A DNA stretch of 64,000 nucleotides. It comes from Devosia sp. A16. GTDB lineage: Bacteria > Pseudomonadota > Alphaproteobacteria > Rhizobiales > Devosiaceae. The translations under genes were made by a program, and so were the position numbers. This document shows positions 1-64,000 of the stretch, one piece after another. The stretch lies in the NCBI RefSeq assembly GCF_001402915.1, contig NZ_CP012945.1, positions 2,457,501-2,521,500 on the forward strand, written 5' to 3'. Numbering within the stretch: position 1 is the first letter of the stretch; every line of letters begins with the position of its first letter. Under the pieces are notes generated by a model that saw nothing but the letters and a program-made list of their open reading frames with translations, made no database searches and was not told the DNA's origin.

Positions 1-311
1 TCGCCCACCATGATGCCGCGCCAGCCGTCCTGGGCCGCCGATTCGGCCAAGGCTCCGATATAGCCGACCAGTTCGGCGCTGCCCCAGCGCCGGTCGCGCG
101 ACAGCCGCATCGCCTGCCAGCCGGGGCCGTCGGTCGGCAGCTGCACGGCGCCGGCAATGCAGCCCTTGGCGTAGCTGCCGACCGGCATTTCCGCACCACT
201 GCTCGGCCCGTGCACGGCCCCGAACAGGTCGCGCGCCGGCTGCGCCTCGGCCGTCGAGGCCAGCGCCGCCACGGCGACAATTGCCAGGCTGAGAATGCGG
301 AACAATGCCAT
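1..311 (-). CDS. mepA: MepA-like penicillin-insensitive murein endopeptidase, N-terminal part (cut by window edge)
   Basis: About 103 codons are visible, starting at ATG 311 and running off the left edge. The first ~22 residues (MALFRILSLAIVAVAALAST) form a signal peptide ending near AEAQ, so the enzyme acts in the periplasm. Next come an ARDLFG start, YAKGCIAGAV, a GPGWQAMRLSRDRRWG stretch and WRGIMVG. These match the conserved N-terminal half of MepA, a LAS-family zinc D,D-endopeptidase that cuts murein cross-links. The zinc ligands would lie further downstream and are outside the window, so catalytic competence cannot be judged. It is separated from the next gene by about 100 bp and does not look operonic with it. 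Confidence 0.82.
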   Translation of the reverse strand, partial: MALFRILSLAIVAVAALASTAEAQPARDLFGAVHGPSSGAEMPVGSYAKGCIAGAVQLPTDGPGWQAMRLSRDRRWGSAELVGYIGALAESAAQDGWRGIMVG

Positions 312-415
312 CGCCGGGCCCCTCGCGAATCAACAGTCCGCATCGGGTGGCGACGCGGCAGGTGCCGGCGAGGCTAGCATCGTGATTCCGGCATGACGAT
401 GAAAACCGCGGGCGG

Positions 416-880
416 CTAGAGCGGCAGGTAGCCGGTGAAGCCGGCGATCTTCCACACGGCATTCTCCCGCCTGAGGTGGAACACCGAACGCCAGCCCAGC
501 AGCATGTCCTCCCCGGTCAGGCGCCGGATGCGGCCTTCGATGCGCTTGTGGGCCAGAGCTGCGTCGCCCTCGATATCGATCCGCGCGAGCGACTGGCATC
601 TGAACCAGGCAAGGCGCAGTGGTTCGGCGAAGTCGGCGGGGTTCCAGCGCGCCGTGATGGCGGCGTCGCGATAGGCCGCTACGGTCGAGTAGGCCGGGCG
701 CCAGTTGGCCGGCTCGAGCGACAGCCCGGCGTCGATGCCGAGAAAGCCGGTTTCGACATAGTCGGCGGCGACCAGCGACCAGTCGCTGCTGAGGAAGAAA
801 TCGCTGTCGCGCCTGACCAGCATCTCCCAGATGGCGAAGCGGTCGGCATCGTCAGGGGTGAAGGGATTGGTTTCGCTCAT
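416..880 (-). CDS. SnoaL/NTF2-like domain protein, 154 aa
   Basis: A small soluble protein with no signal peptide or membrane segment. Its pattern is that of the NTF2-like cone fold: an N-terminal helix region (DDADRFAIWEMLVRRDSDFFLSS), a hydrophobic middle, and a C-terminal strand pair (GWRSVFHLRRENAVWKIAGF). NTF2-like proteins are either small enzymes (isomerases, hydrolases) or ligand binders; nothing here fixes the reaction. Its start overlaps the stop of the upstream IclR gene by 4 nt (ATGA), so it is translationally coupled to it and is the last gene of the minus-strand locus. A role on the same substrate as the neighbouring catabolic genes is inference. Confidence 0.68.
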   Translation of the reverse strand: MSETNPFTPDDADRFAIWEMLVRRDSDFFLSSDWSLVAADYVETGFLGIDAGLSLEPANWRPAYSTVAAYRDAAITARWNPADFAEPLRLAWFRCQSLARIDIEGDAALAHKRIEGRIRRLTGEDMLLGWRSVFHLRRENAVWKIAGFTGYLPL

Positions 881-1743
881 TCCGGTTGGATGTCCGGCGG
901 CAGGGGGAAGTGGGGCTCGGGCAGGGTGCCGCCCATCGATTCCGAGATGCGGCGGGCGGCGCGGTAGAGCATGATGGCGGCATCGTCGAAGGGAACGATG
1001 ATCTGCTGGCTGGTGAGGAACGGCATGGTCAGCGCCGCGATCGAGATGCCTGAAGTGTTGATGATGGGGAAGCTGAGGTCGGTCACCCCCTGTACCATCT
1101 CGCCCTCGATCCGCTCGTAGCCGCGTCTGGCGATGGTCTCGATCCGGCCGCGGTAGCGCTTCGCCTGCGCGGCTGGCAGTAAGGCCTCGGATTGGCCGAT
1201 GATCCAGGCCTGTACCGGCGCGGGCTGGAAGGCGATGATGGTGCGCCCGGACGTGCCGCGGATGGCCGGGCTGGCGGCGCCGACGCGCAGCCGGATGGCG
1301 ATCGGCGCCGGGCTGTCGACCTGGGCGATGATGCGCTGGTTCAGCCCATCGAGCACCGCCATGTGGATGGCCTGTGACGTTTCGAGCGCCAGCGCGTTCA
1401 TCACCGGCTGCGCTGCGTCGACGACACGGCGGAACGGCGGGAACAGGGTGGCGAGCCCGTAGAGCTGCGTCGACAGCACCAGCGCTTCTTCTCCGGGCGG
1501 TCGGATCAGGTAGCCACGCCGCTCCAGCGCCATGACCATGCGATACACTTCCGACAACGAGCGGCCGAGGCGCTGGGCGATCTGGCTGGGCGTCACCGGC
1601 ACCGTCAGGGTCGCCAGGAGCTCGAGCACATCGAGGCCCTTTTCCAGCGCCGGGGCGGTATACTCCGCCTTGGGAACCGGCTTTCGGCGCTTGCGGGTGC
1701 CCTTTTCGGCCGCGGTCGGGGCGTCTTTGTCAGCTGCTGCCAT
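877..1743 (-). CDS. IclR-family transcriptional regulator, 288 aa
   Basis: After a basic lysine/arginine-rich leader of about 28 residues there is an IclR winged helix (ALEKGLDVLELLATLTVPVT, then PSQIAQRLGRSLSEVYRMVMAL) and an effector domain running to the C terminus (for example VRGTSGRTIIAFQ-like and GYERIEGEMVQGVTDLSFPI segments). IclR proteins control catabolic operons in response to a small carboxylate or sugar-derived ligand. The gene lies at the 3' end of the minus-strand locus, between the lactonase-like gene and the NTF2-like gene. A second IclR gene sits at the opposite end (12786-13577), so the locus is bracketed by two regulators of one family. Ligand unknown. Confidence 0.9.
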   Translation of the reverse strand: MAAADKDAPTAAEKGTRKRRKPVPKAEYTAPALEKGLDVLELLATLTVPVTPSQIAQRLGRSLSEVYRMVMALERRGYLIRPPGEEALVLSTQLYGLATLFPPFRRVVDAAQPVMNALALETSQAIHMAVLDGLNQRIIAQVDSPAPIAIRLRVGAASPAIRGTSGRTIIAFQPAPVQAWIIGQSEALLPAAQAKRYRGRIETIARRGYERIEGEMVQGVTDLSFPIINTSGISIAALTMPFLTSQQIIVPFDDAAIMLYRAARRISESMGGTLPEPHFPLPPDIQPE

Positions 1744-1872
1744 GCTTCCCCCGCTCGCTCGTCTCCGCGCCGATGTCCACTAGCATCGGCGCATTCGCCC
1801 TGCCACTGCGGGTGGCGATCAGGCACAGGAAATCGAGCTGCCTACTACGCATGAAATAGGCCCCATCCACGA

Positions 1873-1952
1873 TGTCATCCCAGCGAAAGCTGGGACCCAT
1901 TTCGCCGTCCGTGCCAGCGGTGAGCTGGTTCCCAGCTTCCGCTGGGATGACA
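1873..1952. repeat. REP-like inverted repeat (GTCATCCCAGC family)
   Basis: Left arm 1873-1897 and right arm 1927-1952 are near-perfect reverse complements (TGTCATCCCAGCGAAAGCTG against CAGCTTCCGCTGGGATGACA), joined by about 30 bp. This is the GTCAT(T/C)CCCGC...GGGA type of extragenic palindrome widespread in Proteobacteria. It lies in the 270 bp between the lactonase-like gene and the IclR gene, both on minus, so it could attenuate transcription or stabilise the upstream mRNA. A one-armed relative is seen near 61411. Confidence 0.75.
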
Positions 1953-2014
1953 GCCGGTGGGTAGGTCCAAGATCAAGGCCAACCATCGGGTTGGTTGGAA
2001 GACGATGAAATCCT

Positions 2015-3058
2015 CTACTCCCAGAGCAGCAGCCAGCCTGCTCCCGGACAGTCGAACAGGTGTTCGACGCCGGTGGGAACCCCATCGGCCAGCGGCAGCG
2101 CCTTGACGGTCGAGGAGTCCCAGCCGGCGACCAGCACGTGGCTTTCGGTGGCGAGCAGGTGCTGCGGCCACTGCGCCTGGCTGTCCAGTTCGGAGACCAG
2201 CACCGGCGTGGCGCCGGACACATCGAAGGTCGAGATGGTGTCGAGGCTGCGATTGGCGAAATAGACGTGCCGACCATCCGGCGCGCGCTGGATGTCGCCC
2301 GGATAGTTGCGGCTCCAGCGGGTTTTGCCCGGACCGGATTGCCGAGTGCTGCGAATATTGGCCCAACTCGAGGCGGGCTCGCCCAACCGTCCCACAACCA
2401 GGTTCGAGCCGAGCTCACCACTGACCGCCAGGCGCCCGTCGGGCAGCACCACGGCGTGGCGCGGGCCGGTACTGGCGGGCACCGCCGTTGCCCGGACCTG
2501 GGTCAGCGCGTCGGTGCCGGGCTTGGTGAGATCGAGACTGAACTCGCGGACGAGGTCGGCGCCGAGGTCGACCACCACAAGCGTCGAGCCGATGAAGAAA
2601 GCCTGGTGCGGGTGGGCATCGTCCTGCCGCTCGAGTTCCGGACCGCCGCCGCTGAGCTTCAGCTGCACGATCGGCCCCTCGAAACTCCCGTCGGCGGCCA
2701 GCCGCTGCAGCCCGAGCGTGCTGGTGGTGTAGTTGGTGACGATCAGCAGGCGACCGCTCGGATCGACCGTGAGATGGCAGGGCTCGGCGCCCTCGCTCGA
2801 TTTCTCGCCCAGCGTTACGGCCTTGTCGGCTTCGACCCGCCAGGCGTGGATTTCGCCTTCGAGGCCGACGCGCGAGGTGCCATAGACCACCGGCAGGCTG
2901 GGATGACGGGCGAGGCTCGAGAGCTGGTTGACCCGCGCGAGCGTCTTGCCCCGCCACTTGCCATCCTGCTGCACCCAGCGGGTCAGCCCATGCAGCTCGA
3001 ACACGCCGCGCGATGCGACCAGCAGCGACTGGCCCTCGGCAAGTCTGAACTCCGACAT
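2015..3058 (-). CDS. Lactonase-family seven-bladed beta-propeller protein (6-phosphogluconolactonase-like), 347 aa
   Basis: The protein is a run of repeated blade-type segments (for example PCHLTVDPSGRLLIVTNY, AVVLPDGRLAVSGELG and IQRAPDGRHVYFANR), the pattern of the Pgl/YbhE lactonase family, which hydrolyses sugar lactones. No signal peptide is seen, so it is probably cytoplasmic. I chose ATG 3058 over the ATG at 3061 and a TTG at 3073 because a GAGGGGA Shine-Dalgarno sits at the right distance. It follows the D-threonine aldolase-like gene by about 20 bp in the same operon. With the Gfo/Idh/MocA oxidoreductase of the locus it could form a dehydrogenase-lactonase pair (inference). Confidence 0.78.
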   Translation of the reverse strand: MSEFRLAEGQSLLVASRGVFELHGLTRWVQQDGKWRGKTLARVNQLSSLARHPSLPVVYGTSRVGLEGEIHAWRVEADKAVTLGEKSSEGAEPCHLTVDPSGRLLIVTNYTTSTLGLQRLAADGSFEGPIVQLKLSGGGPELERQDDAHPHQAFFIGSTLVVVDLGADLVREFSLDLTKPGTDALTQVRATAVPASTGPRHAVVLPDGRLAVSGELGSNLVVGRLGEPASSWANIRSTRQSGPGKTRWSRNYPGDIQRAPDGRHVYFANRSLDTISTFDVSGATPVLVSELDSQAQWPQHLLATESHVLVAGWDSSTVKALPLADGVPTGVEHLFDCPGAGWLLLWE

Positions 3059-3079
3059 CATTCCCCTCGACAAGAAAAA

Positions 3080-4243
3080 CTACTCGGATGCGCCGGGGCC
3101 GAAACCGTCCCAATGCGCTACGACTTTACCGCGTTCGACCACACTTGCCCGGCGCAGCATGGCGAAGGCCATGCACACATGGTTCGGCACGATCTCGAGC
3201 CGCGTCCCTACTGGTAGCGGCTGCGGTGCGCCCTGGCCATGCCAGCGCAGCCAGCCATGTTCTTCCGACATCTTTTCGATCACCCAGCCCGGCGCGTTGA
3301 CGATCAGTCCCATGCCGGGAAATTCCTCGCGATGCGCCGAGGCTGGCACCAGATCGGTGCTCAGCGATTTCGAACCGGCATCGATACAGGCCCGCTCGGG
3401 GTCGGGATGGCTGACCACCGTGGCGATGACGCGGATGGCGGTGGTCGAGAGGCTGGCATTGCCGAGCGCGATCTGGCCGACATCGTTGAAGGCGTAGATG
3501 CCGGGCCGGATCTGCGTCACCCCCGGCACATCCGCCACTTCGCGCGCCGATGCCGAAGCGCCGAGCGAAACGATCGGCAGTGGCACGCCGCGGGCGCGGA
3601 TGGCGGTAGCGACGCCGACCATGAACGCGCCGGCCGCTCGGGCGCGGCTCGCGAGATCCGGGTGATCCTTGGCGCCATAGGTGGTGCCTTCGTGCGTATA
3701 GATGCCGACCAGCTCGACGCCGGGCACGGCGTGGATTGCCGCCGCCACCTCCGGCGCCTTATCGGCGGTGACGCCTTCGCGGCCGAGGCCGGAATCGATC
3801 GCCAGCATCATCCGCGCCGTGGCGCCGGCGGCGGCGAACACTGCGCCGATGCTGGCGGCGGCCGCCTCGCTGTCGGTGGCAAGCGTCAGGTCGACCCGCC
3901 GCGACAGGGCGAGGGCCCGTTCGGCCTTGTCCTTGCCGACGATCGGGTTGGCGACGAACAGCCGCTTCACCCCGGCCGCCGCGAAGGCTTCGGCTTCGCC
4001 GAGCTTGGCGACGCAGAGGCCATCGGCGCCATGCGCCACCTGGCGGAGGCCGATCTCGGCCATGCGATGGGTCTTGGCATGCGGGAAGAGTTCGACCCCG
4101 GCCGAGCGGGCGATCGCCGCCATCTCGTCGAGATTGCCGTCGAGCACACCCAGGTCGAGCACCAGCCCGGGAGTGGAGACCGGCAGCGCGGCCCAGCTCG
4201 GCCCCTGCGCGTCGTTGGCGATGGAAATGGCGGTGGCGGGCAT
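3080..4243 (-). CDS. D-threonine aldolase / D-serine dehydratase-like (DSD1) PLP enzyme, 387 aa
   Basis: This is an alanine-racemase-type fold III PLP enzyme. The PLP lysine is in FPHAKTHR near residue 54; barrel motifs such as GIYTHEG and IRPGIYAFNDVG follow. The C-terminal domain carries the metal-site segments SEEHGW and PNHVCMAF, whose His and Cys residues bind zinc in D-serine dehydratase and its relatives. The family splits or dehydrates beta-hydroxy-D-amino acids (D-threonine, D-serine, 3-hydroxy-D-aspartate). The stop of the upstream deacylase gene is two bases away, so the two are co-translated: a deacylase that frees a D-amino acid, followed by a lyase acting on it, is a sensible pair. 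Exact substrate unknown. Confidence 0.85.
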   Translation of the reverse strand: MPATAISIANDAQGPSWAALPVSTPGLVLDLGVLDGNLDEMAAIARSAGVELFPHAKTHRMAEIGLRQVAHGADGLCVAKLGEAEAFAAAGVKRLFVANPIVGKDKAERALALSRRVDLTLATDSEAAAASIGAVFAAAGATARMMLAIDSGLGREGVTADKAPEVAAAIHAVPGVELVGIYTHEGTTYGAKDHPDLASRARAAGAFMVGVATAIRARGVPLPIVSLGASASAREVADVPGVTQIRPGIYAFNDVGQIALGNASLSTTAIRVIATVVSHPDPERACIDAGSKSLSTDLVPASAHREEFPGMGLIVNAPGWVIEKMSEEHGWLRWHGQGAPQPLPVGTRLEIVPNHVCMAFAMLRRASVVERGKVVAHWDGFGPGASE

Positions 4244-4245
4244 GC

Positions 4246-5844
4246 TCAGGCTCCCAGCGTCAGCGCCCGGCCGGCGCGATGGCCGGTGACGCGGTTGTTC
4301 TCGACGGCGAACTGGCCGTTGACCAGCACATGCACGATGCCGGTGGCGGCCTGCCGCGGGTTCTCATAGGTGGCGTTGGCCTTGACGTTGGCGGCATCGA
4401 AGACGACGAGGTCCGCCTTGGCCCCGGCGGCGATGCGGCCGCGGTCGGTCAGCCGTAGCCGGTCGGCGGCCGAGCTGGTCATGTGCCGCACGCACTCCTC
4501 GAGCGTCAGCACCTTTTCTTCGCGCACATAGGTTTCGAGCATGCGCGGGAAGGTGCCCCAGGAGCGCGGATGCGGCCGGTCGCCGACCAGGATGCCGTCG
4601 CTGCCCACGGTATGCTCGTCGCGCTGCATCAGGGTGCGGACATGCTCCTCGATGCCGATGAAGAACACGCACGGAGCCGCGCGCTCGGTGGCGATCAGCA
4701 CGTCGAGCGCCAGTTCGGCCGGCGAGGTGTTGAGCTTCCGCGCCGCCTCGGCGAGGTTGCCCTCCATCATCCATTCCATCTCGGGCGCCCCGGGCAGGCC
4801 CGCGAGATAGACGCTCGACCAGTTGACGGTGAGGCCCTGATGCCCGTCGGAGCCGGTGACGTCGAGCGCCTCGATGATGCGCTTGCGCGTCTCCGGATCC
4901 TTGAGCCGCGCCATCTGCTCGTCGCCGGTGCCGGAGAGCGCCCAACTCGGCAGCTGCGACAAGAGCGTGGTCATGCCGGCGAGATAGGGATAGGCGTCGA
5001 AGCTCAGGTCGACGCCGTCGGCGATGGCGTCGTCGAACATCTTGAGCAGTTGCGGGAGCTTGCCCTTGTTGGCCTCGAAGCTCAGGTGGGTATGCGCCAG
5101 GTGCAACGCCACGCCCGAGCGGCGGGCGATCTCGAAGCACTCGCCATAGCCGCCCAGCGCATCGGTGCCGTAGTTGCGGTGGTGCGGGCAGTAGAAGCCG
5201 CCATATTCGGCCACCACTTCGCACAGCGCCACCAGCTCGTCGGTGTCCGAATACATCGCCGGCACATAGGTGAGCCCGGTCGAGAGCCCGACGCCGCCTT
5301 CCTCGAGCGCAGTGCGGAGCAGCGCCTTCATCTGCTCGAGCTCGTCCGGGGTGGCGAGCCGCGCTGCGTTGCCCATCACCAGCATCCTGAGGTTGCCATG
5401 CGGCACCAGGTAGGCGCAGTTGACCGCGACATTGCCGTCGAGCCGCTTCAGATACTCGCCGACGCTGCGCCAGTTCCAGTCGAAGCCCGGCGGATCGTCG
5501 TTCCAGCCCTTGATCTGGCTGCGCATCTCGATCAGCGTCGCATCGTCGATCGGCGCATAGCTGAGGCCATCCTGGCCGAGCACTTCGGTAGTGACGCCCT
5601 GGCTGAGTTTTGAGGTGTGGTCGGGGTTCACCAGCACTTGCAGGTCGGAATGGGTGTGCATGTCGATGAAGCCCGGCGCGATATAGAGGCCATCGATTGC
5701 CACGGTGCGGTCCGCCCTGGGGCGCCGCGCTCCCTTGTAGATGCCGGCGATGCGGTCGCCGATCACCAGCACGTCGGCTGGAACAGGCGCGTTGCCGAGG
5801 CCGTCGACGACGAGGCCGCCGGTAAACAGGGTGGAGGTGCTCAT
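4246..5844 (-). CDS. N-acyl-D-amino-acid deacylase-like amidohydrolase, 532 aa
   Basis: The sequence begins with the small beta domain of amidohydrolases (LFTGGLVVDGLGNAPVPADV), then metal site I in GFIDMHTHSDLQ, the histidine segments PHHRNYG and HLAHTHLS, the family-typical DAYPYLAGMTTL, and a late SDGILVGDRPHPRSWG. This order and length match D-aminoacylases, which cleave N-acyl-D-amino acids. One thing is odd: where classical members have a VGNCG motif whose Cys bridges the metal, this protein has LGQDG, so it belongs to a variant subgroup. ATG 5844 is chosen because it overlaps the stop of the upstream oxidoreductase by 4 nt; a longer reading in the same frame lacks homology before this point. 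Confidence 0.82.
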   Translation of the reverse strand: MSTSTLFTGGLVVDGLGNAPVPADVLVIGDRIAGIYKGARRPRADRTVAIDGLYIAPGFIDMHTHSDLQVLVNPDHTSKLSQGVTTEVLGQDGLSYAPIDDATLIEMRSQIKGWNDDPPGFDWNWRSVGEYLKRLDGNVAVNCAYLVPHGNLRMLVMGNAARLATPDELEQMKALLRTALEEGGVGLSTGLTYVPAMYSDTDELVALCEVVAEYGGFYCPHHRNYGTDALGGYGECFEIARRSGVALHLAHTHLSFEANKGKLPQLLKMFDDAIADGVDLSFDAYPYLAGMTTLLSQLPSWALSGTGDEQMARLKDPETRKRIIEALDVTGSDGHQGLTVNWSSVYLAGLPGAPEMEWMMEGNLAEAARKLNTSPAELALDVLIATERAAPCVFFIGIEEHVRTLMQRDEHTVGSDGILVGDRPHPRSWGTFPRMLETYVREEKVLTLEECVRHMTSSAADRLRLTDRGRIAAGAKADLVVFDAANVKANATYENPRQAATGIVHVLVNGQFAVENNRVTGHRAGRALTLGA

Positions 5845-6890
5845 AGGTCTTCGACTTGCAGTTTCTGGTTGGTCTTGGCGCTGAGATAGATGGCGTCGGT
5901 GACGGCGACGACATGCGCCGCGAGGCGCGCGGTGAGCCCGGCCGGCGCCGCGGCGCCGAACGCGCAGGCAATCAGCGCCTTGGTCGGAGCGCCCGGATCG
6001 TAGACACCCGAGGCCTCCGGCGCCTGGTATTCGACCACCTCGCCGCTGGCGCGCACGAGGCGCAGCGTGTCGGCCACCGAGTCGGCCCAGAGCTGGCCCT
6101 TGTCGCCATAGAGCGCCATGTGCCACTGGGGGCGGGCGAGGTAGGGGTGGGTCGAGGCGGCGCTGATCGCTGCCGAACCGCCACCGGCGAACTCGGCATT
6201 GACAGTGGTGTGGAGGTCGATGTCGCTTCGGGGCGGAAAGGTGCTGGCGTTGAGCGCGACGATCGGCTCGCCCACCAGCCATTCGACCATGCCGAGCTCG
6301 TGCGACATGGTCACCGCTGCCGAGCCGCCGCCCGAGATGGCCTTGTCGGTATAGGTCGCGGTGCTCGATTCGAGCTTGCCGCCCCAACCGCCGTCGGTGC
6401 TGCCCGAGAGCAGCGCCCGGGTGTTGACCGCCAGGTGCATGGTCAGGTGCTCGATCCTACCGATCTCGCCGGCCTCGATCAGGCTGCGGCTCAGGGCGAA
6501 GATCGGCGCCGCCGGCCAGCCGAAGCCGACCAGCAGCACCTTCTTCACCCGCTCCGCGGTATCGCGCATCCGGCGGGCAGCACCGGCGCTGAGAGCGAAG
6601 GGCTTTTCGACGAGGACATGCGCGCCGGCTTCCAGCGCCGCGATCACCTGTTCCTCGTGTGCGACCGGCGGGCTCGAGACCACGACGATATCGGGGTTGA
6701 GCGCCAGGGCGTCGCGCCAGTCGGCAAAGTGCCGGGTCTCGAACTGCCGGCCAAGCATGGCTGCCATCTCGGCGTTGGGGCTCGAGATCGCCACGAGGTC
6801 GACGCGGCTGTCGGCCCTGAGCGCCGGCAGGTGGCTCGATTGCGACCAGGCGCCGGCGCTGAGCACGACGGCCTTGATGGTGGAGCTCAT
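5841..6890 (-). CDS. Gfo/Idh/MocA-family NAD(P)-dependent oxidoreductase, 349 aa
   Basis: The N-terminal Rossmann domain shows KAVVLSAGAWSQSSHLPAL, with a less glycine-rich dinucleotide loop than usual, then DIVVVSSPPVAHEEQV and the family hallmark ALEAGAHVLVEKPFAL, where the EKP lysine lies near the catalytic site. The C-terminal alpha/beta domain follows (ISGGGSAAVTMSHELGMVEW). The family oxidises or reduces sugars, inositols and related polyols. The gene overlaps the permease upstream and the deacylase downstream by 4 nt each, so it is deep within one operon. The substrate is probably the imported compound or a product of it (inference). Confidence 0.86.
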   Translation of the reverse strand: MSSTIKAVVLSAGAWSQSSHLPALRADSRVDLVAISSPNAEMAAMLGRQFETRHFADWRDALALNPDIVVVSSPPVAHEEQVIAALEAGAHVLVEKPFALSAGAARRMRDTAERVKKVLLVGFGWPAAPIFALSRSLIEAGEIGRIEHLTMHLAVNTRALLSGSTDGGWGGKLESSTATYTDKAISGGGSAAVTMSHELGMVEWLVGEPIVALNASTFPPRSDIDLHTTVNAEFAGGGSAAISAASTHPYLARPQWHMALYGDKGQLWADSVADTLRLVRASGEVVEYQAPEASGVYDPGAPTKALIACAFGAAAPAGLTARLAAHVVAVTDAIYLSAKTNQKLQVEDL

Positions 6891-7771
6891 TTGCCCACCC
6901 CGGCGGTCAGCGCGCCGACGACGTGGCGCTGGAAGATCAGGACCAGCACGGTGGGCGGCAGCATCGACATCACGGTCGCCGCGGCGAGCGCGTTCCAGTT
7001 GAACTGCTGCACCGACTGGAAGCCGGCGAGCAGCGGCGGCACGGTCAGCTGGTTGGTGAGGACGAGGGCGTAGAAGAACTCGCTCCAGGCTTCGAGGAAG
7101 ATCAATACGCCTGCCGCCACGAGGCCCGGCCGGGCGATCGGCACGATGATGATCCATAGCGTCTGCAACCGCGTCGCGCCGTCGATCTTGGCGGCTTCCT
7201 CGATCTCGCGCGGCAGCTGATCGAAGTAGTTCTTGAGGATCATGATGGCGAGCGGCAGCGTGAAGACGTTGTAGCTGATCACCAGCGCCCAGGGCGTGTT
7301 GAGCACGCCGATGACCCGGAAGGCGACGAAGAACGGCCCGATGATGGCGATCGCCGGCACGATCCGGGTGGCGATCACCGACAATTCGAAGGCGCGCGCG
7401 CCGCGGAACGGATAGCGCGACAACCCGTAGGCGGCGGCGCCGGCAATGAAAAGGTTCAGCACCACCAGCACCGAGCTGACGAGCAGGCTCTGGCCGACTG
7501 CCGGCACGAGGCGCGTACCCATATCGGTGCTGCCGATGCCCTTGCCGCCGGTATTGCCGAACAGCACTGCCGCATAGTTGTCGAGCGTCATGCTCGAAGG
7601 CACCAGCGGGAAGGGTTTGACGCCCAGTTGCGACGGGGTGATCAGGCTGGAGACCACGAGGTACCAGACCGGCAGCAGGATCCAGATAGCGAAGACCAGG
7701 ACGCCCAGATAGATGGCGATGCTGGTGGCGGGGCTGCGGCGCCGGCCGCGCTCGAAGGCGGAGGAGGCCAT
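6887..7771 (-). CDS. CUT1-type ABC sugar permease (MalG-like), 294 aa
   Basis: An inner-membrane permease with about six hydrophobic helices. It opens with a short basic N terminus and a first helix near residues 18-40, and carries the binding-protein-dependent transport signature EEAAKIDGATRLQTLWIIIVPIARPGL, the coupling loop that contacts the ATPase. The size and the single preserved EAA loop are typical of MalG-like subunits. It overlaps the MalF-like gene by 1 nt and the downstream oxidoreductase by 4 nt. No ATPase gene is present anywhere in this operon, so a shared MsmX/UgpC-type ATPase elsewhere must energise the importer. Confidence 0.9.
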   Translation of the reverse strand: MASSAFERGRRRSPATSIAIYLGVLVFAIWILLPVWYLVVSSLITPSQLGVKPFPLVPSSMTLDNYAAVLFGNTGGKGIGSTDMGTRLVPAVGQSLLVSSVLVVLNLFIAGAAAYGLSRYPFRGARAFELSVIATRIVPAIAIIGPFFVAFRVIGVLNTPWALVISYNVFTLPLAIMILKNYFDQLPREIEEAAKIDGATRLQTLWIIIVPIARPGLVAAGVLIFLEAWSEFFYALVLTNQLTVPPLLAGFQSVQQFNWNALAAATVMSMLPPTVLVLIFQRHVVGALTAGVGK

Positions 7772-8673
7772 CAGTGCATCTCCCTGCGATAGAACAGCCG
7801 GACGATGGTCAGCCCGCCGATCAGCGCCACGACGCCGAGGATGACGGCAAGCGCCGAGCCGAGCCCGATATTGGTGTTGACGAACAGCTGCCGGTAGATG
7901 AGCACGCTCAATACCTGCGTGGTGTCGCCCGGCCCGCCCTGCGTCATGGCGAAGACCACGTCGAACTGCAGGAAGGCGTAGATCACGTTGAACACCGTGA
8001 CGGTGATCAGCACCGGCCGGAGCCAGGGGAGCGTGATGTTGGAAAAGCGCTGCCACCAGTTGGCGCCGTCGAGCTGCGCTGCCTCGTTCAGCTCCTCGGG
8101 AAGGGTCTGCAGGCCAGCCAGCAGCAGGATGCCGGCAAAGCTCGCCTGTCGCCAGACCGCGGCGATGACGGTGATCGGCAGCGCGGTGTTGGGGTCGGAC
8201 AGGAACGGGTGATAGTCGTTGGTGAGGCCGAGCATCATCAGCACGGCGTTGAGCCCGCCAACGCTGCCATCGGCAAACCACTTCCACAGGATGCCGATCA
8301 CCAGCCAGGGCGTCGCCCACGGAATGATCAGCAGCGCGCGAGCGAGGCCGCGGCCGATGAAGCGCTGGTTGAGCAGCATCGCCATGGCCAGCCCGATCAC
8401 CGTCGAGAGGATGACGAAGCCGACCGAGAAGGTGAGCGTCACCTGGGCCGAGCGCCAGAACACCGGGCTCGAGAAGATGATGGTGAAGTTCTCGATGCCG
8501 ACGAACGGTCCGAAGCTCGAGCCGCTCGCCGGTACGTCGTGCAGGCTGTAGACGATGGTGAGCAGCGTCGGCAGGGCCAGCAGCACGATCAGGATGATCA
8601 TGGCCGGGGCCACGAGCTTCAGTCCGAATGCGCGATCGGCCTTCGGCCCGAGTAAGTCAGTTGCTCCCGCCAT
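7771..8673 (-). CDS. CUT1-type ABC sugar permease (MalF-like), 300 aa
   Basis: A six-helix permease of the MalF type; its EAA coupling loop is LPEELNEAAQLDGANWWQRFSNITLPWLRP. The N terminus (KADRAFGLKLVAPAMIILIV) leads straight into the first membrane helix. I place the start at ATG 8673, which has GGGAGAG just upstream, rather than the TTG four codons earlier. It stands next to the MalG-like gene and about 290 bp downstream of the binding-protein gene, from which it is separated by an inverted-repeat element (8779-8932). Confidence 0.9.
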   Translation of the reverse strand: MAGATDLLGPKADRAFGLKLVAPAMIILIVLLALPTLLTIVYSLHDVPASGSSFGPFVGIENFTIIFSSPVFWRSAQVTLTFSVGFVILSTVIGLAMAMLLNQRFIGRGLARALLIIPWATPWLVIGILWKWFADGSVGGLNAVLMMLGLTNDYHPFLSDPNTALPITVIAAVWRQASFAGILLLAGLQTLPEELNEAAQLDGANWWQRFSNITLPWLRPVLITVTVFNVIYAFLQFDVVFAMTQGGPGDTTQVLSVLIYRQLFVNTNIGLGSALAVILGVVALIGGLTIVRLFYRREMH

Positions 8674-8778
8674 GTGCTCTCCCAAATGCTAACGAGTTGG
8701 CCGTCCCTGGCCGGCATCCGACGCGCTGAAACCCTCCCCCTTGGGGGAAGGCAGCAGGCGCCAGCGATAGATCGAGGG

Positions 8779-8932
8779 CCTTCTCCCCTTGTGGGAGAAG
8801 GTGCCCGAAGGGCGGATGAGGGGTATCTCTCCGCGTACTCCAGTCGCTCGTCGCTTCGCTCCGATCGCGCTACACTTCGTCGCGCGACCCCTCATCCGGC
8901 GCTGCGCGCCACCTTCTCCCACAAGGGGAGAA
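8779..8932. repeat. Inverted-repeat intergenic element with perfect 25-bp arms
   Basis: The arms 8779-8803 and 8908-8932 are perfect reverse complements built around CTTCTCCCCTTGTGGGAGAA, itself partly self-complementary, and each is followed by a GGATGAGGGG or CCCCTCATCC segment. The element separates the binding-protein gene (stop at 8960) from the permease genes of the same operon. In RNA it would fold into a long stem able to protect the upstream binding-protein mRNA or reduce read-through. It belongs to a wider set of such elements in this window. Confidence 0.8.
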
Positions 8933-8959
8933 GGCAAGAGGCGCGTGTTGCCGGTCAGA

Positions 8960-10285
8960 TCAGAGCGTCCGGCCGCCCTGGGCGCCCTTGGCGGCGGCGG
9001 TCAGGTCCTCGACGGTCTTCTGCGCCGTCGCCTGGCCGAGCAGCAGGGCGTGGATGATGTCGCCGACCTTGGCCTGGAAATCCGGGTACCAGGGCAGGGT
9101 GCGGGCCGGCACGACATTCGACTTGCTGGCGAACGTGTCAGACAGCATCGCCAGGTCATAATAGTCGGGGAACGAGGCGATCACTTCGGGGTCGGTGAAG
9201 AACCCGGCATAGGGGGCGGCGAGGCCGGCAGCCTTGGCCCACTGGTTGAACACCTTGAACTTCCCTTCGGTGTCCTTCCAGCCGTAATACTTCATCAGCT
9301 CCCAGGTCGCGAGCCGCTCCTCCTCGCTGTCGGAGACGCCCATCTGCAGCACCTCGCCGATCTGCAGCGTCGACGGGCCGGCGGCGGCCGACTTGACGTT
9401 GGCCGATTGCGGCCCCTCGAGCGAGCGGATCGAGGTCAGGAAGTAGTGGTGCAGCACGTAGAAGGCGGCGTTGCCCTGCGCCATCTCGTTGCTCAGCTTG
9501 CCCGGGTCGTCGGTCAGCAGCGACTTCGGCGCGAGGCCTTCCTGGTACATCGCCTGCCACCACTCGAATACCCCGACGGTCTTGGGATCGTCGGCGAACA
9601 CCGGCTGGCCGGCATCGTCGAAGGCGGTGATCTGCTCGTTGAGCAGGTAGGTGTGGAGGTATTCCTCGCAGAATTCCTTCACCCAATAGGCGACGTAGGG
9701 CGAGGCGACTGTCGACTGCAGCGACTTCGAGGCGTCGTAGATTTCCTTCAGCGTCGTCGGCACGGCGAGGCCGGCATCGGCGAGGAACTTCTCGTTGTAG
9801 TGCAGCATGTGCACGGCCGAGAAATACGGGGCGCTGATGATATCGCCATTGGCGTTGACGTGGCGCCCGCGGGCGCTTTCGAACATGTCGGCGATCATGT
9901 CGTCGACGCCGGGCAGGCCGTTGAGCGTCTTGGCCCAGCCCTCATTGACGAACTTCTGCGAGTTGTAGGCGAAGTTGTAGTAGAGGTCGATCTTGTCGCC
10001 GCCGCGCAGGCGGGTCTGCAGCGCCGGGGTGTAACCGAGGTTCGGGATCACCGCGACATTGACCGCCGGGTTGCCCGCCGCGGTCCACTCGCCGACCAGC
10101 GACTTGATGGTGTCGGGCTGGAAGTCCCAGGCCAGCATGTCGAGCGTGCCCGTATACGCTGCCTTGGCGGTGCCGGCCATGAGGCCGGGCACGAAGGCAG
10201 CGGCCAGCGCCGATGCGCCGCCGGCCTTGAGGAAGGAGCGACGGTTCAGCGAACCGAAGCCCCGGGTGGCGTTAGAGATCGTCAT
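8960..10285 (-). CDS. ABC sugar-type extracellular solute-binding protein, Tat-exported, 441 aa
   Basis: The N terminus carries a twin-arginine signal (LNRRSFLKAGGASALAAAF) ending near GTAKA-AY, so the protein is exported folded to the periplasm. The mature part has the type-I carbohydrate binding-protein look: TLDMLAWDFQPDTIKSLVGE, a MLHYNEKFL segment, WELMKYYGW, and a length near 410 residues. It would deliver the substrate to the two permeases downstream. ATG 10285 is preceded by GGAGGGAAAG, an excellent ribosome-binding site; a longer in-frame reading from 10351 has no signal-peptide character. Export by Tat rather than Sec is uncommon for this family but known in alphaproteobacteria. Confidence 0.9.
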   Translation of the reverse strand: MTISNATRGFGSLNRRSFLKAGGASALAAAFVPGLMAGTAKAAYTGTLDMLAWDFQPDTIKSLVGEWTAAGNPAVNVAVIPNLGYTPALQTRLRGGDKIDLYYNFAYNSQKFVNEGWAKTLNGLPGVDDMIADMFESARGRHVNANGDIISAPYFSAVHMLHYNEKFLADAGLAVPTTLKEIYDASKSLQSTVASPYVAYWVKEFCEEYLHTYLLNEQITAFDDAGQPVFADDPKTVGVFEWWQAMYQEGLAPKSLLTDDPGKLSNEMAQGNAAFYVLHHYFLTSIRSLEGPQSANVKSAAAGPSTLQIGEVLQMGVSDSEEERLATWELMKYYGWKDTEGKFKVFNQWAKAAGLAAPYAGFFTDPEVIASFPDYYDLAMLSDTFASKSNVVPARTLPWYPDFQAKVGDIIHALLLGQATAQKTVEDLTAAAKGAQGGRTL

Positions 10286-10365
10286 AGCTTTCCCTCCTTG
10301 ACGAACTGAATCGACGAGGCGTCGCGAACGACGCCGCTTTCCTGCAACCAAGGCTGCAGGCCTTT

Positions 10366-10389
10366 CCCGGTCCGGCCCAACGGACCGGG
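10366..10389. other. Perfect 9-bp stem-loop in the leader of the binding-protein operon
   Basis: CCCGGTCCG (10366-10374) and CGGACCGGG (10381-10389) are perfectly complementary with a six-base loop. No U-run follows on either strand, so it is not a standard terminator. It lies about 80 bp upstream of the minus-strand binding-protein gene and could be a leader structure. Confidence 0.5.
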
Positions 10390-10509
10390 CATTTTCGACA
10401 TTCTCAGCCGAGCCCTTCAGCCCAGCCGATCGGTAGCGAGGCGCTTCCCCGTGTCTCGCCGCCTGTCGTCAGATCGCAACGTTATGACGGCTGCAATCAT
10501 ATATCAATA

Positions 10510-10533
10510 CGACTTTTCGCATATGAAAAGTCG
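10510..10533. promoter_or_regulatory. Perfect inverted repeat, candidate operator between aminotransferase and ABC operon
   Basis: CGACTTTTC (10510-10518) and GAAAAGTCG (10525-10533) are perfect reverse complements around a GCATAT centre. The site starts five bases after the aminotransferase stop and is followed on minus by AT-rich DNA with TATTGATATATGAT, promoter-like in an otherwise GC-rich context. An operator for one of the IclR proteins at the promoter of the binding-protein/permease operon is the simplest reading. A weak terminator of the aminotransferase gene is the alternative. Confidence 0.5.
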
Positions 10534-10537
10534 AGGC

Positions 10538-11827
10538 CTAGCGCAGGTTTTTCATAACGATTTCAGCGGTTTCGAGCGTCCGATCGATATCGGCATCGGT
10601 ATGCGCGGCGCTGATGTGGTTGCGCTTGATCGGCATGGGCAGCATGAAGATGCCGCGCTCGCACATGCCCTGGCGGAACGCCAGGTCACGCGCCGTGTCG
10701 TTGGCGAGCAGGTCCTCGTAGCGCTCGATCTTGCCGCTCATGAAATAGGGGGTGAACACCGAGCCGAAGCCGGCCGACACCATCTCGATGCCGAGGCGGC
10801 CGGCGATTTCGGCGAGGCCCGCGCGCATCCGGTCTCCCAGCCGGAAGGTGCGCTCGTAAATGCTGCCGTCCTCGAGCGCGGCGATGGTGGCGAGCGCCGC
10901 GGCAGACCCGACCGGGTGGCCGTTATAGGTGCCGCCAACGAACACCTTGCCGCCCGGCGCGGTGGAGAACTGCTGCATCAGTTCGCGCTTGCCCGCGATG
11001 ATGGCGCAGGGGTAGCCGTTGGCGATGGCCTTGGCGAAGGTGCTGATATCGGGCTTGACCCCGAGCACCGACTGATAGCCGCCGAGCCCGTGGCGGAAGC
11101 CGGTGATCACCTCGTCGAACACCAGCACGATGCCGTGCTGGTCGCAGAGCCGGCGCAGCCCTTCGACGAAATCCTGCCGCGGCAGCACGCAGCCGATATT
11201 GTGCGGGATCGCTTCCATGAAGATGGCGGCGATCTGGCCCGGGTGCTCGAGGATCGCCTGCTCGGTGGCCGCCAGGTCGTTGAACGGCACGATGATGGTG
11301 TTGTCGATCGCGTCGGCGAGCTGGCCGGCGCTGCCCGGATCTTTCTTGCCGATCTTGTCGGCCGGGCTGGCGATGTTCATCAAGAGGTAGTCGTGCCAGC
11401 CGTGGAAGGTGCCCTGGAACTTGATCAGCTTCTCGCGCCCGGTGACGCCGCGTGCCAGCCGCACCGCCATGTAGGTGGCCTCGGAGCCCGAAGAGAAGGC
11501 GAGCGCCAGCTCGGCCGACGGCACGTGCTCCACCACCTTTTCGGCGAGCATGATCTCCTGCTCGGTGATGCCGACGCCGACCATGTCCGGACCCGCCAGC
11601 GCCTTGGCGACCGCCGCATTCACCGCAGGGTCGTTATGGCCCAGGACGATCGGGCCGAAGGCGGCGTGGTAGTCGAGATAGGTATTGCCGTCGACGTCGC
11701 GGATATAGGCGCCCTCGGCCCATTCCCAGGCATAGGGCTGGCTCAGCCGCCGCGTCGCGGAGTTGACGCCGCCGGGAATGACCCTGGTGGCGCGTTCGGT
11801 GAGGCTCTTGGATTTTTCGATATGCAT
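10538..11827 (-). CDS. Class III PLP aminotransferase, glutamate-1-semialdehyde aminomutase-like, 429 aa
   Basis: The protein starts TERATRVIPGGVNSATRR, the signature opening of glutamate-1-semialdehyde 2,1-aminomutase relatives. FSSGSEATYMAVRLAR, FQGTFHGWHDY, VLVFDEVITGFR and the PLP-lysine segment FAKAIANGYP follow in the normal order. True HemL is a housekeeping enzyme, but placement in a catabolic cluster beside an amidohydrolase and an IclR regulator suggests a transaminase or racemase for an amino compound. Such HemL-like paralogues are common in catabolic loci. A good Shine-Dalgarno is not visible before ATG 11827. A gap of about 74 bp separates it from the amidohydrolase gene upstream in transcription. 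Confidence 0.85.
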   Translation of the reverse strand: MHIEKSKSLTERATRVIPGGVNSATRRLSQPYAWEWAEGAYIRDVDGNTYLDYHAAFGPIVLGHNDPAVNAAVAKALAGPDMVGVGITEQEIMLAEKVVEHVPSAELALAFSSGSEATYMAVRLARGVTGREKLIKFQGTFHGWHDYLLMNIASPADKIGKKDPGSAGQLADAIDNTIIVPFNDLAATEQAILEHPGQIAAIFMEAIPHNIGCVLPRQDFVEGLRRLCDQHGIVLVFDEVITGFRHGLGGYQSVLGVKPDISTFAKAIANGYPCAIIAGKRELMQQFSTAPGGKVFVGGTYNGHPVGSAAALATIAALEDGSIYERTFRLGDRMRAGLAEIAGRLGIEMVSAGFGSVFTPYFMSGKIERYEDLLANDTARDLAFRQGMCERGIFMLPMPIKRNHISAAHTDADIDRTLETAEIVMKNLR

Positions 11828-11901
11828 CAGGAGACCAGAACTCGGGAGGGCTTTCAGGAAAGGCTTCGCCTTTCCGGTGCGAAAGCTGACAAAACAATGG
11901 T

Positions 11902-12789
11902 TTAGGAAAGGCCGAGCAGCGTGAGGCTGTCCCGGTGGATGATCTGCTCGATCTTGTCGGCGGGGACGCGCGGCAGCGCCGTGCCCTCGACGATGGCGTT
12001 GACGGTGCGCAGCGCGGTGAGCGTCTCGGCCGGGGTGGTGATCGGGTAGTCCGAAGCGAACAGCAGTTTGTCGAGCACGTTCCACTCGGTGGCTTTGATC
12101 ATTCCCTCGTAGAAGGTGTAGGGCCGGTAGAGCAGGCCCGAGACGTCGGCATAGACGTTGGGGTGCTTGCGGATCACCACCGCGGTATCGACCGTCCAGG
12201 GGTGGCCCATATGGGCCATGATGATCTTGAGGTTGGGGTAGCGCATGGCGATCTCGTCGACCACCAGCGGGTGGGCATACTTGATCGGCGCGGTGCGGAC
12301 CGGCGAAGTGCCGATGTGGAACAGGATCGGCAGCCCGTGCCGCTCGGCCTCGCGGTAGATCGCCAGCGCCCGGCTCTCCAGCGGCTCGAACACCTGGTAA
12401 TTGGCGCCCATCTTGATGCCCTTGAGGCCGAGGTCGGTGCGCGAACGCTCGATCTCCTCGAGCGCCTTGGGGTCGTGCGGGTGCACCGACATGAAGCCGA
12501 TCAGCCGGTCGGGATGCGCCAGCGCGAAGGCCGACGTGGCGTCGTTGACGCCCACCGCCACATCGCCGGGCTCGTTGAAGCCGTTGACCCCGCCGGTGCG
12601 CTCCCCCGGCGCCCAGGCGACGCCGAAGACGATCGACTTGTCTGCCGGCTGCTGCGCCTCGAGGAAATCGTTCCAGCTGTAGACGGAATCGACCGAGCGG
12701 TCGGGCCGCCAGGTGTGGTGCAGGCGCCGGTGTTCCGGCGGCACGGCATGGCGGAACTGCGGGGTATGCGAGTGGACGTCTATGATCAT
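11902..12789 (-). CDS. Amidohydrolase-2 family metal-dependent hydrolase, 295 aa
   Basis: The sequence begins MIIDVHSHTPQ (metal-binding HxH) and later shows ILFHIG, IIMAHMGHPW and LLFASDYP, the remaining metal and catalytic segments of the PF04909 TIM-barrel family (decarboxylases, lactonases and amide or C-C hydrolases). Residues 25-110 hold a family-typical insertion. Its start overlaps the stop of the IclR gene by 4 nt, so regulator and enzyme are translated together. The reaction cannot be assigned; lactone or decarboxylation chemistry is as likely as amide hydrolysis. Confidence 0.82.
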   Translation of the reverse strand: MIIDVHSHTPQFRHAVPPEHRRLHHTWRPDRSVDSVYSWNDFLEAQQPADKSIVFGVAWAPGERTGGVNGFNEPGDVAVGVNDATSAFALAHPDRLIGFMSVHPHDPKALEEIERSRTDLGLKGIKMGANYQVFEPLESRALAIYREAERHGLPILFHIGTSPVRTAPIKYAHPLVVDEIAMRYPNLKIIMAHMGHPWTVDTAVVIRKHPNVYADVSGLLYRPYTFYEGMIKATEWNVLDKLLFASDYPITTPAETLTALRTVNAIVEGTALPRVPADKIEQIIHRDSLTLLGLS

Positions 12790-13577
12790 GGAGTGGTGAC
12801 CTTTTGGGGAGCGCCGAGTTCTTGCGAGATGGCCCGGGCGCAGGCTTCGACGGCCTTGGCGAGGTCGCCGAGGCCATCCTGGGTGACGCGGGTGGTGGGG
12901 CCGGAAATGCTGACGGCGGCAACGACGGCGCCGGAATGGTCGCGGATCGGCGCCGCGACGCAGCGCAGCCCCTGCTCGATTTCCTCGTCGTCGATGGCAT
13001 AGCCGCGCGCCCGGATCTCGGCGATCTGTTCGGCGAGACGCGCCGGATCGGTGATGGTGTGCGGCGTATGCGGCTCGAAACGCATGCGCGCCATCAGCTG
13101 CTGGCGCACAGGCTCGTCCTGGAAGGCCAGCAGCGCCTTGCCGACGCCGCTGCAATGCAGAGGGTCTAGGAAGCCGACAAAGCTCGCCATCCGCATCGAA
13201 CGCGAGGCGTCGAGCTTGTCGATGCAGAGCGCATTGTCCTCGCTGAGGATGGACAGGTGCACCGTCTCGCCCGTTTCGGCGACGAGGCTCTCGAGATGCG
13301 GACGCGCCGAGCGGCGGAGATCGAGCTCGCCCATCGCTCGCGCGCCGATCACCAGCGACAGCATGCCCAGCCGATAGGTCTGGCTCTGCTCGTCGCGATC
13401 CAGCATTCGCCGCGCCGTCAGCGTCGCGAGAATCCGGAACACCGTGCTCTTGGGCAGCCCGGTATCGGTGACGATGCCGTCCACCGTCAGCACGCCGTTC
13501 TTCGCCGCCACCGCGGAGAGAATATCGATCGCCCGATCCACCGACCGAATGGCGTAACGATCTTCGCTAGAATTCAC
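12786..13577 (-). CDS. IclR-family transcriptional regulator, 263 aa
   Basis: The protein has a winged helix near residues 10-70 (YAIRSVDRAIDILSAVAA, then TVDGIVTDTGLPKSTVFRILATL) and a full effector domain with SMRMASFVGFLDPLHCSGVGKALLAF and GYAIDDEEIEQGLRCVAAPI. This is the KdgR-like branch that senses small organic acids. The start is GTG 13577; an in-frame stop lies just upstream and no Shine-Dalgarno is visible. The start codon sits inside an inverted repeat (13573-13605), which suggests autoregulation. It is the promoter-proximal gene of the amidohydrolase/aminotransferase unit. Confidence 0.9.
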   Translation of the reverse strand: MNSSEDRYAIRSVDRAIDILSAVAAKNGVLTVDGIVTDTGLPKSTVFRILATLTARRMLDRDEQSQTYRLGMLSLVIGARAMGELDLRRSARPHLESLVAETGETVHLSILSEDNALCIDKLDASRSMRMASFVGFLDPLHCSGVGKALLAFQDEPVRQQLMARMRFEPHTPHTITDPARLAEQIAEIRARGYAIDDEEIEQGLRCVAAPIRDHSGAVVAAVSISGPTTRVTQDGLGDLAKAVEACARAISQELGAPQKVTTP

Positions 13578-13605
13578 TAGATGAACTCACAGTTTGAATA
13601 GTGAA
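13573..13605. promoter_or_regulatory. Inverted repeat over the IclR start codon, candidate auto-operator
   Basis: TTCACTA (13573-13579) and TAGTGAA (13599-13605) are reverse complements separated by 19 bp. The left half covers the GTG start of the IclR gene. A widely spaced repeat at its own start fits negative autoregulation; binding is not shown. Confidence 0.45.
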
Positions 13606-13842
13606 CTATCACACACCGGAATCGATCCTGACGTCAAGCCACGCCGCAGATGACCGCCTCGGGACGGGCTGGCGGGCGCGGCAAAAGAGGAGGACTGAGG
13701 GGCAAACCGATGGGGGCGGCAGCCGAGTAACCGGCGGCTCTGGCCGGCCTTGCGCCAGCAGCAGGTCTTCCGCGGGCGAGGTTGAGCCGGCCATACGCGA
13801 AGCGTACGAGGGCAAAGGCGTCGCGGAGCTCTTAGAAGGAAC

Positions 13843-13917
<75 letters not shown>

Positions 13918-14080
13918 ACGCGGGCGTTCCTACACGCTTCACCATAGCGACGCAACCAATCGGAAATCACCGCAGTTAGGCGCTTGAGTTGGCTCGGGAC
14001 CGAGTCTATAACGCGCCTCGCTGGTCGCCGGCCTGCCGAACCTTCCCGGGGTTCCGCATCAAGGGGGCGACACGATCTGA

Positions 14081-14157
14081 CGGAGTATAGCGCAGCCTGG
14101 TAGCGCACCTGCTTCGGGAGCAGGGGGTCGAGTGTTCGAATCACTCTACTCCGACCA
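14081..14157 (+). tRNA. tRNA-Pro (anticodon CGG)
   Basis: The acceptor stem is CGGAGTA/TACTCCG, followed by ACCA (discriminator plus encoded CCA). The anticodon stem CCTGC/GCAGG closes the loop TTCGGGA, giving anticodon CGG (reads CCG). The T loop has TTCGAAT. It is oriented away from tRNA-Gln. Confidence 0.95.
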
Positions 14158-14162
14158 ATCAA

Positions 14163-14193
14163 CCCCGGCCTCCCGCGAGGCCGGGGTTTTTCT
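14163..14193 (+). terminator. Rho-independent terminator of tRNA-Pro
   Basis: CCCCGGCCT and AGGCCGGGG (with a short CCCGCG loop region) form a perfect stem followed by TTTTTCTTT, starting six bases after the tRNA. Confidence 0.92.
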
Positions 14194-14400
14194 TTGGCAT
14201 CGGCGCCGATGAGGACACAGGCTCCAGAGCGCCGTGGACGCCGGCAGCTGCAACTTCTCGGAGAATTCAGCCGTTTGCACGTGCAGGCCCATCCGCCACG
14301 GGTCCACGCGGGCCTGCTTCGCGCAGGCGAGTTGTTAATTTGAATTGCGGTCAGAGGCCCCGGTCCCTAGCTCGGGGCCCGATCAGTGTCTGGAGCAGCG

Positions 14401-15873
14401 ATGAACGACCAACAAGAACACCAGCGCATCGATGCCGAACTCCACAGGCTGGCAGGCGGGTCGGACCCGTTCGCCGCTGCGGTGCGCGCCACGCGCATGC
14501 CTATGCTGATTACCGACCCCCGCCAGGACGACAACCCGATCGTGTTTGTCAACGATGCGTTCGCGAAGCTGACGGGATATGCGCGCGCCGAAACACTTGG
14601 GCGGAACTGCCGGTTCCTGCAGGGACCTGGCACCAGCACCGCAGACGTCGCACGGATTCGCGACGCCATCGACCGGCGGGTGCCGATCGAGATCGAGCTG
14701 CTGAACTACCGGCGCAACGGCACGACGTTCTGGAACAAGCTGCTGATCTCGCCGGTCTTCGACAGTGACGGCGAGCTCACCTTCTTTTTCGCCTCGCAGT
14801 TCGACGTGACGCCGGAGCGGGAACGCATCAGCCGGCTCGCCACCGACCGCGAGATGCTCGAAGCCGAGATCGAGAACCGCATCCTCGACCTCGGCGCCGC
14901 GGAGGAACGCCTGCGCTTCACCCTGCAGGCCGGCCGACTCGGCGCCTGGACCCTCGACCTGCCGAACGGCCGCCTCGTTGCATCTGCCCAATGCAAGATG
15001 ATCTTCGGCCGGCCCGCGGCCGATACCTTCACGCTGGCCGACATCGAAGCCAGCCTGGTGGCCAAGGACCGCGTCACCTGGCGCGAAGCGCTCGAGGCGG
15101 CGATGCAGGGCGAGGGATATCTCGAAGCCGATCTGCGTATCATGACCCCCGACGACGAGGAGCGCTGGATCGAGATCCGGTCGCAGACGCGGTTCGATGC
15201 GGATTCCAAGCCGATGACCCTCGCCGGGGTCGTCCTCGACATCACCGAAAGGCGGGCCGCCGAGGCCCAGCGAGACCTGTTGACGCGCGAGTTGAGCCAC
15301 CGGGTCAAGAACACCCTCGCCACCGTGCAGTCGATCGTCTCGCAGTCGCTTCGGGACGGCGGCGTCCCTCCCACGGTCGCGACCACCATCGCCGACCGGC
15401 TGCAGGCCCTGGCGACGGCGCACGACGTGCTGACCCAGCAGGGATGGACCAGCGCCGATATCGGCGAAGTGGTGTCGGCGACGCTCGCGCCATTCAACAG
15501 TCAGGTGAAGCGCATCGCGTTCGGTGGGCCCAGGGTGCGGCTCTCGGCGCGCGCGACGACGGCGATCGCTCTGGCCCTGCATGAGCTCTCGACCAACGCC
15601 ATCAAGTATGGCGCGCTTGCCAACACCACCGGCAGGATACGGGTGAACTGGGAACTCGAGGACGAGCATCTGGTGCTGAGCTGGACGGAAAGCGATGGTC
15701 CCGCCGTGGTCAAGCCCTCGCGGCGCGGGTTCGGCACGAGGCTGATCGACACCGCTCTGGCCGGGACCACTTTCGGCACGGTGGATATGGATTTCCGCCC
15801 CACCGGTCTCCGCTTCACCTTCCGTGCGCCCGTAGCCAGCCTCGTCGAGCCCGAGACCATTCGTCCTTATTGA
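14401..15873 (+). CDS. LOV-PAS-HWE sensor histidine kinase (blue-light type), 490 aa
   Basis: Residues ~25-140 form a LOV domain: VFVNDAFAKLTGY, then the photoactive GRNCRFLQG with Cys70, and NGTTFWNKL. A short coiled linker (EAEIENRILDLG) leads to a second PAS domain (~165-280). The HWE kinase module has the phospho-acceptor in TRELSHRVKNTL (His300), the N box ALHELSTNAIKYGAL with the family-defining His, and a WTE motif followed by a G box (RRGFGTRLI). No transmembrane segment is seen, so it is a cytoplasmic photosensor. LOV-HWE kinases often feed the general stress response, but no response regulator or PhyR/EcfG gene lies nearby. The start is ATG 14401, with GGAG eight bases upstream. Confidence 0.93.
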   Translation: MNDQQEHQRIDAELHRLAGGSDPFAAAVRATRMPMLITDPRQDDNPIVFVNDAFAKLTGYARAETLGRNCRFLQGPGTSTADVARIRDAIDRRVPIEIELLNYRRNGTTFWNKLLISPVFDSDGELTFFFASQFDVTPERERISRLATDREMLEAEIENRILDLGAAEERLRFTLQAGRLGAWTLDLPNGRLVASAQCKMIFGRPAADTFTLADIEASLVAKDRVTWREALEAAMQGEGYLEADLRIMTPDDEERWIEIRSQTRFDADSKPMTLAGVVLDITERRAAEAQRDLLTRELSHRVKNTLATVQSIVSQSLRDGGVPPTVATTIADRLQALATAHDVLTQQGWTSADIGEVVSATLAPFNSQVKRIAFGGPRVRLSARATTAIALALHELSTNAIKYGALANTTGRIRVNWELEDEHLVLSWTESDGPAVVKPSRRGFGTRLIDTALAGTTFGTVDMDFRPTGLRFTFRAPVASLVEPETIRPY

Positions 15874-15965
15874 CCCCATACGCCTCGGGCGCCGGACATC
15901 GAACCCGTTTCCTTTGGCGCCCGAGTCTGATCTGAGACGGCGGAGCCACCTCCCTGGATCCCGCC

Positions 15966-16460
15966 ATGACCCGATCGCCGCACGACGACTTCGCCGACGC
16001 CCTCGCCACCTACGAAACCGAGCGCGATGTGGGCCTCGCGCTGCATCGGCTGGCCGAGGCGCTGGTCGGGGTGAAGCTCTTCACCATGACGGCCGACAAT
16101 CCCTCGGGCGGCTATGTGCGGCGGGTCTATTCGAGCGACGAGGCGGCCTATCCGGTGCTCGGCACCAAGCCGATCGTCTTCGACGACACCTACGAGAAGA
16201 TGCGCACCGAGCGCTTCATCTACTCGGCCAACTCGGTCAAGCAGATGGAGCAGGACTTTCCCGACCTGAGCTTGATCCGCTCGCTCGGCTGCGGCTCGGC
16301 CATCAACATCCCGGTGGTGGCCGGTGGCGAGATGCTGGGCAGCGTCAACCTGCTCGACGTCGAAGGCGCCTACCCCGCCGCCAAGGTCGAAGCGTCGCGC
16401 GCCCTGGTGATTCCGGCGGCGGCCTGCTTCCTGATCCTGCGAAGCCGCTTCACCATCTGA
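15966..16460 (+). CDS. GAF-domain protein, 164 aa
   Basis: Almost the whole protein is one GAF fold: LHRLAEALVGVKLFTMTA, YSSDEAAYPVLGTKPI, then IRSLGCGSAINIPVVAGGEMLGSVNLLD, the strand-turn-strand typical of free-standing GAF proteins. No output domain is attached. It follows the LOV kinase on the same strand after about 90 bp, with no terminator visible between them, so joint transcription is possible. The ligand is unknown; one Cys (in LGCGSA) sits where some GAF proteins bind a small molecule. Function as a sensor or metabolite-binding regulator is inference. Confidence 0.78.
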   Translation: MTRSPHDDFADALATYETERDVGLALHRLAEALVGVKLFTMTADNPSGGYVRRVYSSDEAAYPVLGTKPIVFDDTYEKMRTERFIYSANSVKQMEQDFPDLSLIRSLGCGSAINIPVVAGGEMLGSVNLLDVEGAYPAAKVEASRALVIPAAACFLILRSRFTI

Positions 16461-16549
16461 ACTTGCGTCCGCGCCGCCAAGGTGCTGATATGGCCCGATT
16501 ATAGTGGGGCTAAAGTTTTGCGTGTCCAGGGCCAAGCGGGGTCGTCCAG

Positions 16550-17479
16550 GTGACGGCCTATGTGGTGCAGCGCCTGTTGCTGATGCTGGTGACCTTGTTC
16601 GCCATCATCACGCTGACCTTCTTCCTGATGCACGCCGTGCCCGGCGGGCCGTTCACCTCCGAGAAGATGCTGCAGCCGGAAATCCAGGCGGCGCTCAACG
16701 CCAAGTATCACCTCGATGATCCGCTCTGGCTGCAATACCTCAACTACCTGAAGGGCGTGCTGAGCTTCGACCTCGGCCCGTCGTTCAAATATGCCGGGAT
16801 GAGCGTCAACCAGATCATCGCCGAGGGCCTGCCGGTCACCATGAAGACCGGCGCCCTGGCGCTGATCTGCGTGGTGGCGCTGGGCGTGCCGCTCGGCATC
16901 GTCGCGGCACTCAATCGCAATCGCTGGCCCGACACCCTGGTGATGGTGATCGCCACCATCGGCGTCGCGGTGCCGTCCTACGTCATCGCCACGGTGGCGC
17001 TCTACGTCTTCGCGCTGCGGCTCGGCTGGGTGCCGACCTTCGGCCTCGATGATTGGCGCGGCTATTTCCTGCCGGTGTTCGCGCTGTCCGGCTTCTGGAT
17101 TTCGTTCATCGCCCGGCTGGCCCGCTCGAGCCTGCTGGAGACCCTGCAGCAGGATTACATGATGACCGCCAGGGCCAAGGGGCTGAAGCGCGGCACGGTG
17201 CTGTTCAAGCATGGCTTGCGCAACTCGCTGATCCCTGTGGTGACGGTCCTCGGCCCGGTGGTCGCCAATCTCCTCACCGGCTCCTTCGTCATCGAGCAGA
17301 TCTTCGCGCTCCCCGGCATCGGCCGGCATTTCGTCCTGTCGATCACCAATCGCGATTACACCGCCATCATGGGCATCACCATCTTTTATTCCGCGGTGCT
17401 GATGGTGATGATCTTCATCGTCGACATGCTCTATCTCGTGCTCGACCCGCGCATCAAATACCGGGCCGACGCCAAATGA
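16550..17479 (+). CDS. oppB: Oligopeptide ABC transporter permease OppB, 309 aa
   Basis: The N terminus MTAYVVQRLLLMLVTLFAIITLTFFLMHAVPGGPF is the hallmark of the OppB/DppB permeases. It is followed by the periplasmic loop (LDDPLWLQYLNYLKGVLSFDLGPSF) and the coupling segment LLETLQQDYMMTARAKGLKRGTVLFKHGLRNSLIP. There are about six helices. The start is GTG 16550. It is the first gene of a tightly packed oppBCDF run (4-nt overlaps) with the binding-protein gene last, and forms the inner-membrane pore with OppC. Confidence 0.92.
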   Translation: MTAYVVQRLLLMLVTLFAIITLTFFLMHAVPGGPFTSEKMLQPEIQAALNAKYHLDDPLWLQYLNYLKGVLSFDLGPSFKYAGMSVNQIIAEGLPVTMKTGALALICVVALGVPLGIVAALNRNRWPDTLVMVIATIGVAVPSYVIATVALYVFALRLGWVPTFGLDDWRGYFLPVFALSGFWISFIARLARSSLLETLQQDYMMTARAKGLKRGTVLFKHGLRNSLIPVVTVLGPVVANLLTGSFVIEQIFALPGIGRHFVLSITNRDYTAIMGITIFYSAVLMVMIFIVDMLYLVLDPRIKYRADAK

Positions 17480-18651
17480 CCGACATTGAGATCGCGCCTG
17501 AAATGTGGGCCCCGGCAACCAGCGACGGCACGGCCGCCGAGTATATCGCGGCCCCCAGCCTCACCTTCTGGCAGGATGTGCGCCAGCGCCTCTGGGCCAA
17601 TAAGCCCGCCATGCTGGGGCTCGGCTTCATCATCCTCCTGGTGCTCGCCGCGATCTTCGGGCCGATGCTGTCGCGGCACACCTATTTCGAGCAGAACCTC
17701 AAGCTCTCCAACATCCCGCCGCTGTTCCAGACCTACGAGATCACCGACGGCGCCGGGGCGACGACGCGCTTCTTCTTCAACTCTGGCAACCTCAACCTCT
17801 ACGAGGTGACGCCGTCGGGCGAGGTCGCCGGGCTGATCCGGGCGACCAAGAAAGACCTGATCAAGAAGCAGCAGCGGTTCAAGTTCGGCGACCGCGAGGT
17901 GGTGCTCGATACCGCCAAACAGCAGTTGAGCTTCGCCGATGGCACGGCGCTCGCGCCGAGCGGCTGGCAGTGGAACATGAGCCACGTGCTCGGCACCGAC
18001 CAGCTCGGTCGCGACGTGCTGGCGCGCCAGCTCTACGGCGCCCGCATCTCGCTCACCGTGGCCTTCGTCGCAACGCTGGTGAACTTCTTCATCGGCGTGT
18101 TCTACGGCGGCCTCGCCGGCTATCTCGGCGGCAAGGCCGACACCATCATGATGCGCATCGTCGAGGTGATCTCGACCATTCCGCTGACCCTGTACGTCAT
18201 CCTGATCATGGTGGTGTTCAACTCCGGCTTCCTGTCGGTGGTGCTGGCCATCGGCTCGGTCTACTGGGTCGACATGGCGCGCATCGTGCGCGGCCAGATC
18301 CTGACGCTGAAGCAGCAGGACTACGTCGCCGCCGCCCGCACCATGGGCGCCTCGACGCCCCGCATCCTGGTGCGGCACCTGCTGCCCAACTCGGTCGGCC
18401 CGATCCTCGTCACCCTCACCATGCTGATCCCGAGCGCCATCTTCATCGAGAGCTTCATGAGCTTCATCGGGCTCGGCGTCACCCCGCCGGAGGCCAGCTG
18501 GGGCACGCTGACCTCGGAGGCAGTGGAGACCTTGCGCGCCTACCCCTACCAGCTGTTCTTCCCGGCCGCCGCCATCAGCCTCACCATGTTCGCCTTCAAC
18601 TTCCTCGGCGATGGCCTGCGCGACGCGCTCGACCCGAGGCTGCGCACATGA
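17476..18651 (+). CDS. oppC: Oligopeptide ABC transporter permease OppC with enlarged periplasmic loop, 391 aa
   Basis: The OppC-type core is clear: the first helix MLGLGFIILLVLAAIFGPML, then GTDQLGRDVLARQLYGARISL, and the coupling loop LTLKQQDYVAAARTMGASTPRILVRHLLPNSV. Between helix 1 and the GTDQLGRD motif there are about 100 residues (~75-175, including ITDGAGATTRFFFNSGNLNLYEV and a basic KKDLIKKQQRFKFGD stretch), instead of the ~30 usual in the family, which explains the length. The insert is predicted to be periplasmic and could contact the binding protein. Its start overlaps the oppB stop (ATGA). Confidence 0.9.
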   Translation: MTDIEIAPEMWAPATSDGTAAEYIAAPSLTFWQDVRQRLWANKPAMLGLGFIILLVLAAIFGPMLSRHTYFEQNLKLSNIPPLFQTYEITDGAGATTRFFFNSGNLNLYEVTPSGEVAGLIRATKKDLIKKQQRFKFGDREVVLDTAKQQLSFADGTALAPSGWQWNMSHVLGTDQLGRDVLARQLYGARISLTVAFVATLVNFFIGVFYGGLAGYLGGKADTIMMRIVEVISTIPLTLYVILIMVVFNSGFLSVVLAIGSVYWVDMARIVRGQILTLKQQDYVAAARTMGASTPRILVRHLLPNSVGPILVTLTMLIPSAIFIESFMSFIGLGVTPPEASWGTLTSEAVETLRAYPYQLFFPAAAISLTMFAFNFLGDGLRDALDPRLRT

Positions 18652-19660
18652 GCACGCCCCTGCTTTCGGTCAGCAACCTCTCGACCAGCTTCTTCACCTC
18701 GCGCGGCGAGGTGCAGGCAGTGCGCGGCGTCTCGTTCGAGCTCAATGCCGGCGAGATCCTGGGCATTGTCGGCGAGTCCGGCTCGGGCAAGTCGATCACC
18801 TGCATGAGCCTGATGGGCCTGCTGCGCAGCAGCGGTCGGGTGATCGCCGGCACCGCGTCGTTCGAAGGCCGCGATCTGCTGGCGCTCGACGAAGACGAGC
18901 TCAGCACGCTGCGCGGCAACGAGATCTCGATGATCTTCCAGGATCCGATGACCTCGCTCAATCCGACGCTCACCGTCGGCGAGCAGGTGATCGAGACCAT
19001 CCTCAGGCATCGCAAGGTCAGCCGTGCCGAGGCGCGCGCCCGCGCCGTCAAGCTGTTCGAACTGGTCCGCATCCCTTCCGCCGCCAAGCGGCTCAAATCC
19101 TACCCGCACGAGTTCTCCGGCGGCATGCGCCAGCGGGTGATGATCGCCATCGCGCTCGCCTGCGACCCGAAACTGCTGATCGCGGACGAGCCGACCACCG
19201 CCCTCGACGTCACCATCCAGCGCCAGATCCTGGCGTTGCTGAAGGAACTGCAGGGTCGCCTCGGCATGGCGGTGATCCTCATCACCCACGATCTCGGCGT
19301 CATCGCGGAAACCGCCGACCGGGTGCTGGTGATGTATGGCGGTATGGTGATGGAAGAGGGCCCGGTGCGACAACTGTTCGCGCGGCCCTCGCATCCCTAT
19401 ACGCGCGGGCTGCTCGCTTCGATCCCCGACCTCCGCGACGAGACGCAGCAGCGGCTGACCCCGATCCCCGGCTCGCCGCCGGACATGCTGCGCCCGCCCC
19501 CGGGCTGTCCCTTCGCGCCGCGCTGTCCGCATGCCATGGCCCAGTGCAACGCCGCGCTACCGCCGCTCTATGATGTCGGCGAAGGGCACCGCGCCCGTTG
19601 CTGGCTGCACCACCCTGAAGCGCCGCGCGTCGCCGGCATCACCGCCGAGCTCGTCCCCGC

Positions 19661-19664
<4 letters not shown>
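18648..19664 (+). CDS. oppD: Oligopeptide ABC transporter ATPase OppD, 338 aa
   Basis: Walker A is GESGSGKS, the Q loop is [15 protein letters not shown], the signature is EFSGGMRQR, Walker B is [14 protein letters not shown] and the switch His is in ITHDLG. The C-terminal oligopeptide-transporter extension contains [15 protein letters not shown], the cysteine cluster that binds an iron-sulfur cluster or metal in this subfamily. It is a cytoplasmic partner of OppF, overlapping oppC and oppF by 4 nt. Confidence 0.94.
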
Positions 19665-20662
<998 letters not shown>

Positions 20663-20681
20663 ACGTTTTCGACTTTCAACG

Positions 20682-20698
20682 GGACCGGACAACGGTCC
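20682..20698 (+). other. Small stem-loop between oppF and the binding-protein gene
   Basis: GGACCG (20682-20687) and CGGTCC (20693-20698) pair around a GACAA loop, 20 bases before the oppA start. There is no U-run, so it is not a terminator; it may be an RNA-processing or stability element for the oppA message. Confidence 0.45.
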
Positions 20699-20718
20699 GC
20701 AAAACAGGAGAGAAACTT

Positions 20719-22305
20719 ATGCTGAAGCGATTGCTGCCGCTCTGTGCCGCGGCCCTGCTGGCTTCGGTCGGCCCGGTCTGGGCTGCCGGCGAGCTGACCT
20801 ATGTGGTCAACAACGAATCCGCCGCCTACGATCCGGGCACCACCGCCGAGACCTTCGCTACGCCGATCATCGGCAATGCCTTCGAAGGCCTGGTGAAATA
20901 CGCCTCCGACGGCGCCGTTGTGCCGGCGCTGGCCGAGAGCTGGACCATCAGCGATGACGGCCTCACCTACACCTTCAAGCTGCGCGCCGACGCCAAGTGG
21001 TCGGACGGCAAGCCGGTGACGGCAGGCGACTTCGTCTATGCCTGGAAGCGCGTCCTGACCCCGGCATCCGGCGCCAAGAACAGCCAGATGCTCTATGGCA
21101 TCGTCGGCGCCGAGGAGTTCTACGCCGACCAGTCCAAGGACAATGTTGCGGTCTCGGCCACCGACGACCACACGCTGACTTTCACCCTGAAGCAGCGCGT
21201 GCCCTACATGCTGCAGCTGCTCGGTTTTTCCACCTTCTTCCCGGTGCGCGAGGACATCGTTTCCGCCGATCCCGATGGCTGGACCCGCAAGCCCGACACC
21301 TATATCGGCACCGGCCCGTTCCGCGTCACCGCGATGAACTTCGGCGAGTCGATCGTGCTGGAGAAGAACCCCGAATACTACAACGCCGCCAATGTCAGCC
21401 TCGACAAGCTGACTTTCCGGCTGATCCCCGACCCGGCCACCGCGCTCGCCGCCTACGAGGCCGGCGATGTCGACGGCGTCGAAGCCGTGCCGGCCCCGGA
21501 AATCCCGCGCCTCGCTTCCGAAGACAATAACGGCTTCCTGGTCGTGCCGGCGCTCGGCACCACCTACGCCTTCTTCAACCCGCACCAGAAGCCGCTCGAC
21601 GACGTCCGCGTCCGCAAGGCGCTGTCGATGGCGATCGATCGCGAGGAAATCGTCGAGTTCGTGCTGCAGTCGGCCGACATCCCGGCGATGGCGCTGGTGC
21701 CACCGGGCATGAACGTCGCCGGTGAGGATTTCCGCGACGGCTCCGATACCTTCGGCCTCGCGCCGACCGCCGAGGTCGATGCGGCCAAGGCGCTGCTGGC
21801 CGAGGCCGGCTATCCGGATGGCGCCGGCTTCCCCGACACGGTGTTCGTCACCTATTCGTCCCCCCCGATCGAGAAGCTGCTCGAAGCCATCCAGCAGATG
21901 TGGAAGAAGAACCTCAACATCGACGTCAAGATCCAGGCGTCCGAGTGGCAGGTGTTCTATCCCGAAGTGCAGAAGGTTCAGTACCAGATCGCCCAGATGG
22001 GGTGGGGCGCCGACTATCCGCACCCGATGACCTTCCTCGATAACTTCGTCACCGGCAGCGCCAACAACCTCGCCAACTGGTCCAACGCCGACTACGACAA
22101 GCTGATCGCCGACGCCAAGGCCACCAATGACGAGAAGCAGTCGCTGGCCGACATGCGCGCCGCCGAGGCGCTGATCATGAACGACATGGTGATCCTGCCG
22201 CAGTATCACCGCAACCAGTACATGATGATGAAGCCCTACGTGAAAGGCTTCTGGCGCTCGCCGCTGAACACGCCGTATTTCGACGCGGTCACCATCGAGA
22301 AGTAA
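20719..22305 (+). CDS. oppA: Oligopeptide ABC transporter substrate-binding protein OppA, 528 aa
   Basis: A Sec signal peptide (MLKRLLPLCAAALLASVGPV, cleavage near VWA-AG) precedes a family-5 binding protein. Segments seen are YDPGTTAETFATPIIGNAFE, WTISDDGLTYTFKLRADAKW, VTAGDFVYAWKRVLTPASG, TYIGTGPF and YEAGDVDGVEAVPA. DFVYAWKRVLTP is close to the OppA/MppA branch, which binds peptides including murein peptides. ATG 20719 has AGGAGA at the ideal distance. It is the last gene of the operon, ahead of a terminator at 22358-22386. The order BCDFA, with the receptor last, differs from the enterobacterial oppABCDF. Confidence 0.92.
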   Translation: MLKRLLPLCAAALLASVGPVWAAGELTYVVNNESAAYDPGTTAETFATPIIGNAFEGLVKYASDGAVVPALAESWTISDDGLTYTFKLRADAKWSDGKPVTAGDFVYAWKRVLTPASGAKNSQMLYGIVGAEEFYADQSKDNVAVSATDDHTLTFTLKQRVPYMLQLLGFSTFFPVREDIVSADPDGWTRKPDTYIGTGPFRVTAMNFGESIVLEKNPEYYNAANVSLDKLTFRLIPDPATALAAYEAGDVDGVEAVPAPEIPRLASEDNNGFLVVPALGTTYAFFNPHQKPLDDVRVRKALSMAIDREEIVEFVLQSADIPAMALVPPGMNVAGEDFRDGSDTFGLAPTAEVDAAKALLAEAGYPDGAGFPDTVFVTYSSPPIEKLLEAIQQMWKKNLNIDVKIQASEWQVFYPEVQKVQYQIAQMGWGADYPHPMTFLDNFVTGSANNLANWSNADYDKLIADAKATNDEKQSLADMRAAEALIMNDMVILPQYHRNQYMMMKPYVKGFWRSPLNTPYFDAVTIEK

Positions 22306-22357
22306 GCGCCAGGCGCTGGCCGGTGCGGGTTGCCCGCACTGCGCCGTGAGCCTTCGA

Positions 22358-22386
22358 ACCCCGGTCTCCCACGAGGCCGGGGTTTG
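22358..22386. terminator. Bidirectional terminator between oppA and the GntR gene
   Basis: ACCCCGG...CCGGGGTTTGT forms a GC-rich stem (22358-22386) with a T-run on plus. The two flanking genes converge on it, so it can serve both. Confidence 0.8.
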
Positions 22387-22390
22387 TCGT

Positions 22391-23389
22391 TCAGGCGCCC
22401 CGCTCGACCGGCGTCAGGTAGGGCAGGCGGGCCGCCTCAGGCATCGGCCCGAGCCGGTCCACCATCTCGATATTGGGGTGCATCGAGCGATGCAGGTGCG
22501 TCTCCAGCATGCGGCAGGCACTGTCGAGATCGCCGTCGAGCAGCAGATCGTAGATGCTGCGGTGCTCTTCCAGCATGGTGGAAATCTCGTTGCCCGTCCG
22601 GTGGCTGCGGAACGTCGCGTGCGTGGCGATCAGCAGCAGCTGGCTGCGCTGCACCGCCTGCAACAGTTGCCGGTTGTTGCAGCGCGCCACCGTGTCGATA
22701 TGCAGGTCCTGCTCGATGCCTTCGAGTTCCATGATGCCGCGCTCACCGCCCTGCGCCCGCACCACGCGGTCGCGCCGGGCGGTCAGCTCGGCTGCGGTGA
22801 ATTTGGGGAAGGCCTGGCGCAGCGCCACCGGCTCGAGGATCCAGCGCATCTCGTAATGCTCGCGGATCGACTCGGCGGTCAGCGGCCCGGCATACCAGCG
22901 CTGGTTGGCCTCCTGCACGATGATGCCGGTACGGGCCAGCCGGGTCAGCACCTCGTGCGCGATGGTCCGGCTCACCCCGTAATGCTCGGCCAGCGCCGAT
23001 TCGTTGAGCATGAAGCGGCCATAGGCAAGGCTCGCGGCGACGGCGTGTTCGACTTCGGGGTAGATCCTGAGCCCGATATTGCGGGGCGACGCGTCGGCTT
23101 CGAGCGCTGCCGGCAGCACCAGGCCGGCCTCGCTGAGTTCGAGCCGCAGCGGCTTAGGCGACGCTTCGCCGCCCCGGGCGATGAAGCCGCGGCCGGCAAA
23201 GCCGCCGATCAGCCCCTCTTCGTTCAACCGCTTCAGCGCCGCTGCCGCCGGGATGCGGCTCGCCTTGAAGGCGCGCGCCACATTGGCTTCGCCCAGCACC
23301 AGTCCGGCCGGAAACGCCTCCCGCACCAGGTGCTCGCGGAGCACCGCATAGATGGTCTGGTACAGCGGGGCTTCGGGCTTCGGCGACAT
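22391..23389 (-). CDS. GntR-family regulator with two winged-helix domains plus FCD-like domain, ~332 aa
   Basis: The first wing is PLYQTIYAVLREHLVREAFP through AAAALKRLNEEGLIGGFAGRG, a standard GntR DNA-binding domain. After a linker a second helix-turn-helix appears (MLNESALAEHYGVSRTIAHE, then VLTRLARTGIIVQEANQRWY), directly followed by an FCD-type effector domain (IREHYEMRWILEPVALRQA, DLHIDTVARCNNRQLLQAVQ, EEHRSIYDLLLDGDLDSACR). A tandem GntR pair is unusual. The start is uncertain: I use ATG 23389 because homology begins there, but an in-frame ATG at 23446 lies within a perfect palindrome. It converges with oppA and may regulate it (inference). Confidence 0.8.
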   Translation of the reverse strand: MSPKPEAPLYQTIYAVLREHLVREAFPAGLVLGEANVARAFKASRIPAAAALKRLNEEGLIGGFAGRGFIARGGEASPKPLRLELSEAGLVLPAALEADASPRNIGLRIYPEVEHAVAASLAYGRFMLNESALAEHYGVSRTIAHEVLTRLARTGIIVQEANQRWYAGPLTAESIREHYEMRWILEPVALRQAFPKFTAAELTARRDRVVRAQGGERGIMELEGIEQDLHIDTVARCNNRQLLQAVQRSQLLLIATHATFRSHRTGNEISTMLEEHRSIYDLLLDGDLDSACRMLETHLHRSMHPNIEMVDRLGPMPEAARLPYLTPVERGA

Positions 23390-23434
23390 CGGGCGCCGTT
23401 CTACCACCTTGCCCGCCTTCCTGTCTGCGGTCCG

Positions 23435-23446
23435 ATGCGATCGCAT
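23435..23446. promoter_or_regulatory. 12-bp perfect palindrome upstream of the GntR gene
   Basis: ATGCGATCGCAT is fully self-complementary and lies 46 bp before the preferred start, in DNA that turns AT-rich on its far side. A self-binding site for the GntR protein is plausible. It could be chance, since the core is a common 8-mer. Confidence 0.35.
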
Positions 23447-23614
23447 ATTTGTCCGCTACTGCTTTGAATATCCGCTGGGTGCGCCGACATTCGCCAGTCG
23501 GTCCAGCTTCTCGATATCGGTCGTTACGCACTGTGCATGCAATATGCATTGATGCGCTGCCGATTTGCAAGACTGCCGTACGCGTGAAGGGGCGCCACTG
23601 GCCCGCACCCCCCC

Positions 23615-23656
23615 TTGACTCTGGCGTCATCACGTAACATATGCAGTTACATGATG
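23615..23656 (+). promoter_or_regulatory. Rrf2 promoter with palindromic operator overlapping -10 and start codon
   Basis: CATCACGTAAC (23628-23638) and GTTACATGATG (23646-23656) are reverse complements with one mismatch, around a 7-bp AT-rich centre. A TTGACT box (23615-23620) and CATATG (23638-23643) have 17-bp spacing, a sigma-70-like pair. The operator therefore covers the -10 region and the ATGATG start, and transcription would begin at about 23650. This implies tight autorepression by the Rrf2 protein and a leaderless or nearly leaderless message. Confidence 0.62.
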
Positions 23657-24115
23657 CGCGACAGTCGACTTTCGGGCGTCCTGCACGTCCTGCTGCATAT
23701 GGCTGAGTATGATGGGCCGGTGACCTCGGAGCTGCTGGCCAAAGCCATGCACACCAATCCGGTGGTGATCCGCCGCACCATGGCCGGGCTGAAAGCCAAA
23801 GGCTACGTACAGTCCGGGCGTGGCCATGGCGGCGGCTGGACGCTGGCCGAGGGCTTTGGCCGCCTGACGCTGCGCGACATCTACAGCGCACTCGGTTCGC
23901 CCACGCTGCTCGCCATCGGCAACCGCAGCGACAATCCAAACTGCCTCGTCGAGCAGGCGGTAAACGCTGCCCTCGATGACAGTTTCGCCGCGGCCGAGGC
24001 GCTGCTGCTGCAGCGGCTGGGGGAAGTAACCCTCGCCGAGCTCAGCGCCGACTTCCATCGCCGCATGCTGGCCCGCGGCGCCCATATCGATCTGGAGCAC
24101 TCCCATGCATCATGA
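23651..24115 (+). CDS. Rrf2-family transcriptional regulator, ~154 aa
   Basis: A winged helix lies at residues ~5-65: RLSGVLHVLLHMAEYDGPVT, SELLAKAMHTNPVVIRRTMAGLKAKG and a glycine-rich wing SGRGHGGGWTLA. A dimerisation helix follows. Only one Cys (in NPNCLVEQ) is present where iron-sulfur members such as IscR have three, so it probably does not hold a classical cluster; it resembles the redox or aldehyde-responsive YwnA/BigR-like branch. The start is ATG 23651 or ATG 23654; both lie in the operator repeat. The gene overlaps the flavoprotein gene by 11 nt, so the two form one operon and the flavoprotein is the likely target. Confidence 0.88.
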   Translation: MMRDSRLSGVLHVLLHMAEYDGPVTSELLAKAMHTNPVVIRRTMAGLKAKGYVQSGRGHGGGWTLAEGFGRLTLRDIYSALGSPTLLAIGNRSDNPNCLVEQAVNAALDDSFAAAEALLLQRLGEVTLAELSADFHRRMLARGAHIDLEHSHAS

Positions 24116-25007
24116 TGCCATCGTCATCGGCGGCAGCTTCGCCGGCCTGTCCGCCGCCATGTACATCGCCCGGGCGCGCCGCTCGGTGGCGATCATCGAC
24201 GCCGGCCTGCCGCGCAACCGCTTCGCCGCCCACTCGCATGGCTTCTTCGGTCATGACGGCAGCACCCCCGCCGCCATGCTCGACAAGGCCCGCGCCCAGG
24301 TGCTGGCCTATCCGACGGCGTCATTGGTCGTTGGCGAGGCGCGCACCGCCCGGCCGCATGGCGACGGTTTTGCCGTCACCCTCGCATCGGGCGCCGAACT
24401 TACCGCCGATCGCCTGGTGCTGGCCTTCGGCCTCAGCGACGAACTCCCCGGTCTTCCCGGCCTCGCCGAGCGCTGGGGGCATTCGGTCATCATCTGCCCC
24501 TATTGCCACGGCTTCGAGTTCTCCGGGCAGCGGCTGGGCGTCCTGGCGATGACCCCGATGTCGGCGCACCAGGCCATGCTGGTGGCCGAGTGGGGGCCGG
24601 TGACCTATTTCAGCAACGGCTTCGAGCCCGATGCTGCGACGCGTGACGAGCTGATCCATCGGGGCGTCAGCATCGAAGCGACGCCGGTGGTGGGGCTCAG
24701 CGGTGCGGCGCCCGCGCTCTCGGCGGTGGACCTGGCCGATGGCCGCCGGGTCGCCATCGACGCGCTATTCATCGGTCCGCAGTCACGGCTGAACAGCGAC
24801 ATTGCCGACCAGCTCGGGTGTGCCTCCGAGGATGCCCCGTTCGGTCGGCTCATTCGCACCGACGCGCTGAAGCAGACCAGCGTGCCCGGAGTCTTTGCGG
24901 CCGGCGACATTGCCCGCCCGATGCATAGCGTCAGCTTCGCCGTGGCGGATGGGGTGCTGGCCGGCACGGCGCTGCACCGCTCGCTGGTCTTCCCTATCGC
25001 CGCGTGA
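24105..25007 (+). CDS. Thioredoxin-reductase-like FAD/NAD(P) disulfide oxidoreductase, 300 aa
   Basis: The FAD motif is AIVIGGSFAGLSAAMYIARA at the N terminus, the redox pair is C131-P-Y-C134 (in IICPYCHGFEF) in the central NADP domain, and the second FAD segment is VPGVFAAGDIARP. Length and order match thioredoxin reductase, but the usual CATC-type centre reads CPYC, and the NADPH-binding loop (LGVLAMTPMSAHQAM) lacks a clean GxGxxA, so it is closer to the TrxR-like branch often paired with Rrf2 regulators. It probably reduces a small disulfide or a nonstandard partner in the cytoplasm. Its start overlaps the regulator by 11 nt. Confidence 0.87.
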   Translation: MHHDAIVIGGSFAGLSAAMYIARARRSVAIIDAGLPRNRFAAHSHGFFGHDGSTPAAMLDKARAQVLAYPTASLVVGEARTARPHGDGFAVTLASGAELTADRLVLAFGLSDELPGLPGLAERWGHSVIICPYCHGFEFSGQRLGVLAMTPMSAHQAMLVAEWGPVTYFSNGFEPDAATRDELIHRGVSIEATPVVGLSGAAPALSAVDLADGRRVAIDALFIGPQSRLNSDIADQLGCASEDAPFGRLIRTDALKQTSVPGVFAAGDIARPMHSVSFAVADGVLAGTALHRSLVFPIAA

Positions 25008-25019
25008 GCCGGCGCCCCG

Positions 25020-25946
25020 TCAGCCAGTGGCCAGCATCGCCTCGATCTCGGCCCGGGTCGGCATCGACGGGGCCGTGCCCGGCTTCTGCACCGACAACCC
25101 GGCGGTGGCGCAGCCGAAGCGAATGGCTTCGACCGGCGACTGGCCCTCGGCCAGCGCCACGGCAAAGCCGCCATTGAAGGCATCGCCGGCGCCGGTGGTT
25201 TCGACCACCTTGGGCACCTTGAAGGCGGGGACCATGTGAGTGCCCGATTCGCCGTAGAGCAGGGCGCCCTTTTCGCCCAGGGTGATCAAGGCATTCTTCG
25301 CGCCGCGACGAACGAGTTCCTTGGCGGCAGCCAAGGCGTCGGCTTCGCTCTCGACCTTGAGCCCGGTCAGCGTCGCCGCTTCGGTCTCGTTCGGCGTGAC
25401 ATAGTCGCAGAGCGCGTAGATCGCGTCGTCGACCGGAAGCGCCGGCGCCGGGTTGAGGATGGTGATCACCCCGTGCTTGCGGGCCAGGGTAAGCCCGGCG
25501 ATCGCTGTCTCGACCGGCTGCTCGAACTGCGTCACCAGCACCTTCGAGCCGGCGATGGTCTGCTCGGCCGCCGCGACGTCGGCCGGCGACAGCTTCGCTG
25601 CCGCGCCGCTCTCGACGATGATGGCGTTGTTGCCGGTCTCGGTGGATACGAAGATGAAGGCCGCGCCGGTCGGCAGCTCCTCATCGATCGCCACGGCCGA
25701 AGTGTCGATGCCGTCGGCGGCCCAGGCCTTCTGCGCCATCTCGCCAAAGGTGTCGCGGCCGATACGGGTGATCATTCGCGCCTCGCCCCCGGCCCGCGCT
25801 GCCGCGATCGCCTGGTTCGAGCCCTTGCCGCCAGGACCATCCTTGAACCCCTGGCCGAGAATGGTCTCGCCCATCAGCGGCAGGCGCGGCGCCCGGAACG
25901 CCAGGTCCGCCACGAAAATCCCGAGCACTGCGACCGGTGCGCGCAT
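25020..25946 (-). CDS. rbsK: Ribokinase-like PfkB-family sugar kinase, 308 aa
   Basis: The N terminus VAVLGIFVADLAFRAPRLPL, the substrate motif GGKGSNQAIAAARAG, and the C-terminal anion-hole motif TTGAGDAFNGGFAVAL with the catalytic Asp are those of ribokinase. ATP-binding features (VTPNETEAATLTG, ALITLGEKGALL) are present. It would phosphorylate ribose released by the nucleoside hydrolase encoded at 33793-34746. The start ATG 25946 has GAGGAGG nearby. It is the distal gene of the minus-strand nucleoside run, after an inverted-repeat element. Confidence 0.88.
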   Translation of the reverse strand: MRAPVAVLGIFVADLAFRAPRLPLMGETILGQGFKDGPGGKGSNQAIAAARAGGEARMITRIGRDTFGEMAQKAWAADGIDTSAVAIDEELPTGAAFIFVSTETGNNAIIVESGAAAKLSPADVAAAEQTIAGSKVLVTQFEQPVETAIAGLTLARKHGVITILNPAPALPVDDAIYALCDYVTPNETEAATLTGLKVESEADALAAAKELVRRGAKNALITLGEKGALLYGESGTHMVPAFKVPKVVETTGAGDAFNGGFAVALAEGQSPVEAIRFGCATAGLSVQKPGTAPSMPTRAEIEAMLATG

Positions 25947-25996
25947 GGTTCCTCCTCTTTGGGCGCTGTTCGCGCCTCGAAGTTGTTTTCCGGCAG

Positions 25997-26118
25997 ACGG
26001 CCCCCTCCCATCCTCGCCCATGAAGGGGGAGGTGCCTCGCCGGTGCGTCAGGCTCAATCCAGCCACAAACCCGACTCTTCACCTCCCCCTTTATGGGGGA
26101 GGCTGGGAGGGGACCGTC
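25997..26118. repeat. Inverted-repeat intergenic element, subfamily with GACGGCCCCCTCCC ends
   Basis: GACGGCCCCCTCCCATCCTC... (left, 25997-26034) faces ...GGGAGGGGACCGTC (right, 26080-26118), with internal AAGGGGGAGGTG and CACCTCCCCCTT arms. It closely matches the element at 30511-30635, including the (C/T)CGCCGGTGC segment just inside the left arm. It lies between two genes of the minus-strand nucleoside run. Confidence 0.82.
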
Positions 26119-26126
26119 TCTATCAG

Positions 26127-26708
26127 TTACGTGAGCTTCCCCGCCTTCAGCGCCGCAAGAATCCAGTCCCGGTACTTCTCGTCCCGACCCTCGATCTCGG
26201 GGGAAACCTTGCTGGCTTCGGTCATGAAGTAAAGATAGTCGCGCCCCATCGCTTCGCCGCGTCCGGTATGCATGTCGACGGCGAAATCCGGAATTTCCGG
26301 CAGCCGTTCGCCGAACGCCATGGCGTGCTTGGCCCAATTGACCATATCGTCGCTGGTGCGGTCCTTCTTGCCCAGCGACAGCACGCGGATGGCGTGCGCG
26401 GCGAACAGGAACCGGTCATGCGTCGGCCGGTCGAAGCGCTGGTGCGTGCGGTAGAGCGTATCGACCAGCACCGGCGCGTCGAGGTTGCCGAAGCCGACAT
26501 CCTCGACCGAGATCACCGCCAGCCGGTCCCACAGCTTCTGCTCAAGTTCGGGGCTGGTGAGGTACATCTCCCAGCCGAGCAGCACGGCATTCTCGGTGAG
26601 CCCGCGCCGGATGGATTTCTGCAGCGCCGAAATGACTTCGTCGGCCGGAAGGCCGTTCTCGGTGGTGGTGCGCTGCCACGGATCGGGCGCCTGCTTCACC
26701 TTGGTCAT
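26127..26708 (-). CDS. Stand-alone MgsA/RarA C-terminal-like domain protein, 193 aa
   Basis: The segments EVISALQKSIRRGLTENAVL and LWDRLAVISVEDVGFGNLDAPVLVDTLYR resemble the C-terminal domain of the AAA+ protein MgsA/RarA (ISALHKSIRG..., ...IASEDIGLADP). The AAA+ ATPase half is absent: there is no Walker A or B. The protein ends with a charged tail. It overlaps the amidotransferase-like gene by 4 nt in the nucleoside operon, so its role is probably metabolic or regulatory rather than replication repair. The fold assignment is by motif; the function is unknown. Confidence 0.6.
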   Translation of the reverse strand: MTKVKQAPDPWQRTTTENGLPADEVISALQKSIRRGLTENAVLLGWEMYLTSPELEQKLWDRLAVISVEDVGFGNLDAPVLVDTLYRTHQRFDRPTHDRFLFAAHAIRVLSLGKKDRTSDDMVNWAKHAMAFGERLPEIPDFAVDMHTGRGEAMGRDYLYFMTEASKVSPEIEGRDEKYRDWILAALKAGKLT

Positions 26709-27454
26709 TTGCCGCTCACCCAGTTCGCGATGTTGTTCCACAACGGCGCATAACCGGTCCAGTCGACGAAGGGCGGCGGCGCCCAGTGCGGCCCGCAATC
26801 GGAGGTGAACACCGCCGAGCGGCCCTCGCCGAAGGTGCCGACCGCGATCAGCGGATCGCCGCCGACCCGCACCAGCACGTCCGCATCGGGCTTGGCTACC
26901 ACCTCGTTGTAGCCGAGCAGCGCCGGCCATTCCCCGTTGATCCCCTTGGTGATGGGATGGCCGGGATCTCCGACATGGGCGACGACACCCTGCGGGTTCT
27001 CCCGCCGGTCGTCATGGCGATAGAGGGTCACCGGCAGCACTTCTTCGATCGCCGTGCCGGCATACTGGCCCTTGGCGTCGATGCCCTGGAAGGTGAGATA
27101 GCCGCCGATCATCACGAGGCCGCCGCCGTTGCGTACGTAATCCCTGATCGCGTTCAGGCGGTTGGGGAGCGGCACCGAGCGCACGAAAGTGTCGGGGTGC
27201 AGCAGCAGCGTGTTGGCGCCGATATCGGACAGCATCACCACGTCGTAGGCGGCGAGCGCTTCGGCGGTCTGCGGAAAATCCCGTGCCGCCAGGTGGTTGG
27301 GGAGGAATGTCACCTCCCAGCCACCGCCCTCGAGCGCCGCCTTCAGCCAGCGCACGCCCTCGTTGTATTCGGTGGTGGTGAAGCTGTCGAAACCCTTGGT
27401 GTGGATCGAGTGGGTGACCCAGGATTCCCCGGCAATCAATACGCGCTTACTCAC
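26705..27454 (-). CDS. ThuA/glutamine-amidotransferase-like protein (class I GATase fold), 249 aa
   Basis: The sequence starts RVLIAGESWVTHSIHTKGFD and contains YDVVMLSDIGANTLLL and YVRNGGGLVMIGGYLTFQG, the Rossmann-like core of the GATase1-like (PF07090/ThuA) family. No nucleophilic Cys appears at the expected elbow (GGGLVMIGGYL), so it is probably not a true glutaminase; related proteins in sugar and nucleoside operons are uncharacterised. It overlaps the LacI gene and the next gene by 4 nt each, so it is under the regulator's own control. Substrate unknown. Confidence 0.7.
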   Translation of the reverse strand: MSKRVLIAGESWVTHSIHTKGFDSFTTTEYNEGVRWLKAALEGGGWEVTFLPNHLAARDFPQTAEALAAYDVVMLSDIGANTLLLHPDTFVRSVPLPNRLNAIRDYVRNGGGLVMIGGYLTFQGIDAKGQYAGTAIEEVLPVTLYRHDDRRENPQGVVAHVGDPGHPITKGINGEWPALLGYNEVVAKPDADVLVRVGGDPLIAVGTFGEGRSAVFTSDCGPHWAPPPFVDWTGYAPLWNNIANWVSGK

Positions 27455-28467
27455 GCTACAAAGTCCTTCCGTGTGGGTGCGGCGACCGACTGGCGCCGGA
27501 TGAGTTCGACGGGCAACCGCGTCAACAGCGGCGGTGCTTCGCCATTGAGCAGCGCCAACAGGGTCTGGAACCCCTGGCGTCCGAGCTGCTCCACGGGCTG
27601 GCGGATGGCGGTCAGCGGCGGCGTCAGCAGCGCGCCGAAAGGCATGTCGTCGAAGCCGATCAGCGAGATGTCGTCCGGGACGCTGATGCCTGCCTCCTTG
27701 AGGCCCATCACCGCGCCGATGGCGAGGTAGTCCGAAGAGGCGAAGATCGCCGTCGGCGGCATGGGCAGCTCGAGAAATTTCCGTGTTGCGACGCGCGCTA
27801 GTTCCGGCGCGAAGCTGCCGATGGCGACATATTCCGGTCGCACCGCGATGCCGGCCTCGTTCATCGCCAGCAGGAACCCTTCGCGCCGTTCGGTGACGGT
27901 CAGCAGCCCATGCGGGCCGCCCAGATAGGCGATGCGGCGGTGCCCGGCTTCGATCAGGTGGCGGGTCGCGGCGTGTGCGCCCTCGGTGTTCTCGACGAAC
28001 AGCCGCGGCACCCCCACCCCGGGAATGTCCTCGTCGACGATGACGACGTTCCGCCGCTTGCCGATTAGCGCCGCGAGGGTTCCGTCATCGGGCGTGTTGG
28101 TCATCATCAACAGGCCGTCGACATGGCGGTCGTGCAGCCGCTCGAGCGAGGCGATCTCGCGGTCGCGGTCGGAGCGGGTGGAGCTCATGAACACGGTGTA
28201 GCCGTGCCGGTCGGCCTCGTCCTCGAAGGCCGAGGCCAATTCGGCGAAGAACGGCTCGCGGATTTCCGGCGTCACCAGGCCAACCGCCTCGGTCTTGCCG
28301 GTGGAAAGCCGCTTGGCGAGCAGGTTCGGCCGGTAATCGAGCTTGGCGATCGCCGCATCAATGCGGCTCGCCGTCGAGGGCGGCAACTCGATACGATTGT
28401 TGAGGTACCGGGACACCGTTGTCGGCGACACCCCGGCATCCTGCGCCACATCATGGATCGTTGCCAT
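27451..28467 (-). CDS. LacI-family regulator of the nucleoside locus, 338 aa
   Basis: The N-terminal helix-turn-helix is ATIHDVAQDAGVSPTTVSRY, followed by the hinge (LDYRPNLLAKRLSTGKT) and a periplasmic-binding-protein-like effector domain (MMTNTPDDGTL, IFASSDYLAIGAVMGLKEAG, DISLIGFDDMPFGALLTPPL). The ligand is probably a nucleoside, base or ribose derivative (inference from neighbours). Candidate operators lie just upstream of it (28501-28527), and a better palindrome is at the divergent promoter (32404-32417). Its stop overlaps the next gene, so it is part of the operon. Confidence 0.93.
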   Translation of the reverse strand: MATIHDVAQDAGVSPTTVSRYLNNRIELPPSTASRIDAAIAKLDYRPNLLAKRLSTGKTEAVGLVTPEIREPFFAELASAFEDEADRHGYTVFMSSTRSDRDREIASLERLHDRHVDGLLMMTNTPDDGTLAALIGKRRNVVIVDEDIPGVGVPRLFVENTEGAHAATRHLIEAGHRRIAYLGGPHGLLTVTERREGFLLAMNEAGIAVRPEYVAIGSFAPELARVATRKFLELPMPPTAIFASSDYLAIGAVMGLKEAGISVPDDISLIGFDDMPFGALLTPPLTAIRQPVEQLGRQGFQTLLALLNGEAPPLLTRLPVELIRRQSVAAPTRKDFVA

Positions 28468-28500
28468 CGCACCCCCACTCGCGCCGGTAAGCTAGATCGA

Positions 28501-28527
28501 TGCAAGCGCTTTAGTAAAGCGGTTTCG
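28501..28527. promoter_or_regulatory. Two abutting LacI-type operator-like sites upstream of the LacI gene
   Basis: TGCAAGCGCTTTAG (28501-28514) fits the LacI/GalR consensus TGNAANCGNTTNCA except for the last two bases. GTAAAGCGGTTTCG (28514-28527) matches 11 of 14 bases of the perfect palindrome at 32404-32417. They lie about 35-60 bp before the LacI start, fitting autoregulation. Confidence 0.62.
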
Positions 28528-28625
28528 TAGACAGATTCCCGGGTGTTTGTCGCCGCGGTTTCTCTCCTCCCTCTCAAGGAGGAGGGAGGCGATCGCATCG
28601 AGTTCGGCGTCCCTGACCGGCGCTT

Positions 28626-30491
28626 CTACCAGACGATGGGATGCACTTCGCCCGTCGATACATTGACGAAACCCTCCGGCGCCAGCGGCGAGGGTGCCAC
28701 CAGCACCCAGGTCCACGGCGCGCAGGTGAGCGTCGCGAACATCAGCCGCTCCGGAAAGCCGGGGTTCCAGCGGGGGCGGAAGGTCGGCTCGTACATCCAG
28801 TCGACCTCTGCGGCGGCGCGGTAGAGCGCCTGCATGTCGGCGTCGAGCTCCGCCGCCGGGCGCTTCGACATCAACCCGCCGATCTCGAAGCGGACCGTCG
28901 CCGTGACCTTGCCCTTGTGCACGAGGGCCCAGCCCCCCTGCGTTTCCCGCAATGTATTGACTGCCAGCGCCATGGCGGCATCGGAGGAGCCGCAGGTCCA
29001 GATATTGTGCTTGTCATGCGCCACCGAGCAGGCGACGGCGGTGTCAGGGTCGCGCGGCCCGCAGCCGCGCCAGAACATCCTCGCGACCTTGCCCTCGCCC
29101 GAGAAGCGGTCGACGATGGCGAACTTGGTGAGGTTCTCGCTGTCGAGCCGTTGCACTTCGCCGTCGGCGACCGGCAGCTCCATGGTGTAGAAATCCGGAT
29201 GCCAGTGGAACGGCCGGATCACCGCCGCCTGCATGGTCGTTCGCCCCGGCGCCGCCTTGATGGCGAAGTCGCCCGGCGTGAGCTCGCGCTGGATGTTGAT
29301 GGTTCGCGTTGCCCAGTCCGGCCAGTCGATGTCCGGCACCTTGCCGATGAAGCTCGTCCCCTCCGAGATCTGCGCCCCATCGGCCCAGACCTTGGCGATC
29401 TTCAGCGAAGCGACGTCATCGAGCAGCACCATGTCGGCAAACCGCCCGGGCGAGATCGAGCCGACCCAGGGCGTCAGCCGCATGTGTCGCGCCGGATTGA
29501 TTGTGGCGCACTGAATGGCGATTTCCGCCGGCAGGCCGGCGGCGATGGCGGTGCGGATATTGTGGTCGGTGGCCCCGGTCTCGAGCGTCAGCGTGGCGCT
29601 GCGGTCGTCGGTGGCGAACGCCACCTGGCTCCAGTCGACCAGGCCCTTCTGCAGCAGCCCGGTGATGATCTCGGTCATCGAATGGATGCGGATCTCGATG
29701 AACAGGCCGTGCCGCAACTTGTCCCAGGCCTCGTCGGCGGTCATCATCTCGTGGTCGGAGGCGAGGCCGGCCGCGGCGAAGGCGTTGATTTCGCCCAGGG
29801 TCCTCAGCCCCGCGCCATGGCCCTCGACCACGCCGCGCGCCGCGAAGGTCGCCTCGATCATTCCCCAGAGCCGCTGGTGCGACGGGTTCTCGGGGTTCCA
29901 CACCGCCGGCCAGTCCATCACCTCGTCGAGGCCGGTAACCATGGGGCTCGCGGCCATGAACCTCGCCTGCTCGTCATGGCCGAAATGCCCGCCGCCCCAC
30001 TCGTAAGCGGTGGGCGGCACGGCCGAGCCCGGTTGCGGGAACACCTTCAGCGGCGAGCCGGCCTGCCGGGCGGTCAGCCAGAACTCGAGGTTGTGCGGGC
30101 CATCGACATTGGAAAACTCGTGGCTTGCCTCGCAGGTCCAGGTATTGCCGCGCGGCATCACCAGCGCGGCTTCCCATTCCGGCGTCAGGTGCGAGCTTTC
30201 GATGTGCTTGTGCACTTCGCCGAAGCCGGGCACCGCGGCGAGCTTGGGCTCGTGGAACCGCTCCTTGACCTGCCCCTGGTATTCGCCCGCCGGCCCGACC
30301 CAGGCGATGCGCTTGCCGCGCATCACGATCTCCTGGTCATGCATCCACGTGCGCGAATGCACGTCGAGCAGTTTTCCGACCCGCAGCGACCGGTCGGCCG
30401 GCCGCTTGCCGAGCGCCACCAGCAGCAGGTCCTGTCGGATCTTCACTTCGTCGGCGGCGGTGATGAGGAGGTCGTTTGGGAGGGAGGTCAT
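28626..30491 (-). CDS. Adenine-deaminase-like amidohydrolase (AdeC family), 621 aa
   Basis: The metal-site segment VPGFGEVHKHIESSHLTPEW parallels the PGFIDAHVHIESS of adenine deaminases, then ASHEFSNVDG, EGHGAGLRTLGEINAFAAAGL, SDHEMMTADEAWDKLRHGL and AFATDDRSA follow as in AdeC. The C-terminal domain (WALVHKGKVTATVRFEIGGL) is also present. The length is slightly above the usual 570-610. HKH replaces the HVH of most members, so it belongs to a divergent branch, possibly with another purine-like substrate. It lies between the creatininase-like gene and the LacI gene on minus, bounded on its promoter side by an inverted-repeat element. Confidence 0.82.
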   Translation of the reverse strand: MTSLPNDLLITAADEVKIRQDLLLVALGKRPADRSLRVGKLLDVHSRTWMHDQEIVMRGKRIAWVGPAGEYQGQVKERFHEPKLAAVPGFGEVHKHIESSHLTPEWEAALVMPRGNTWTCEASHEFSNVDGPHNLEFWLTARQAGSPLKVFPQPGSAVPPTAYEWGGGHFGHDEQARFMAASPMVTGLDEVMDWPAVWNPENPSHQRLWGMIEATFAARGVVEGHGAGLRTLGEINAFAAAGLASDHEMMTADEAWDKLRHGLFIEIRIHSMTEIITGLLQKGLVDWSQVAFATDDRSATLTLETGATDHNIRTAIAAGLPAEIAIQCATINPARHMRLTPWVGSISPGRFADMVLLDDVASLKIAKVWADGAQISEGTSFIGKVPDIDWPDWATRTINIQRELTPGDFAIKAAPGRTTMQAAVIRPFHWHPDFYTMELPVADGEVQRLDSENLTKFAIVDRFSGEGKVARMFWRGCGPRDPDTAVACSVAHDKHNIWTCGSSDAAMALAVNTLRETQGGWALVHKGKVTATVRFEIGGLMSKRPAAELDADMQALYRAAAEVDWMYEPTFRPRWNPGFPERLMFATLTCAPWTWVLVAPSPLAPEGFVNVSTGEVHPIVW

Positions 30492-30510
30492 GCAGATATC
30501 CTATCGATAG

Positions 30511-30635
30511 AGACGGCCCCCTCCCATCCTCCCCCATGAAGGGGGAGGTGCCCCGCCGGTGCTTTTGGCAGGATCGAGCGACAGCCTCGACTCTTCACCT
30601 CCCCCCTTGTGGGGGAGGTCGGGAGGGGGCCGTCT
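30511..30635. repeat. Inverted-repeat intergenic element, same subfamily as 25997-26118
   Basis: The outer ends AGACGGCCCCCTCCC and GGGAGGGGGCCGTCT are reverse complements; internal arms are AAGGGGGAGGTG and CACCTCCCCCCTT. Left-arm DNA is nearly identical to the element at 25997, so the two share origin. It sits between the creatininase-like and adenine-deaminase-like genes. Confidence 0.82.
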
Positions 30636-30648
30636 GCTTCAGTCGGGT

Positions 30649-31380
30649 TCAAATTCCGTACTTCTTCTTCCATAGGCCGATGAGCCTCAGGCTTTCCGCC
30701 GCGATCCCCCCGATCAGTTCCGCTCCCTTCTGCGCCGTGGCCGGTCGCGGGTCGCCGAACACGCCTGATCTGTTGAAGGCCGAAAGCTTCATCGGCTCGG
30801 ATCCGAACAGCTCCGGGAACTCGGGATACTCGGGAGCGGCGCGCTCCATCCGCACCGTCTCGGGCGCCAGCGCGAGCATCATCGAGGTCTCGACCTCGTC
30901 GGCGTGGTAGAAGCCCGGGCCGGCGGGTTCGCTCTCCATCAGCTCGGCGGCCAGCGCCTCGAGCCGGGGATAGTCGAGATGCAGCACCGGAAGACCCGCC
31001 TCGCTCAGCGTGCGCGCCGCGAGGTTGATCGGCTCGCGGTTGCCGAAATGCCCGTTGACGGTGATCAACCCCTTTACGCCCATCCGCTGCAGGCCGCGGC
31101 CGATATCGGTCACCGTCAGGCGCAGGGTTTCGGGCGACAACGACAACGTTCCGGCCCAGGCCTCGGCCGTCCAGGCGTCGCCATAGGCGATGGCGGGGAG
31201 CAGCAGCGCGTCGCAACCCGCGGCGATGCGGCGGGCCACGCCGCTCGCCAGCACCGTGTCTGTCAGCACCGGCAGATGCGCGCCATGCTGCTCCACCGCG
31301 CCGACCGGCAACACGGCGATCAGCCCGCGGGCGATCGCCGCCGAGATCTCTTCCCAACTGGCGCTTTGCGTATCGAGCAT
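30649..31380 (-). CDS. Creatininase-family amidohydrolase, 243 aa
   Basis: The segments LPVGAVEQHGAHLPVLTDT (metal ligands Glu and His), ITVNGHFGNREPINLAAR and GFYHADEVETSMMLALAP give the creatininase (MftE/ArfB-like) fold with its metal-binding residues. The family hydrolyses cyclic amides such as creatinine, N-formamidopyrimidines and related rings. In a purine/pyrimidine catabolic operon, opening of a ring-derived amide is the likely role (inference). I chose ATG 31380, which overlaps the cytidine-deaminase stop by 1 nt and has AGGA eight bases upstream; ATG 31389 is possible. Confidence 0.85.
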   Translation of the reverse strand: MLDTQSASWEEISAAIARGLIAVLPVGAVEQHGAHLPVLTDTVLASGVARRIAAGCDALLLPAIAYGDAWTAEAWAGTLSLSPETLRLTVTDIGRGLQRMGVKGLITVNGHFGNREPINLAARTLSEAGLPVLHLDYPRLEALAAELMESEPAGPGFYHADEVETSMMLALAPETVRMERAAPEYPEFPELFGSEPMKLSAFNRSGVFGDPRPATAQKGAELIGGIAAESLRLIGLWKKKYGI

Positions 31381-32336
31381 CAGGCCCATCCTGCGATGTT
31401 GAGCGGCGCCCGGGGTGCGATCCTGCCGAGCAGTTCGGTGACGCTCAGGCTGTAGTCGACATTGCCGCCGAGCCGGGTGCCGAGCGCGGCCTCCGCGATA
31501 TCGGCGGTTTCGTAGCCATGCGCAATCAGATTGATCATCGCCGCCTGCAAGGGGCCCATGCTCGGGTTGAAAGCGACGCTCTCGATCGAGAAGCCGGACA
31601 CCAGCTGCCCGTCATTGAGCGCCAGCACCACGGCGCCCGGGCATTTGCTGTAGGGCGAATGGGCGCGTCGTCCGGCATCGAGCAGCCGATCGGCGATGGC
31701 GACCGGCAAGTCGTGGCCCGCGAGTTCGAGCGTCGCGTCATAGGCGCCGGCCACCGCCCCGCGCTCACCCAGGTAATCCGGATCGAACGGCCAGGGATAG
31801 AGCTGCGGCATCGTCAGCCGATGTCCGAGCGGGTCGATCAGCGTCAGTTTGCGGCTGGTGGCGAACTCCGAGATGTACTGCCTGCAATGCGCGCACGGGT
31901 GGGCTTCGCCGATCGCAATGGTCTCGATGCTCGTGCCGCGCGCCGCGGCGCGGGTGAACACGAACCCCTCTCCGTGCACGGTGAACCCCAGATGGGTGCC
32001 GGGGAATTCCACATTGCCGCCCAGGATCAGGTTGCCGGTCTCGCGCTCCAGCCCCACCGCGCCGACGAAGAAATTCGAAATCGGCGGCCGGGCGATGCCG
32101 CGGGCGGGCGCCAGCGCCAGAAGCATCAGCTCCTCGACGCTGCCCAGGCCGAAGCTTTGCCGCAGTATCTGCGCTTCGCCGGCGAGCACGATGCTGCCGA
32201 GATTATCTTCGGGCCGGCGCGCTTTTGTTGCGATCAGCCGCATGATTTCTGCGCTAACCCTGTCGCCGATCTCGGCAGTCTGACGCTCACATCGAGCGGC
32301 GATAGCGGGGTCGGCCCGGAACGGATTGAGGCTCAC
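31380..32336 (-). CDS. cdd: Cytidine deaminase, two-domain (E. coli Cdd) type, ~318 aa
   Basis: The segments ARPPISNFFVGAVGLE, GGNVEFPGTHLGFTVHGEG and HPCAHCRQYISEF carry the zinc site: H121, E123, C148 and C151. A degenerate second domain follows (AHSPYSKCPGAVVLALNDG, VAFNPSMGPLQAAMINLIAHG), as in homodimeric Cdd. The motif is HGE instead of the near-universal HAE. GTG 32336 is taken as start because homology begins soon after; no strong Shine-Dalgarno is visible, and a TTG-initiated reading further upstream would run through the operator. It converts cytidine or deoxycytidine to uridine forms and is the first gene of the minus-strand nucleoside run. Confidence 0.85.
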   Translation of the reverse strand: MSLNPFRADPAIAARCERQTAEIGDRVSAEIMRLIATKARRPEDNLGSIVLAGEAQILRQSFGLGSVEELMLLALAPARGIARPPISNFFVGAVGLERETGNLILGGNVEFPGTHLGFTVHGEGFVFTRAAARGTSIETIAIGEAHPCAHCRQYISEFATSRKLTLIDPLGHRLTMPQLYPWPFDPDYLGERGAVAGAYDATLELAGHDLPVAIADRLLDAGRRAHSPYSKCPGAVVLALNDGQLVSGFSIESVAFNPSMGPLQAAMINLIAHGYETADIAEAALGTRLGGNVDYSLSVTELLGRIAPRAPLNIAGWA

Positions 32337-32367
32337 TTCGGGTGCTCTGGTCGTGCCGCGAATGCAT

Positions 32368-32417
32368 TTGACAAGCGGCTTTTGAGTGTCGTTAGATCGC
32401 CATGTAAACCGGTTTAC
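32368..32417 (+). promoter_or_regulatory. Divergent promoter with perfect LacI-type operator of the nucleoside regulon
   Basis: GTAAACCGGTTTAC (32404-32417) is a perfect 14-bp palindrome with the central CG typical of LacI-family sites. TTGACA (32368-32373) and TTAGAT (32392-32397) are an 18-bp-spaced promoter pair on plus, placing the operator near the transcription start and 15 bp before the deaminase start. Its position between the cytidine-deaminase run and the deaminase/hydrolase/transporter run would let one repressor control both. Confidence 0.75.
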
Positions 32418-32431
32418 CGGACGGGGGTCAA

Positions 32432-33796
32432 ATGGGTTCAACGCTTATCCACGGAGCGACGGTTCTTTCCGTGGACGCTGAAAATCGGGTGTTCGAGGGT
32501 GGTTTCGTGGCCATCCGCGAGGGTCGGATCAGCGGTGTAGGACCACGCGACGCCACTCCCAACCCGTCCGGCTTCGACGAGGTGTTCGACCTGACCGGAC
32601 ACCTCGTCATGCCGGGCCTCGTCAATGCTCATACCCACTCGGTGATGGTGCTGTTCCGCGGCCGCTCGGAAGGCCAGAGCCTCCTGACCATGGAGGGCTG
32701 GTACAACTCGATCCGCGAGCCGGAGCTGTCGTTGCTGGCGTCCGATGTCGGCCCCGCGGTGGCGCTGAGCTGCGCCGAGATGGCGCTCTCGGGCACCACC
32801 ACCTTCTGCGATCAGTATTTCTTTGCCGAGGAGATCGCCGACGCGGTGAAGGCCGCGGGCCTCCGCTCGGTCATCGCCTATGGCATCGTGCAACTGGGCG
32901 ACGAACGCCGCGGCGAGGAGGAACTGGCCAAGGCCACGGCCTTCCTCGAGCAGCAGCGCTCGGCCGACGGTCGCATCATCCCCTGGTTCGGTCCGCACGC
33001 GCCGTATGTCGACAACACCGAGGCGCTGCTCGTCGAGGAGGTGGCGGTTGCCAACAAATATGGCGTCGGCCTCCACCTGCACATGGCCTGCGGGCCCGAA
33101 GACAACGAGGAAACCGAGCGCCGCTACGGCACCACAGCGGCGGTAGCGCTCGAAAAGCTGGGCTTCTTCAACGGCCGCATCCATGCGGCGCACTGCATCG
33201 ACCTCAGCCCCGAGGATATCGCGGTATTCGCCCGGGCGCCGCATGCATCGGTGTCCTACAACGCCTCGGCCGGGCTGCGCTCGGGCCGTGCCGGCATCTG
33301 CCCGGCGGTCGAGCTCCGGGCTGCCGGCGTCACCGTGGCGCTCGGCACCGACAACGTCGCCGCCAACAATTCCTACGACATGGTCTCCGAGATGCGGGTC
33401 GCGGGCCTCGTGGCGTCGCACCGCGAGGGCGTCGCGCAGCCGCTGTCGAGCCGCGATCTGGTCCGCATGGCGACGATCGAAGGGGCCAGGGCGCTGGGCC
33501 TCGAGCACGAGATCGGCAGCCTCGAGGTCGGCAAGGCCGCCGATATCGCGGCATTCGACCTGCGTGGCGCCGGCTATTCCGAGACGCCGGACCCCGAGAC
33601 CCTGTTGGTCTATTCCGGCAGTGGCCGTGACCTGCGTCATCTTTGGGTGAGTGGCGAGCAGTTGGTCGCCGACCGGACCTTGACGCGCCGGCCCTTCGGG
33701 GACATTCGACAGGCTTACTCGGCGACTTACGCCGACTTCTGGAAGCGCGTCCAGGAAGCCAAGACGGACGCCAAGAACAAGAAAGCTGTAGCTTGA
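32432..33796 (+). CDS. ATZ/TRZ-type amidohydrolase (purine or nucleoside deaminase-like), 454 aa
   Basis: The N-terminal beta domain (TLIHGATVLSVDAENRVFEGG) leads to metal site MPGLVNAHTHSVMVLFRG, then PWFGPHAPYV, GLHLHMACGPEDNEET, IHAAHCIDLS and VALGTDNVAANNSYDM: the complete set of metal and catalytic residues of the chlorohydrolase/SAH-MTA deaminase group. Members deaminate guanine, S-adenosylhomocysteine, methylthioadenosine or related bases. A nucleoside hydrolase and transporter downstream favour a nucleoside or nucleobase substrate. The GGGGG run before ATG 32432 is a usable Shine-Dalgarno. Confidence 0.85.
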   Translation: MGSTLIHGATVLSVDAENRVFEGGFVAIREGRISGVGPRDATPNPSGFDEVFDLTGHLVMPGLVNAHTHSVMVLFRGRSEGQSLLTMEGWYNSIREPELSLLASDVGPAVALSCAEMALSGTTTFCDQYFFAEEIADAVKAAGLRSVIAYGIVQLGDERRGEEELAKATAFLEQQRSADGRIIPWFGPHAPYVDNTEALLVEEVAVANKYGVGLHLHMACGPEDNEETERRYGTTAAVALEKLGFFNGRIHAAHCIDLSPEDIAVFARAPHASVSYNASAGLRSGRAGICPAVELRAAGVTVALGTDNVAANNSYDMVSEMRVAGLVASHREGVAQPLSSRDLVRMATIEGARALGLEHEIGSLEVGKAADIAAFDLRGAGYSETPDPETLLVYSGSGRDLRHLWVSGEQLVADRTLTRRPFGDIRQAYSATYADFWKRVQEAKTDAKNKKAVA

Positions 33797-34746
33797 CCAA
33801 ACGTACGTTCATTTTCGACAGCGACGGTGGCGTCGACGACGCCCAGGCGCTCATTCTGCTGGTTGCCAACGGCAAGGTGCCGGACCTGATCACCACGGTG
33901 TTCGGCAATGTCGGGCGCGACCAGGCGACGATCAACCTCCTCGCCACTTGCGCCCAGCTCGGGCTCTCAATCCCGGTGCATCGCGGCGCCGATCGTCCGC
34001 TGACCCAGCCGATCATCGATGCCAAATACGTGCATGGCGATGATGGCCTCGGCGGCGCTCCGCGTCCCGCCAAGCAGGAAACCCATGCCTCCGACGACGG
34101 CGTCGGCGTGCTGATCCGCACCTTCAACGAGGCCAAGGCGAAGGGCGAAAAGGCCGATATCCTGATGATCGGGCCGCTCACCAACCTGGCGCTGGCGCTC
34201 CGTCTCGATCCCTCGATCGTCGATGGCATCGGCACGCTCACCATCATGGGCGGTAATGTCTATGGTCGCGGCAACACCACGCCGGCGGCCGAGTTCAACA
34301 TCTATGCCGACCCCGAGGGGGCGCATGTGGTGCTGACCGCCGGCATCGAGACGGTGGTGATCCCGTGGGAGCCATGCCTCACCCACTTCATGGTGGGCGA
34401 CAGGATCGACGCGCTGTTCGCCTCGATCCCGGCCTCGCCGCTCAAGAGCTTCAACGAGGCGCTGCAGAAGCATGCCCGCGACAACGGCATCCGTCGCGGC
34501 CTGCCCGATCGCTTCCTTTATGTCGATCCGCTGGCTGCTGCCGTGGTGCTCGATCCCTCGATGGTCACCAAGTCGATCACCGCGTCGTCCAGCGTCGAAC
34601 TGGCCCCCGGGCTGACCCGTGGCATGACGCTGGTCGATCCCTCCGGGCGCCTCGGCACCCCCAAGATTACGTTCGTCGAGGAGGTCGACGTTGCGAAGGT
34701 CGACGCGCTCTACGCCGTATCCGCCGCCTATTCACCCAAGCATTAG
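33793..34746 (+). CDS. Nucleoside hydrolase (inosine-uridine preferring type), 317 aa
   Basis: The calcium-binding motif reads FDSDGGVDDAQAL near the N terminus (canonical DTDPGxDD), followed by TTVFGNVGRDQATINLL, the metal-site region PLTNLALALRLDP, IMGGNVYGRGNTTPAAEFNIYADPEGA and a late FLYVDPLAAAVVLDP. It splits ribonucleosides into base and ribose. It starts at TTG 33793, overlapping the upstream stop (TTGA), an unusual start that probably sets a lower level by translational coupling. The ribose would pass to the ribokinase encoded at 25020-25946. Confidence 0.92.
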   Translation: MTKRTFIFDSDGGVDDAQALILLVANGKVPDLITTVFGNVGRDQATINLLATCAQLGLSIPVHRGADRPLTQPIIDAKYVHGDDGLGGAPRPAKQETHASDDGVGVLIRTFNEAKAKGEKADILMIGPLTNLALALRLDPSIVDGIGTLTIMGGNVYGRGNTTPAAEFNIYADPEGAHVVLTAGIETVVIPWEPCLTHFMVGDRIDALFASIPASPLKSFNEALQKHARDNGIRRGLPDRFLYVDPLAAAVVLDPSMVTKSITASSSVELAPGLTRGMTLVDPSGRLGTPKITFVEEVDVAKVDALYAVSAAYSPKH

Positions 34747-34769
34747 AACAAACGCAAACAGGAGTGCGC

Positions 34770-35822
34770 ATGTCTCTGATCTCGACTTTTGCCAAGGCCG
34801 CAGCAGGTACCCTGCTCGCCGCCTCGATGATGGCGTCGACGGCGATCCCCGCCGCCGCCCAGGAATACACCAAGGACAACCCGCTCAAGGTTGCGCTGGT
34901 GCTGCACGGCACGCTGGGCGACAAGAGCTTCTTCGATGACGCCGCCGCCGGCATGAAGCGCGCCGAAGCCGAGCTGCCGGTCACCGTCAAGATCATCGAG
35001 GCCGGCTACGACCGCTCGAAGTGGCAGCCGGCGCTCGCCGATGCCACCGACTCCGGCTACGACGTGATCATCGCCGGCACCTTCGACATGACCGGCTACA
35101 TCGCCGAACTGGCGCCGCAGTATCCCGACGTCAAGTTCATCGACTTCGACGACGCCCCCGACTTCACCAAGTGCGACTGCAAGAACGTGCTCGGCGTGCA
35201 GTACACCACCTCGTCCGCCGGCTATCTCGCCGGCTACGCGGCGGCCAAGATCTCCAAGTCCGGGATCCTCGGCACCATCATCGGCATGGAGTTCCCCACC
35301 GTCACCGACTTCAAGGTCGGCTTCGACCAGGGCGCTCTGGCCGCCAATGACAAGGTGCAGATCCTGAATGCCGTCGCCGGCACCTTCAACGATCCGGCCA
35401 AGGGCAAGGAAATCGCCCTCGCCCAGATCAACCAGGGCGCCGACATCATCTTCCCGATCGCCGGCGGTACCGGCATCGGCTCGCTGCAGGCGGTCAAGGA
35501 TTCGCCGGGCAAGCTCGCCGTCGGCGTCGACAGCGACCAGGCCGCGATCTTTGCCAGCACCGACCCGGCACAGGCCGACGTGATCTTCACCTCGGTGGAA
35601 AAGAAGGTCGGCCAGTCGCTGCTGCTGGCACTCAAGGGCACCATCGACGGCACCCAGGTCTATGGCCAGCGCGTGCTGCTCGGCCTCAAGGACGGCGCCG
35701 TGGGCATCTCCAAGAACGCCCAGTACGAAAAGCTCGTGCCGGCCGAGGTGCGGACCGAGGTCGACGCCCTCGAGGCCAAGATCATCGCCGGTGAGATCAC
35801 CGTCAACACCGACATGAAGTAA
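34770..35822 (+). CDS. BMP-family nucleoside ABC transporter substrate-binding protein, 350 aa
   Basis: A Sec signal peptide covers residues ~1-30 (cleavage near AAA-QEYT). The mature protein has LKVALVLHGTLGDKSFFDDA, YDVIIAGTFDMTGYIAEL, NVLGVQYTTSSAGYLAGYAA, ADIIFPIAGGTGIGSLQAV and VGVDSDQAAIF: the PnrA/BmpA purine-nucleoside receptor family. A strong AGGAG precedes ATG 34770. A hairpin terminator stands between it and the ATPase gene, so the receptor is probably made in excess. It works with the ATPase and two permeases downstream. Confidence 0.93.
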   Translation: MSLISTFAKAAAGTLLAASMMASTAIPAAAQEYTKDNPLKVALVLHGTLGDKSFFDDAAAGMKRAEAELPVTVKIIEAGYDRSKWQPALADATDSGYDVIIAGTFDMTGYIAELAPQYPDVKFIDFDDAPDFTKCDCKNVLGVQYTTSSAGYLAGYAAAKISKSGILGTIIGMEFPTVTDFKVGFDQGALAANDKVQILNAVAGTFNDPAKGKEIALAQINQGADIIFPIAGGTGIGSLQAVKDSPGKLAVGVDSDQAAIFASTDPAQADVIFTSVEKKVGQSLLLALKGTIDGTQVYGQRVLLGLKDGAVGISKNAQYEKLVPAEVRTEVDALEAKIIAGEITVNTDMK

Positions 35823-35829
35823 ACCGACC

Positions 35830-35860
35830 GGGCCCCGCGGCAACGCGGGGCCCGATCTTT
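35830..35860 (+). terminator. Hairpin (partial terminator) between binding-protein and ATPase genes
   Basis: CGGGCCCCGCG (35830-35840) and CGCGGGGCCCG (35845-35855) form a perfect 11-bp stem with a GCAA tetraloop, followed by ATCTTTCT. The weak U-run suggests partial termination, leaving read-through into the ATPase gene. Confidence 0.78.
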
Positions 35861-35926
35861 CTGGTGCGGGGTCGAGGGATGGGGACGTCCCGGGCCCGCT
35901 GAACGTCTGGCGCAGAGCGGGGCAGC

Positions 35927-37467
<1,541 letters not shown>

Positions 37468-37471
<4 letters not shown>

Positions 37472-38580
37472 GCACCCTTCCGGCCATCGACCGCAGTTCG
37501 CGCTTCAAGACCATGCGCCGCGAAGTCGGCCGCGCCCTTGGCGCGCTGGTCATCGCGCTGCTCGTCGCCTTCGTCGTCGTGCTGCTGACCTCCAAGGCGC
37601 CGTTCGAGGCGCTCAACGTGCTGCTGACCCAGCCGCTGTCGCGTCCGCGCACCATCGGCCTGTGGATCGACGACATCGCCAAGCTCACCGTCACCGGTCT
37701 CGCGTTCAGCCTGGTGTTCCAGGCCCGGCAGTTCGCCATGGGCGTGCAGGGCCAGGTCTATGTCGGGGCGCTGGCCGCCACCTACGTGGCGCTGTCGCCG
37801 CTCGGCGCCAGCTGGGCCGGCATTCCGCTCGGCATTGCCGCCGCCATGCTGGCCGGCGCCTTCTACGGCTTCCTGCCCGGCATCGCCAAGGCCCGGCTCG
37901 GCGCCAACGAGATCGTCTCCTCGCTGATGCTGAACTACATCGCCATCGAATTGTGCAACTTCCTCGTCCGCACCAACCTGCCCAAGCCGCAGGCCGGCGT
38001 GCTGACCACCAACGATTTCCCCGACAATGCGGTGTTCCCCACCCTGGTCGCCAACACCCGCATCGATCTCTCCATCATCTTTGCCCTCGTGGCTGTGGTG
38101 GTGGTGTGGTTCGCGCTCTATCGCACCAGTTGGGGCCTCAAGCTGCGGCTGGTCGGGCACAACGCCCGCTTTGCCGAGTATTCCGGCATCAAGGCGACCT
38201 TCATCATGGTCTCGGCGATGACCGCCTCGGGTGCCCTGGGCGGCCTGCTCGGCTCGATGTTCGTGCAGGGCCAGACCTATGGCAAGCTGACGGTGCTGTT
38301 CGAGGGCGGCCTCGCCTTCGAGGGCATCCTCGTCGCCATCGTGGCGCGCAGCCGCCCGCTCGCCGTGCCGATCGTCGCCATTTTTTACGCCTATCTCAGG
38401 CAAGGGGCGCAGCTGATGAACATCCGCACCGATGTTCCGGCCGAGGTCATCGGCATCGTCACCGCCATCATCATCCTGCTGGTGTCCTCGTCCTACTCGC
38501 TCAACTTCATCACGCGGCTGTTCAGGCGCGCGCCGGCTGCTTCGGCGGCGCCCGCCGCTGCCGGGGGTGCCGCCAAATGA
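37468..38580 (+). CDS. BMP-type nucleoside ABC permease, larger subunit, 370 aa
   Basis: A BPD_transp_2 permease (YufP/NupP-like) with many hydrophobic helices: LGALVIALLVAFVVVLLTSK, LTVTGLAFSLVFQARQFAMG, NEIVSSLMLNYIAIELCNFL, and the coupling loop TSWGLKLRLVGHNARFAEYSG. A short alanine-rich C-terminal tail extends past the last helix. It overlaps both neighbours by 4 nt. Confidence 0.92.
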
Positions 38581-39521
38581 TGGAACTCTTCCTCACCGTC
38601 TTCTCGGCGGCCTTCTTCGTCACCGTCATCCGCACCACCACGCCGCTGTTGCTGGCGACGCTGGGCGGCCTCATCGCCGACCTTGGCGGGGCGCTCAACG
38701 TGGCGCTCGAAGGCATGATGCTGATCGGCTGCCTCACCGCGGTGATCGTTTCGGTCTACGCGCCCTGGTACGTCGCGGTGGCTGCCGGTCTCGGTGCCGG
38801 GGCGCTGCTCGGACTGATCATGGCGTTCTTCGCCTTCCGGCTGAAGGCCGACATCATCCTCGTCGGCTTCGCCATCAACATCCTCGCGGCGGGCGGCACG
38901 GTGTTCGCGCTGGCGCTCGCTACCGGCGGCGACAAAGGCACCTCGATCAACCTGCAGTCGAAATCCATTCCGGCTGTCGACCTCAGCTTCCTCTCCCAGA
39001 TTCCGCTGGTCGGCCCGACCCTGACGGCGTTCCTCTCTGGCCACTCGGTGCTGAGCTGGCTCGCCGCCTTCCTGGTCTTTGCGGTGTGGTACTTCCTCTA
39101 CCGCACGCCGTGGGGCCTGTGGCTGCGCGGCGTCGGCGAGTATCCGGCGGCGCCGGAAGCGGCCGGCATTCCGGTCAACAAGATCCGCACCTGGAGCCTC
39201 ATCGTATCGGGCGCGCTGGCCGGGTTGGGCGGCGCGCAGCTGGCGATGTTCAACTATGTCGGCTTCACCCGCGACATGACCGCCGGCCGGGGCTTCATCG
39301 CGCTCGGTGCCGTGCTGCTGGGGGCGCGCCATCCGGTCGGCGCGCTGCTCGCCGCTCTGCTGTTCGGCGCCTTCGAAGCGCTGGCAGTGGTGATGCCGGG
39401 CCTGTTCAACGACATCCCGGCAGAAGTCATCCGGGCCATTCCGTTCGTCGTGACCATCGCCGCCCTGGTGCTGTTCTCGATCCGCGCCCAGCGGGCGCTG
39501 GCCATGCGCGGGGTGAAGTAG
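38577..39521 (+). CDS. BMP-type nucleoside ABC permease, smaller subunit, 314 aa
   Basis: A second BPD_transp_2 permease (YufQ/NupQ-like): FVTVIRTTTPLLLATLGGLI, GGALNVALEGMMLIGCLTAV, TPWGLWLRGVGEYPAAPEAAGI and GRGFIALGAVLLGARHPVGAL. It starts at the first of two tandem ATGs (38577), overlapping the upstream stop. It is the last gene of the operon, followed by an inverted-repeat element. Confidence 0.92.
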   Translation: MMELFLTVFSAAFFVTVIRTTTPLLLATLGGLIADLGGALNVALEGMMLIGCLTAVIVSVYAPWYVAVAAGLGAGALLGLIMAFFAFRLKADIILVGFAINILAAGGTVFALALATGGDKGTSINLQSKSIPAVDLSFLSQIPLVGPTLTAFLSGHSVLSWLAAFLVFAVWYFLYRTPWGLWLRGVGEYPAAPEAAGIPVNKIRTWSLIVSGALAGLGGAQLAMFNYVGFTRDMTAGRGFIALGAVLLGARHPVGALLAALLFGAFEALAVVMPGLFNDIPAEVIRAIPFVVTIAALVLFSIRAQRALAMRGVK

Positions 39522-39560
39522 CGGAGGTAACGTTCTGCTAGCTTTCGCGGATACTGGAGG

Positions 39561-39720
39561 TTCTGCCCCTCTCCCCTGAGGGGAGAGGGTAGTGCAGCTA
39601 GGACCGTGAGGTCCGTAGCGGAACTAGGGTGAGGGGTTCAGCTTTTCGACGAGCGCTCGTTGCACGACTTCACCCCTCAACCGGCGCTTCGCGCCACCTT
39701 CTCCCCTGAGGGGAGAAGGG
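39561..39720. repeat. Inverted-repeat intergenic element, CCCCTCTCCCCTGAGGGGAG subfamily
   Basis: A short palindrome CTCTCCCCTGAGGGGAGAG opens the element and CTTCTCCCCTGAGGGGAGAA closes it. Between them lie TAGTGCAGCTAGGACCGTGA, GTAGCGGAACTAGGGTGAGG and CACCCCTCAACCGG. The interior is nearly identical to 42489-42644 and, in reverse, to 61464-61642. It lies between converging genes. Confidence 0.85.
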
Positions 39721-39779
39721 ATGCCGGGGAGCAACTCGCAATCGAGACCAACCACTACGGCAGGTGCAGCCAATCGGCC

Positions 39780-40844
39780 TTAAAACCAGATCTCCGGCGC
39801 ATGCAGGATCTGCAGGGTCTCGGCCGGTTCGCCGTTGATGCGGCGCAGCAGCAGCTCGCCCATCTGCTTGCCGGCCAGCGCCGTGTCCTCGAAGATCGCA
39901 TCGACCTTGGGGCGCACCTGGCTGAAGATGCCGGAGGTCTGTTTCACCACCATGTGCACGTCCCTGCCGATCTCGCGGCCGGCGTCGGTGATGCCCGCCA
40001 TGATCGACAGGCCGGCAGCATCGCCGGTGCAGATGAAGCCATCGGGCGCGTCCGGCTCGGCGATCCGCCGCATGGTGGCGAGGCGGATCTGGTCGGCAGT
40101 GTTGTCGAGCGTCGCGCCCGCGATGATCTCGTGGTCGAGCCCGGTCTCCCGGATCGCCGCCATGAAGCCGTCGCTCAGATGGTGGCCGAAGCTGAAGCGC
40201 ATCGGCGGCAGGATGATCGTCACCTTGCGGCAGCCCTTGGCCTTTAGCCGCATCACCGCGTGATGCGCGAAGGCGTAGTTGTCATAGTCGACAAAGGGAT
40301 GCGCCGACGAAAAGGCGGTGCGGCCGTGCGAGACGAAGGGGAAATTCTCCTCCATCAGCAGCTTCACCCTGATGTCGTCTGGCTGGGTGCGCGAGAAGAT
40401 CACCCCGTCAGCCGCCTTGTTGCGGAGGATATAGCGGATCGGGTCGATCGGCGCTCCTCCGATGAACATCGGGGTGATCACCAGGTGGTAGGGCGTGCCG
40501 CGCAGCGCTTCGGTCAGCCCCGATACCATTGATTGCCCGAAGCCGAGAATCTCGTCATGCGGGTCGAGGATCAGGCTGATGACGTGGGTGCGCCCGGTCT
40601 TCAGCCGCAGCGCCGTGCGATCCGGCACATAGCCGACCTCGGCCGCGATCTTCTGCACCCGGACGCGGGTCTCCTCCGAGAGTTCGGGCGCATTGTTGAG
40701 TGCCCGCGAGATCGTGGTGATGGCGAGGCCGGTCATCTCGGCGATGGTGCGCAGGGTCGGCTTGCCGCTCGGCTTGGCAGTGCCGGCGGCACGACGCGGC
40801 TGGCGTGCCTTGGCGCGCTTGTCGCGCGTCTCCGTATCGGCCAA
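39780..40844 (-). CDS. LacI-family transcriptional regulator, 354 aa
   Basis: A basic 28-residue leader precedes the helix-turn-helix TLRTIAEMTGLAITTISRAL, the hinge region (VGYVPDRTALRLKTGRT) and a sugar-binding-type effector domain (GVIFSRTQPDD, FVDYDNYAFAHHAVMRL, GFICTGDAAGLSIMAGI). A perfect LacI consensus site lies about 100 bp upstream (40944-40957), so autoregulation is likely. No obvious metabolic target adjoins it: the divergent neighbour encodes an ASCH protein. The target could be elsewhere, or the convergent nucleoside transporter. Confidence 0.92.
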   Translation of the reverse strand: MADTETRDKRAKARQPRRAAGTAKPSGKPTLRTIAEMTGLAITTISRALNNAPELSEETRVRVQKIAAEVGYVPDRTALRLKTGRTHVISLILDPHDEILGFGQSMVSGLTEALRGTPYHLVITPMFIGGAPIDPIRYILRNKAADGVIFSRTQPDDIRVKLLMEENFPFVSHGRTAFSSAHPFVDYDNYAFAHHAVMRLKAKGCRKVTIILPPMRFSFGHHLSDGFMAAIRETGLDHEIIAGATLDNTADQIRLATMRRIAEPDAPDGFICTGDAAGLSIMAGITDAGREIGRDVHMVVKQTSGIFSQVRPKVDAIFEDTALAGKQMGELLLRRINGEPAETLQILHAPEIWF

Positions 40845-40943
40845 CGATGTCCTCCCTCGAACGGATGAATGCCTACTCGCGAGGCATTTTGGGTGAGCGG
40901 CGATGCTCCCCCACGATCCGCTCAGGCGTAGCTCAACATGTTA

Positions 40944-40957
40944 TGAAATCGATTGCA
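40944..40957. promoter_or_regulatory. Consensus LacI/GalR-type operator
   Basis: TGAAATCGATTGCA matches the family consensus TGNAANCGNTTNCA at every fixed position. It lies in the 198-bp region between the divergent LacI and ASCH genes. Confidence 0.7.
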
Positions 40958-41042
40958 AGGCGGGAAGTCCCGGGGCTCCATTCGGTTGGCATACTTTGGT
41001 AGCAACCATTGCGCCGCCTCGGGGGAGGATAAAGTCGAGCCT

Positions 41043-41609
41043 ATGCTGTTCCGCACCAAAGACCTGGAGGCGATCTTTGCCGGCCAGTGCACGCTGGCCT
41101 TCCGCCGCTGGAAGAAGCCCACGGTGAAGCCCGGCGGCACGGTGCGGACGCAGTTGGGCATGGTCGGCATCGATTTGGTCGAGACGATCGAGCCCGACGA
41201 GGTGACCGAGAGCGACGCTCGCGCCGCGGGGTACAGGGATCGGGCTGGCGTCATCGCCATGTTCGAGGCGCAGCAGGGCACCTGCTACCGTATCCGCCTC
41301 CATCCAGCCGGACCCGATCCGCGTGAGGCGCTGCGCGACGCCGCACCCGACGCGGCAGAACTGCAGGCTCTGGCCACCAGGCTGCAGAAGCTCGACGGGG
41401 CCGCGCCGGCGCCATGGACGCGGCAGGCGCTGCAACTGATCGCCGACCATCCCGGCGTCGTCTCGACCAGCCTTGCCCAACGTGCCGGCATGGAGCGCGC
41501 CGAGTTCAAGCTCAACATCCGCAAGCTCAAGGCGCTGGGTCTCACCATCAGCCTCGAAGTGGGCTACCGGCTGTCGCCGCGCGGCGTGGCGCTGCTGGCG
41601 GCGCTCTGA
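41043..41609 (+). CDS. ASCH-domain protein with C-terminal winged-helix-like region, 188 aa
   Basis: Residues 1-90 read like an ASCH domain: LFRTKDLEAIFAGQCTLAFRRWKKP opens with the conserved basic stretch of a nucleic-acid or base-binding fold, then TVKPGGTVRTQLGMVGIDLVETI and GVIAMFEAQQGTCYRIRLHP. Residues ~125-188 (TRQALQLIADHPGVVSTSLA, then LNIRKLKALGLTISLEVGYRLSPRG) look like a winged helix. ASCH proteins bind RNA or modified nucleosides, and some are N4-acetylcytidine amidohydrolases. The link to a DNA-binding tail suggests regulation. The start is ATG 41043; the Shine-Dalgarno is weak. Confidence 0.65.
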   Translation: MLFRTKDLEAIFAGQCTLAFRRWKKPTVKPGGTVRTQLGMVGIDLVETIEPDEVTESDARAAGYRDRAGVIAMFEAQQGTCYRIRLHPAGPDPREALRDAAPDAAELQALATRLQKLDGAAPAPWTRQALQLIADHPGVVSTSLAQRAGMERAEFKLNIRKLKALGLTISLEVGYRLSPRGVALLAAL

Positions 41610-41665
41610 AGCCTCAGGACCGCTCAGGCCTGGTTAGCCCTGTTGTCGGATGGGCTGGTGCCTCA

Positions 41666-41789
41666 ACCCCTCACCCGTCCCGGCCTTCGGCCGGTGACCA
41701 CCGAACTCGCCGTGTTCTTCTCCCCGTCGGGGTGCGGGACGAAGGTGTAGCCTTCGCCCCGAGGTGGCCAAAAGGGCCGGATGAGGGGT
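41666..41789. repeat. Degenerate inverted-repeat intergenic element
   Basis: ACCCCTCA (41666-41673) and TGAGGGGT (41782-41789) bracket a block with CGGCCTTCGGCCGG and smaller GC-rich stems (TTCTCCCCGTCGGGGTGCGG). It resembles the other elements only in overall plan. Confidence 0.5.
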
Positions 41790-42107
41790 AAGCCACGATC
41801 GCCGCGGCCGATACAAGTCTCGAACACCGCTCGTCGAGTGCGCCAGGCCTTTTCCATCCAATCGAATCCGCCGGGCAGGAAATTTCGCTTTCATGCTGAT
41901 GATTTGGAACGCCGCGGGCTGGCGAAATCGCTGCGGCTCACCTATCTTTTCCGGAGCGTCGACGAAAGCCGGATAGACCTCGGGGCATCGACGCCGTACA
42001 ACGACCTGATGGCGGACTCAGCTTCGCCACACAAAAGCTGCGGGCGACGCGCTAGTCTCGCCCTCATTGGAATCACCCAGGCCATCGGCCGCCGGAAGGA
42101 GACGAAC
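41790..42107. other. Intergenic stretch with no recognised gene
   Basis: About 320 bp between the repeat element and the short ORF at 42108. No reading frame here has coding character or a plausible ribosome-binding site, and no RNA family is recognised. The base composition is more AT-balanced than in the neighbouring genes. It may contain the promoter of the short ORF. Confidence 0.4.
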
Positions 42108-42200
42108 ATGCACATCGCTATTCGCACCACTCTCCAAACCGGGCTTATCGGTAAATGGGTAGATCGTTCCAACGGGTGTTACCGACCCAAACGAATGTGA
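42108..42200 (+). CDS. Short ORF, 30 aa, possible leader peptide
   Basis: The ATG at 42108 is preceded by GGAAGGAGACGAAC, one of the best ribosome-binding sites in the window. The peptide is basic and opens MHIAIRTTLQTGLIGKWVDR; it ends with a Cys and several Lys/Arg. Its last nine codons run into the 5' arm of a long hairpin (42173-42241) and the stop lies in an inner stem, so translating ribosomes would open or block that structure. A leader peptide controlling the 69-residue gene downstream is the simplest hypothesis. No homologue is recognised. Confidence 0.45.
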   Translation: MHIAIRTTLQTGLIGKWVDRSNGCYRPKRM

Positions 42201-42241
42201 CCTCTGTCACCCATTCGTCTCACAGTTCAGGTAACACCCCG
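42173..42241 (+). other. Long nested hairpin between the short ORF and the 69-aa gene
   Basis: The outer stem is CGGGTGTTACC (42173-42183) with GGTAACACCCCG (42230-42241, one bulge). Inside it ACGAATG (42191-42197) pairs with CATTCGT (42212-42218), and TGAC (42198-42201) with GTCA (42206-42209) around a CTCT loop. There is no U-run, so it is not a plain terminator. Its 3' end is 35 bases before the next ATG. Confidence 0.6.
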
Positions 42242-42276
42242 GCCGTCCCCAGAGACGTGCCGATGGAGGTCATTCC

Positions 42277-42486
42277 ATGCAGCATGCCCATTTCGAAAAG
42301 CCACATAGCGCCAAGCCCATAGCTGTCGACATCGACGGCGAGCCGAAGGGCGTCCTGGTCGCGCACGATGCCGGCTTCCGCTTCCTCGCCGTCAAGCTCG
42401 ATGCGTTCGGGGTGGATGGCCAGGTGTTCGCTACGATTGAAGCGGCCGAAGCGGCGGTTCGCGACGCGCTGCGTCCGGCAGCATGA
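42277..42486 (+). CDS. Small conserved-looking protein of unknown function, 69 aa
   Basis: An ATGGAGGTC ribosome-binding site sits at the right spacing before ATG 42277. The peptide has alternating strand-like segments (KPIAVDIDGEPKGVLVAHD, AGFRFLAVKLDAFGVDGQVF) and a C-terminal helix (ATIEAAEAAVRDALRP), so it looks like a small folded soluble domain. It is not recognised as a named family. Codon use and a GC-rich third position support coding. An inverted-repeat element follows at once. Confidence 0.6.
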   Translation: MQHAHFEKPHSAKPIAVDIDGEPKGVLVAHDAGFRFLAVKLDAFGVDGQVFATIEAAEAAVRDALRPAA

Positions 42487-42488
42487 GC

Positions 42489-42644
42489 TCTGCCCCTCTC
42501 CCCTGAGGGGAGAGGGTAGTGTAGCTAGGACCGTAGGTCCGTAGCGGAACTTGGGTGAGGGGTTCAGCTTCTCAGCGAGCGCGCGCTGCGCCGCTTCACC
42601 CCTCAACCGGCCTTCGGCCACCTTCTCCCCTGAGGGGAGAAGGG
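42489..42644. repeat. Inverted-repeat intergenic element, same subfamily as 39561-39720
   Basis: It opens CCCCTCTCCCCTGAGGGGAG and closes CTTCTCCCCTGAGGGGAGAA, with the same interior blocks (TAGTGTAGCTAGGACCGTAG, GTAGCGGAACTTGGGTGAGG, CACCCCTCAACCGG) as the element 3 kb to the left. It lies between converging genes. Confidence 0.85.
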
Positions 42645-42668
42645 AAACGGGGACTCTCGGCCAGTACC

Positions 42669-44036
42669 TTACCCCCCGACCGATCTCCGCCACGCCGCCG
42701 CATACTCGGCAGCCGCGGCGTCGCTCTCGACCAGCACCACCTCGTGTCCGTCCGCCGGTGGCCGATCCATCCGCGCCAGCAGCGCGGCGCCGATCGAGGT
42801 GCCGGTGGCGCTGCGCTTGACCGGTTCCACCGGACGCCCGGTCGCGGCGGCCAGCATCCTCAAGTAGAGCGCGTTGCCGGCGAACGGGCCTTCGACCACG
42901 GTGTGGTTCTCGGCCCCGGTCAGTCTGAGGCATTCAGCCGTCATCATGGCGAGATAGAACGAGGTCACGACGTAGACCTCATCGTCATCAAGGCTCTCGC
43001 GCGGTCGGCTCCATTGCGCCTGCCGCTGCGGGAACGGGCCCGAGCCCTGCACCACCGACGGGGTCAGCAGGATCGTCTCGCGCAGCACCCGCTCGACCGT
43101 CTCGGACGAGGGTTCGCGCGGCGTGGTCAGCATCTCGAACTCGCGCCCGCCCATGAAGCGTGCCGACGGCACCGGACGCCCCAGCGCATCGATATTGGCG
43201 AGGCAGTCGCGCCTGAGGTCGAGATTGTCGATGTCCCCGCCGGGCGAGGCGACGATCACCCAGGTGCCGGTCGACACCAGCCCGAACGGCGGATCGCGCT
43301 CGAGCAGGTGCGGCAGCAGCGAGGCGTTGGAATCGTGGATGCCGGAATAGACGGGCAGAGGTCGCTTCAGTCCCAGCGCGGCGGTGACCTCGGGCAGGGT
43401 CACTCCGAGCACGTCCGAGGCGGGGCGCACCTCGGCGAACCTGTCGAGCCAGCCCTCTTTCATCACCAGCGAGGAGTAGAGATTGGTGGTGAAGTCCCAC
43501 AGGTCCGTGTGGCAGCCCAGCGAGGTGATCTCCTCGGCAACCACCCCGGTCAGCCGGAACGACCAGTATTGTGGATAGGTCAGGATCCAGCGGGTGCGGG
43601 CGAACTCGGCGGGGAAGGCCCGCGCCTGCCAGTAGAGCTGCGCCCCGACATTGAGCCCGCCGGGCAGGCGAGGAGTAAAGCTCTCGGAAAAATCCGGCCG
43701 CGCCCGATCGTACGCGTCCCAGTACTGGTCGGGGCCGGCGAACTCATAGTCGAGCACGGGCAGCGCCAGTTGGCCGTCCGCATCGATCAAGGCGGCTGAC
43801 GCACCATGCGTAGTGACGCTGATGGCGTCGAACGAGAACTCGGCATTGAGCTCGCGCAGTGCGCCCAGTGTGAAGTCCCACAACCCGTCGATATCGAAAT
43901 GCGGGTACTTGCCGTCGCGCAGCACCGTATTCTGCCGCTTGCGCATCGCGATCTCGGTGCGGCTGTCCAGGTCGACCACCGCCACCTTGGCGTTGGATTT
44001 GCCGATATCGATGACCCCGACGGTACGGGCAGTCAT
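42669..44036 (-). CDS. rhaK: FGGY-family carbohydrate kinase, L-rhamnulokinase (RhaK-like), 455 aa
   Basis: The sequence begins VGVIDIGKSNAKVAVVDLDS (first ATPase domain phosphate loop), then SVTTHGASAALIDADGQLAL, the second domain VYSGIHDSNASLLPHLL and FGLVSTGTWVIVASP, and a C-terminal VVEGPFAGNALYLRMLAAAT. This is FGGY architecture of normal length. In rhizobial rha loci the kinase closes the transporter operon, as here, and is also needed for rhamnose transport. It overlaps rhaQ by 4 nt. It phosphorylates L-rhamnulose to feed RhaD (inference by context). Confidence 0.86.
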   Translation of the reverse strand: MTARTVGVIDIGKSNAKVAVVDLDSRTEIAMRKRQNTVLRDGKYPHFDIDGLWDFTLGALRELNAEFSFDAISVTTHGASAALIDADGQLALPVLDYEFAGPDQYWDAYDRARPDFSESFTPRLPGGLNVGAQLYWQARAFPAEFARTRWILTYPQYWSFRLTGVVAEEITSLGCHTDLWDFTTNLYSSLVMKEGWLDRFAEVRPASDVLGVTLPEVTAALGLKRPLPVYSGIHDSNASLLPHLLERDPPFGLVSTGTWVIVASPGGDIDNLDLRRDCLANIDALGRPVPSARFMGGREFEMLTTPREPSSETVERVLRETILLTPSVVQGSGPFPQRQAQWSRPRESLDDDEVYVVTSFYLAMMTAECLRLTGAENHTVVEGPFAGNALYLRMLAAATGRPVEPVKRSATGTSIGAALLARMDRPPADGHEVVLVESDAAAAEYAAAWRRSVGG

Positions 44037-45043
44037 TTCCTGGCCATGCGGTAGACGATGGGAAGTGCGATCACCACGATCAGCAGCAGGCCGATGAAGA
44101 TCGACATGACGATACCCGGCACGTTCAGCAGCCCCAGCCCGAAGGTGACGAGGCCCATGATGAAGGCGGCAATCACTACACCGACGATCGACCCGGCGCC
44201 GCCGAGAATGGAGACCCCGCCCAGCACAACCATGGTGATGGCTTCGAGTTCCCAGCCCTGCGCGATCGCCGGACGGGTCGAGCCGAGCCGGCTGGTGAGC
44301 AGCACCGCGGCGATGCCCGACATCAGGCCGGTCAGGCAGAACAGCACGAACTTGACGCGTGCGACGCGCACGCCGGAGAAGCGGGCCGCCGTCTCGTTAT
44401 TGCCGATGGCGAAGATGCGGCGGCCGAAATTGGTGCGGTGCAGCACGAACCAGTAGATCAGCGCCGCGACGAGGAACAGCGCCAGCTCGAACGAGATCAC
44501 CCAGAACACATAGCCCTGGCCGAAGAAGCCGAAATCCTTGGGGTAGCCCTTGAACACGCCGTCGCCGAGAATGATGAAGCTGAGGCCCCGGAACAGGCTC
44601 ATCGTGCCGATGGTGACGACAATCGAGGGCAGTTTCAATCCGGTGACCAGCGCCCCGTTGAAGGCGCCGCAGACCAGCCCCGTGCCGATGCCGATAGCGA
44701 GCAGCGTCGGGGTATCGGCGCCCGATTGTACGGCGAGCCCCATCAGCGTGGAGGCGAGCGCGATGATCGAGGCCACCGACAGGTCGATCTCCCCGGCAAT
44801 GATCAGCAGCGCCATGGCAAGCGCAATCAGCGCCTTCTCGGTGAAGTTGAAGGTGAGGTCCGAGAGGCTCCAGGCGTTGAGAAAGTAGGGCGAGGCGAAG
44901 GAGTTGACGATGAAGATCACCACCGCGACCAGCAGTAGTAGCGTCTCCCAGCTCAGGAGCGCCGAGCGCAGCGGGTTGTCGAGCCGATCGGGGATCTTGC
45001 GGTGAGTGACGGGCGCTTCCGGCGCGTCGGTCAGCGAACTCAT
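44033..45043 (-). CDS. rhaQ: L-rhamnose ABC transporter permease (RhaQ-like), 336 aa
   Basis: A CUT2-type permease with about nine hydrophobic helices. The conserved segments are NFTEKALIALAMALLIIAGEIDLSVASIIALAS, GLVCGAFNGALVTGLKLPSIVVTIGTMSLFRGLSFI and the exit loop RRIFAIGNNETAARFSGVRV. It stands directly next to a second permease with 4-nt overlaps on both sides. Which of the pair is RhaP or RhaQ follows the rhizobial order only. Confidence 0.88.
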   Translation of the reverse strand: MSSLTDAPEAPVTHRKIPDRLDNPLRSALLSWETLLLLVAVVIFIVNSFASPYFLNAWSLSDLTFNFTEKALIALAMALLIIAGEIDLSVASIIALASTLMGLAVQSGADTPTLLAIGIGTGLVCGAFNGALVTGLKLPSIVVTIGTMSLFRGLSFIILGDGVFKGYPKDFGFFGQGYVFWVISFELALFLVAALIYWFVLHRTNFGRRIFAIGNNETAARFSGVRVARVKFVLFCLTGLMSGIAAVLLTSRLGSTRPAIAQGWELEAITMVVLGGVSILGGAGSIVGVVIAAFIMGLVTFGLGLLNVPGIVMSIFIGLLLIVVIALPIVYRMARK

Positions 45044-46013
45044 AGGACTTCCGCCTTCTTCAAAATGATGCGGCCGCGACGGCGCTCGCCGCGCGAGTTG
45101 AAGATCACCGCCAGCAGGATCGCCGTGCCGGAGATCGCCATCTGCCAGAACGGCGAGATGCCGATCACCGGCAGCGCGTTATTGACGACGCCGAGGAACA
45201 GCGCGCCGAGCACCGCACCGGCGACGGTGCCGATGCCGCCGGCGATCGAGATGCCCCCGATGACGCAGGCCGCAATGATGTTGAGTTCGAACCCGCCGGC
45301 GACATCGACATAGGCCACCGCGTAGCGGGCAATCCACAGGTAGCCGGCGAGGCCGGAGACCATGCCGGCGACGCAGAAGGCGATGAAGCGGGTGCGCCCT
45401 ACATTGATGCCGGCATAGGTGGCGGCCGTTGGGTTGATGCCGGTAGCGTAGAACGAGCGACCGAGCGGGGTGCGGGTCATCAGCACGAAGAACACCGCCA
45501 CGACGGCGATGGCGAACCAGCTGAGCAGCGTGATGCCGAACAGCTCGGTGCGCGGCACCGCCTTGAATGCCTCGGTCATCTGGTGGGCATTGACCCAGGC
45601 GCCGCCGGCGATGACGTAGATCATGCCGCGATAGATGGTGAGCGTGCCCAGCGTCACGACGATGGGCGGGATGTCGAGCTTCCACACCAGCGCGCCGTTG
45701 ATGGCGCCGAGCGCCGTGCCGAGCGCCGCGGCGGCGAGCAACAGCAGCGGAACCGGGATGCCGGGGAAGGCGACGTTGAGCAGCGCGACGCACATGCCGC
45801 ACAGCGCCAGGTTCGCCGCCATCGACAGGTCGATCGAGCGGGTCAGGATCACCACCATCTGGCCAAGCGCCAGCATGATCAGGATCGAGGTGTCGTTGAA
45901 GATATTGGCGAGGCTCCTGGGCTGGATGAAGCCCGGCGAGCGGACCGACACGCCGATGGCAAGGGCGAGGATGGCGACGACCAGCCAAATCTCGCGGTAT
46001 TTCAAAAGCGTCT

Positions 46014-46017
<4 letters not shown>
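45040..46017 (-). CDS. rhaP: L-rhamnose ABC transporter permease (RhaP-like), 325 aa
   Basis: A CUT2-type permease. ILIMLALGQMVVILTRSIDLSMAANLALCG, GTALGAINGALVWKLDIPPIVVTLGTLTIYRGMIYVI and RSFYATGINPTAATYAGINV are the family segments; it is a paralogue of the neighbouring permease, and the two form the heterodimeric pore. It overlaps the ATPase gene by 4 nt. Confidence 0.88.
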
Positions 46018-47567
<1,550 letters not shown>

Positions 47568-47592
47568 GGCTCAGGTCATCCGGGAGTGAAGT

Positions 47593-47630
47593 AACAAAAG
47601 GGCCCGGCGGCGCGGTGCGCTGCCGAGCCC
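47593..47630 (-). terminator. Hairpin with U-run between rhaS and rhaT (partial terminator)
   Basis: On minus, GGGCTCGGCAGCGC and GCGCCGCCGGGCCC pair with two mismatches and are followed by TTTTGTTAC. Lying inside the operon, it should let only part of transcription continue into the transporter genes. Confidence 0.8.
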
Positions 47631-47647
47631 GCTCTCGTCAGCCGATC

Positions 47648-48649
47648 TTAGAAGATCGACGAGAACTGGTCGATGTTCGAGGCATCGTAGGTGAACGGGT
47701 CGCTCATGGCGGCCGAACGGTTGTCGTCGAGCACGATCTTGCCGACGCGACCGATGGCGATCTCCGCACCCGGCTCGGCCTTGGCCTCACCCTTCAGCAG
47801 GTGATAGGCGATCATGGTGGCCGAGTAGCCGAGGTCGATCGGGTTCCAGATGGCGAACGACTTCGAGGCGCCGGACTTGACGTGCGCCGCCATTTCCGAC
47901 GGCAGGCCGAGGCCGGTGACGTTGATCTTGCCGATCAGCCCGGCGTCGGTGACCGCCTGGGCGGCGGCGACGATACCGACCGAGGTCGGGGCCGAGATGG
48001 CCGCCAGATCCGGGAAGGAGGCGATCAGGCCCTGGGCTTCGCGGTAGGACTTGTCGAACAGGTCGTCGCCATAGACGGTCGAGACGACTTCGACGCCCGG
48101 GAACTCGGCATAGTGTTCCTTGGCGGCAGCCAGCCAGGCGTTCTGGTTGGTGGCGGTCGCGGTGCCCGACAGGAAGGCGATCTTGCCCTTGCCGTCCGGC
48201 AGGTTGTCGGCGGCGAGCTTGACGATGGTCTTGCCGATCAGGTCGATCGACGAGGGGTCGAGCTGCACATCGCGGCCTTCGGCGGCGACGCCCGAGTCGA
48301 ACGACACCACGGTGATGCCGCGCTGCTTGGCCTTCTGCAGCGCCGGCACCAGCGCGTCGGGATCGTTGGCCGAGATCACGATGGCATTGACCTGCTGGGC
48401 CACCAGCGTGTTGATCACCTCGATCTGGCCTTCGGCCGTCGGCTCGGTCGGGCCGGTGAAGATGATCTCGACGTCGCCGAGTTCCTTGGCCGCCTCTTCG
48501 GCGCCCTTGCCGGCCGCCACGAAGAAGCCGTTGCCGATGTCCTTGGCGACGACGGCGATGCGGGTCTGGGCGAAGCTGGCGCCGGTCGCGGCGAGCAGGG
48601 CCATGGCGGCAACGGCCGAGCCGATGCCGATAGTCTTGAGCAGTTTCAT
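47648..48649 (-). CDS. rhaS: L-rhamnose ABC transporter substrate-binding protein (RhaS), 333 aa
   Basis: A Sec signal peptide (MKLLKTIGIGSAVAAMALLA, cleavage near SFA-QT) precedes a CUT2 periplasmic-binding protein: RIAVVAKDIGNGFFVAAGKG, VNAIVISANDPDALVPALQK, ITVVSFDSGVAAEGRDVQLD, and SGTATATNQNAWLAA. This matches the rhizobial RhaS type. The start ATG 48649 is preceded by AGGATAC. It is the promoter-proximal transporter gene, with candidate regulator sites upstream at 48671-48691, and is followed by a partial terminator. Confidence 0.9.
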   Translation of the reverse strand: MKLLKTIGIGSAVAAMALLAATGASFAQTRIAVVAKDIGNGFFVAAGKGAEEAAKELGDVEIIFTGPTEPTAEGQIEVINTLVAQQVNAIVISANDPDALVPALQKAKQRGITVVSFDSGVAAEGRDVQLDPSSIDLIGKTIVKLAADNLPDGKGKIAFLSGTATATNQNAWLAAAKEHYAEFPGVEVVSTVYGDDLFDKSYREAQGLIASFPDLAAISAPTSVGIVAAAQAVTDAGLIGKINVTGLGLPSEMAAHVKSGASKSFAIWNPIDLGYSATMIAYHLLKGEAKAEPGAEIAIGRVGKIVLDDNRSAAMSDPFTYDASNIDQFSSIF

Positions 48650-48670
48650 ACGGGTATCCTCCCTTGACGA

Positions 48671-48691
48671 TGCTAACATGCTAACATGTCA
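48671..48691. promoter_or_regulatory. Tandem repeats upstream of rhaS, candidate DeoR operator
   Basis: On minus TGACATGTTAGCATGTTAGC contains two direct copies of TGTTAGCA in register. The TGACATGTT part recurs on plus at 49670-49678 before rhaD. A shared site for the DeoR-type regulator at both promoters is likely but unproven. Confidence 0.55.
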
Positions 48692-48744
48692 GTGAATGGG
48701 CTGTCGAGATTTGTCGTTCAGCCCTTCGTAGTGCCGCTCGGTCG

Positions 48745-49560
48745 TCAGGCGACCGAGGCGGATTGGCCGGCCGATTGGCGATCCTGACCGGCATCGACAA
48801 CGGTGAGACCGACTCCGGCCTTTTCCAGCATGGCGCGGTCTTCCTCGCGGATGCCGCTGTCGGTGATCACCATCGAGATCCGGTCGAGAGCGCAGAGGAT
48901 CAGGCTGGAGCGTCCCTCGAATTTCGAGGAATCGGCGAGCACGATCAACTCCTCGGCCTGGTTGATCAGCGCCAGTTCGGACTGCACCACCATCGGATCG
49001 GCTTCCATCAGGCCGTGTGCGCCGAGGCCCTGGCAGCCGATGAACATGCGCTTGGCGTAAAAGTGCGAGGCAACCACCCCGCCGAATGGCGAGAGGATCA
49101 CGTTCTGCTCGCGATAGACCGTGCCGCCGGGAATGACCACGCTGTTGCGCGAATTGTGCAGCAGGTGCTCGGCGATGGCGAAACTGTTGGTGAACACCGA
49201 GAGCCGGCGTCCGGTCAGGTAGTGCACCATCTGGTAGGTGGTGGTGCCGCCGTTGATGATGATCGGCTCGCCGTCCTTGCAGAGGTCTGCTGCAGCCCGG
49301 GCGATGGCGCGCTTCTGTGCGATGTTGATGGTTTCGTTGACCGAGAAGGGGCGCCCCATCAGCCCGCCTTGCTCCGGCGGGTTGATCGCTTCGGCGCCAC
49401 CGCGCACCCGACGCAACCGGCCCTGCACGTGCAGCGCCGCGATGTCGCGGCGAATGGTGGCTTCCGACGTGCCGGTGATATCGACCAGTTCGGCCACTGT
49501 CGCCAGCGGACGCGCCTGGACGGCGGCCAGAATGACCCGGTGTCGCTCGGTTTCGTGCAA
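48745..49560 (-). CDS. rhaR: DeoR-family transcriptional regulator of the rhamnose locus (RhaR-like), 271 aa
   Basis: The helix-turn-helix TVAELVDITGTSEATIRRDIAALHVQGRLRRVRGG is the DeoR signature. The C-terminal sugar-phosphate-binding domain has KRAIARAAADLCKDGEPIIINGGTTTYQMVHYL and MFIGCQGLGAHGLMEADP. In Rhizobium leguminosarum a DeoR regulator heads the rha transporter operon in this position. It is transcribed toward rhaS and divergently from rhaD; candidate binding sites are at 48671-48691 and 49670-49678. The effector is probably a rhamnose-pathway sugar phosphate (inference). Confidence 0.88.
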   Translation of the reverse strand: MHETERHRVILAAVQARPLATVAELVDITGTSEATIRRDIAALHVQGRLRRVRGGAEAINPPEQGGLMGRPFSVNETINIAQKRAIARAAADLCKDGEPIIINGGTTTYQMVHYLTGRRLSVFTNSFAIAEHLLHNSRNSVVIPGGTVYREQNVILSPFGGVVASHFYAKRMFIGCQGLGAHGLMEADPMVVQSELALINQAEELIVLADSSKFEGRSSLILCALDRISMVITDSGIREEDRAMLEKAGVGLTVVDAGQDRQSAGQSASVA

Positions 49561-49669
49561 GATCGTCTCCCTTGCTGCTAATTTTCACCAAAATCCGTCA
49601 CTGTCAATCATTTCGCCGTACCGATTACGACGTTTGCCGCATTCATGATTGGTATTGAGTGTTTCTGAT

Positions 49670-49678
49670 TGACATGTT
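49670..49678. promoter_or_regulatory. TGACATGTT site in the rhaR-rhaD divergent region
   Basis: TGACATGTT repeats the half-site seen before rhaS (48683-48691, opposite strand). It lies about 60 bp before the rhaD start, inside a possible TTGACA promoter box (49669-49674). Rest of the 177-bp region: no other motif recognised. Confidence 0.45.
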
Positions 49679-49737
49679 CCGAGGATCGGAGGCATGTCCG
49701 GTACCAATTCAGGACCAACGCCTTCGGGAGGATTAGC

Positions 49738-51837
<2,100 letters not shown>

Positions 51838-51843
51838 CAAGCA

Positions 51844-51979
51844 AAGGCCCCCTCACCCGGATCGCGTCGCGATCCGACCTCTCCCCCAAGGGAGAGGTGC
51901 GATGGGGGCGAGATCGTGCCACCCACCACCTCTCCCTTGGGGGAGAGGTCGCCGCGAAGCGGCGGGTGAGGGGCCTTCA
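51844..51979. repeat. Inverted-repeat intergenic element, AAGGCCCCCTCACCCG subfamily
   Basis: AAGGCCCCCTCACCC (left) faces GGGTGAGGGGCCTT (right), with inner ACCTCTCCCCCAAGGGAGAG and CCTCTCCCTTGGGGGAGAGG palindromes. It is inside the rhaD-rhaI unit. It shares both ends and the palindrome type with 63401-63552. Confidence 0.83.
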
Positions 51980-51996
51980 AGAACAGGGGAGGAAAC

Positions 51997-53289
51997 ATGA
52001 CCGACCAACTCATCGACCAGTCCGTGGTCGACCAGACCAACGACGCCAACCGCAAGGCGCTCGAGGCCGATTACGCGCATCTGGGCGAGCATCTCAGCCG
52101 GCGCGGCATCGACATCGATGCCATCCTGAAGAAGGTCTCGGCCTATACCGTCGCCGTGCCCTCCTGGGGTGTCGGCACCGGCGGCACACGCTTCGCCAAA
52201 TTCCCCGGCACGGGCGAGCCGCGCGACATCTTCGACAAGCTCGAGGATTGCTCGGTGATCAACCAGCTGACCCGCGCCACCCCCAATGTCTCGCTGCATA
52301 TTCCATGGGACAAGGCCGACCCGAACCGGCTGAAGCAGGCGGCGTCGCGCTTCGGGCTGGGGTTCGATGCAATGAACTCCAACACCTTCTCGGACGCGCC
52401 GGGCCAGAAACACTCCTATCGCTTCGGCTCGCTCGCCAACTACGCCAGGGAGACGCGCCAGCAGGCGATCGAGCACAATCTCGAGTGCATCGAGATCGGC
52501 AAGACCATCGGCTCGAAGGCGCTGACGGTGTGGATCGGCGATGGCTCGAATTTCCCCGGCCAGGTCAATTTCACCAGGGTGTTCGAATATTATCTCGAGG
52601 CGATGAAGGCGATCTACGCCGATCTGCCCGATGACTGGAAGCTCTTCACCGAGCACAAGATGTACGAGCCGGCGTTCTATTCGACGGTGGTGCAGGACTG
52701 GGGAACCAATTACCTGATCGCCACCGAACTCGGCGACAAGGCGCAGTGCCTCGTAGACCTCGGCCACCATGCGCCCAACGTCAATATCGAGATGATCGTT
52801 GCCCGGCTGATCCAGTTCAAGAAGCTGGGCGGCTTCCACTTCAACGATTCCAAGTACGGCGACGACGACCTCGATACCGGCTCGATCGACCCGTATCGGC
52901 TGTTCCTGGTGTTCAACGAACTGGTCGATGCCGAACTCCGCCAGGCCGACGGCTTCGCGCCGGCGCATATGCTGGACCAGAGCCACAACGTCACCGACCC
53001 TATCGAGTCGCTGATCCGCTCGGCCAACGAAGTGCGGCGCGCCTATGCGCTGGCGCTGCTGGTCGACCGCCAGGCGCTCGAGGGCTACCAGCAGTCGGAC
53101 GACGCGCTGATGGCCTCGGAAACGCTGAAGACCGCTTTCCGCACCGATGTCGAACCGATCCTCGCCAAGGCGCGGCTCGACGCCAACGGCGCCATCGACC
53201 CGATCGCGGCCTATCGCAAGGCGGGGTACCGCCAGCGCGTCGCGGCGGTGCGTCCGGCGGTGGCGGCAGGTGGCGGCGGGATCGTGTGA
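51997..53289 (+). CDS. rhaI: L-rhamnose isomerase RhaI (rhizobial/pseudomonad type), 430 aa
   Basis: The sequence contains YTVAVPSWGVGTGGTRFAKFPG, MNSNTFSDAPGQKHSYRFGS, VWIGDGSNFPGQVNF, FTEHKMYEPAFYSTVVQDWG and VDLGHHAPNVNIEMIVARL, then FHFNDSKYGDDDLD: the metal-binding barrel residues of the Pseudomonas stutzeri-type rhamnose isomerase. It converts L-rhamnose to L-rhamnulose. It follows rhaD on plus across an inverted-repeat element, with GGGGAGGAA before ATG 51997. The C-terminal tail (~25 residues, VRPAVAAGGGGIV) is alanine/glycine rich. Confidence 0.95.
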   Translation: MTDQLIDQSVVDQTNDANRKALEADYAHLGEHLSRRGIDIDAILKKVSAYTVAVPSWGVGTGGTRFAKFPGTGEPRDIFDKLEDCSVINQLTRATPNVSLHIPWDKADPNRLKQAASRFGLGFDAMNSNTFSDAPGQKHSYRFGSLANYARETRQQAIEHNLECIEIGKTIGSKALTVWIGDGSNFPGQVNFTRVFEYYLEAMKAIYADLPDDWKLFTEHKMYEPAFYSTVVQDWGTNYLIATELGDKAQCLVDLGHHAPNVNIEMIVARLIQFKKLGGFHFNDSKYGDDDLDTGSIDPYRLFLVFNELVDAELRQADGFAPAHMLDQSHNVTDPIESLIRSANEVRRAYALALLVDRQALEGYQQSDDALMASETLKTAFRTDVEPILAKARLDANGAIDPIAAYRKAGYRQRVAAVRPAVAAGGGGIV

Positions 53290-53309
53290 GCCTCGTGGGC
53301 CGGTGGCTA

Positions 53310-53427
53310 GCTGACCCCCACCCCTGTCCCCTCCCCCTAAGAATGGGGAGGGAGACCAAAGCACCGACGCTGGTGAGAGCGTCTCCCTCCCCTTGTTTAG
53401 GGGGAGGGGACAGGGGTGGGGGGCAGC
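53310..53427. repeat. Inverted-repeat intergenic element, ACCCCCACCCCTGTCCCCTC subfamily
   Basis: The left arm (53310-53355, CCCCACCCCTGTCCCCTCCC) and right arm (53382-53427, GGGGAGGGGACAGGGGTGGG) pair over ~40 bp with few mismatches. It lies between converging genes. It resembles the elements described elsewhere in plan but not in detail. Confidence 0.8.
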
Positions 53428-53452
53428 CTGCTCCAGCCCATCGGTCGAACGA

Positions 53453-54430
53453 CTAGGCCATCACCTCCCGCAACCCGAGCGCCTCGATCGCCGCGAGCTG
53501 CTCCGGCTCGAGCGGGCCGGCGCGCTCGGCGTCCAGCGCATCCGACAGCTCGTCGCGGTTCTTCACGCCCAGCACCAGCGTCTCGACCCCGGCCATGCCC
53601 AACGCATAGCGATAGGCAATGATCGCCGGGTCCTCACCCCACTTGGCGCAGAGCGCCCGGAACGGCGCGGCCAACGCGAAATCCTCGCTATCGCGCGCAT
53701 GCAGCGGCTGCCGGTCGAAGCGCGAGGTCAGCGCCCCGGCCTGTACCGCGCGGATCGCCATCACCCCGACGCCGCTCAGATGCGCCGCTTCGATGATGTC
53801 GCGAGCCCGCGAAGGCGTCGAGAAGGCGATCAGCCCACCGGGACTGTCGAGGAGGTTGGCGACCGCCTGCACGGCGTGCGGTCGTGGCCCCAGCGTCACC
53901 GCATCGACGATCGTGGCGGGCACGCTGACCCCGGTGATACCCCAGCCGCCGATCAGGCCGTCGCGCTGCAATTGCTGGAAGGCCGGCACCACAGCCTCGC
54001 GATAGCTCGACCAGGTGGTGGCGATTTCGCTGCGCCGCTCGTTCTCCGAGGGGTAGACGAAATCGTCGGGGCAGATCTGGTTGTGGAGGAAGAACAGGTC
54101 GACCTGCTCGAGCCGCATCGCCTCGAGGCTCTGCTCGAGCGAAGCGCGGAGCCGGCGGTAGACCTGCTCATCGGGCAGTGTGCCGATGCCGCACTTCGTG
54201 GTGACCTTCACGCCCTTGGGCAGCCGCCCGTCGAAGGCCTCGCCGATCAGCGCCTCGCACAGCTTGTAGCCGGGCGCCGCGTCGATCATGTCGATGCCTT
54301 CGTCCACCGCCGTCCGGAGGGTGGCGATGCCCTCGTCGCGGCTGGTCTCGCCCCACACCTGGCCGATGCCGCCGCCGCCAAGCGTCAGGCAGCTGACCTT
54401 GCCGATCGAGCCGAACTGTCGCTTCTCCAT
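53453..54430 (-). CDS. Aldo/keto reductase, 325 aa
   Basis: The catalytic tetrad positions are seen: Asp and Tyr in IDMIDAAPGYKLCEALI, Lys in VKVTTKCGIG, His in DLFFLHNQI, with the NADP-binding C-terminal part (GVMAIRAVQAGALTS, YALGMAGVETLVLGVKNRDEL). It is paralogous to the gene upstream, which it overlaps by 1 nt. Carbonyl substrate unknown; the rhamnose pathway product L-lactaldehyde is a possible substrate only by proximity. Confidence 0.87.
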   Translation of the reverse strand: MEKRQFGSIGKVSCLTLGGGGIGQVWGETSRDEGIATLRTAVDEGIDMIDAAPGYKLCEALIGEAFDGRLPKGVKVTTKCGIGTLPDEQVYRRLRASLEQSLEAMRLEQVDLFFLHNQICPDDFVYPSENERRSEIATTWSSYREAVVPAFQQLQRDGLIGGWGITGVSVPATIVDAVTLGPRPHAVQAVANLLDSPGGLIAFSTPSRARDIIEAAHLSGVGVMAIRAVQAGALTSRFDRQPLHARDSEDFALAAPFRALCAKWGEDPAIIAYRYALGMAGVETLVLGVKNRDELSDALDAERAGPLEPEQLAAIEALGLREVMA

Positions 54431-55425
54431 CAGATCTCCTCCAGAGCCAGTTCACGCCCCAGCAGGGCGTCGATCTCAGCCATTGCGGCCATCGGGAGCG
54501 GGCCCTTGTCGAGCGCGCCCAGGTTGTCGCGGATCTGCGCCTCGGTCTTGAAGCCGGGGATCGGGATGGTCTGCGGCGAACGGGCCAGCACCCAGCCGAG
54601 CGCCCCTTGCGCTACGGAGCGACCGCCGCTGGTCAGCAGGTCGCGGATGGCGTCGAGCTTTCTGAGCGACTCCGCCGAAGGCCGCCCATCCTTGAAGTCG
54701 CGCACCCAGCTGTGGCCGGCGCCGCGCACGTCGTCGGTCGAGACCCGCGACTGCGCCGTGAACTTGCCGGTCAGGAACCCCATGGCGAGAGGCGATCGGA
54801 TCAGGTTGGGCAGGCGGTGCCTGTCGCACAGCGTCACCATTTGAGGGCCGTCACGGAACACATCGAGTCCCTGCTGCACGGCCTTGAAGTGCGGGTAGTG
54901 CAGCACGCGCGATACCGCTGCGGCATCGTCGGTGCTCCAGCCCCAGGCGGCGATGTCGCCGGCTCCGGCGCGGCGCTCGAGGGCAGGGGCCAGCCGCTCC
55001 ATCGCCTCGGCCGAGGCGTCCCCGACATGCAACTGGTAGAGGTCGATTCGCTCGCGCCCGAGCCGGCTCAGGGAGGCGGCGAGGGCTTTCTCCATATATT
55101 CCGGCGTGACGTCGGTGCCGGTCAGCTCGCGCTTCGATCGATCATGGGTGAAGCCGAACTTGGTGGCGATCACGACATCGGCGCGGTTGCCGAAGGCCCG
55201 GCCCAGTATCTCTTCGCTATGGCCGGTGCCATAGGCGTCGGCCGTGTCGAAGAGGCGGGCGCCCAGCTCGCGGGCCAGCGCCAAGGCCCTGAGCGACTGG
55301 GCGTCGTCGATTTCGCCCCAGCCATCCTGCCGGCCATCCATCTTGAACGGCCCGCCAATGGCCCAGCACCCGACGCCGATGCGTGGGACCTCCCGCCCGT
55401 CCCACAGGCGCAGCGTCACGCTCAT
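54430..55425 (-). CDS. Aldo/keto reductase (YdjG/YajO-like), 331 aa
   Basis: LFDTADAYGTGHSEEILGRA carries Asp and Tyr, VVIATKFGFT the Lys, and IDLYQLHVGDASAE the His of the catalytic tetrad. The NADPH-binding motif lies near AQGALGWVLARSPQTIPIPGFK. It starts inside the stop of a DUF1127 mini-gene (ATGA overlap) and ends on the start of the second reductase (TGATG). This coupling makes a three-gene unit divergent from a LysR gene. Confidence 0.9.
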   Translation of the reverse strand: MSVTLRLWDGREVPRIGVGCWAIGGPFKMDGRQDGWGEIDDAQSLRALALARELGARLFDTADAYGTGHSEEILGRAFGNRADVVIATKFGFTHDRSKRELTGTDVTPEYMEKALAASLSRLGRERIDLYQLHVGDASAEAMERLAPALERRAGAGDIAAWGWSTDDAAAVSRVLHYPHFKAVQQGLDVFRDGPQMVTLCDRHRLPNLIRSPLAMGFLTGKFTAQSRVSTDDVRGAGHSWVRDFKDGRPSAESLRKLDAIRDLLTSGGRSVAQGALGWVLARSPQTIPIPGFKTEAQIRDNLGALDKGPLPMAAMAEIDALLGRELALEEI

Positions 55426-55571
55426 TTCTCACCTGTGCGGACACTGTGGGAGATGCACTCGCGCTCGATGCCGAGATCGGCCAGCAGGTGGTCGTCGAGC
55501 TGCTTCAGCCGCCGGATATCACGGCGCAAGTGCGACCACTCGGTAAGGCGGCGGGTCAGGGTTCGGAACAT
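55422..55571 (-). CDS. DUF1127-family mini-protein, 49 aa
   Basis: A 50-codon gene. The product starts MFRTLTRRLTEWSHLRRDIR and has the DUF1127 signature RLKQLDDHLLADLGIER. GAAAGGAGACCG is a strong ribosome-binding site before ATG 55571. The protein is basic and helical; relatives in alphaproteobacteria bind RNA or affect phosphate and C1 metabolism. It is the first gene of the aldo/keto reductase unit and overlaps the first reductase by 4 nt. Confidence 0.85.
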   Translation of the reverse strand: MFRTLTRRLTEWSHLRRDIRRLKQLDDHLLADLGIERECISHSVRTGEK

Positions 55572-55726
55572 TTCGGTCTCCTTTCAACAACGCAAAGCGA
55601 CACCGTCTCCACTCCGGTTGCGGAGCGGACATTCCCATGGTGAGGCTGCGCTTGGGCGATGCGGTCTGGCGGTCAAGTTGTTGACGGCCATGCGCGCTTC
55701 GAACGCCCCATACTTGCTCCTTCCCG

Positions 55727-55744
55727 GCTTGAAGCGATACAAGC
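55727..55744. promoter_or_regulatory. LysR-type T-N11-A box between the LysR gene and the reductase unit
   Basis: GCTTG (55727-55731) and CAAGC (55740-55744) form a perfect 5-bp inverted repeat with T-N11-A spacing. It lies 31 bp before the LysR gene, in the divergent promoter region. Confidence 0.6.
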
Positions 55745-55775
55745 AAGTGCGCAACGCGCTTTGCAGGAATGAAAG

Positions 55776-56663
55776 ATGAGCGTCGGAGACAGCATCTCCT
55801 GGGACGACCTGCGGCTCTTCCTCGACGTCGCGCGGCTGGGTGGATTGAGCGCCGCAACCACCACGACCGGGCTCAGCGCCGCGACGCTGGGGCGCCGGGT
55901 CACGGCGCTCGAGCAGCAGATCGGCGAGCCGCTATTCGTGCGGCGGCAGACCGGCTACCAACTCACGCCGGTCGGGGAAGAACTGCTGGCGCGCGCCGAG
56001 GATGTCGAGGCGGCGATGCGGGCGCTGACCCGCTGGCGCGACGGCTCGGTCGGCGAGCAGATCGTGCGCATCTCGGCCGGCACCTGGACCTCGGCCTTCC
56101 TCGCCCGCCATATCGGCGCGCTCTGGCACGTCGACGACAATATCCGCATCGAGTTCGCCACCGCCTATACGAAGCTCGATATCGGCCGGCGCGCCGCCGA
56201 CATCGGGGTGCGCTCGGAGCGGCCGCTCGACCCCAACCTCGCCGGGCGGCAGATCGGCCGGGTGGCGCATGCGCTCTATTCGGGTCTGCACCTGATCAAC
56301 GGCATCGAGGCCGGGCTGTTTGTCGGGGTCACCGGCGACGCCGCCAATGTCGCCTCGGCCCGCTGGCTGATGGCCCATCACGGCGATCGCATCGGGGTGC
56401 GCGGCAACGACGTGCAGAGCGTACGCGAACTGGTCGCGGCCGGCGCCGGGCTCGGGGTGTTCCCCTGCTTCGTCGGCGACAGCGATGATCGGCTGGTGCG
56501 GGTGGCGATGCCGATCACCGAGCTCGAAACCGAACAGTGGCTGGTGACTCACCACGAGGATCGGCACCGTCCCGAGGTCCGGCTGGTCGCCGACCGCGTC
56601 GCAGCGTTGATGCGCGAGCATGGGCCGCTGTTCCGCGGCGAGCGCCGGCGGCCACCGTCTTAA
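55776..56663 (+). CDS. LysR-family transcriptional regulator, 295 aa
   Basis: The helix-turn-helix is LRLFLDVARLGGLSAATTTT through LGRRVTALEQQIGEPLFVRR, followed by QTGYQLTPVGEELLARAEDV and a substrate-binding-like effector domain (EFATAYTKLDIGRRAADIG). Divergent orientation to the DUF1127/reductase unit with a T-N11-A box between them is the classic LysR arrangement, so the reductases are the expected targets. Effector unknown. Confidence 0.92.
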   Translation: MSVGDSISWDDLRLFLDVARLGGLSAATTTTGLSAATLGRRVTALEQQIGEPLFVRRQTGYQLTPVGEELLARAEDVEAAMRALTRWRDGSVGEQIVRISAGTWTSAFLARHIGALWHVDDNIRIEFATAYTKLDIGRRAADIGVRSERPLDPNLAGRQIGRVAHALYSGLHLINGIEAGLFVGVTGDAANVASARWLMAHHGDRIGVRGNDVQSVRELVAAGAGLGVFPCFVGDSDDRLVRVAMPITELETEQWLVTHHEDRHRPEVRLVADRVAALMREHGPLFRGERRRPPS

Positions 56664-56728
56664 CCTCGCTCTAAGCGGCGTCCCCGATAGTGACGGCGGG
56701 GAATGCAATCGACTGGAGTGCCTCGGAA

Positions 56729-57262
56729 ATGCGCGCCGCAGCCTATGTGGTCGGCCCCCCGGATGGTCCGGGGGCAGCGCTGACGGATCTGGCGCGCGGG
56801 CTCGGTTTTCCTGTCGTGCAGACCTATGCCGGCCTCGCCGCCGCCGAGACCCAGGCGCAGCAGACGCCATTGCTGTTCTTCCTGTTCGCCGCCGCCGCCG
56901 ATGTCGGCAGCCTCAAGCCGGTGGCCGATGCCATCCGCTTCTCCTCCAGCCGCCGCATCCGCTTTTCGCCGATGGTGTATTTTTCCGAAAGCCCGCTGGT
57001 CGAGGCGATCAGGACCTGCGTCGAGATGGGCTTTGACGACGTGCTGACCCTGCCATTCACGCAAGCGCGCGTGGCGAGCCGGCTGCAGCGGCTCGTCGAT
57101 CACACCCAGGTCTATTTCGAGACCGCCACCTATTTGGGCCCCGACCGCGGCGCGCAGCAGACGCATGGCCGCTCCGGCATGCAGTATCGCCGGCTCGAGA
57201 TCATCCGCTCGCCGGCGCGCGGGGTGAGCGTGATGCGCGACGAGATGCAGGTGGCGGTGTAG
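56729..57262 (+). CDS. Degenerate response-regulator receiver-like protein, 177 aa
   Basis: Alternating strands and helices fit a receiver fold: RAAAYVVGP, FPVVQTYAG, LLFFLFAA, FSPMVYFSES, then the late FDDVLTLPFTQARVASRLQRLV. No Asp stands at the end of the third strand and the Lys of the usual KPF reads L in TLPF, so phosphorylation is unlikely. After the fold comes YLGPDRG, resembling the YxGPDRR tail found on many alphaproteobacterial receiver proteins. ATG 56729 has GGAG upstream. No output domain; function unknown. Confidence 0.6.
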   Translation: MRAAAYVVGPPDGPGAALTDLARGLGFPVVQTYAGLAAAETQAQQTPLLFFLFAAAADVGSLKPVADAIRFSSSRRIRFSPMVYFSESPLVEAIRTCVEMGFDDVLTLPFTQARVASRLQRLVDHTQVYFETATYLGPDRGAQQTHGRSGMQYRRLEIIRSPARGVSVMRDEMQVAV

Positions 57263-57401
57263 GGACCGGTCCCACCGAAAGGTCAGCCCGCGCCGGCTCA
57301 TCCTTGAGCCCCACCAATAACCCGCATCACAAAGCCCGCCTTGCCCCTTTGAACCGATTTTACTAGGGTCGCGACGTTTCCTTCCCGCGAGTTCCCCCAA
57401 G

Positions 57402-58571
57402 ATGAGATTAGGTATCGAGTTGCCGCCGCAGCAGCGGGTCTATGGCGGCTTCTTCATCTACTCGTTCTGCATGGGGAGCCTGCCGCCGCGCCTGCCCGAC
57501 ATCCAGCATGCCATGGGCATCGAAGAGGGGGCGCTCGGCCTCGGGCTGATCGGCGCGGCGCTCGGTACGCTGATCTCGCTGAGCTTTGCCGGCCCGCTGC
57601 TCGACCGCTTCGGCTATCGCCGCGCCATCCTGACGCTGATCCCGCTCCTGGCGCTGGGCTACGCCATCGCCTCGTTCGCCACCGGGCCGCTGGCCTTCTT
57701 CCTGCTGCTCGTGCCGGTCGGCCTCGTCATCGGCGGCATCGAGATCATCCTCAACCTCGAGGCCGATCGCACCGAGCACATGATCGGCCGCCGCATCATG
57801 AACCGCTCGCACGCCTTCTGGAGTTTCGGCTTCTTCTCCGCCGGTATCGTCAGCGCCGCCATCGCCCAGACCGGGCTCGGCGTGCAGGTGCATCTGCTCC
57901 TTATGGTGCCCATCGTCATCCTCGGGGTGGCGCTGCTGCTCGGCCGCTTCACCCCGGCGCCGCATCGCACTGGCGCCTCGACCGAAGAGGCGCCGCGCTT
58001 CGCCGCGCCCACCCTCGCCATCCTGGTGCTGGTGGCGGTGACGCTCTCGGCCATGATCATGGAAGGCGCCGGCATCGACTGGTCGGCGATCTACATGAAG
58101 AACGAGTTCCAGGTCTCGCCCTTCCTCGCCGGCTTCGCCGTGGCGCTCGGTGCCTTCACCCAGGCGGTGACGCGCTTTTTTGCCGATCCGTTCGTCGAGC
58201 GCTACAGCCCGACCGTCGTGTCGCGCGTGCTGCTCAGCGTGCTCGGGGTCGGCGCGGTGATCGTCTTCTTCTCGCCCGTCGACTGGCTGTCGCTGGTCGG
58301 CTTCGGCCTGATGGGCGTGGGCACCTCGGTGATCTTCCCGCTCGCCATGTCGGCGGCGGCGCAGCGCACCGATCGCCCGGCGGCGACCAATGTCGCCTCG
58401 CTGGCGCAGATTTCGTTCGTTGCCTTCCTCCTCGGGCCGCCGCTTCTGGGCTATGTTGCCGAGCATTTCGGCATCCGCTGGTCCTTCGGCATCGGCATTC
58501 CGCTGGTTATTCTAAGCCTGGTTTTCGCCGGGGCGCTGGGCGCCAAGCCGATCCGGCATGAGGTTGATTGA
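57402..58571 (+). CDS. MFS transporter (YbjJ-like), 389 aa
   Basis: Twelve hydrophobic segments are expected. The first carries LPPRLPDIQHAMG and the first cytoplasmic loop LLDRFGYRRA, the MFS A-type motif. The central loop (APHRTGASTEEAPRF) and second half (GAGIDWSAIYMKNEFQVSPF, FVERYSPTVVSRVLL) follow. It is closely related to the next gene. Substrate unknown; YbjJ-like proteins are sugar or drug carriers by homology only. Confidence 0.85.
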   Translation: MRLGIELPPQQRVYGGFFIYSFCMGSLPPRLPDIQHAMGIEEGALGLGLIGAALGTLISLSFAGPLLDRFGYRRAILTLIPLLALGYAIASFATGPLAFFLLLVPVGLVIGGIEIILNLEADRTEHMIGRRIMNRSHAFWSFGFFSAGIVSAAIAQTGLGVQVHLLLMVPIVILGVALLLGRFTPAPHRTGASTEEAPRFAAPTLAILVLVAVTLSAMIMEGAGIDWSAIYMKNEFQVSPFLAGFAVALGAFTQAVTRFFADPFVERYSPTVVSRVLLSVLGVGAVIVFFSPVDWLSLVGFGLMGVGTSVIFPLAMSAAAQRTDRPAATNVASLAQISFVAFLLGPPLLGYVAEHFGIRWSFGIGIPLVILSLVFAGALGAKPIRHEVD

Positions 58572-59755
58572 TGTTTAGTCTGAAGCCGCATCAGCGGGTC
58601 TATGGGATCTTCTTCGTCTTCGCGCTGTCGATGGGGGCGCTCTTGAGCCGCCTGCCGGACCTGCAGCGCTCGCTCAACCTCACCGAGGGCCAGCTCGGCC
58701 TGACGCTGATCGCCATGTCGATCGGTGCGCTCTGCGGCCTCACCTTTTCGAGCCCGCTGATCGAGAAATACGGCGCCCGCACCACCGCCTTCGTCACGGT
58801 GTTCGGCGCCTCGACCATGTATGCGATCGTGCCGTGGATCCCCTCGGCGCTGCTGCTGCTGCCGGTCTTCTTCATTGCCGGGCTGTTCGCCGGAGCGCTC
58901 GAGATCAACGTCAACCTCGAGACCGATCGGCATGAAGCGCAGCTCGGCACCCGCATCATGAGCCGGGCGCATGGCATGTGGAGCCTTGGCTTCTTCGTCA
59001 CCGCCTTCATTTCGGCCGGCGTGCGCCAAGCCGGCGTCTCGGTGCACATGCACACCTTCATCGCCCTGGTCGTGGTGGTGATCGCCGGCTACTTCGTCTT
59101 TTCGAAGATCGAGAACGCCCCGGCGCGCGCCGACAGCCACGACGGCAAGATGCCGCTCGTCGCCTTCCCGACCATCGGCCTGTTGCCGCTCTGCCTGATC
59201 GGCGCCGCGCCGCTCTTGGTCGAGGGCGCCGGCATCGATTGGTCGGCCATCTATATGCGCGACGTGTTCGACGTTGCGCCGTTCATCGGTGGACTGTCGA
59301 TCACCATCTTCTCGCTGTTCATGGCGCTGGCCCGCCTGTTCATGGATCCTGTGGTCGAGCGCTACAGCCCGCGCGTCGTCGCCGGCGCGTTGCTCGGCGT
59401 CGCGGCACTGGGTCTCGTCATCGTGGGCTTTGCGCCGCACCCTTATGTGGCGCTGTTCGGCTTTATGCTGATGGGCCTGGGCTGCTCCTCGGTCTATCCG
59501 CTGGCCGTCTCGGCGGCGGCGCAGCGGACCGACCGGCCGGCTTCGGTGAACGTCGCCTCGCTGGGGCAGATGACCTTCGTGGTGTTCTTCCTCGGGCCGC
59601 CGCTGCTCGGCTTCGTCGCCGAGCGCTTCGGCATCCGCATGTCGTATTTCGTCTGCGTGCCGCTGATCATTGCCGCCTTGCTGGTGATCCGGGCGCTGTC
59701 GCCCAAACCGACGCCGCTGCTGGCCGAGCCGGAGCCTGCCACGCCCCATGGCTGA
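58571..59755 (+). CDS. MFS transporter (YbjJ-like), paralogue, 394 aa
   Basis: The same plan as the previous protein: LLSRLPDLQRSLNLTEGQLG, IEKYGARTTAFV, GAGIDWSAIYMRDVFDVAPF and VVERYSPRVVAGAL. The GAGIDWSAIYM segment is identical in both, so they arose by tandem duplication. ATG 58571 overlaps the upstream stop by 1 nt. Confidence 0.85.
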   Translation: MFSLKPHQRVYGIFFVFALSMGALLSRLPDLQRSLNLTEGQLGLTLIAMSIGALCGLTFSSPLIEKYGARTTAFVTVFGASTMYAIVPWIPSALLLLPVFFIAGLFAGALEINVNLETDRHEAQLGTRIMSRAHGMWSLGFFVTAFISAGVRQAGVSVHMHTFIALVVVVIAGYFVFSKIENAPARADSHDGKMPLVAFPTIGLLPLCLIGAAPLLVEGAGIDWSAIYMRDVFDVAPFIGGLSITIFSLFMALARLFMDPVVERYSPRVVAGALLGVAALGLVIVGFAPHPYVALFGFMLMGLGCSSVYPLAVSAAAQRTDRPASVNVASLGQMTFVVFFLGPPLLGFVAERFGIRMSYFVCVPLIIAALLVIRALSPKPTPLLAEPEPATPHG

Positions 59756-60209
59756 CCTGCCGCCGATCGTCGACCTTCGGCAATCGCCGACGGCGCTTCG
59801 GGTGCAACGCGGGGTGATGCGGTTCCTCCGCAACGCCCATGATTTCTGCTGCTACGCCGAGGTCCCGTTGAGCAACGGCCGGCGTGCCGACGTCTTGGCG
59901 GTGGGGCCCAAGGGCGAGATCTGGATCGTCGAGATCAAGTCGTCGCTGGTCGACTTCCAGGTCGATCGCAAATGGCCGAACTACAAGGAATTCTGCGACC
60001 GTTTCTTCTTTGCCAAGCCGCCGGAGCTCGACCCCGATATCTTCCCCGCCGCGGAAGGCTTGATGGTGGCCGACGGCCACGATGGGGCGATCCTGCGCAT
60101 GGCGGCGGAAGTCGTCCTCCCACCGGCCAGGCGCAAGGCGATGTTGCTGAAACTCACGCGCCTCGGCGCCGACCGCATCCATGTGCTGATGGACCCCAAT
60201 GACCTCTAG
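59748..60209 (+). CDS. mmcB: MmcB-like DNA repair nuclease (DUF1052), 153 aa
   Basis: The conserved MmcB segments are present: PTALRVQRGVMRFLRNAHDF, SNGRRADVLAVGPKGEIWIVEIKSS (the PD-(D/E)xK-type core with Asp, Glu and Lys), DFQVDRKWPNYKEFCDRFFFAK. In Caulobacter MmcB protects against mitomycin C damage under SOS control. The gene overlaps the end of the second MFS gene by 8 nt and is followed 39 bp later by the third, so it sits inside a transporter array. No LexA box is visible at its start, where it would lie within the upstream gene. Confidence 0.9.
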   Translation: MADLPPIVDLRQSPTALRVQRGVMRFLRNAHDFCCYAEVPLSNGRRADVLAVGPKGEIWIVEIKSSLVDFQVDRKWPNYKEFCDRFFFAKPPELDPDIFPAAEGLMVADGHDGAILRMAAEVVLPPARRKAMLLKLTRLGADRIHVLMDPNDL

Positions 60210-60248
60210 CAAGGCCGCCGGCGCGCCGCTGGCTGTCGAGAACGCCAG

Positions 60249-61385
60249 GTGAAAGCTCCCCCGTCCATCGTCATCGTGTTCTTCCTGCATGCGCTGGCAC
60301 AGGGTGGCATGTTCAGCCGTATTCCCGATATGCAGGTGGCGCTCGGCCTCAACGAGGCTCAACTTGGCCTTGCCCTGCTCGGCCAGCCGGCGGGCGCCAT
60401 CGTCTCGTTCCTGTTCGCGAGCCACGTGGTCGAGCGGCTGGGCACTCGGGTCATTATCCTCACCACCATCCCGGTGCTGGCGCTGGTGCTGATCGGCATC
60501 GCGCTGGCGCCGAGCCTCGCTATCATGTGGCTGGGCTTCGCGCTGTTCGGCGTGGTGTTCGCCTTCAGCAATGTCTCGATCAACGTCGAGGCCGACCGGG
60601 TCGAAGCCGCCTCCGGCCGCCGGCTGATGAACACCTGCCACGGCGTCTGGAGCGTCGGGCTGCTGACCGCCTCGCTGATCGGCACTGCGATGCGCGGCGC
60701 CAATGTTGCGCCGGCTTTGCACTTCGCCATCGTCCTCGTGCCGGTGCTGCTCGGCCTCATGGTGTTCGGCTGGCCGATGCAGGCGGCGCCGGCGCGCCCC
60801 CATGCCGCGCCGGCGCGGAGGTTCCGCATCGCGCTTCCGAGTCGCATGACACTGCTTTTGCTTGGCTACGCCATCGCCGCCTCGTTGCTCGAAGGCGGGT
60901 TGCGCAACTGGTCGGTGATCTTCATGCGCGACAGCTTCACCGCCCCGGACTGGGTCGACACGCTGACGCTGCCGGCCTTCATGACGGCGCAGTCGATCGG
61001 TCGGCTGCTCGCCGACCGCGCCGTGGGCCGCTGGGGTCCGGTGCCGCTAGCGCGCGGGCTCACCATCACGGCGCTGCTGGGGCTGCTGCTGGTGGTGTTT
61101 TCGCCCAACCTGATCGTGGCGCTCTGCGGCTTCACCCTGATCGGCTTCGGCGTCTGCGTGTCGTTCCCGCTGTCCACCTCCGCCGCCGCGCGGCTGGGCG
61201 ACCGCCCGGCCTCCGAAAATGTCGCGGCGCTCACCATGAGCCAGCAACTATTGCTGCTCGGCGCACCGGCACTGATGGGCTGGATCGCCACCGTGGCTTC
61301 GATCCGTGTCACCTTCGCCGTGCTGGTGCCGCCCCTGCTGCTGGCGTTTTACCTGGCGCGGTATCTGGCGCCGCGGAGGGAGTGA
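60249..61385 (+). CDS. MFS transporter (YbjJ-like), third copy, 378 aa
   Basis: GMFSRIPDMQVALGLNEAQL and HVVERLGTRV open the MFS core; the second half has LLEGGLRNWSVIFMRDSF and LLADRAVGRWG. It is clearly related to the two upstream transporters but more divergent (EGGLRNWS in place of EGAGIDWS). It starts at GTG 60249 with no evident Shine-Dalgarno, which fits coupling to mmcB. Confidence 0.83.
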   Translation: MKAPPSIVIVFFLHALAQGGMFSRIPDMQVALGLNEAQLGLALLGQPAGAIVSFLFASHVVERLGTRVIILTTIPVLALVLIGIALAPSLAIMWLGFALFGVVFAFSNVSINVEADRVEAASGRRLMNTCHGVWSVGLLTASLIGTAMRGANVAPALHFAIVLVPVLLGLMVFGWPMQAAPARPHAAPARRFRIALPSRMTLLLLGYAIAASLLEGGLRNWSVIFMRDSFTAPDWVDTLTLPAFMTAQSIGRLLADRAVGRWGPVPLARGLTITALLGLLLVVFSPNLIVALCGFTLIGFGVCVSFPLSTSAAARLGDRPASENVAALTMSQQLLLLGAPALMGWIATVASIRVTFAVLVPPLLLAFYLARYLAPRRE

Positions 61386-61463
61386 ATCCTCACCCGACGC
61401 CTGCTCCGGCGTCATTCCCGCGAAGACGGAACCTGACCCTGTGGGTACCACGGCGGCGCTCTG

Positions 61464-61642
61464 TTCCTTCTCCCCTCAGGGGAGAAGGTGGCTGGCGGAC
61501 GACGGCGAAGCCATCGCCGCGGGCCGGTTGAGGGGTGAAGCGGCGCAACTCGCGCTCGCTAAGAGGCCGAACCCCTCACCCGAGTTCCGCTACGGACCTC
61601 ACGGTCCTAGCTGCACTACCCTCTCCCCTCAGGGGAGAGGGG
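61464..61642. repeat. Inverted-repeat intergenic element, reverse copy of the 39561-39720 subfamily
   Basis: It opens CCTTCTCCCCTCAGGGGAGA, then CCGGTTGAGGGGTGAAGC, CCGAGTTCCGCTACGGACCT and AGCTGCACTACCCTCTCCCC close it. These are the reverse complements of blocks in the elements at 39561 and 42489. It separates the converging MFS and metallo-beta-lactamase genes, in a gap of about 310 bp with no gene. A half REP (GTCATTCCCGCGAAGACGG) is near 61411. Confidence 0.85.
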
Positions 61643-61698
61643 CTGGTTGCCAGGTCAGTGGCGGAGCCGCTCCTTGCTTGTTGCGAAGCTCCCGGCCC

Positions 61699-63369
61699 TT
61701 ACTCCCCGCTCGGCTCGCCGTGCAGCACCGGGGCGTTGCCGGGCTGGGTCTTCATCGGCAGCGGCGGGGTCACCGGGCCGGTGTTGGAGAGCGTCGCCTT
61801 CAGCGCCTCCATCACCGCGATGCGCTGTGCGTCGTTCGGGGCGCTCTGCAGCTGGTGGCTGAGATCGATGATGAAGCTGGCATAGGCATTGTGCCAGTCG
61901 GCGGTGACCTGGCTGAGATCGACGCGGCGCTCGGCCGGTCGGGCGACGCCGGCAATGCCCTCGGCGCGGAGCTCGAAGGCGTCGTCGAGCAGCGGCATCA
62001 GCACCTGGTCGCCGGCGAGGCCGTCATCGTGCATCAGCGCGGCGCGCAGTGCCTTGCGTTCTTCGTCCTCGCCATGGGTCAGGAAGATCGCGCCGTGCGC
62101 CGGCAGGCGCTTGGTGACCCAGGCGACGAGCTCCGAATGGTCGGCATGCGCCGAATAGTTGCCGAGGCTGCGCACCTGCGCCCGCACCGGCACCAGCTCG
62201 CAATGGATGCGCACTTCCCTGGCACCCGACTGGATGATCTGGCCCAGGGTGCCCGGCGCCTGGTAACCGACGAACAGCACGGTGGCGTTGGCGCGCGGCA
62301 GGTTGTTGCGCAGGTGGTGCTTGATCCGGCCGGCATCGGCCATGCCGGAGGCCGACATGATGATGGCGCCGCCGCGGACCGAGTTGATCGCCTTGCTCTC
62401 CTCGACGCTCTCGACGATGCGGAAGCGGGAATCGTTGAACAGCTCGTCGGCGCTCAGTTCGACATCGTCGAACATCGAGGCGTACTTGCGATAGACCCCG
62501 GTGACCTTGCTCGCCAGCGGGCTGTCGAGGAAGACCAGGCTCGGGCTGATCTCGCCGGTCTTGATCAGGTAACCGATGTCGTGCAGCAGCTCCTGGCTGC
62601 GCTCGACCGCGAAGGTCGGGATCACCAGGTTACCGCCGCGGGCCAGTGCCGTATTGATCTCGGTCTTCAGCGCCTCCTGGCGCTGCTTGAGCGTATAGTC
62701 CTCGCGCTCCCGCCCGCCATAGGTGGATTCGGAGAGGATATAGTCATAGCCGGCCGGCGCGTCGGGCGCCTCCCAGAACACTTTCACGTCCGGCCCGAGA
62801 TCGCCGGAGAACAGGATGCGGATGGCTTTGCCGTCGCTGTCCGTCACCTCGACCTCGATCGAGGCCGAGCCGAGAATATGTCCGGCATTCCAGTAGCGGG
62901 CGCGCACGCCCGGGCCGGGAGTGATCCACTCTTCGTACTTGACTGCCTTGGTGAGCTTCAGCGCTTCGTTGGCGTCTTCCATGACGTAGAGCGGCTGGAA
63001 CGGCTCCTCGGCGCGGCGCGAGCGTTTCCTGGTCTCGCGGTCGGCCTCGCTTTCCTGGATGCCGGCGGCATCGGGCAGCAGGTACTCGAGCAGCCCGTTG
63101 GTCGGCTCGGTGGCCCAGATCGGCTTGCGGTAGCCCATATGGGTCAGCCGCGGCAGCAGCCCCGCATGATCGATATGGGCGTGCGTCAGCAGCAGGAAGT
63201 CGATCCCCTTGGGGTCGAACGGAAACGGCTTGTAGTTGAGATCGCGCACCGTCTTGTTGCCCTGGAACATGCCGCAGTCGACGAGGAACTGCCCCTTGGG
63301 GTGCACGATGCGGTAGCACGAGCCGGTCACGGTGCCCGACGCCCCGTGGAAGTGTAGCGTGACGGTCAT
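61699..63369 (-). CDS. RNA-processing-type metallo-beta-lactamase with beta-CASP domain, 556 aa
   Basis: The metallo-beta-lactamase motif is LLLTHAHIDHAG (H63, H65, D67, H68). The N-terminal GTVTGSCYRIVHPKGQFLVDCGMFQG and later RYWNAGHILGSASIEVEV and RILFSGDLG belong to the CPSF73-like group. A beta-CASP region follows (ILSESTYGGRER, LVIPTFAVERSQELLHDIGY) and a C-terminal HADHSELVAWV. The family contains single-strand RNA endo- or exonucleases. This length with a C-terminal tail is typical of the bacterial branch. It converges with the MFS array and is followed upstream by an inverted-repeat element. Confidence 0.88.
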   Translation of the reverse strand: MTVTLHFHGASGTVTGSCYRIVHPKGQFLVDCGMFQGNKTVRDLNYKPFPFDPKGIDFLLLTHAHIDHAGLLPRLTHMGYRKPIWATEPTNGLLEYLLPDAAGIQESEADRETRKRSRRAEEPFQPLYVMEDANEALKLTKAVKYEEWITPGPGVRARYWNAGHILGSASIEVEVTDSDGKAIRILFSGDLGPDVKVFWEAPDAPAGYDYILSESTYGGREREDYTLKQRQEALKTEINTALARGGNLVIPTFAVERSQELLHDIGYLIKTGEISPSLVFLDSPLASKVTGVYRKYASMFDDVELSADELFNDSRFRIVESVEESKAINSVRGGAIIMSASGMADAGRIKHHLRNNLPRANATVLFVGYQAPGTLGQIIQSGAREVRIHCELVPVRAQVRSLGNYSAHADHSELVAWVTKRLPAHGAIFLTHGEDEERKALRAALMHDDGLAGDQVLMPLLDDAFELRAEGIAGVARPAERRVDLSQVTADWHNAYASFIIDLSHQLQSAPNDAQRIAVMEALKATLSNTGPVTPPLPMKTQPGNAPVLHGEPSGE

Positions 63370-63400
63370 GGCATGCTCCGATCTGTCCTAGGAAGAGTGG

Positions 63401-63552
63401 AAGGCCCCCTCACCCGCCGCCGCGCGGCGACCTCTCCCTCGAGGCAGAGGTGAGGTTGTGGCACGACTGTGACGGCGCACCACCTCTCCCTTTGGGGGAC
63501 GCGGTAGCGCCCCGAGGGGAGAGGTCGGCCGAAGGCCGGGTGAGGGGGCCTT
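63401..63552. repeat. Inverted-repeat intergenic element, same subfamily as 51844-51979
   Basis: AAGGCCCCCTCACCCG and CGGGTGAGGGGGCCTT form the ends. ACCTCTCCCTCGAGGCAGAG and a modified CCTCTCCCTTTGGGGGACGC... inner part show a small insert that breaks the inner palindrome. It separates the metallo-beta-lactamase gene from the response-regulator gene (both on minus). Confidence 0.83.
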
Positions 63553-63570
63553 CAACTGCCGTGAGATCAT

Positions 63571-64000
63571 CTATTTCGGCGCGCGCTTGGCGAGGATGCG
63601 CTGCAGGGTGCGGCGATGCATGTTGAGCCGGCGCGCCGTCTCCGAGACGTTGCGGTCGCACAACTCATAGACCCGCTGGATGTGCTCCCAGCGCACCCGG
63701 TCGGCCGACATCGGGTTCTCCGGCGGCTCGGGCGGCTTGTTGCCGGTGGCGAGGAGGGCGTTGATCACGTCTTCGGCGTCGGCCGGCTTCGACAGATAAT
63801 CCACCGCACCGAGCTTCACCGCGGTTACCGCGGTGGCGATGTTGCCGTAGCCGGTAAGCACCACCGCGCGGGCATCCTCGCGCTTCTGATGCAGCGCCGC
63901 GACCACGTCGAGGCCGTTGCCGTCTTCGAGCCGGAGGTCGACCACGGCATAGGCGGGGGGGGCCTCGGAGACGGCAGCGAGGCCGCCGGCCACGGTGTCG
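63571..64000 (-). CDS. actR: ActR/RegA/PrrA-type response regulator, C-terminal part (cut by window edge)
   Basis: About 143 residues are visible. The receiver core has YAVVDLRLEDGNGLDVVAAL (phosphoryl Asp), AVVLTGYGNIATAVTAVKLG and VDYLSKPADAEDVI (Lys in the KP motif). A proline-rich linker (KPPEPPENPMSA) leads to a Fis-type helix-turn-helix (RNVSETARRLNMHRRTLQRI). This is the RegA/ActR/PrrA arrangement, a redox-responsive global regulator of energy and nitrogen metabolism. The beginning, with the first receiver strands, lies beyond the right edge; the cognate RegB-type kinase is not in the window. Confidence 0.9.
   Translation of the reverse strand, partial: DTVAGGLAAVSEAPPAYAVVDLRLEDGNGLDVVAALHQKREDARAVVLTGYGNIATAVTAVKLGAVDYLSKPADAEDVINALLATGNKPPEPPENPMSADRVRWEHIQRVYELCDRNVSETARRLNMHRRTLQRILAKRAPK

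Follow-up and report, generated by a model that had tools for sequence, protein, structure and literature searches.

A gene cluster on the minus strand of the genome of the soil bacterium Devosia sp. A16 (positions 416-13577 of the 64,000-nucleotide stretch analyzed here, hereafter the window) probably encodes the non-phosphorylating, oxidative catabolism of an N-acyl-2-amino sugar, a reading to which we assign a probability of roughly 0.6. The signs of sugar oxidation and the hints of D-amino-acid metabolism in this cluster fit one class of compound, since a 2-amino-aldonate (e.g., D-glucosaminate) counts both as a sugar acid and as a beta-hydroxy D-amino acid. A sequence-only reading of this DNA had proposed a sugar-linked or N-acylated D-amino acid as the substrate. 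The N-acyl group, the D-amino-acid character and the sugar component are retained in our interpretation, but no link between a sugar and a D-amino acid is required: an N-acyl-2-amino sugar suffices because oxidation to the aldonic acid already yields a D-amino acid.

Organization of the cluster and its neighborhood

Table 1. Genes of the Devosia cluster, with window positions and the principal Pfam or NCBIfam profile matches
Gene	Position	Strand	Match
IclR1, IclR-family regulator heading the IclR1-AHY-AT3 unit	12786..13577	-	PF01614, 190.6 bits
AHY, Amidohydro_2 protein	11902..12789	-	PF04909, 124.8 bits
AT3, class III aminotransferase, GSA-aminomutase subfamily	10538..11827	-	PF00202, 205.4 bits; NF000818, 401.3 bits (cut-off 398)
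Solute-binding protein, TAT-like signal	8960..10285	-	weak profile matches
Importer permease 1, BPD_transp_1	7771..8673	-	PF00528, 77 bits
Importer permease 2, BPD_transp_1	6887..7771	-	PF00528, 63.9 bits
Gfo/Idh/MocA dehydrogenase (Gfo), proposed aldose 1-dehydrogenase	5841..6890	-	PF01408, 80 bits
NDAD, Amidohydro_3/D-aminoacylase-like, proposed N-acyl-2-aminoaldonate deacylase	4246..5844	-	PF07969, 124.7 bits
DTA, fold-type III PLP enzyme, proposed 2-amino-2-deoxyaldonate deaminase	3080..4243	-	D-ser_dehydrat PF14031, 92.2 bits; Ala_racemase_N PF01168, 101.9 bits
Lactonase, seven-bladed propeller	2015..3058	-	PF10282, 164.8 bits (cut-off 21.7)
IclR2, second IclR regulator, downstream of lactonase	877..1743	-	PF01614, 56.5 bits; PF09339, 46.5 bits
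Small protein overlapping IclR2	416..880	-	no Pfam match

Start/stop overlaps join IclR1 to AHY, permease 1 to permease 2, permease 2 to Gfo, Gfo to NDAD, and IclR2 to the small gene, and a gap of 2 bases separates NDAD from DTA. Together with the recurrence of the neighborhood in other genera and in another phylum, this arrangement argues that the grouping exceeds chance, and with the family matches (Table 1) it bears out the cluster that had been recognized from sequence. The conserved neighborhood, sought in related genomes as had been suggested, is present in Devosia, Kaistia and a Rhodobacteraceae bacterium, and Anaerolineae carry a version with diverged parts. Both of the IclR regulators described earlier are found, but IclR2 lies outside the 2015-13577 interval then given to the cluster. 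So does the small gene, whose 'NTF2-like' label is unconfirmed because its product matched no Pfam family. IclR1 also precedes AHY in L031, L033, L039 and L044; IclR2 is kept in L031-L033, L036, L037, L041, L043, L044 and L173, and the small protein in L032, L033 and L044. GC content is even along the region (0.64-0.68). An island at tRNA genes was rejected, as no tRNA gene adjoins the cluster in any of nine related loci scanned (L041 has one tRNA-Ser, more than 4 kb away).

With respect to the features of a CUT1 importer, the binding protein and two permeases are encoded in the cluster and the MalK-type ATPase is not; profile searches found no ABC ATPase among the cluster genes, and TOBE_2 (PF08402) has 25 matches elsewhere in the genome. 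The solute-binding protein gave a Pfam match to the TAT signal only (21.7 bits, just under the cut-off of 22.7) and a weak NCBIfam match to NgcE (24.6 bits), and its AF2 model (pLDDT 53.5) was too poor for use. The best NCBIfam matches of permease 1 (UgpA, 125.2 bits, cut-off 335) and permease 2 (GlcU and MalG) are likewise under their cut-offs. The Gfo protein matched no specific dehydrogenase equivalog in NCBIfam; the PF10282 assignment of the lactonase exceeds the curated cut-off. Among the alphaproteobacterial loci counted, which exclude L144, the pair L153 and L172 from one genome, and the short loci L001-L011, Gfo lies beside a CUT1-like importer in 12/12 and is missing from the 3/3 with an Rbs-type importer, while the lactonase is present in all 15 with either importer type. 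DTA is also found in 15/15. L144, outside the count, agrees in having the CUT1-like importer, Gfo and lactonase. This tracking of Gfo with the importer, while the lactonase stays, suggests that Gfo is the sugar oxidizer. PTE-family proteins occur near NDAD in eight Anaerolineae/Chloroflexota loci and L057, and an SMP-30/SGL protein in L059; these are other families that include lactonases.

Active-site residues of NDAD and DTA

NDAD shares the amidohydrolase fold family with D-aminoacylase (1m7j) and N-acyl-D-glutamate deacylase (3gip), and in a residue comparison with 1m7j only, it keeps the HxH motif, two further His, two Tyr, the catalytic Asp and an Arg. The family assignment made earlier stands, but the enzyme is not an ordinary D-aminoacylase. 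Its site comprises Asp92, His221, His251 and His253, and the Cys/His/His metal site with carboxylate-binding Lys of D-aminoacylase (a subtype V amidohydrolase) is not found there: Asp92, Tyr225 and His253 stand for the Cys, Glu and Lys of D-aminoacylase and OngB. In a tree of 72 rows, drawn from the midpoint after removal of near-identical rows, NDAD belongs to a separate clade of 30 rows (support 100/97), outside the OngB/AfDam group (100/100). Within the aligned part of OngB, which does not reach its key residue Gln298, NDAD lacks equivalents of Cys97, Glu226 and Lys254, and Gly-Met-Thr replaces Ser290-292. As described in the cited part of the OngB study, Lys254 helps to hold the alpha-carboxylate, Glu226 binds the C4-OH, and Ser290-292 contact the substrate (PMC12017989). 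Given these changes, the substrate pose in NDAD must differ, or the enzyme may not bind a free aldonate; they are the chief argument against the route proposed below.

For DTA, which had been likened to both D-threonine aldolase and D-serine dehydratase, the residues favor the dehydratase half of that description. DTA carries the PLP lysine and the His and Cys metal ligands of zinc D-serine dehydratase and has Gly at the position of the aldolase base, His193 of AxDTA. D-threonine aldolase was rejected as an assignment, since its His and Asp metal ligands and base His193 are not present. Features of this type distinguish chicken D-serine dehydratase from D-threonine aldolase in the portion of the literature cited here (PMC4401734). 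The H-x-C metal motif occurs in 38/38 tblastn rows, some of which are the same gene fetched twice; the actinobacterial L115 row was missed by the text pattern, and the alignment shows His-Pro-Cys there. D-serine dehydratase and D-threo-3-hydroxyaspartate dehydratase (3anu, 3wqc) share the lysine motif, the His/Cys ligands and the missing aldolase base with DTA, but the relationship is distant (140.7 and 157.2 bits) and the genomic setting of DTA is sugar oxidation.

A proposed route and competing interpretations

In the route we propose, the binding protein and two permeases would, by homology, import the sugar with an ATPase encoded elsewhere. Gfo, judging from its co-occurrence, may oxidize C1 to a lactone, and the propeller lactonase, from its family, would open this to an N-acyl-2-amino-2-deoxyaldonate, chemically an N-acyl D-amino acid. 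NDAD would then strip off the acyl group, using a bound metal and Asp416 as the base in a mechanism proposed by analogy with OngB. The residues and context of DTA suggest that it could eliminate the beta-hydroxyl with the help of a metal bound to His and Cys, releasing ammonia to give a 2-keto-3-deoxyaldonate (KDG in the case of GlcNAc). A KDG-kinase-like protein and KDPG aldolase encoded elsewhere would finish the breakdown.

Neighborhoods of NDAD relatives are consistent with this scheme. DTA homologs lie within 6 kb of NDAD in 20/28 clade loci and 1/27 outgroup loci, and Gfo homologs in 19/28 and 1/27; these loci are those flanked on each side by the full 6 kb among 35 clade and 57 outgroup loci listed (L178 is not in the list), and they are related rather than independent. 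RidA is no marker (5/28 and 6/27). KDG-kinase-like, KDPG-aldolase, RidA and IclR genes accompany NDAD in 4/9 actinobacterial clade loci (L046, L048, L115 and L178; 48-51% identity); the other 5/9, including L047, which begins at a contig end, have no nearby kinase and aldolase. L115 and L178 add a GntP permease and a D-ser_dehydrat-family PLP enzyme, which matches PF14031 in L115; the L178 enzyme is 51% identical to that of L115. Because KDG and KDPG follow D-glucosaminate deamination in the Ong pathway, according to the cited part of its description (PMC9537276), the kinase and aldolase genes beside these NDAD relatives support an amino-sugar route. Against it, profile searches found no KDG kinase, KDPG aldolase or RidA among the Devosia cluster genes, AT3 and AHY are unexplained, and the L-rhamnonate-dehydratase-type enzyme of the Anaerolineae version (RhmD-type; 526.7 bits in L051, cut-off 393) is not needed for D-glucosamine. 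Kinase-like and aldolase genes do occur elsewhere in the genome, in favor of the route, although the KdgK-like protein scores 264 bits against a cut-off of 400. The genome also has two nagA-family matches above the cut-off, a further point against, because ordinary GlcNAc could be processed by other genes.

Closer to the original proposal, an N-acyl D-amino acid could be attached to a sugar or carried together with one; the deacylase would free a D-serine- or D-threonine-like acid for dehydration by the PLP enzyme, and Gfo and the lactonase would oxidize the sugar separately. The family names fit, and the best solved relatives of DTA are D-threo-3-hydroxyaspartate dehydratase, D-threonine aldolase and D-serine dehydratase. 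NDAD, however, lacks the D-aminoacylase substrate residues, the kinase and aldolase genes paired with it in the four actinobacterial loci are needless for free D-serine, and Pfam profiles reveal no glycosidase among the cluster genes. We therefore consider this reading unlikely. Ordinary N-acyl-D-amino-acid degradation was dropped as the best reading on the residues and tree of NDAD and the actinobacterial neighborhoods.

AHY and AT3 are an attached, separable module whose role the amino-sugar route does not assign. Between the window and eight Anaerolineae/Chloroflexota loci, they show the highest conservation (AHY 70-73% and AT3 66-68% identity, versus 44-48% for the solute-binding protein and NDAD, the former at 44-46%). 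Four genomes with NDAD have no AHY match at E 1e-60 (G797, G801, G802 and G089), and IclR1-AHY-AT3 occupies a separate site in three Kaistia genomes (L148-L150). AHY is rare, being present in 5/397 genomes of the order at E 1e-60, its own included, and in its own genome only among 398 genomes of the phylum at E 1e-40. Its AF2 model (pLDDT 71.1; best Foldseek match 3irs, then TruffO and several decarboxylases) is usable, not decisive. For AT3, haem-biosynthesis HemL was rejected (385.2 bits against the equivalog cut-off of 527.3). Plasmids of Shinella, Pararhizobium and Agrobacterium encode AT3 relatives (45-48%) within another annotated cluster (a split transketolase, an amidase and another ABC importer), which does not help to define the role of AT3; the neighborhood of an unannotated Azospirillum plasmid relative (50%) appears similar by eye. 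A TTGAC box and an imperfect palindrome are visible near the IclR1 start codon. A pattern derived from Kaistia IclR1 sites finds 0 sites in the window, its own IclR1 included (0.37 expected by chance), so the operator idea is one of eyesight only; an operator shared with the binding-protein gene was rejected, as the palindromes of the latter are kept only in nearest relatives.

The module might act on a diamino or otherwise N-substituted sugar, with AHY hydrolyzing an amide or lactam and AT3 transaminating an amine or aldehyde to remove a second nitrogen before the oxidative route. The strong conservation of the pair and its position upstream of the importer agree with this, but the genomes that have NDAD without AHY and the separate Kaistia site make it quite improbable. 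More speculative still, AHY and AT3 might make up a hitherto undescribed lower branch that handles 2-keto-3-deoxyaldonates without a kinase, fed by two upper arms that would yield the same kind of acid through distinct chemistry: a deacylase and PLP deaminase acting on an amino sugar, and, for a plain sugar, an RhmD-type dehydratase. Both arms are present in the eight Anaerolineae/Chloroflexota clusters. RhmD acts on L-manno acids and the D-specific enzymes require the 2R configuration of the amino acid, so the L-manno series fits both arms and would make N-acyl-L-rhamnosamine, for which we know of no catabolic pathway, the substrate there; we give this little credence. Finally, NDAD could cut off an N-carbamoyl group, in place of an N-acyl one, in the breakdown of a ureido or carbamoyl compound, as is proposed for UacY in reductive uric acid breakdown: many rows of 36-42% identity branch closer to NDAD than does OngB in the midpoint-drawn tree and have the same Asp in place of the metal-binding Cys, and one of them, L116, adjoins dpaL and ygeY, a kind of gene set in which the cited part of one study proposes that UacY cuts a 2-ureido group (PMC12507026). 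This is very improbable, as profile searches found neither dpaL nor ygeY among the cluster genes, and L116 and most Asp-bearing rows of its group (departures outside the NDAD clade being L065, L066, L099 and L103) keep the Glu and Lys that 0 NDAD-clade rows retain.

Comparison with known pathways

None of the entries listed in the literature searches bearing on it describes a pathway with this gene set, in agreement with the earlier reading, and no relative of the cluster was found whose established substrate is free of D-amino acids; the closest functional parallel, OngB/OngC, acts on a 2-amino sugar acid. In the cited parts of its description, the Ong pathway of Pseudoalteromonas prydzensis ACAM 620 (OngB, OngC and KdgK) degrades GlcNAc1A, an oxidized chitin sugar, using a D-aminoacylase-like deacylase and then a fold-type III PLP deaminase to yield KDG and ammonia before phosphorylation, as proposed here (PMC9537276, PMC12017989). 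Direct membership, first suggested by a PpOngB match, was dropped after the NDAD residue table and tree placed the enzyme in another clade with active-site residues unlike those of OngB-type deacetylases. DTA belongs to the fold family of OngC and has dehydratase-type residues, and may be an OngC-type deaminase. The Devosia sugar is apparently oxidized inside the cell by Gfo and the lactonase and imported by ABC permeases, whereas the inner-membrane transporter OngIT is of the SSS family; kdgK and ridA (ongD) are not in the Devosia cluster, and AT3-AHY is added. The cluster thus looks as if it works like the OngB/OngC route of chitin oxidation without being a member.

The complete Ong pathway is reported, in the cited part of that work, from Gammaproteobacteria and one betaproteobacterium (PMC9537276). 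If our reading is correct, phosphorylation-free oxidative breakdown of amino sugars would extend to Alphaproteobacteria, Actinomycetota and Chloroflexota. The deacylase would come from a separate lineage, and the alphaproteobacterial version would have a sugar-oxidizing front end of its own. The reading would also offer a substrate class for proteins that carry the annotations 'D-aminoacylase' and 'alanine racemase' (as in L115). The oxidative L-rhamnose pathway, which comprises rhamnose dehydrogenase, a lactonase and L-rhamnonate dehydratase, resembles the proposed route in its dehydrogenase, its lactonase and its step to a 2-keto-3-deoxyaldonate, and the Anaerolineae clusters hold an RhmD-type enzyme; in Devosia, a deacylase and PLP deaminase would take the place of the enolase-superfamily dehydratase.

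Gene order and conservation of the cluster

In the 5.03-Mb, single-contig genome of Devosia sp. A16, the cluster is a minus-strand array (see the table) in which, by gene coordinates, five neighboring pairs overlap by 1-4 bases and one pair is spaced by 2 bases; no ABC ATPase lies among the genes between 13577 and 416. The cluster proposed by the sequence-only reading, placed at 2015-13577, does exist, although IclR2 and the small protein fall outside that interval. Its interpretation, breakdown of a D-amino acid combined with oxidation of a sugar, finds partial support and can be sharpened. D-glucosaminate bears a β-hydroxyl and is a 2R amino acid, which makes this sugar acid a D-amino acid as well.

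Features and their positions, in the window unless another locus is named
Feature	Position	Strand	Remark
Cluster	13577 to 416	minus	Order: IclR1, AHY, AT3, binding protein, two permeases, Gfo, NDAD, DTA, propeller lactonase, IclR2, small protein
NDAD, D-aminoacylase-like amidohydrolase	4246-5844	minus	
DTA, fold-type III PLP enzyme	3080-4243	minus	
Intergenic stretches with long inverted repeats	8674-8959; 1744-2014		Repeats like interspersed palindromic elements (by eye, printed sequence)
tRNA-Pro (agg)	13059-13150		ARAGORN call within the IclR1 reading frame; probably false
Further tRNA genes	13843-13917; 14081-14157		
IclR1 upstream region	13578-13650		TTGAC box and imperfect TGAA...TTCA-type palindrome right before the start codon (by eye)
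dpaL, YgeY-family hydrolase, NDAD relative (38%)	L116:6545-10593		Consecutive; plasmid of the alphaproteobacterium Rhodovastum atsumiense
RidA-like (30%) and FAA-hydrolase genes	L173:4169-5471		Flank the NDAD module in a sibling Devosia
AHY paralogue (33%), RhmD-like gene (38%), IclR gene	L166, C1:983000-1002900		Same genome as the window; IlvD/Edd-like gene and Rbs-type importer nearby, by eye only

The box and imperfect palindrome recur at the same place before IclR1 in L031, L033, L039, L044 and L148-L150, again by eye, and the palindrome is, on this visual judgment, a candidate operator.

A scan of genome contigs collected 79 loci. This conserved-neighborhood search, which the sequence-only reading had suggested, recovered the cluster in Devosia (L031, L032, L033, L044, L041), the source of the nearest named relatives of NDAD, in Kaistia (L034, L035, L038, L039, L040, among which AHY-AT3 is adjacent only in L039) and in one Rhodobacteraceae bacterium (L037). 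Another version occupies eight Anaerolineae/Chloroflexota loci (L049, L050, L051, L053-L056, L058), which group the permeases with a binding protein (44-46% identity to the window protein), DTA (35-38%), NDAD (46-48%) and the two best conserved proteins, the class III aminotransferase AT3 (66-68%) and the Amidohydro_2 protein AHY (70-73%). All eight also carry a phosphotriesterase (PTE)-family protein and an RhmD-type dehydratase, the family models having been run on L051 only. Lactonase-including families near NDAD elsewhere are PTE (these eight loci and L057) and SMP-30 (PF08450, L059); the L051 PTE-family protein scores 121.8 against 630 bits, far under the lactonase equivalog.

The PLP enzyme and the proposed deacylase

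The metal-site His and Cys of DTA are present in 38 of 38 tblastn rows (28 alphaproteobacterial, nine Chloroflexota and one archaeal, several being one gene fetched twice). The window enzyme keeps the PLP Lys and has Gly at the position of the D-threonine aldolase base His193. According to PMC4401734, the dehydratase relies on His and Cys and has no His193, so DTA should, judging from its residues, eliminate rather than cleave.

NDAD retains HxH (63, 65), Tyr193, His221, His251, Tyr285, Asp416 and Arg427. Relative to OngB, the deacetylase of the pathway for GlcNAc1A (oxidized chitin sugar), it has Asp92 for Cys97, Tyr225 for Glu226, His253 for Lys254 and Gly290-Met291-Thr292 in place of Ser290-292, with residue roles in OngB taken from PMC12017989. 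The Asp substitution is not clade-specific, occurring in most rows of neighboring groups; Tyr for Glu is found in all NDAD-clade rows and outside the clade in one row, L151. The Lys position is occupied in the clade by His, Thr, Gln or Asn, and loss of this carboxylate-binding residue is the main mark against the deacylation argued for NDAD. In an IQ-TREE analysis, 30 such rows form one clade (100/97), separate from OngB and D-aminoacylase (100/100); the OngB row is long and two-part, and nevertheless is placed with D-aminoacylase. Because NDAD has its own clade and OngB groups with D-aminoacylase, the argued function, if real, would have an origin separate from that of OngB.

The L116 arrangement is of the kind that PMC12507026 proposes for the final steps of reductive uric acid breakdown, where UacY offers the parallel.

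Proposed substrate uptake and fate of the product

The dehydrogenase Gfo is present in 12 of 12 counted alphaproteobacterial loci with a CUT1-like binding protein (window, L031-L035, L037-L041, L044), and four Gfo queries at E 1e-3 gave no match within the three loci with Rbs-type importers (L036, L043, L173). The binding proteins of these three are 86-93% identical (PF13407 matched in L036 and L173), and their loci still carry NDAD, DTA, lactonase and IclR2. On the simplest reading, the CUT1-like importer would take up an aldose needing oxidation and the Rbs-type importer a form already oxidized. GlcNAc is the best studied candidate substrate, to be set against two nagA-family matches over cut-off in the window genome; a deaminase search confined to the nagB model TIGR00502 found no match there. 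GalNAc and quinovosamine-type sugars are also possible, as are L-rhamnosamine-type sugars for the Anaerolineae version.

Nine actinobacterial loci fall in the NDAD clade. In four of these, from Streptomycetaceae (L046, L048), Tsukamurella (L115) and Arthrobacter (L178), the neighbors of NDAD include RidA, an IclR gene, a KDPG aldolase and a PfkB kinase of KDG/KDGal type; L115 and L178 further encode a GntP permease and a D-serine-dehydratase-family PLP enzyme. The set was not found in the other five: L042, L047 (which begins at a contig end) and L060 have no member, L045 has RidA only and L063 a dehydratase relative only. Both kinases tested score under their equivalog cut-offs (L115, 140.7 against 440; L046, 162.8 against 400), so that KDG kinase is a best guess from sequence, and the L115 aldolase lies above the eda subfamily cut-off (169.4 against 156). 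RidA is not diagnostic, being near clade and outgroup loci alike (5/28 and 6/27). The FAA-hydrolase family, a member of which flanks NDAD in L173, serves 2,4-diketo-3-deoxy sugar acids. The four-locus set matches the gene logic of GlcNAc1A catabolism, in which, according to PMC9537276, OngB removes the acetyl group, OngC then yields KDG by deamination and KdgK adds a phosphate.

The AHY-AT3 module and known systems

AHY and AT3, often with IclR1, form a module separable from that of NDAD. They occupy a separate site in three Kaistia genomes (L148-L150) and the opposite strand in L037 and L041; at E 1e-60, AHY has no match in four genomes retaining NDAD (G797, G801, G802, G089), and NDAD has none in G516, though AHY is present. 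L171 has AHY without AT3 nearby. At L148 and L149, the neighbors of the module are an importer of Rbs type, an SDR, an RhmD-like enzyme (279 bits in L148, against a cut-off of 393) and a protein with weak similarity to AHL lactonase (20.3 against 375 bits); the 20 kb of L150 contains none of these four. Beside the module lie a GatZ/KbaZ-like gene in D. rhodophyticola (L041) and a GH3 protein in L037. The shared theme of these surroundings is sugar-acid metabolism.

Other relatives were observed. Plasmids of Shinella, Pararhizobium and Agrobacterium (L111, L112, L113) share a conserved cluster of a GSA-aminomutase-like aminotransferase (45-48% to AT3), split transketolase, second aminotransferase, amidase, ABC importer, SDR and GntR regulator, which the unannotated Azospirillum locus L164 resembles by eye. 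L151, from the genome (G803) that also yielded L042, holds relatives of AT3 (50%), AHY (31%) and NDAD (35%) inside ~9 kb, accompanied by an FAA hydrolase whose nearest match is 2,4-didehydro-3-deoxy-L-rhamnonate hydrolase (206 bits against a cut-off of 500).

No description of this gene set appears among the open-access literature matches listed, which is weak evidence of absence, and a different route via glucosaminate has been proposed for haloarchaea (PMC12343721). The Devosia cluster would work like the Ong route, yet is not a member of that pathway.
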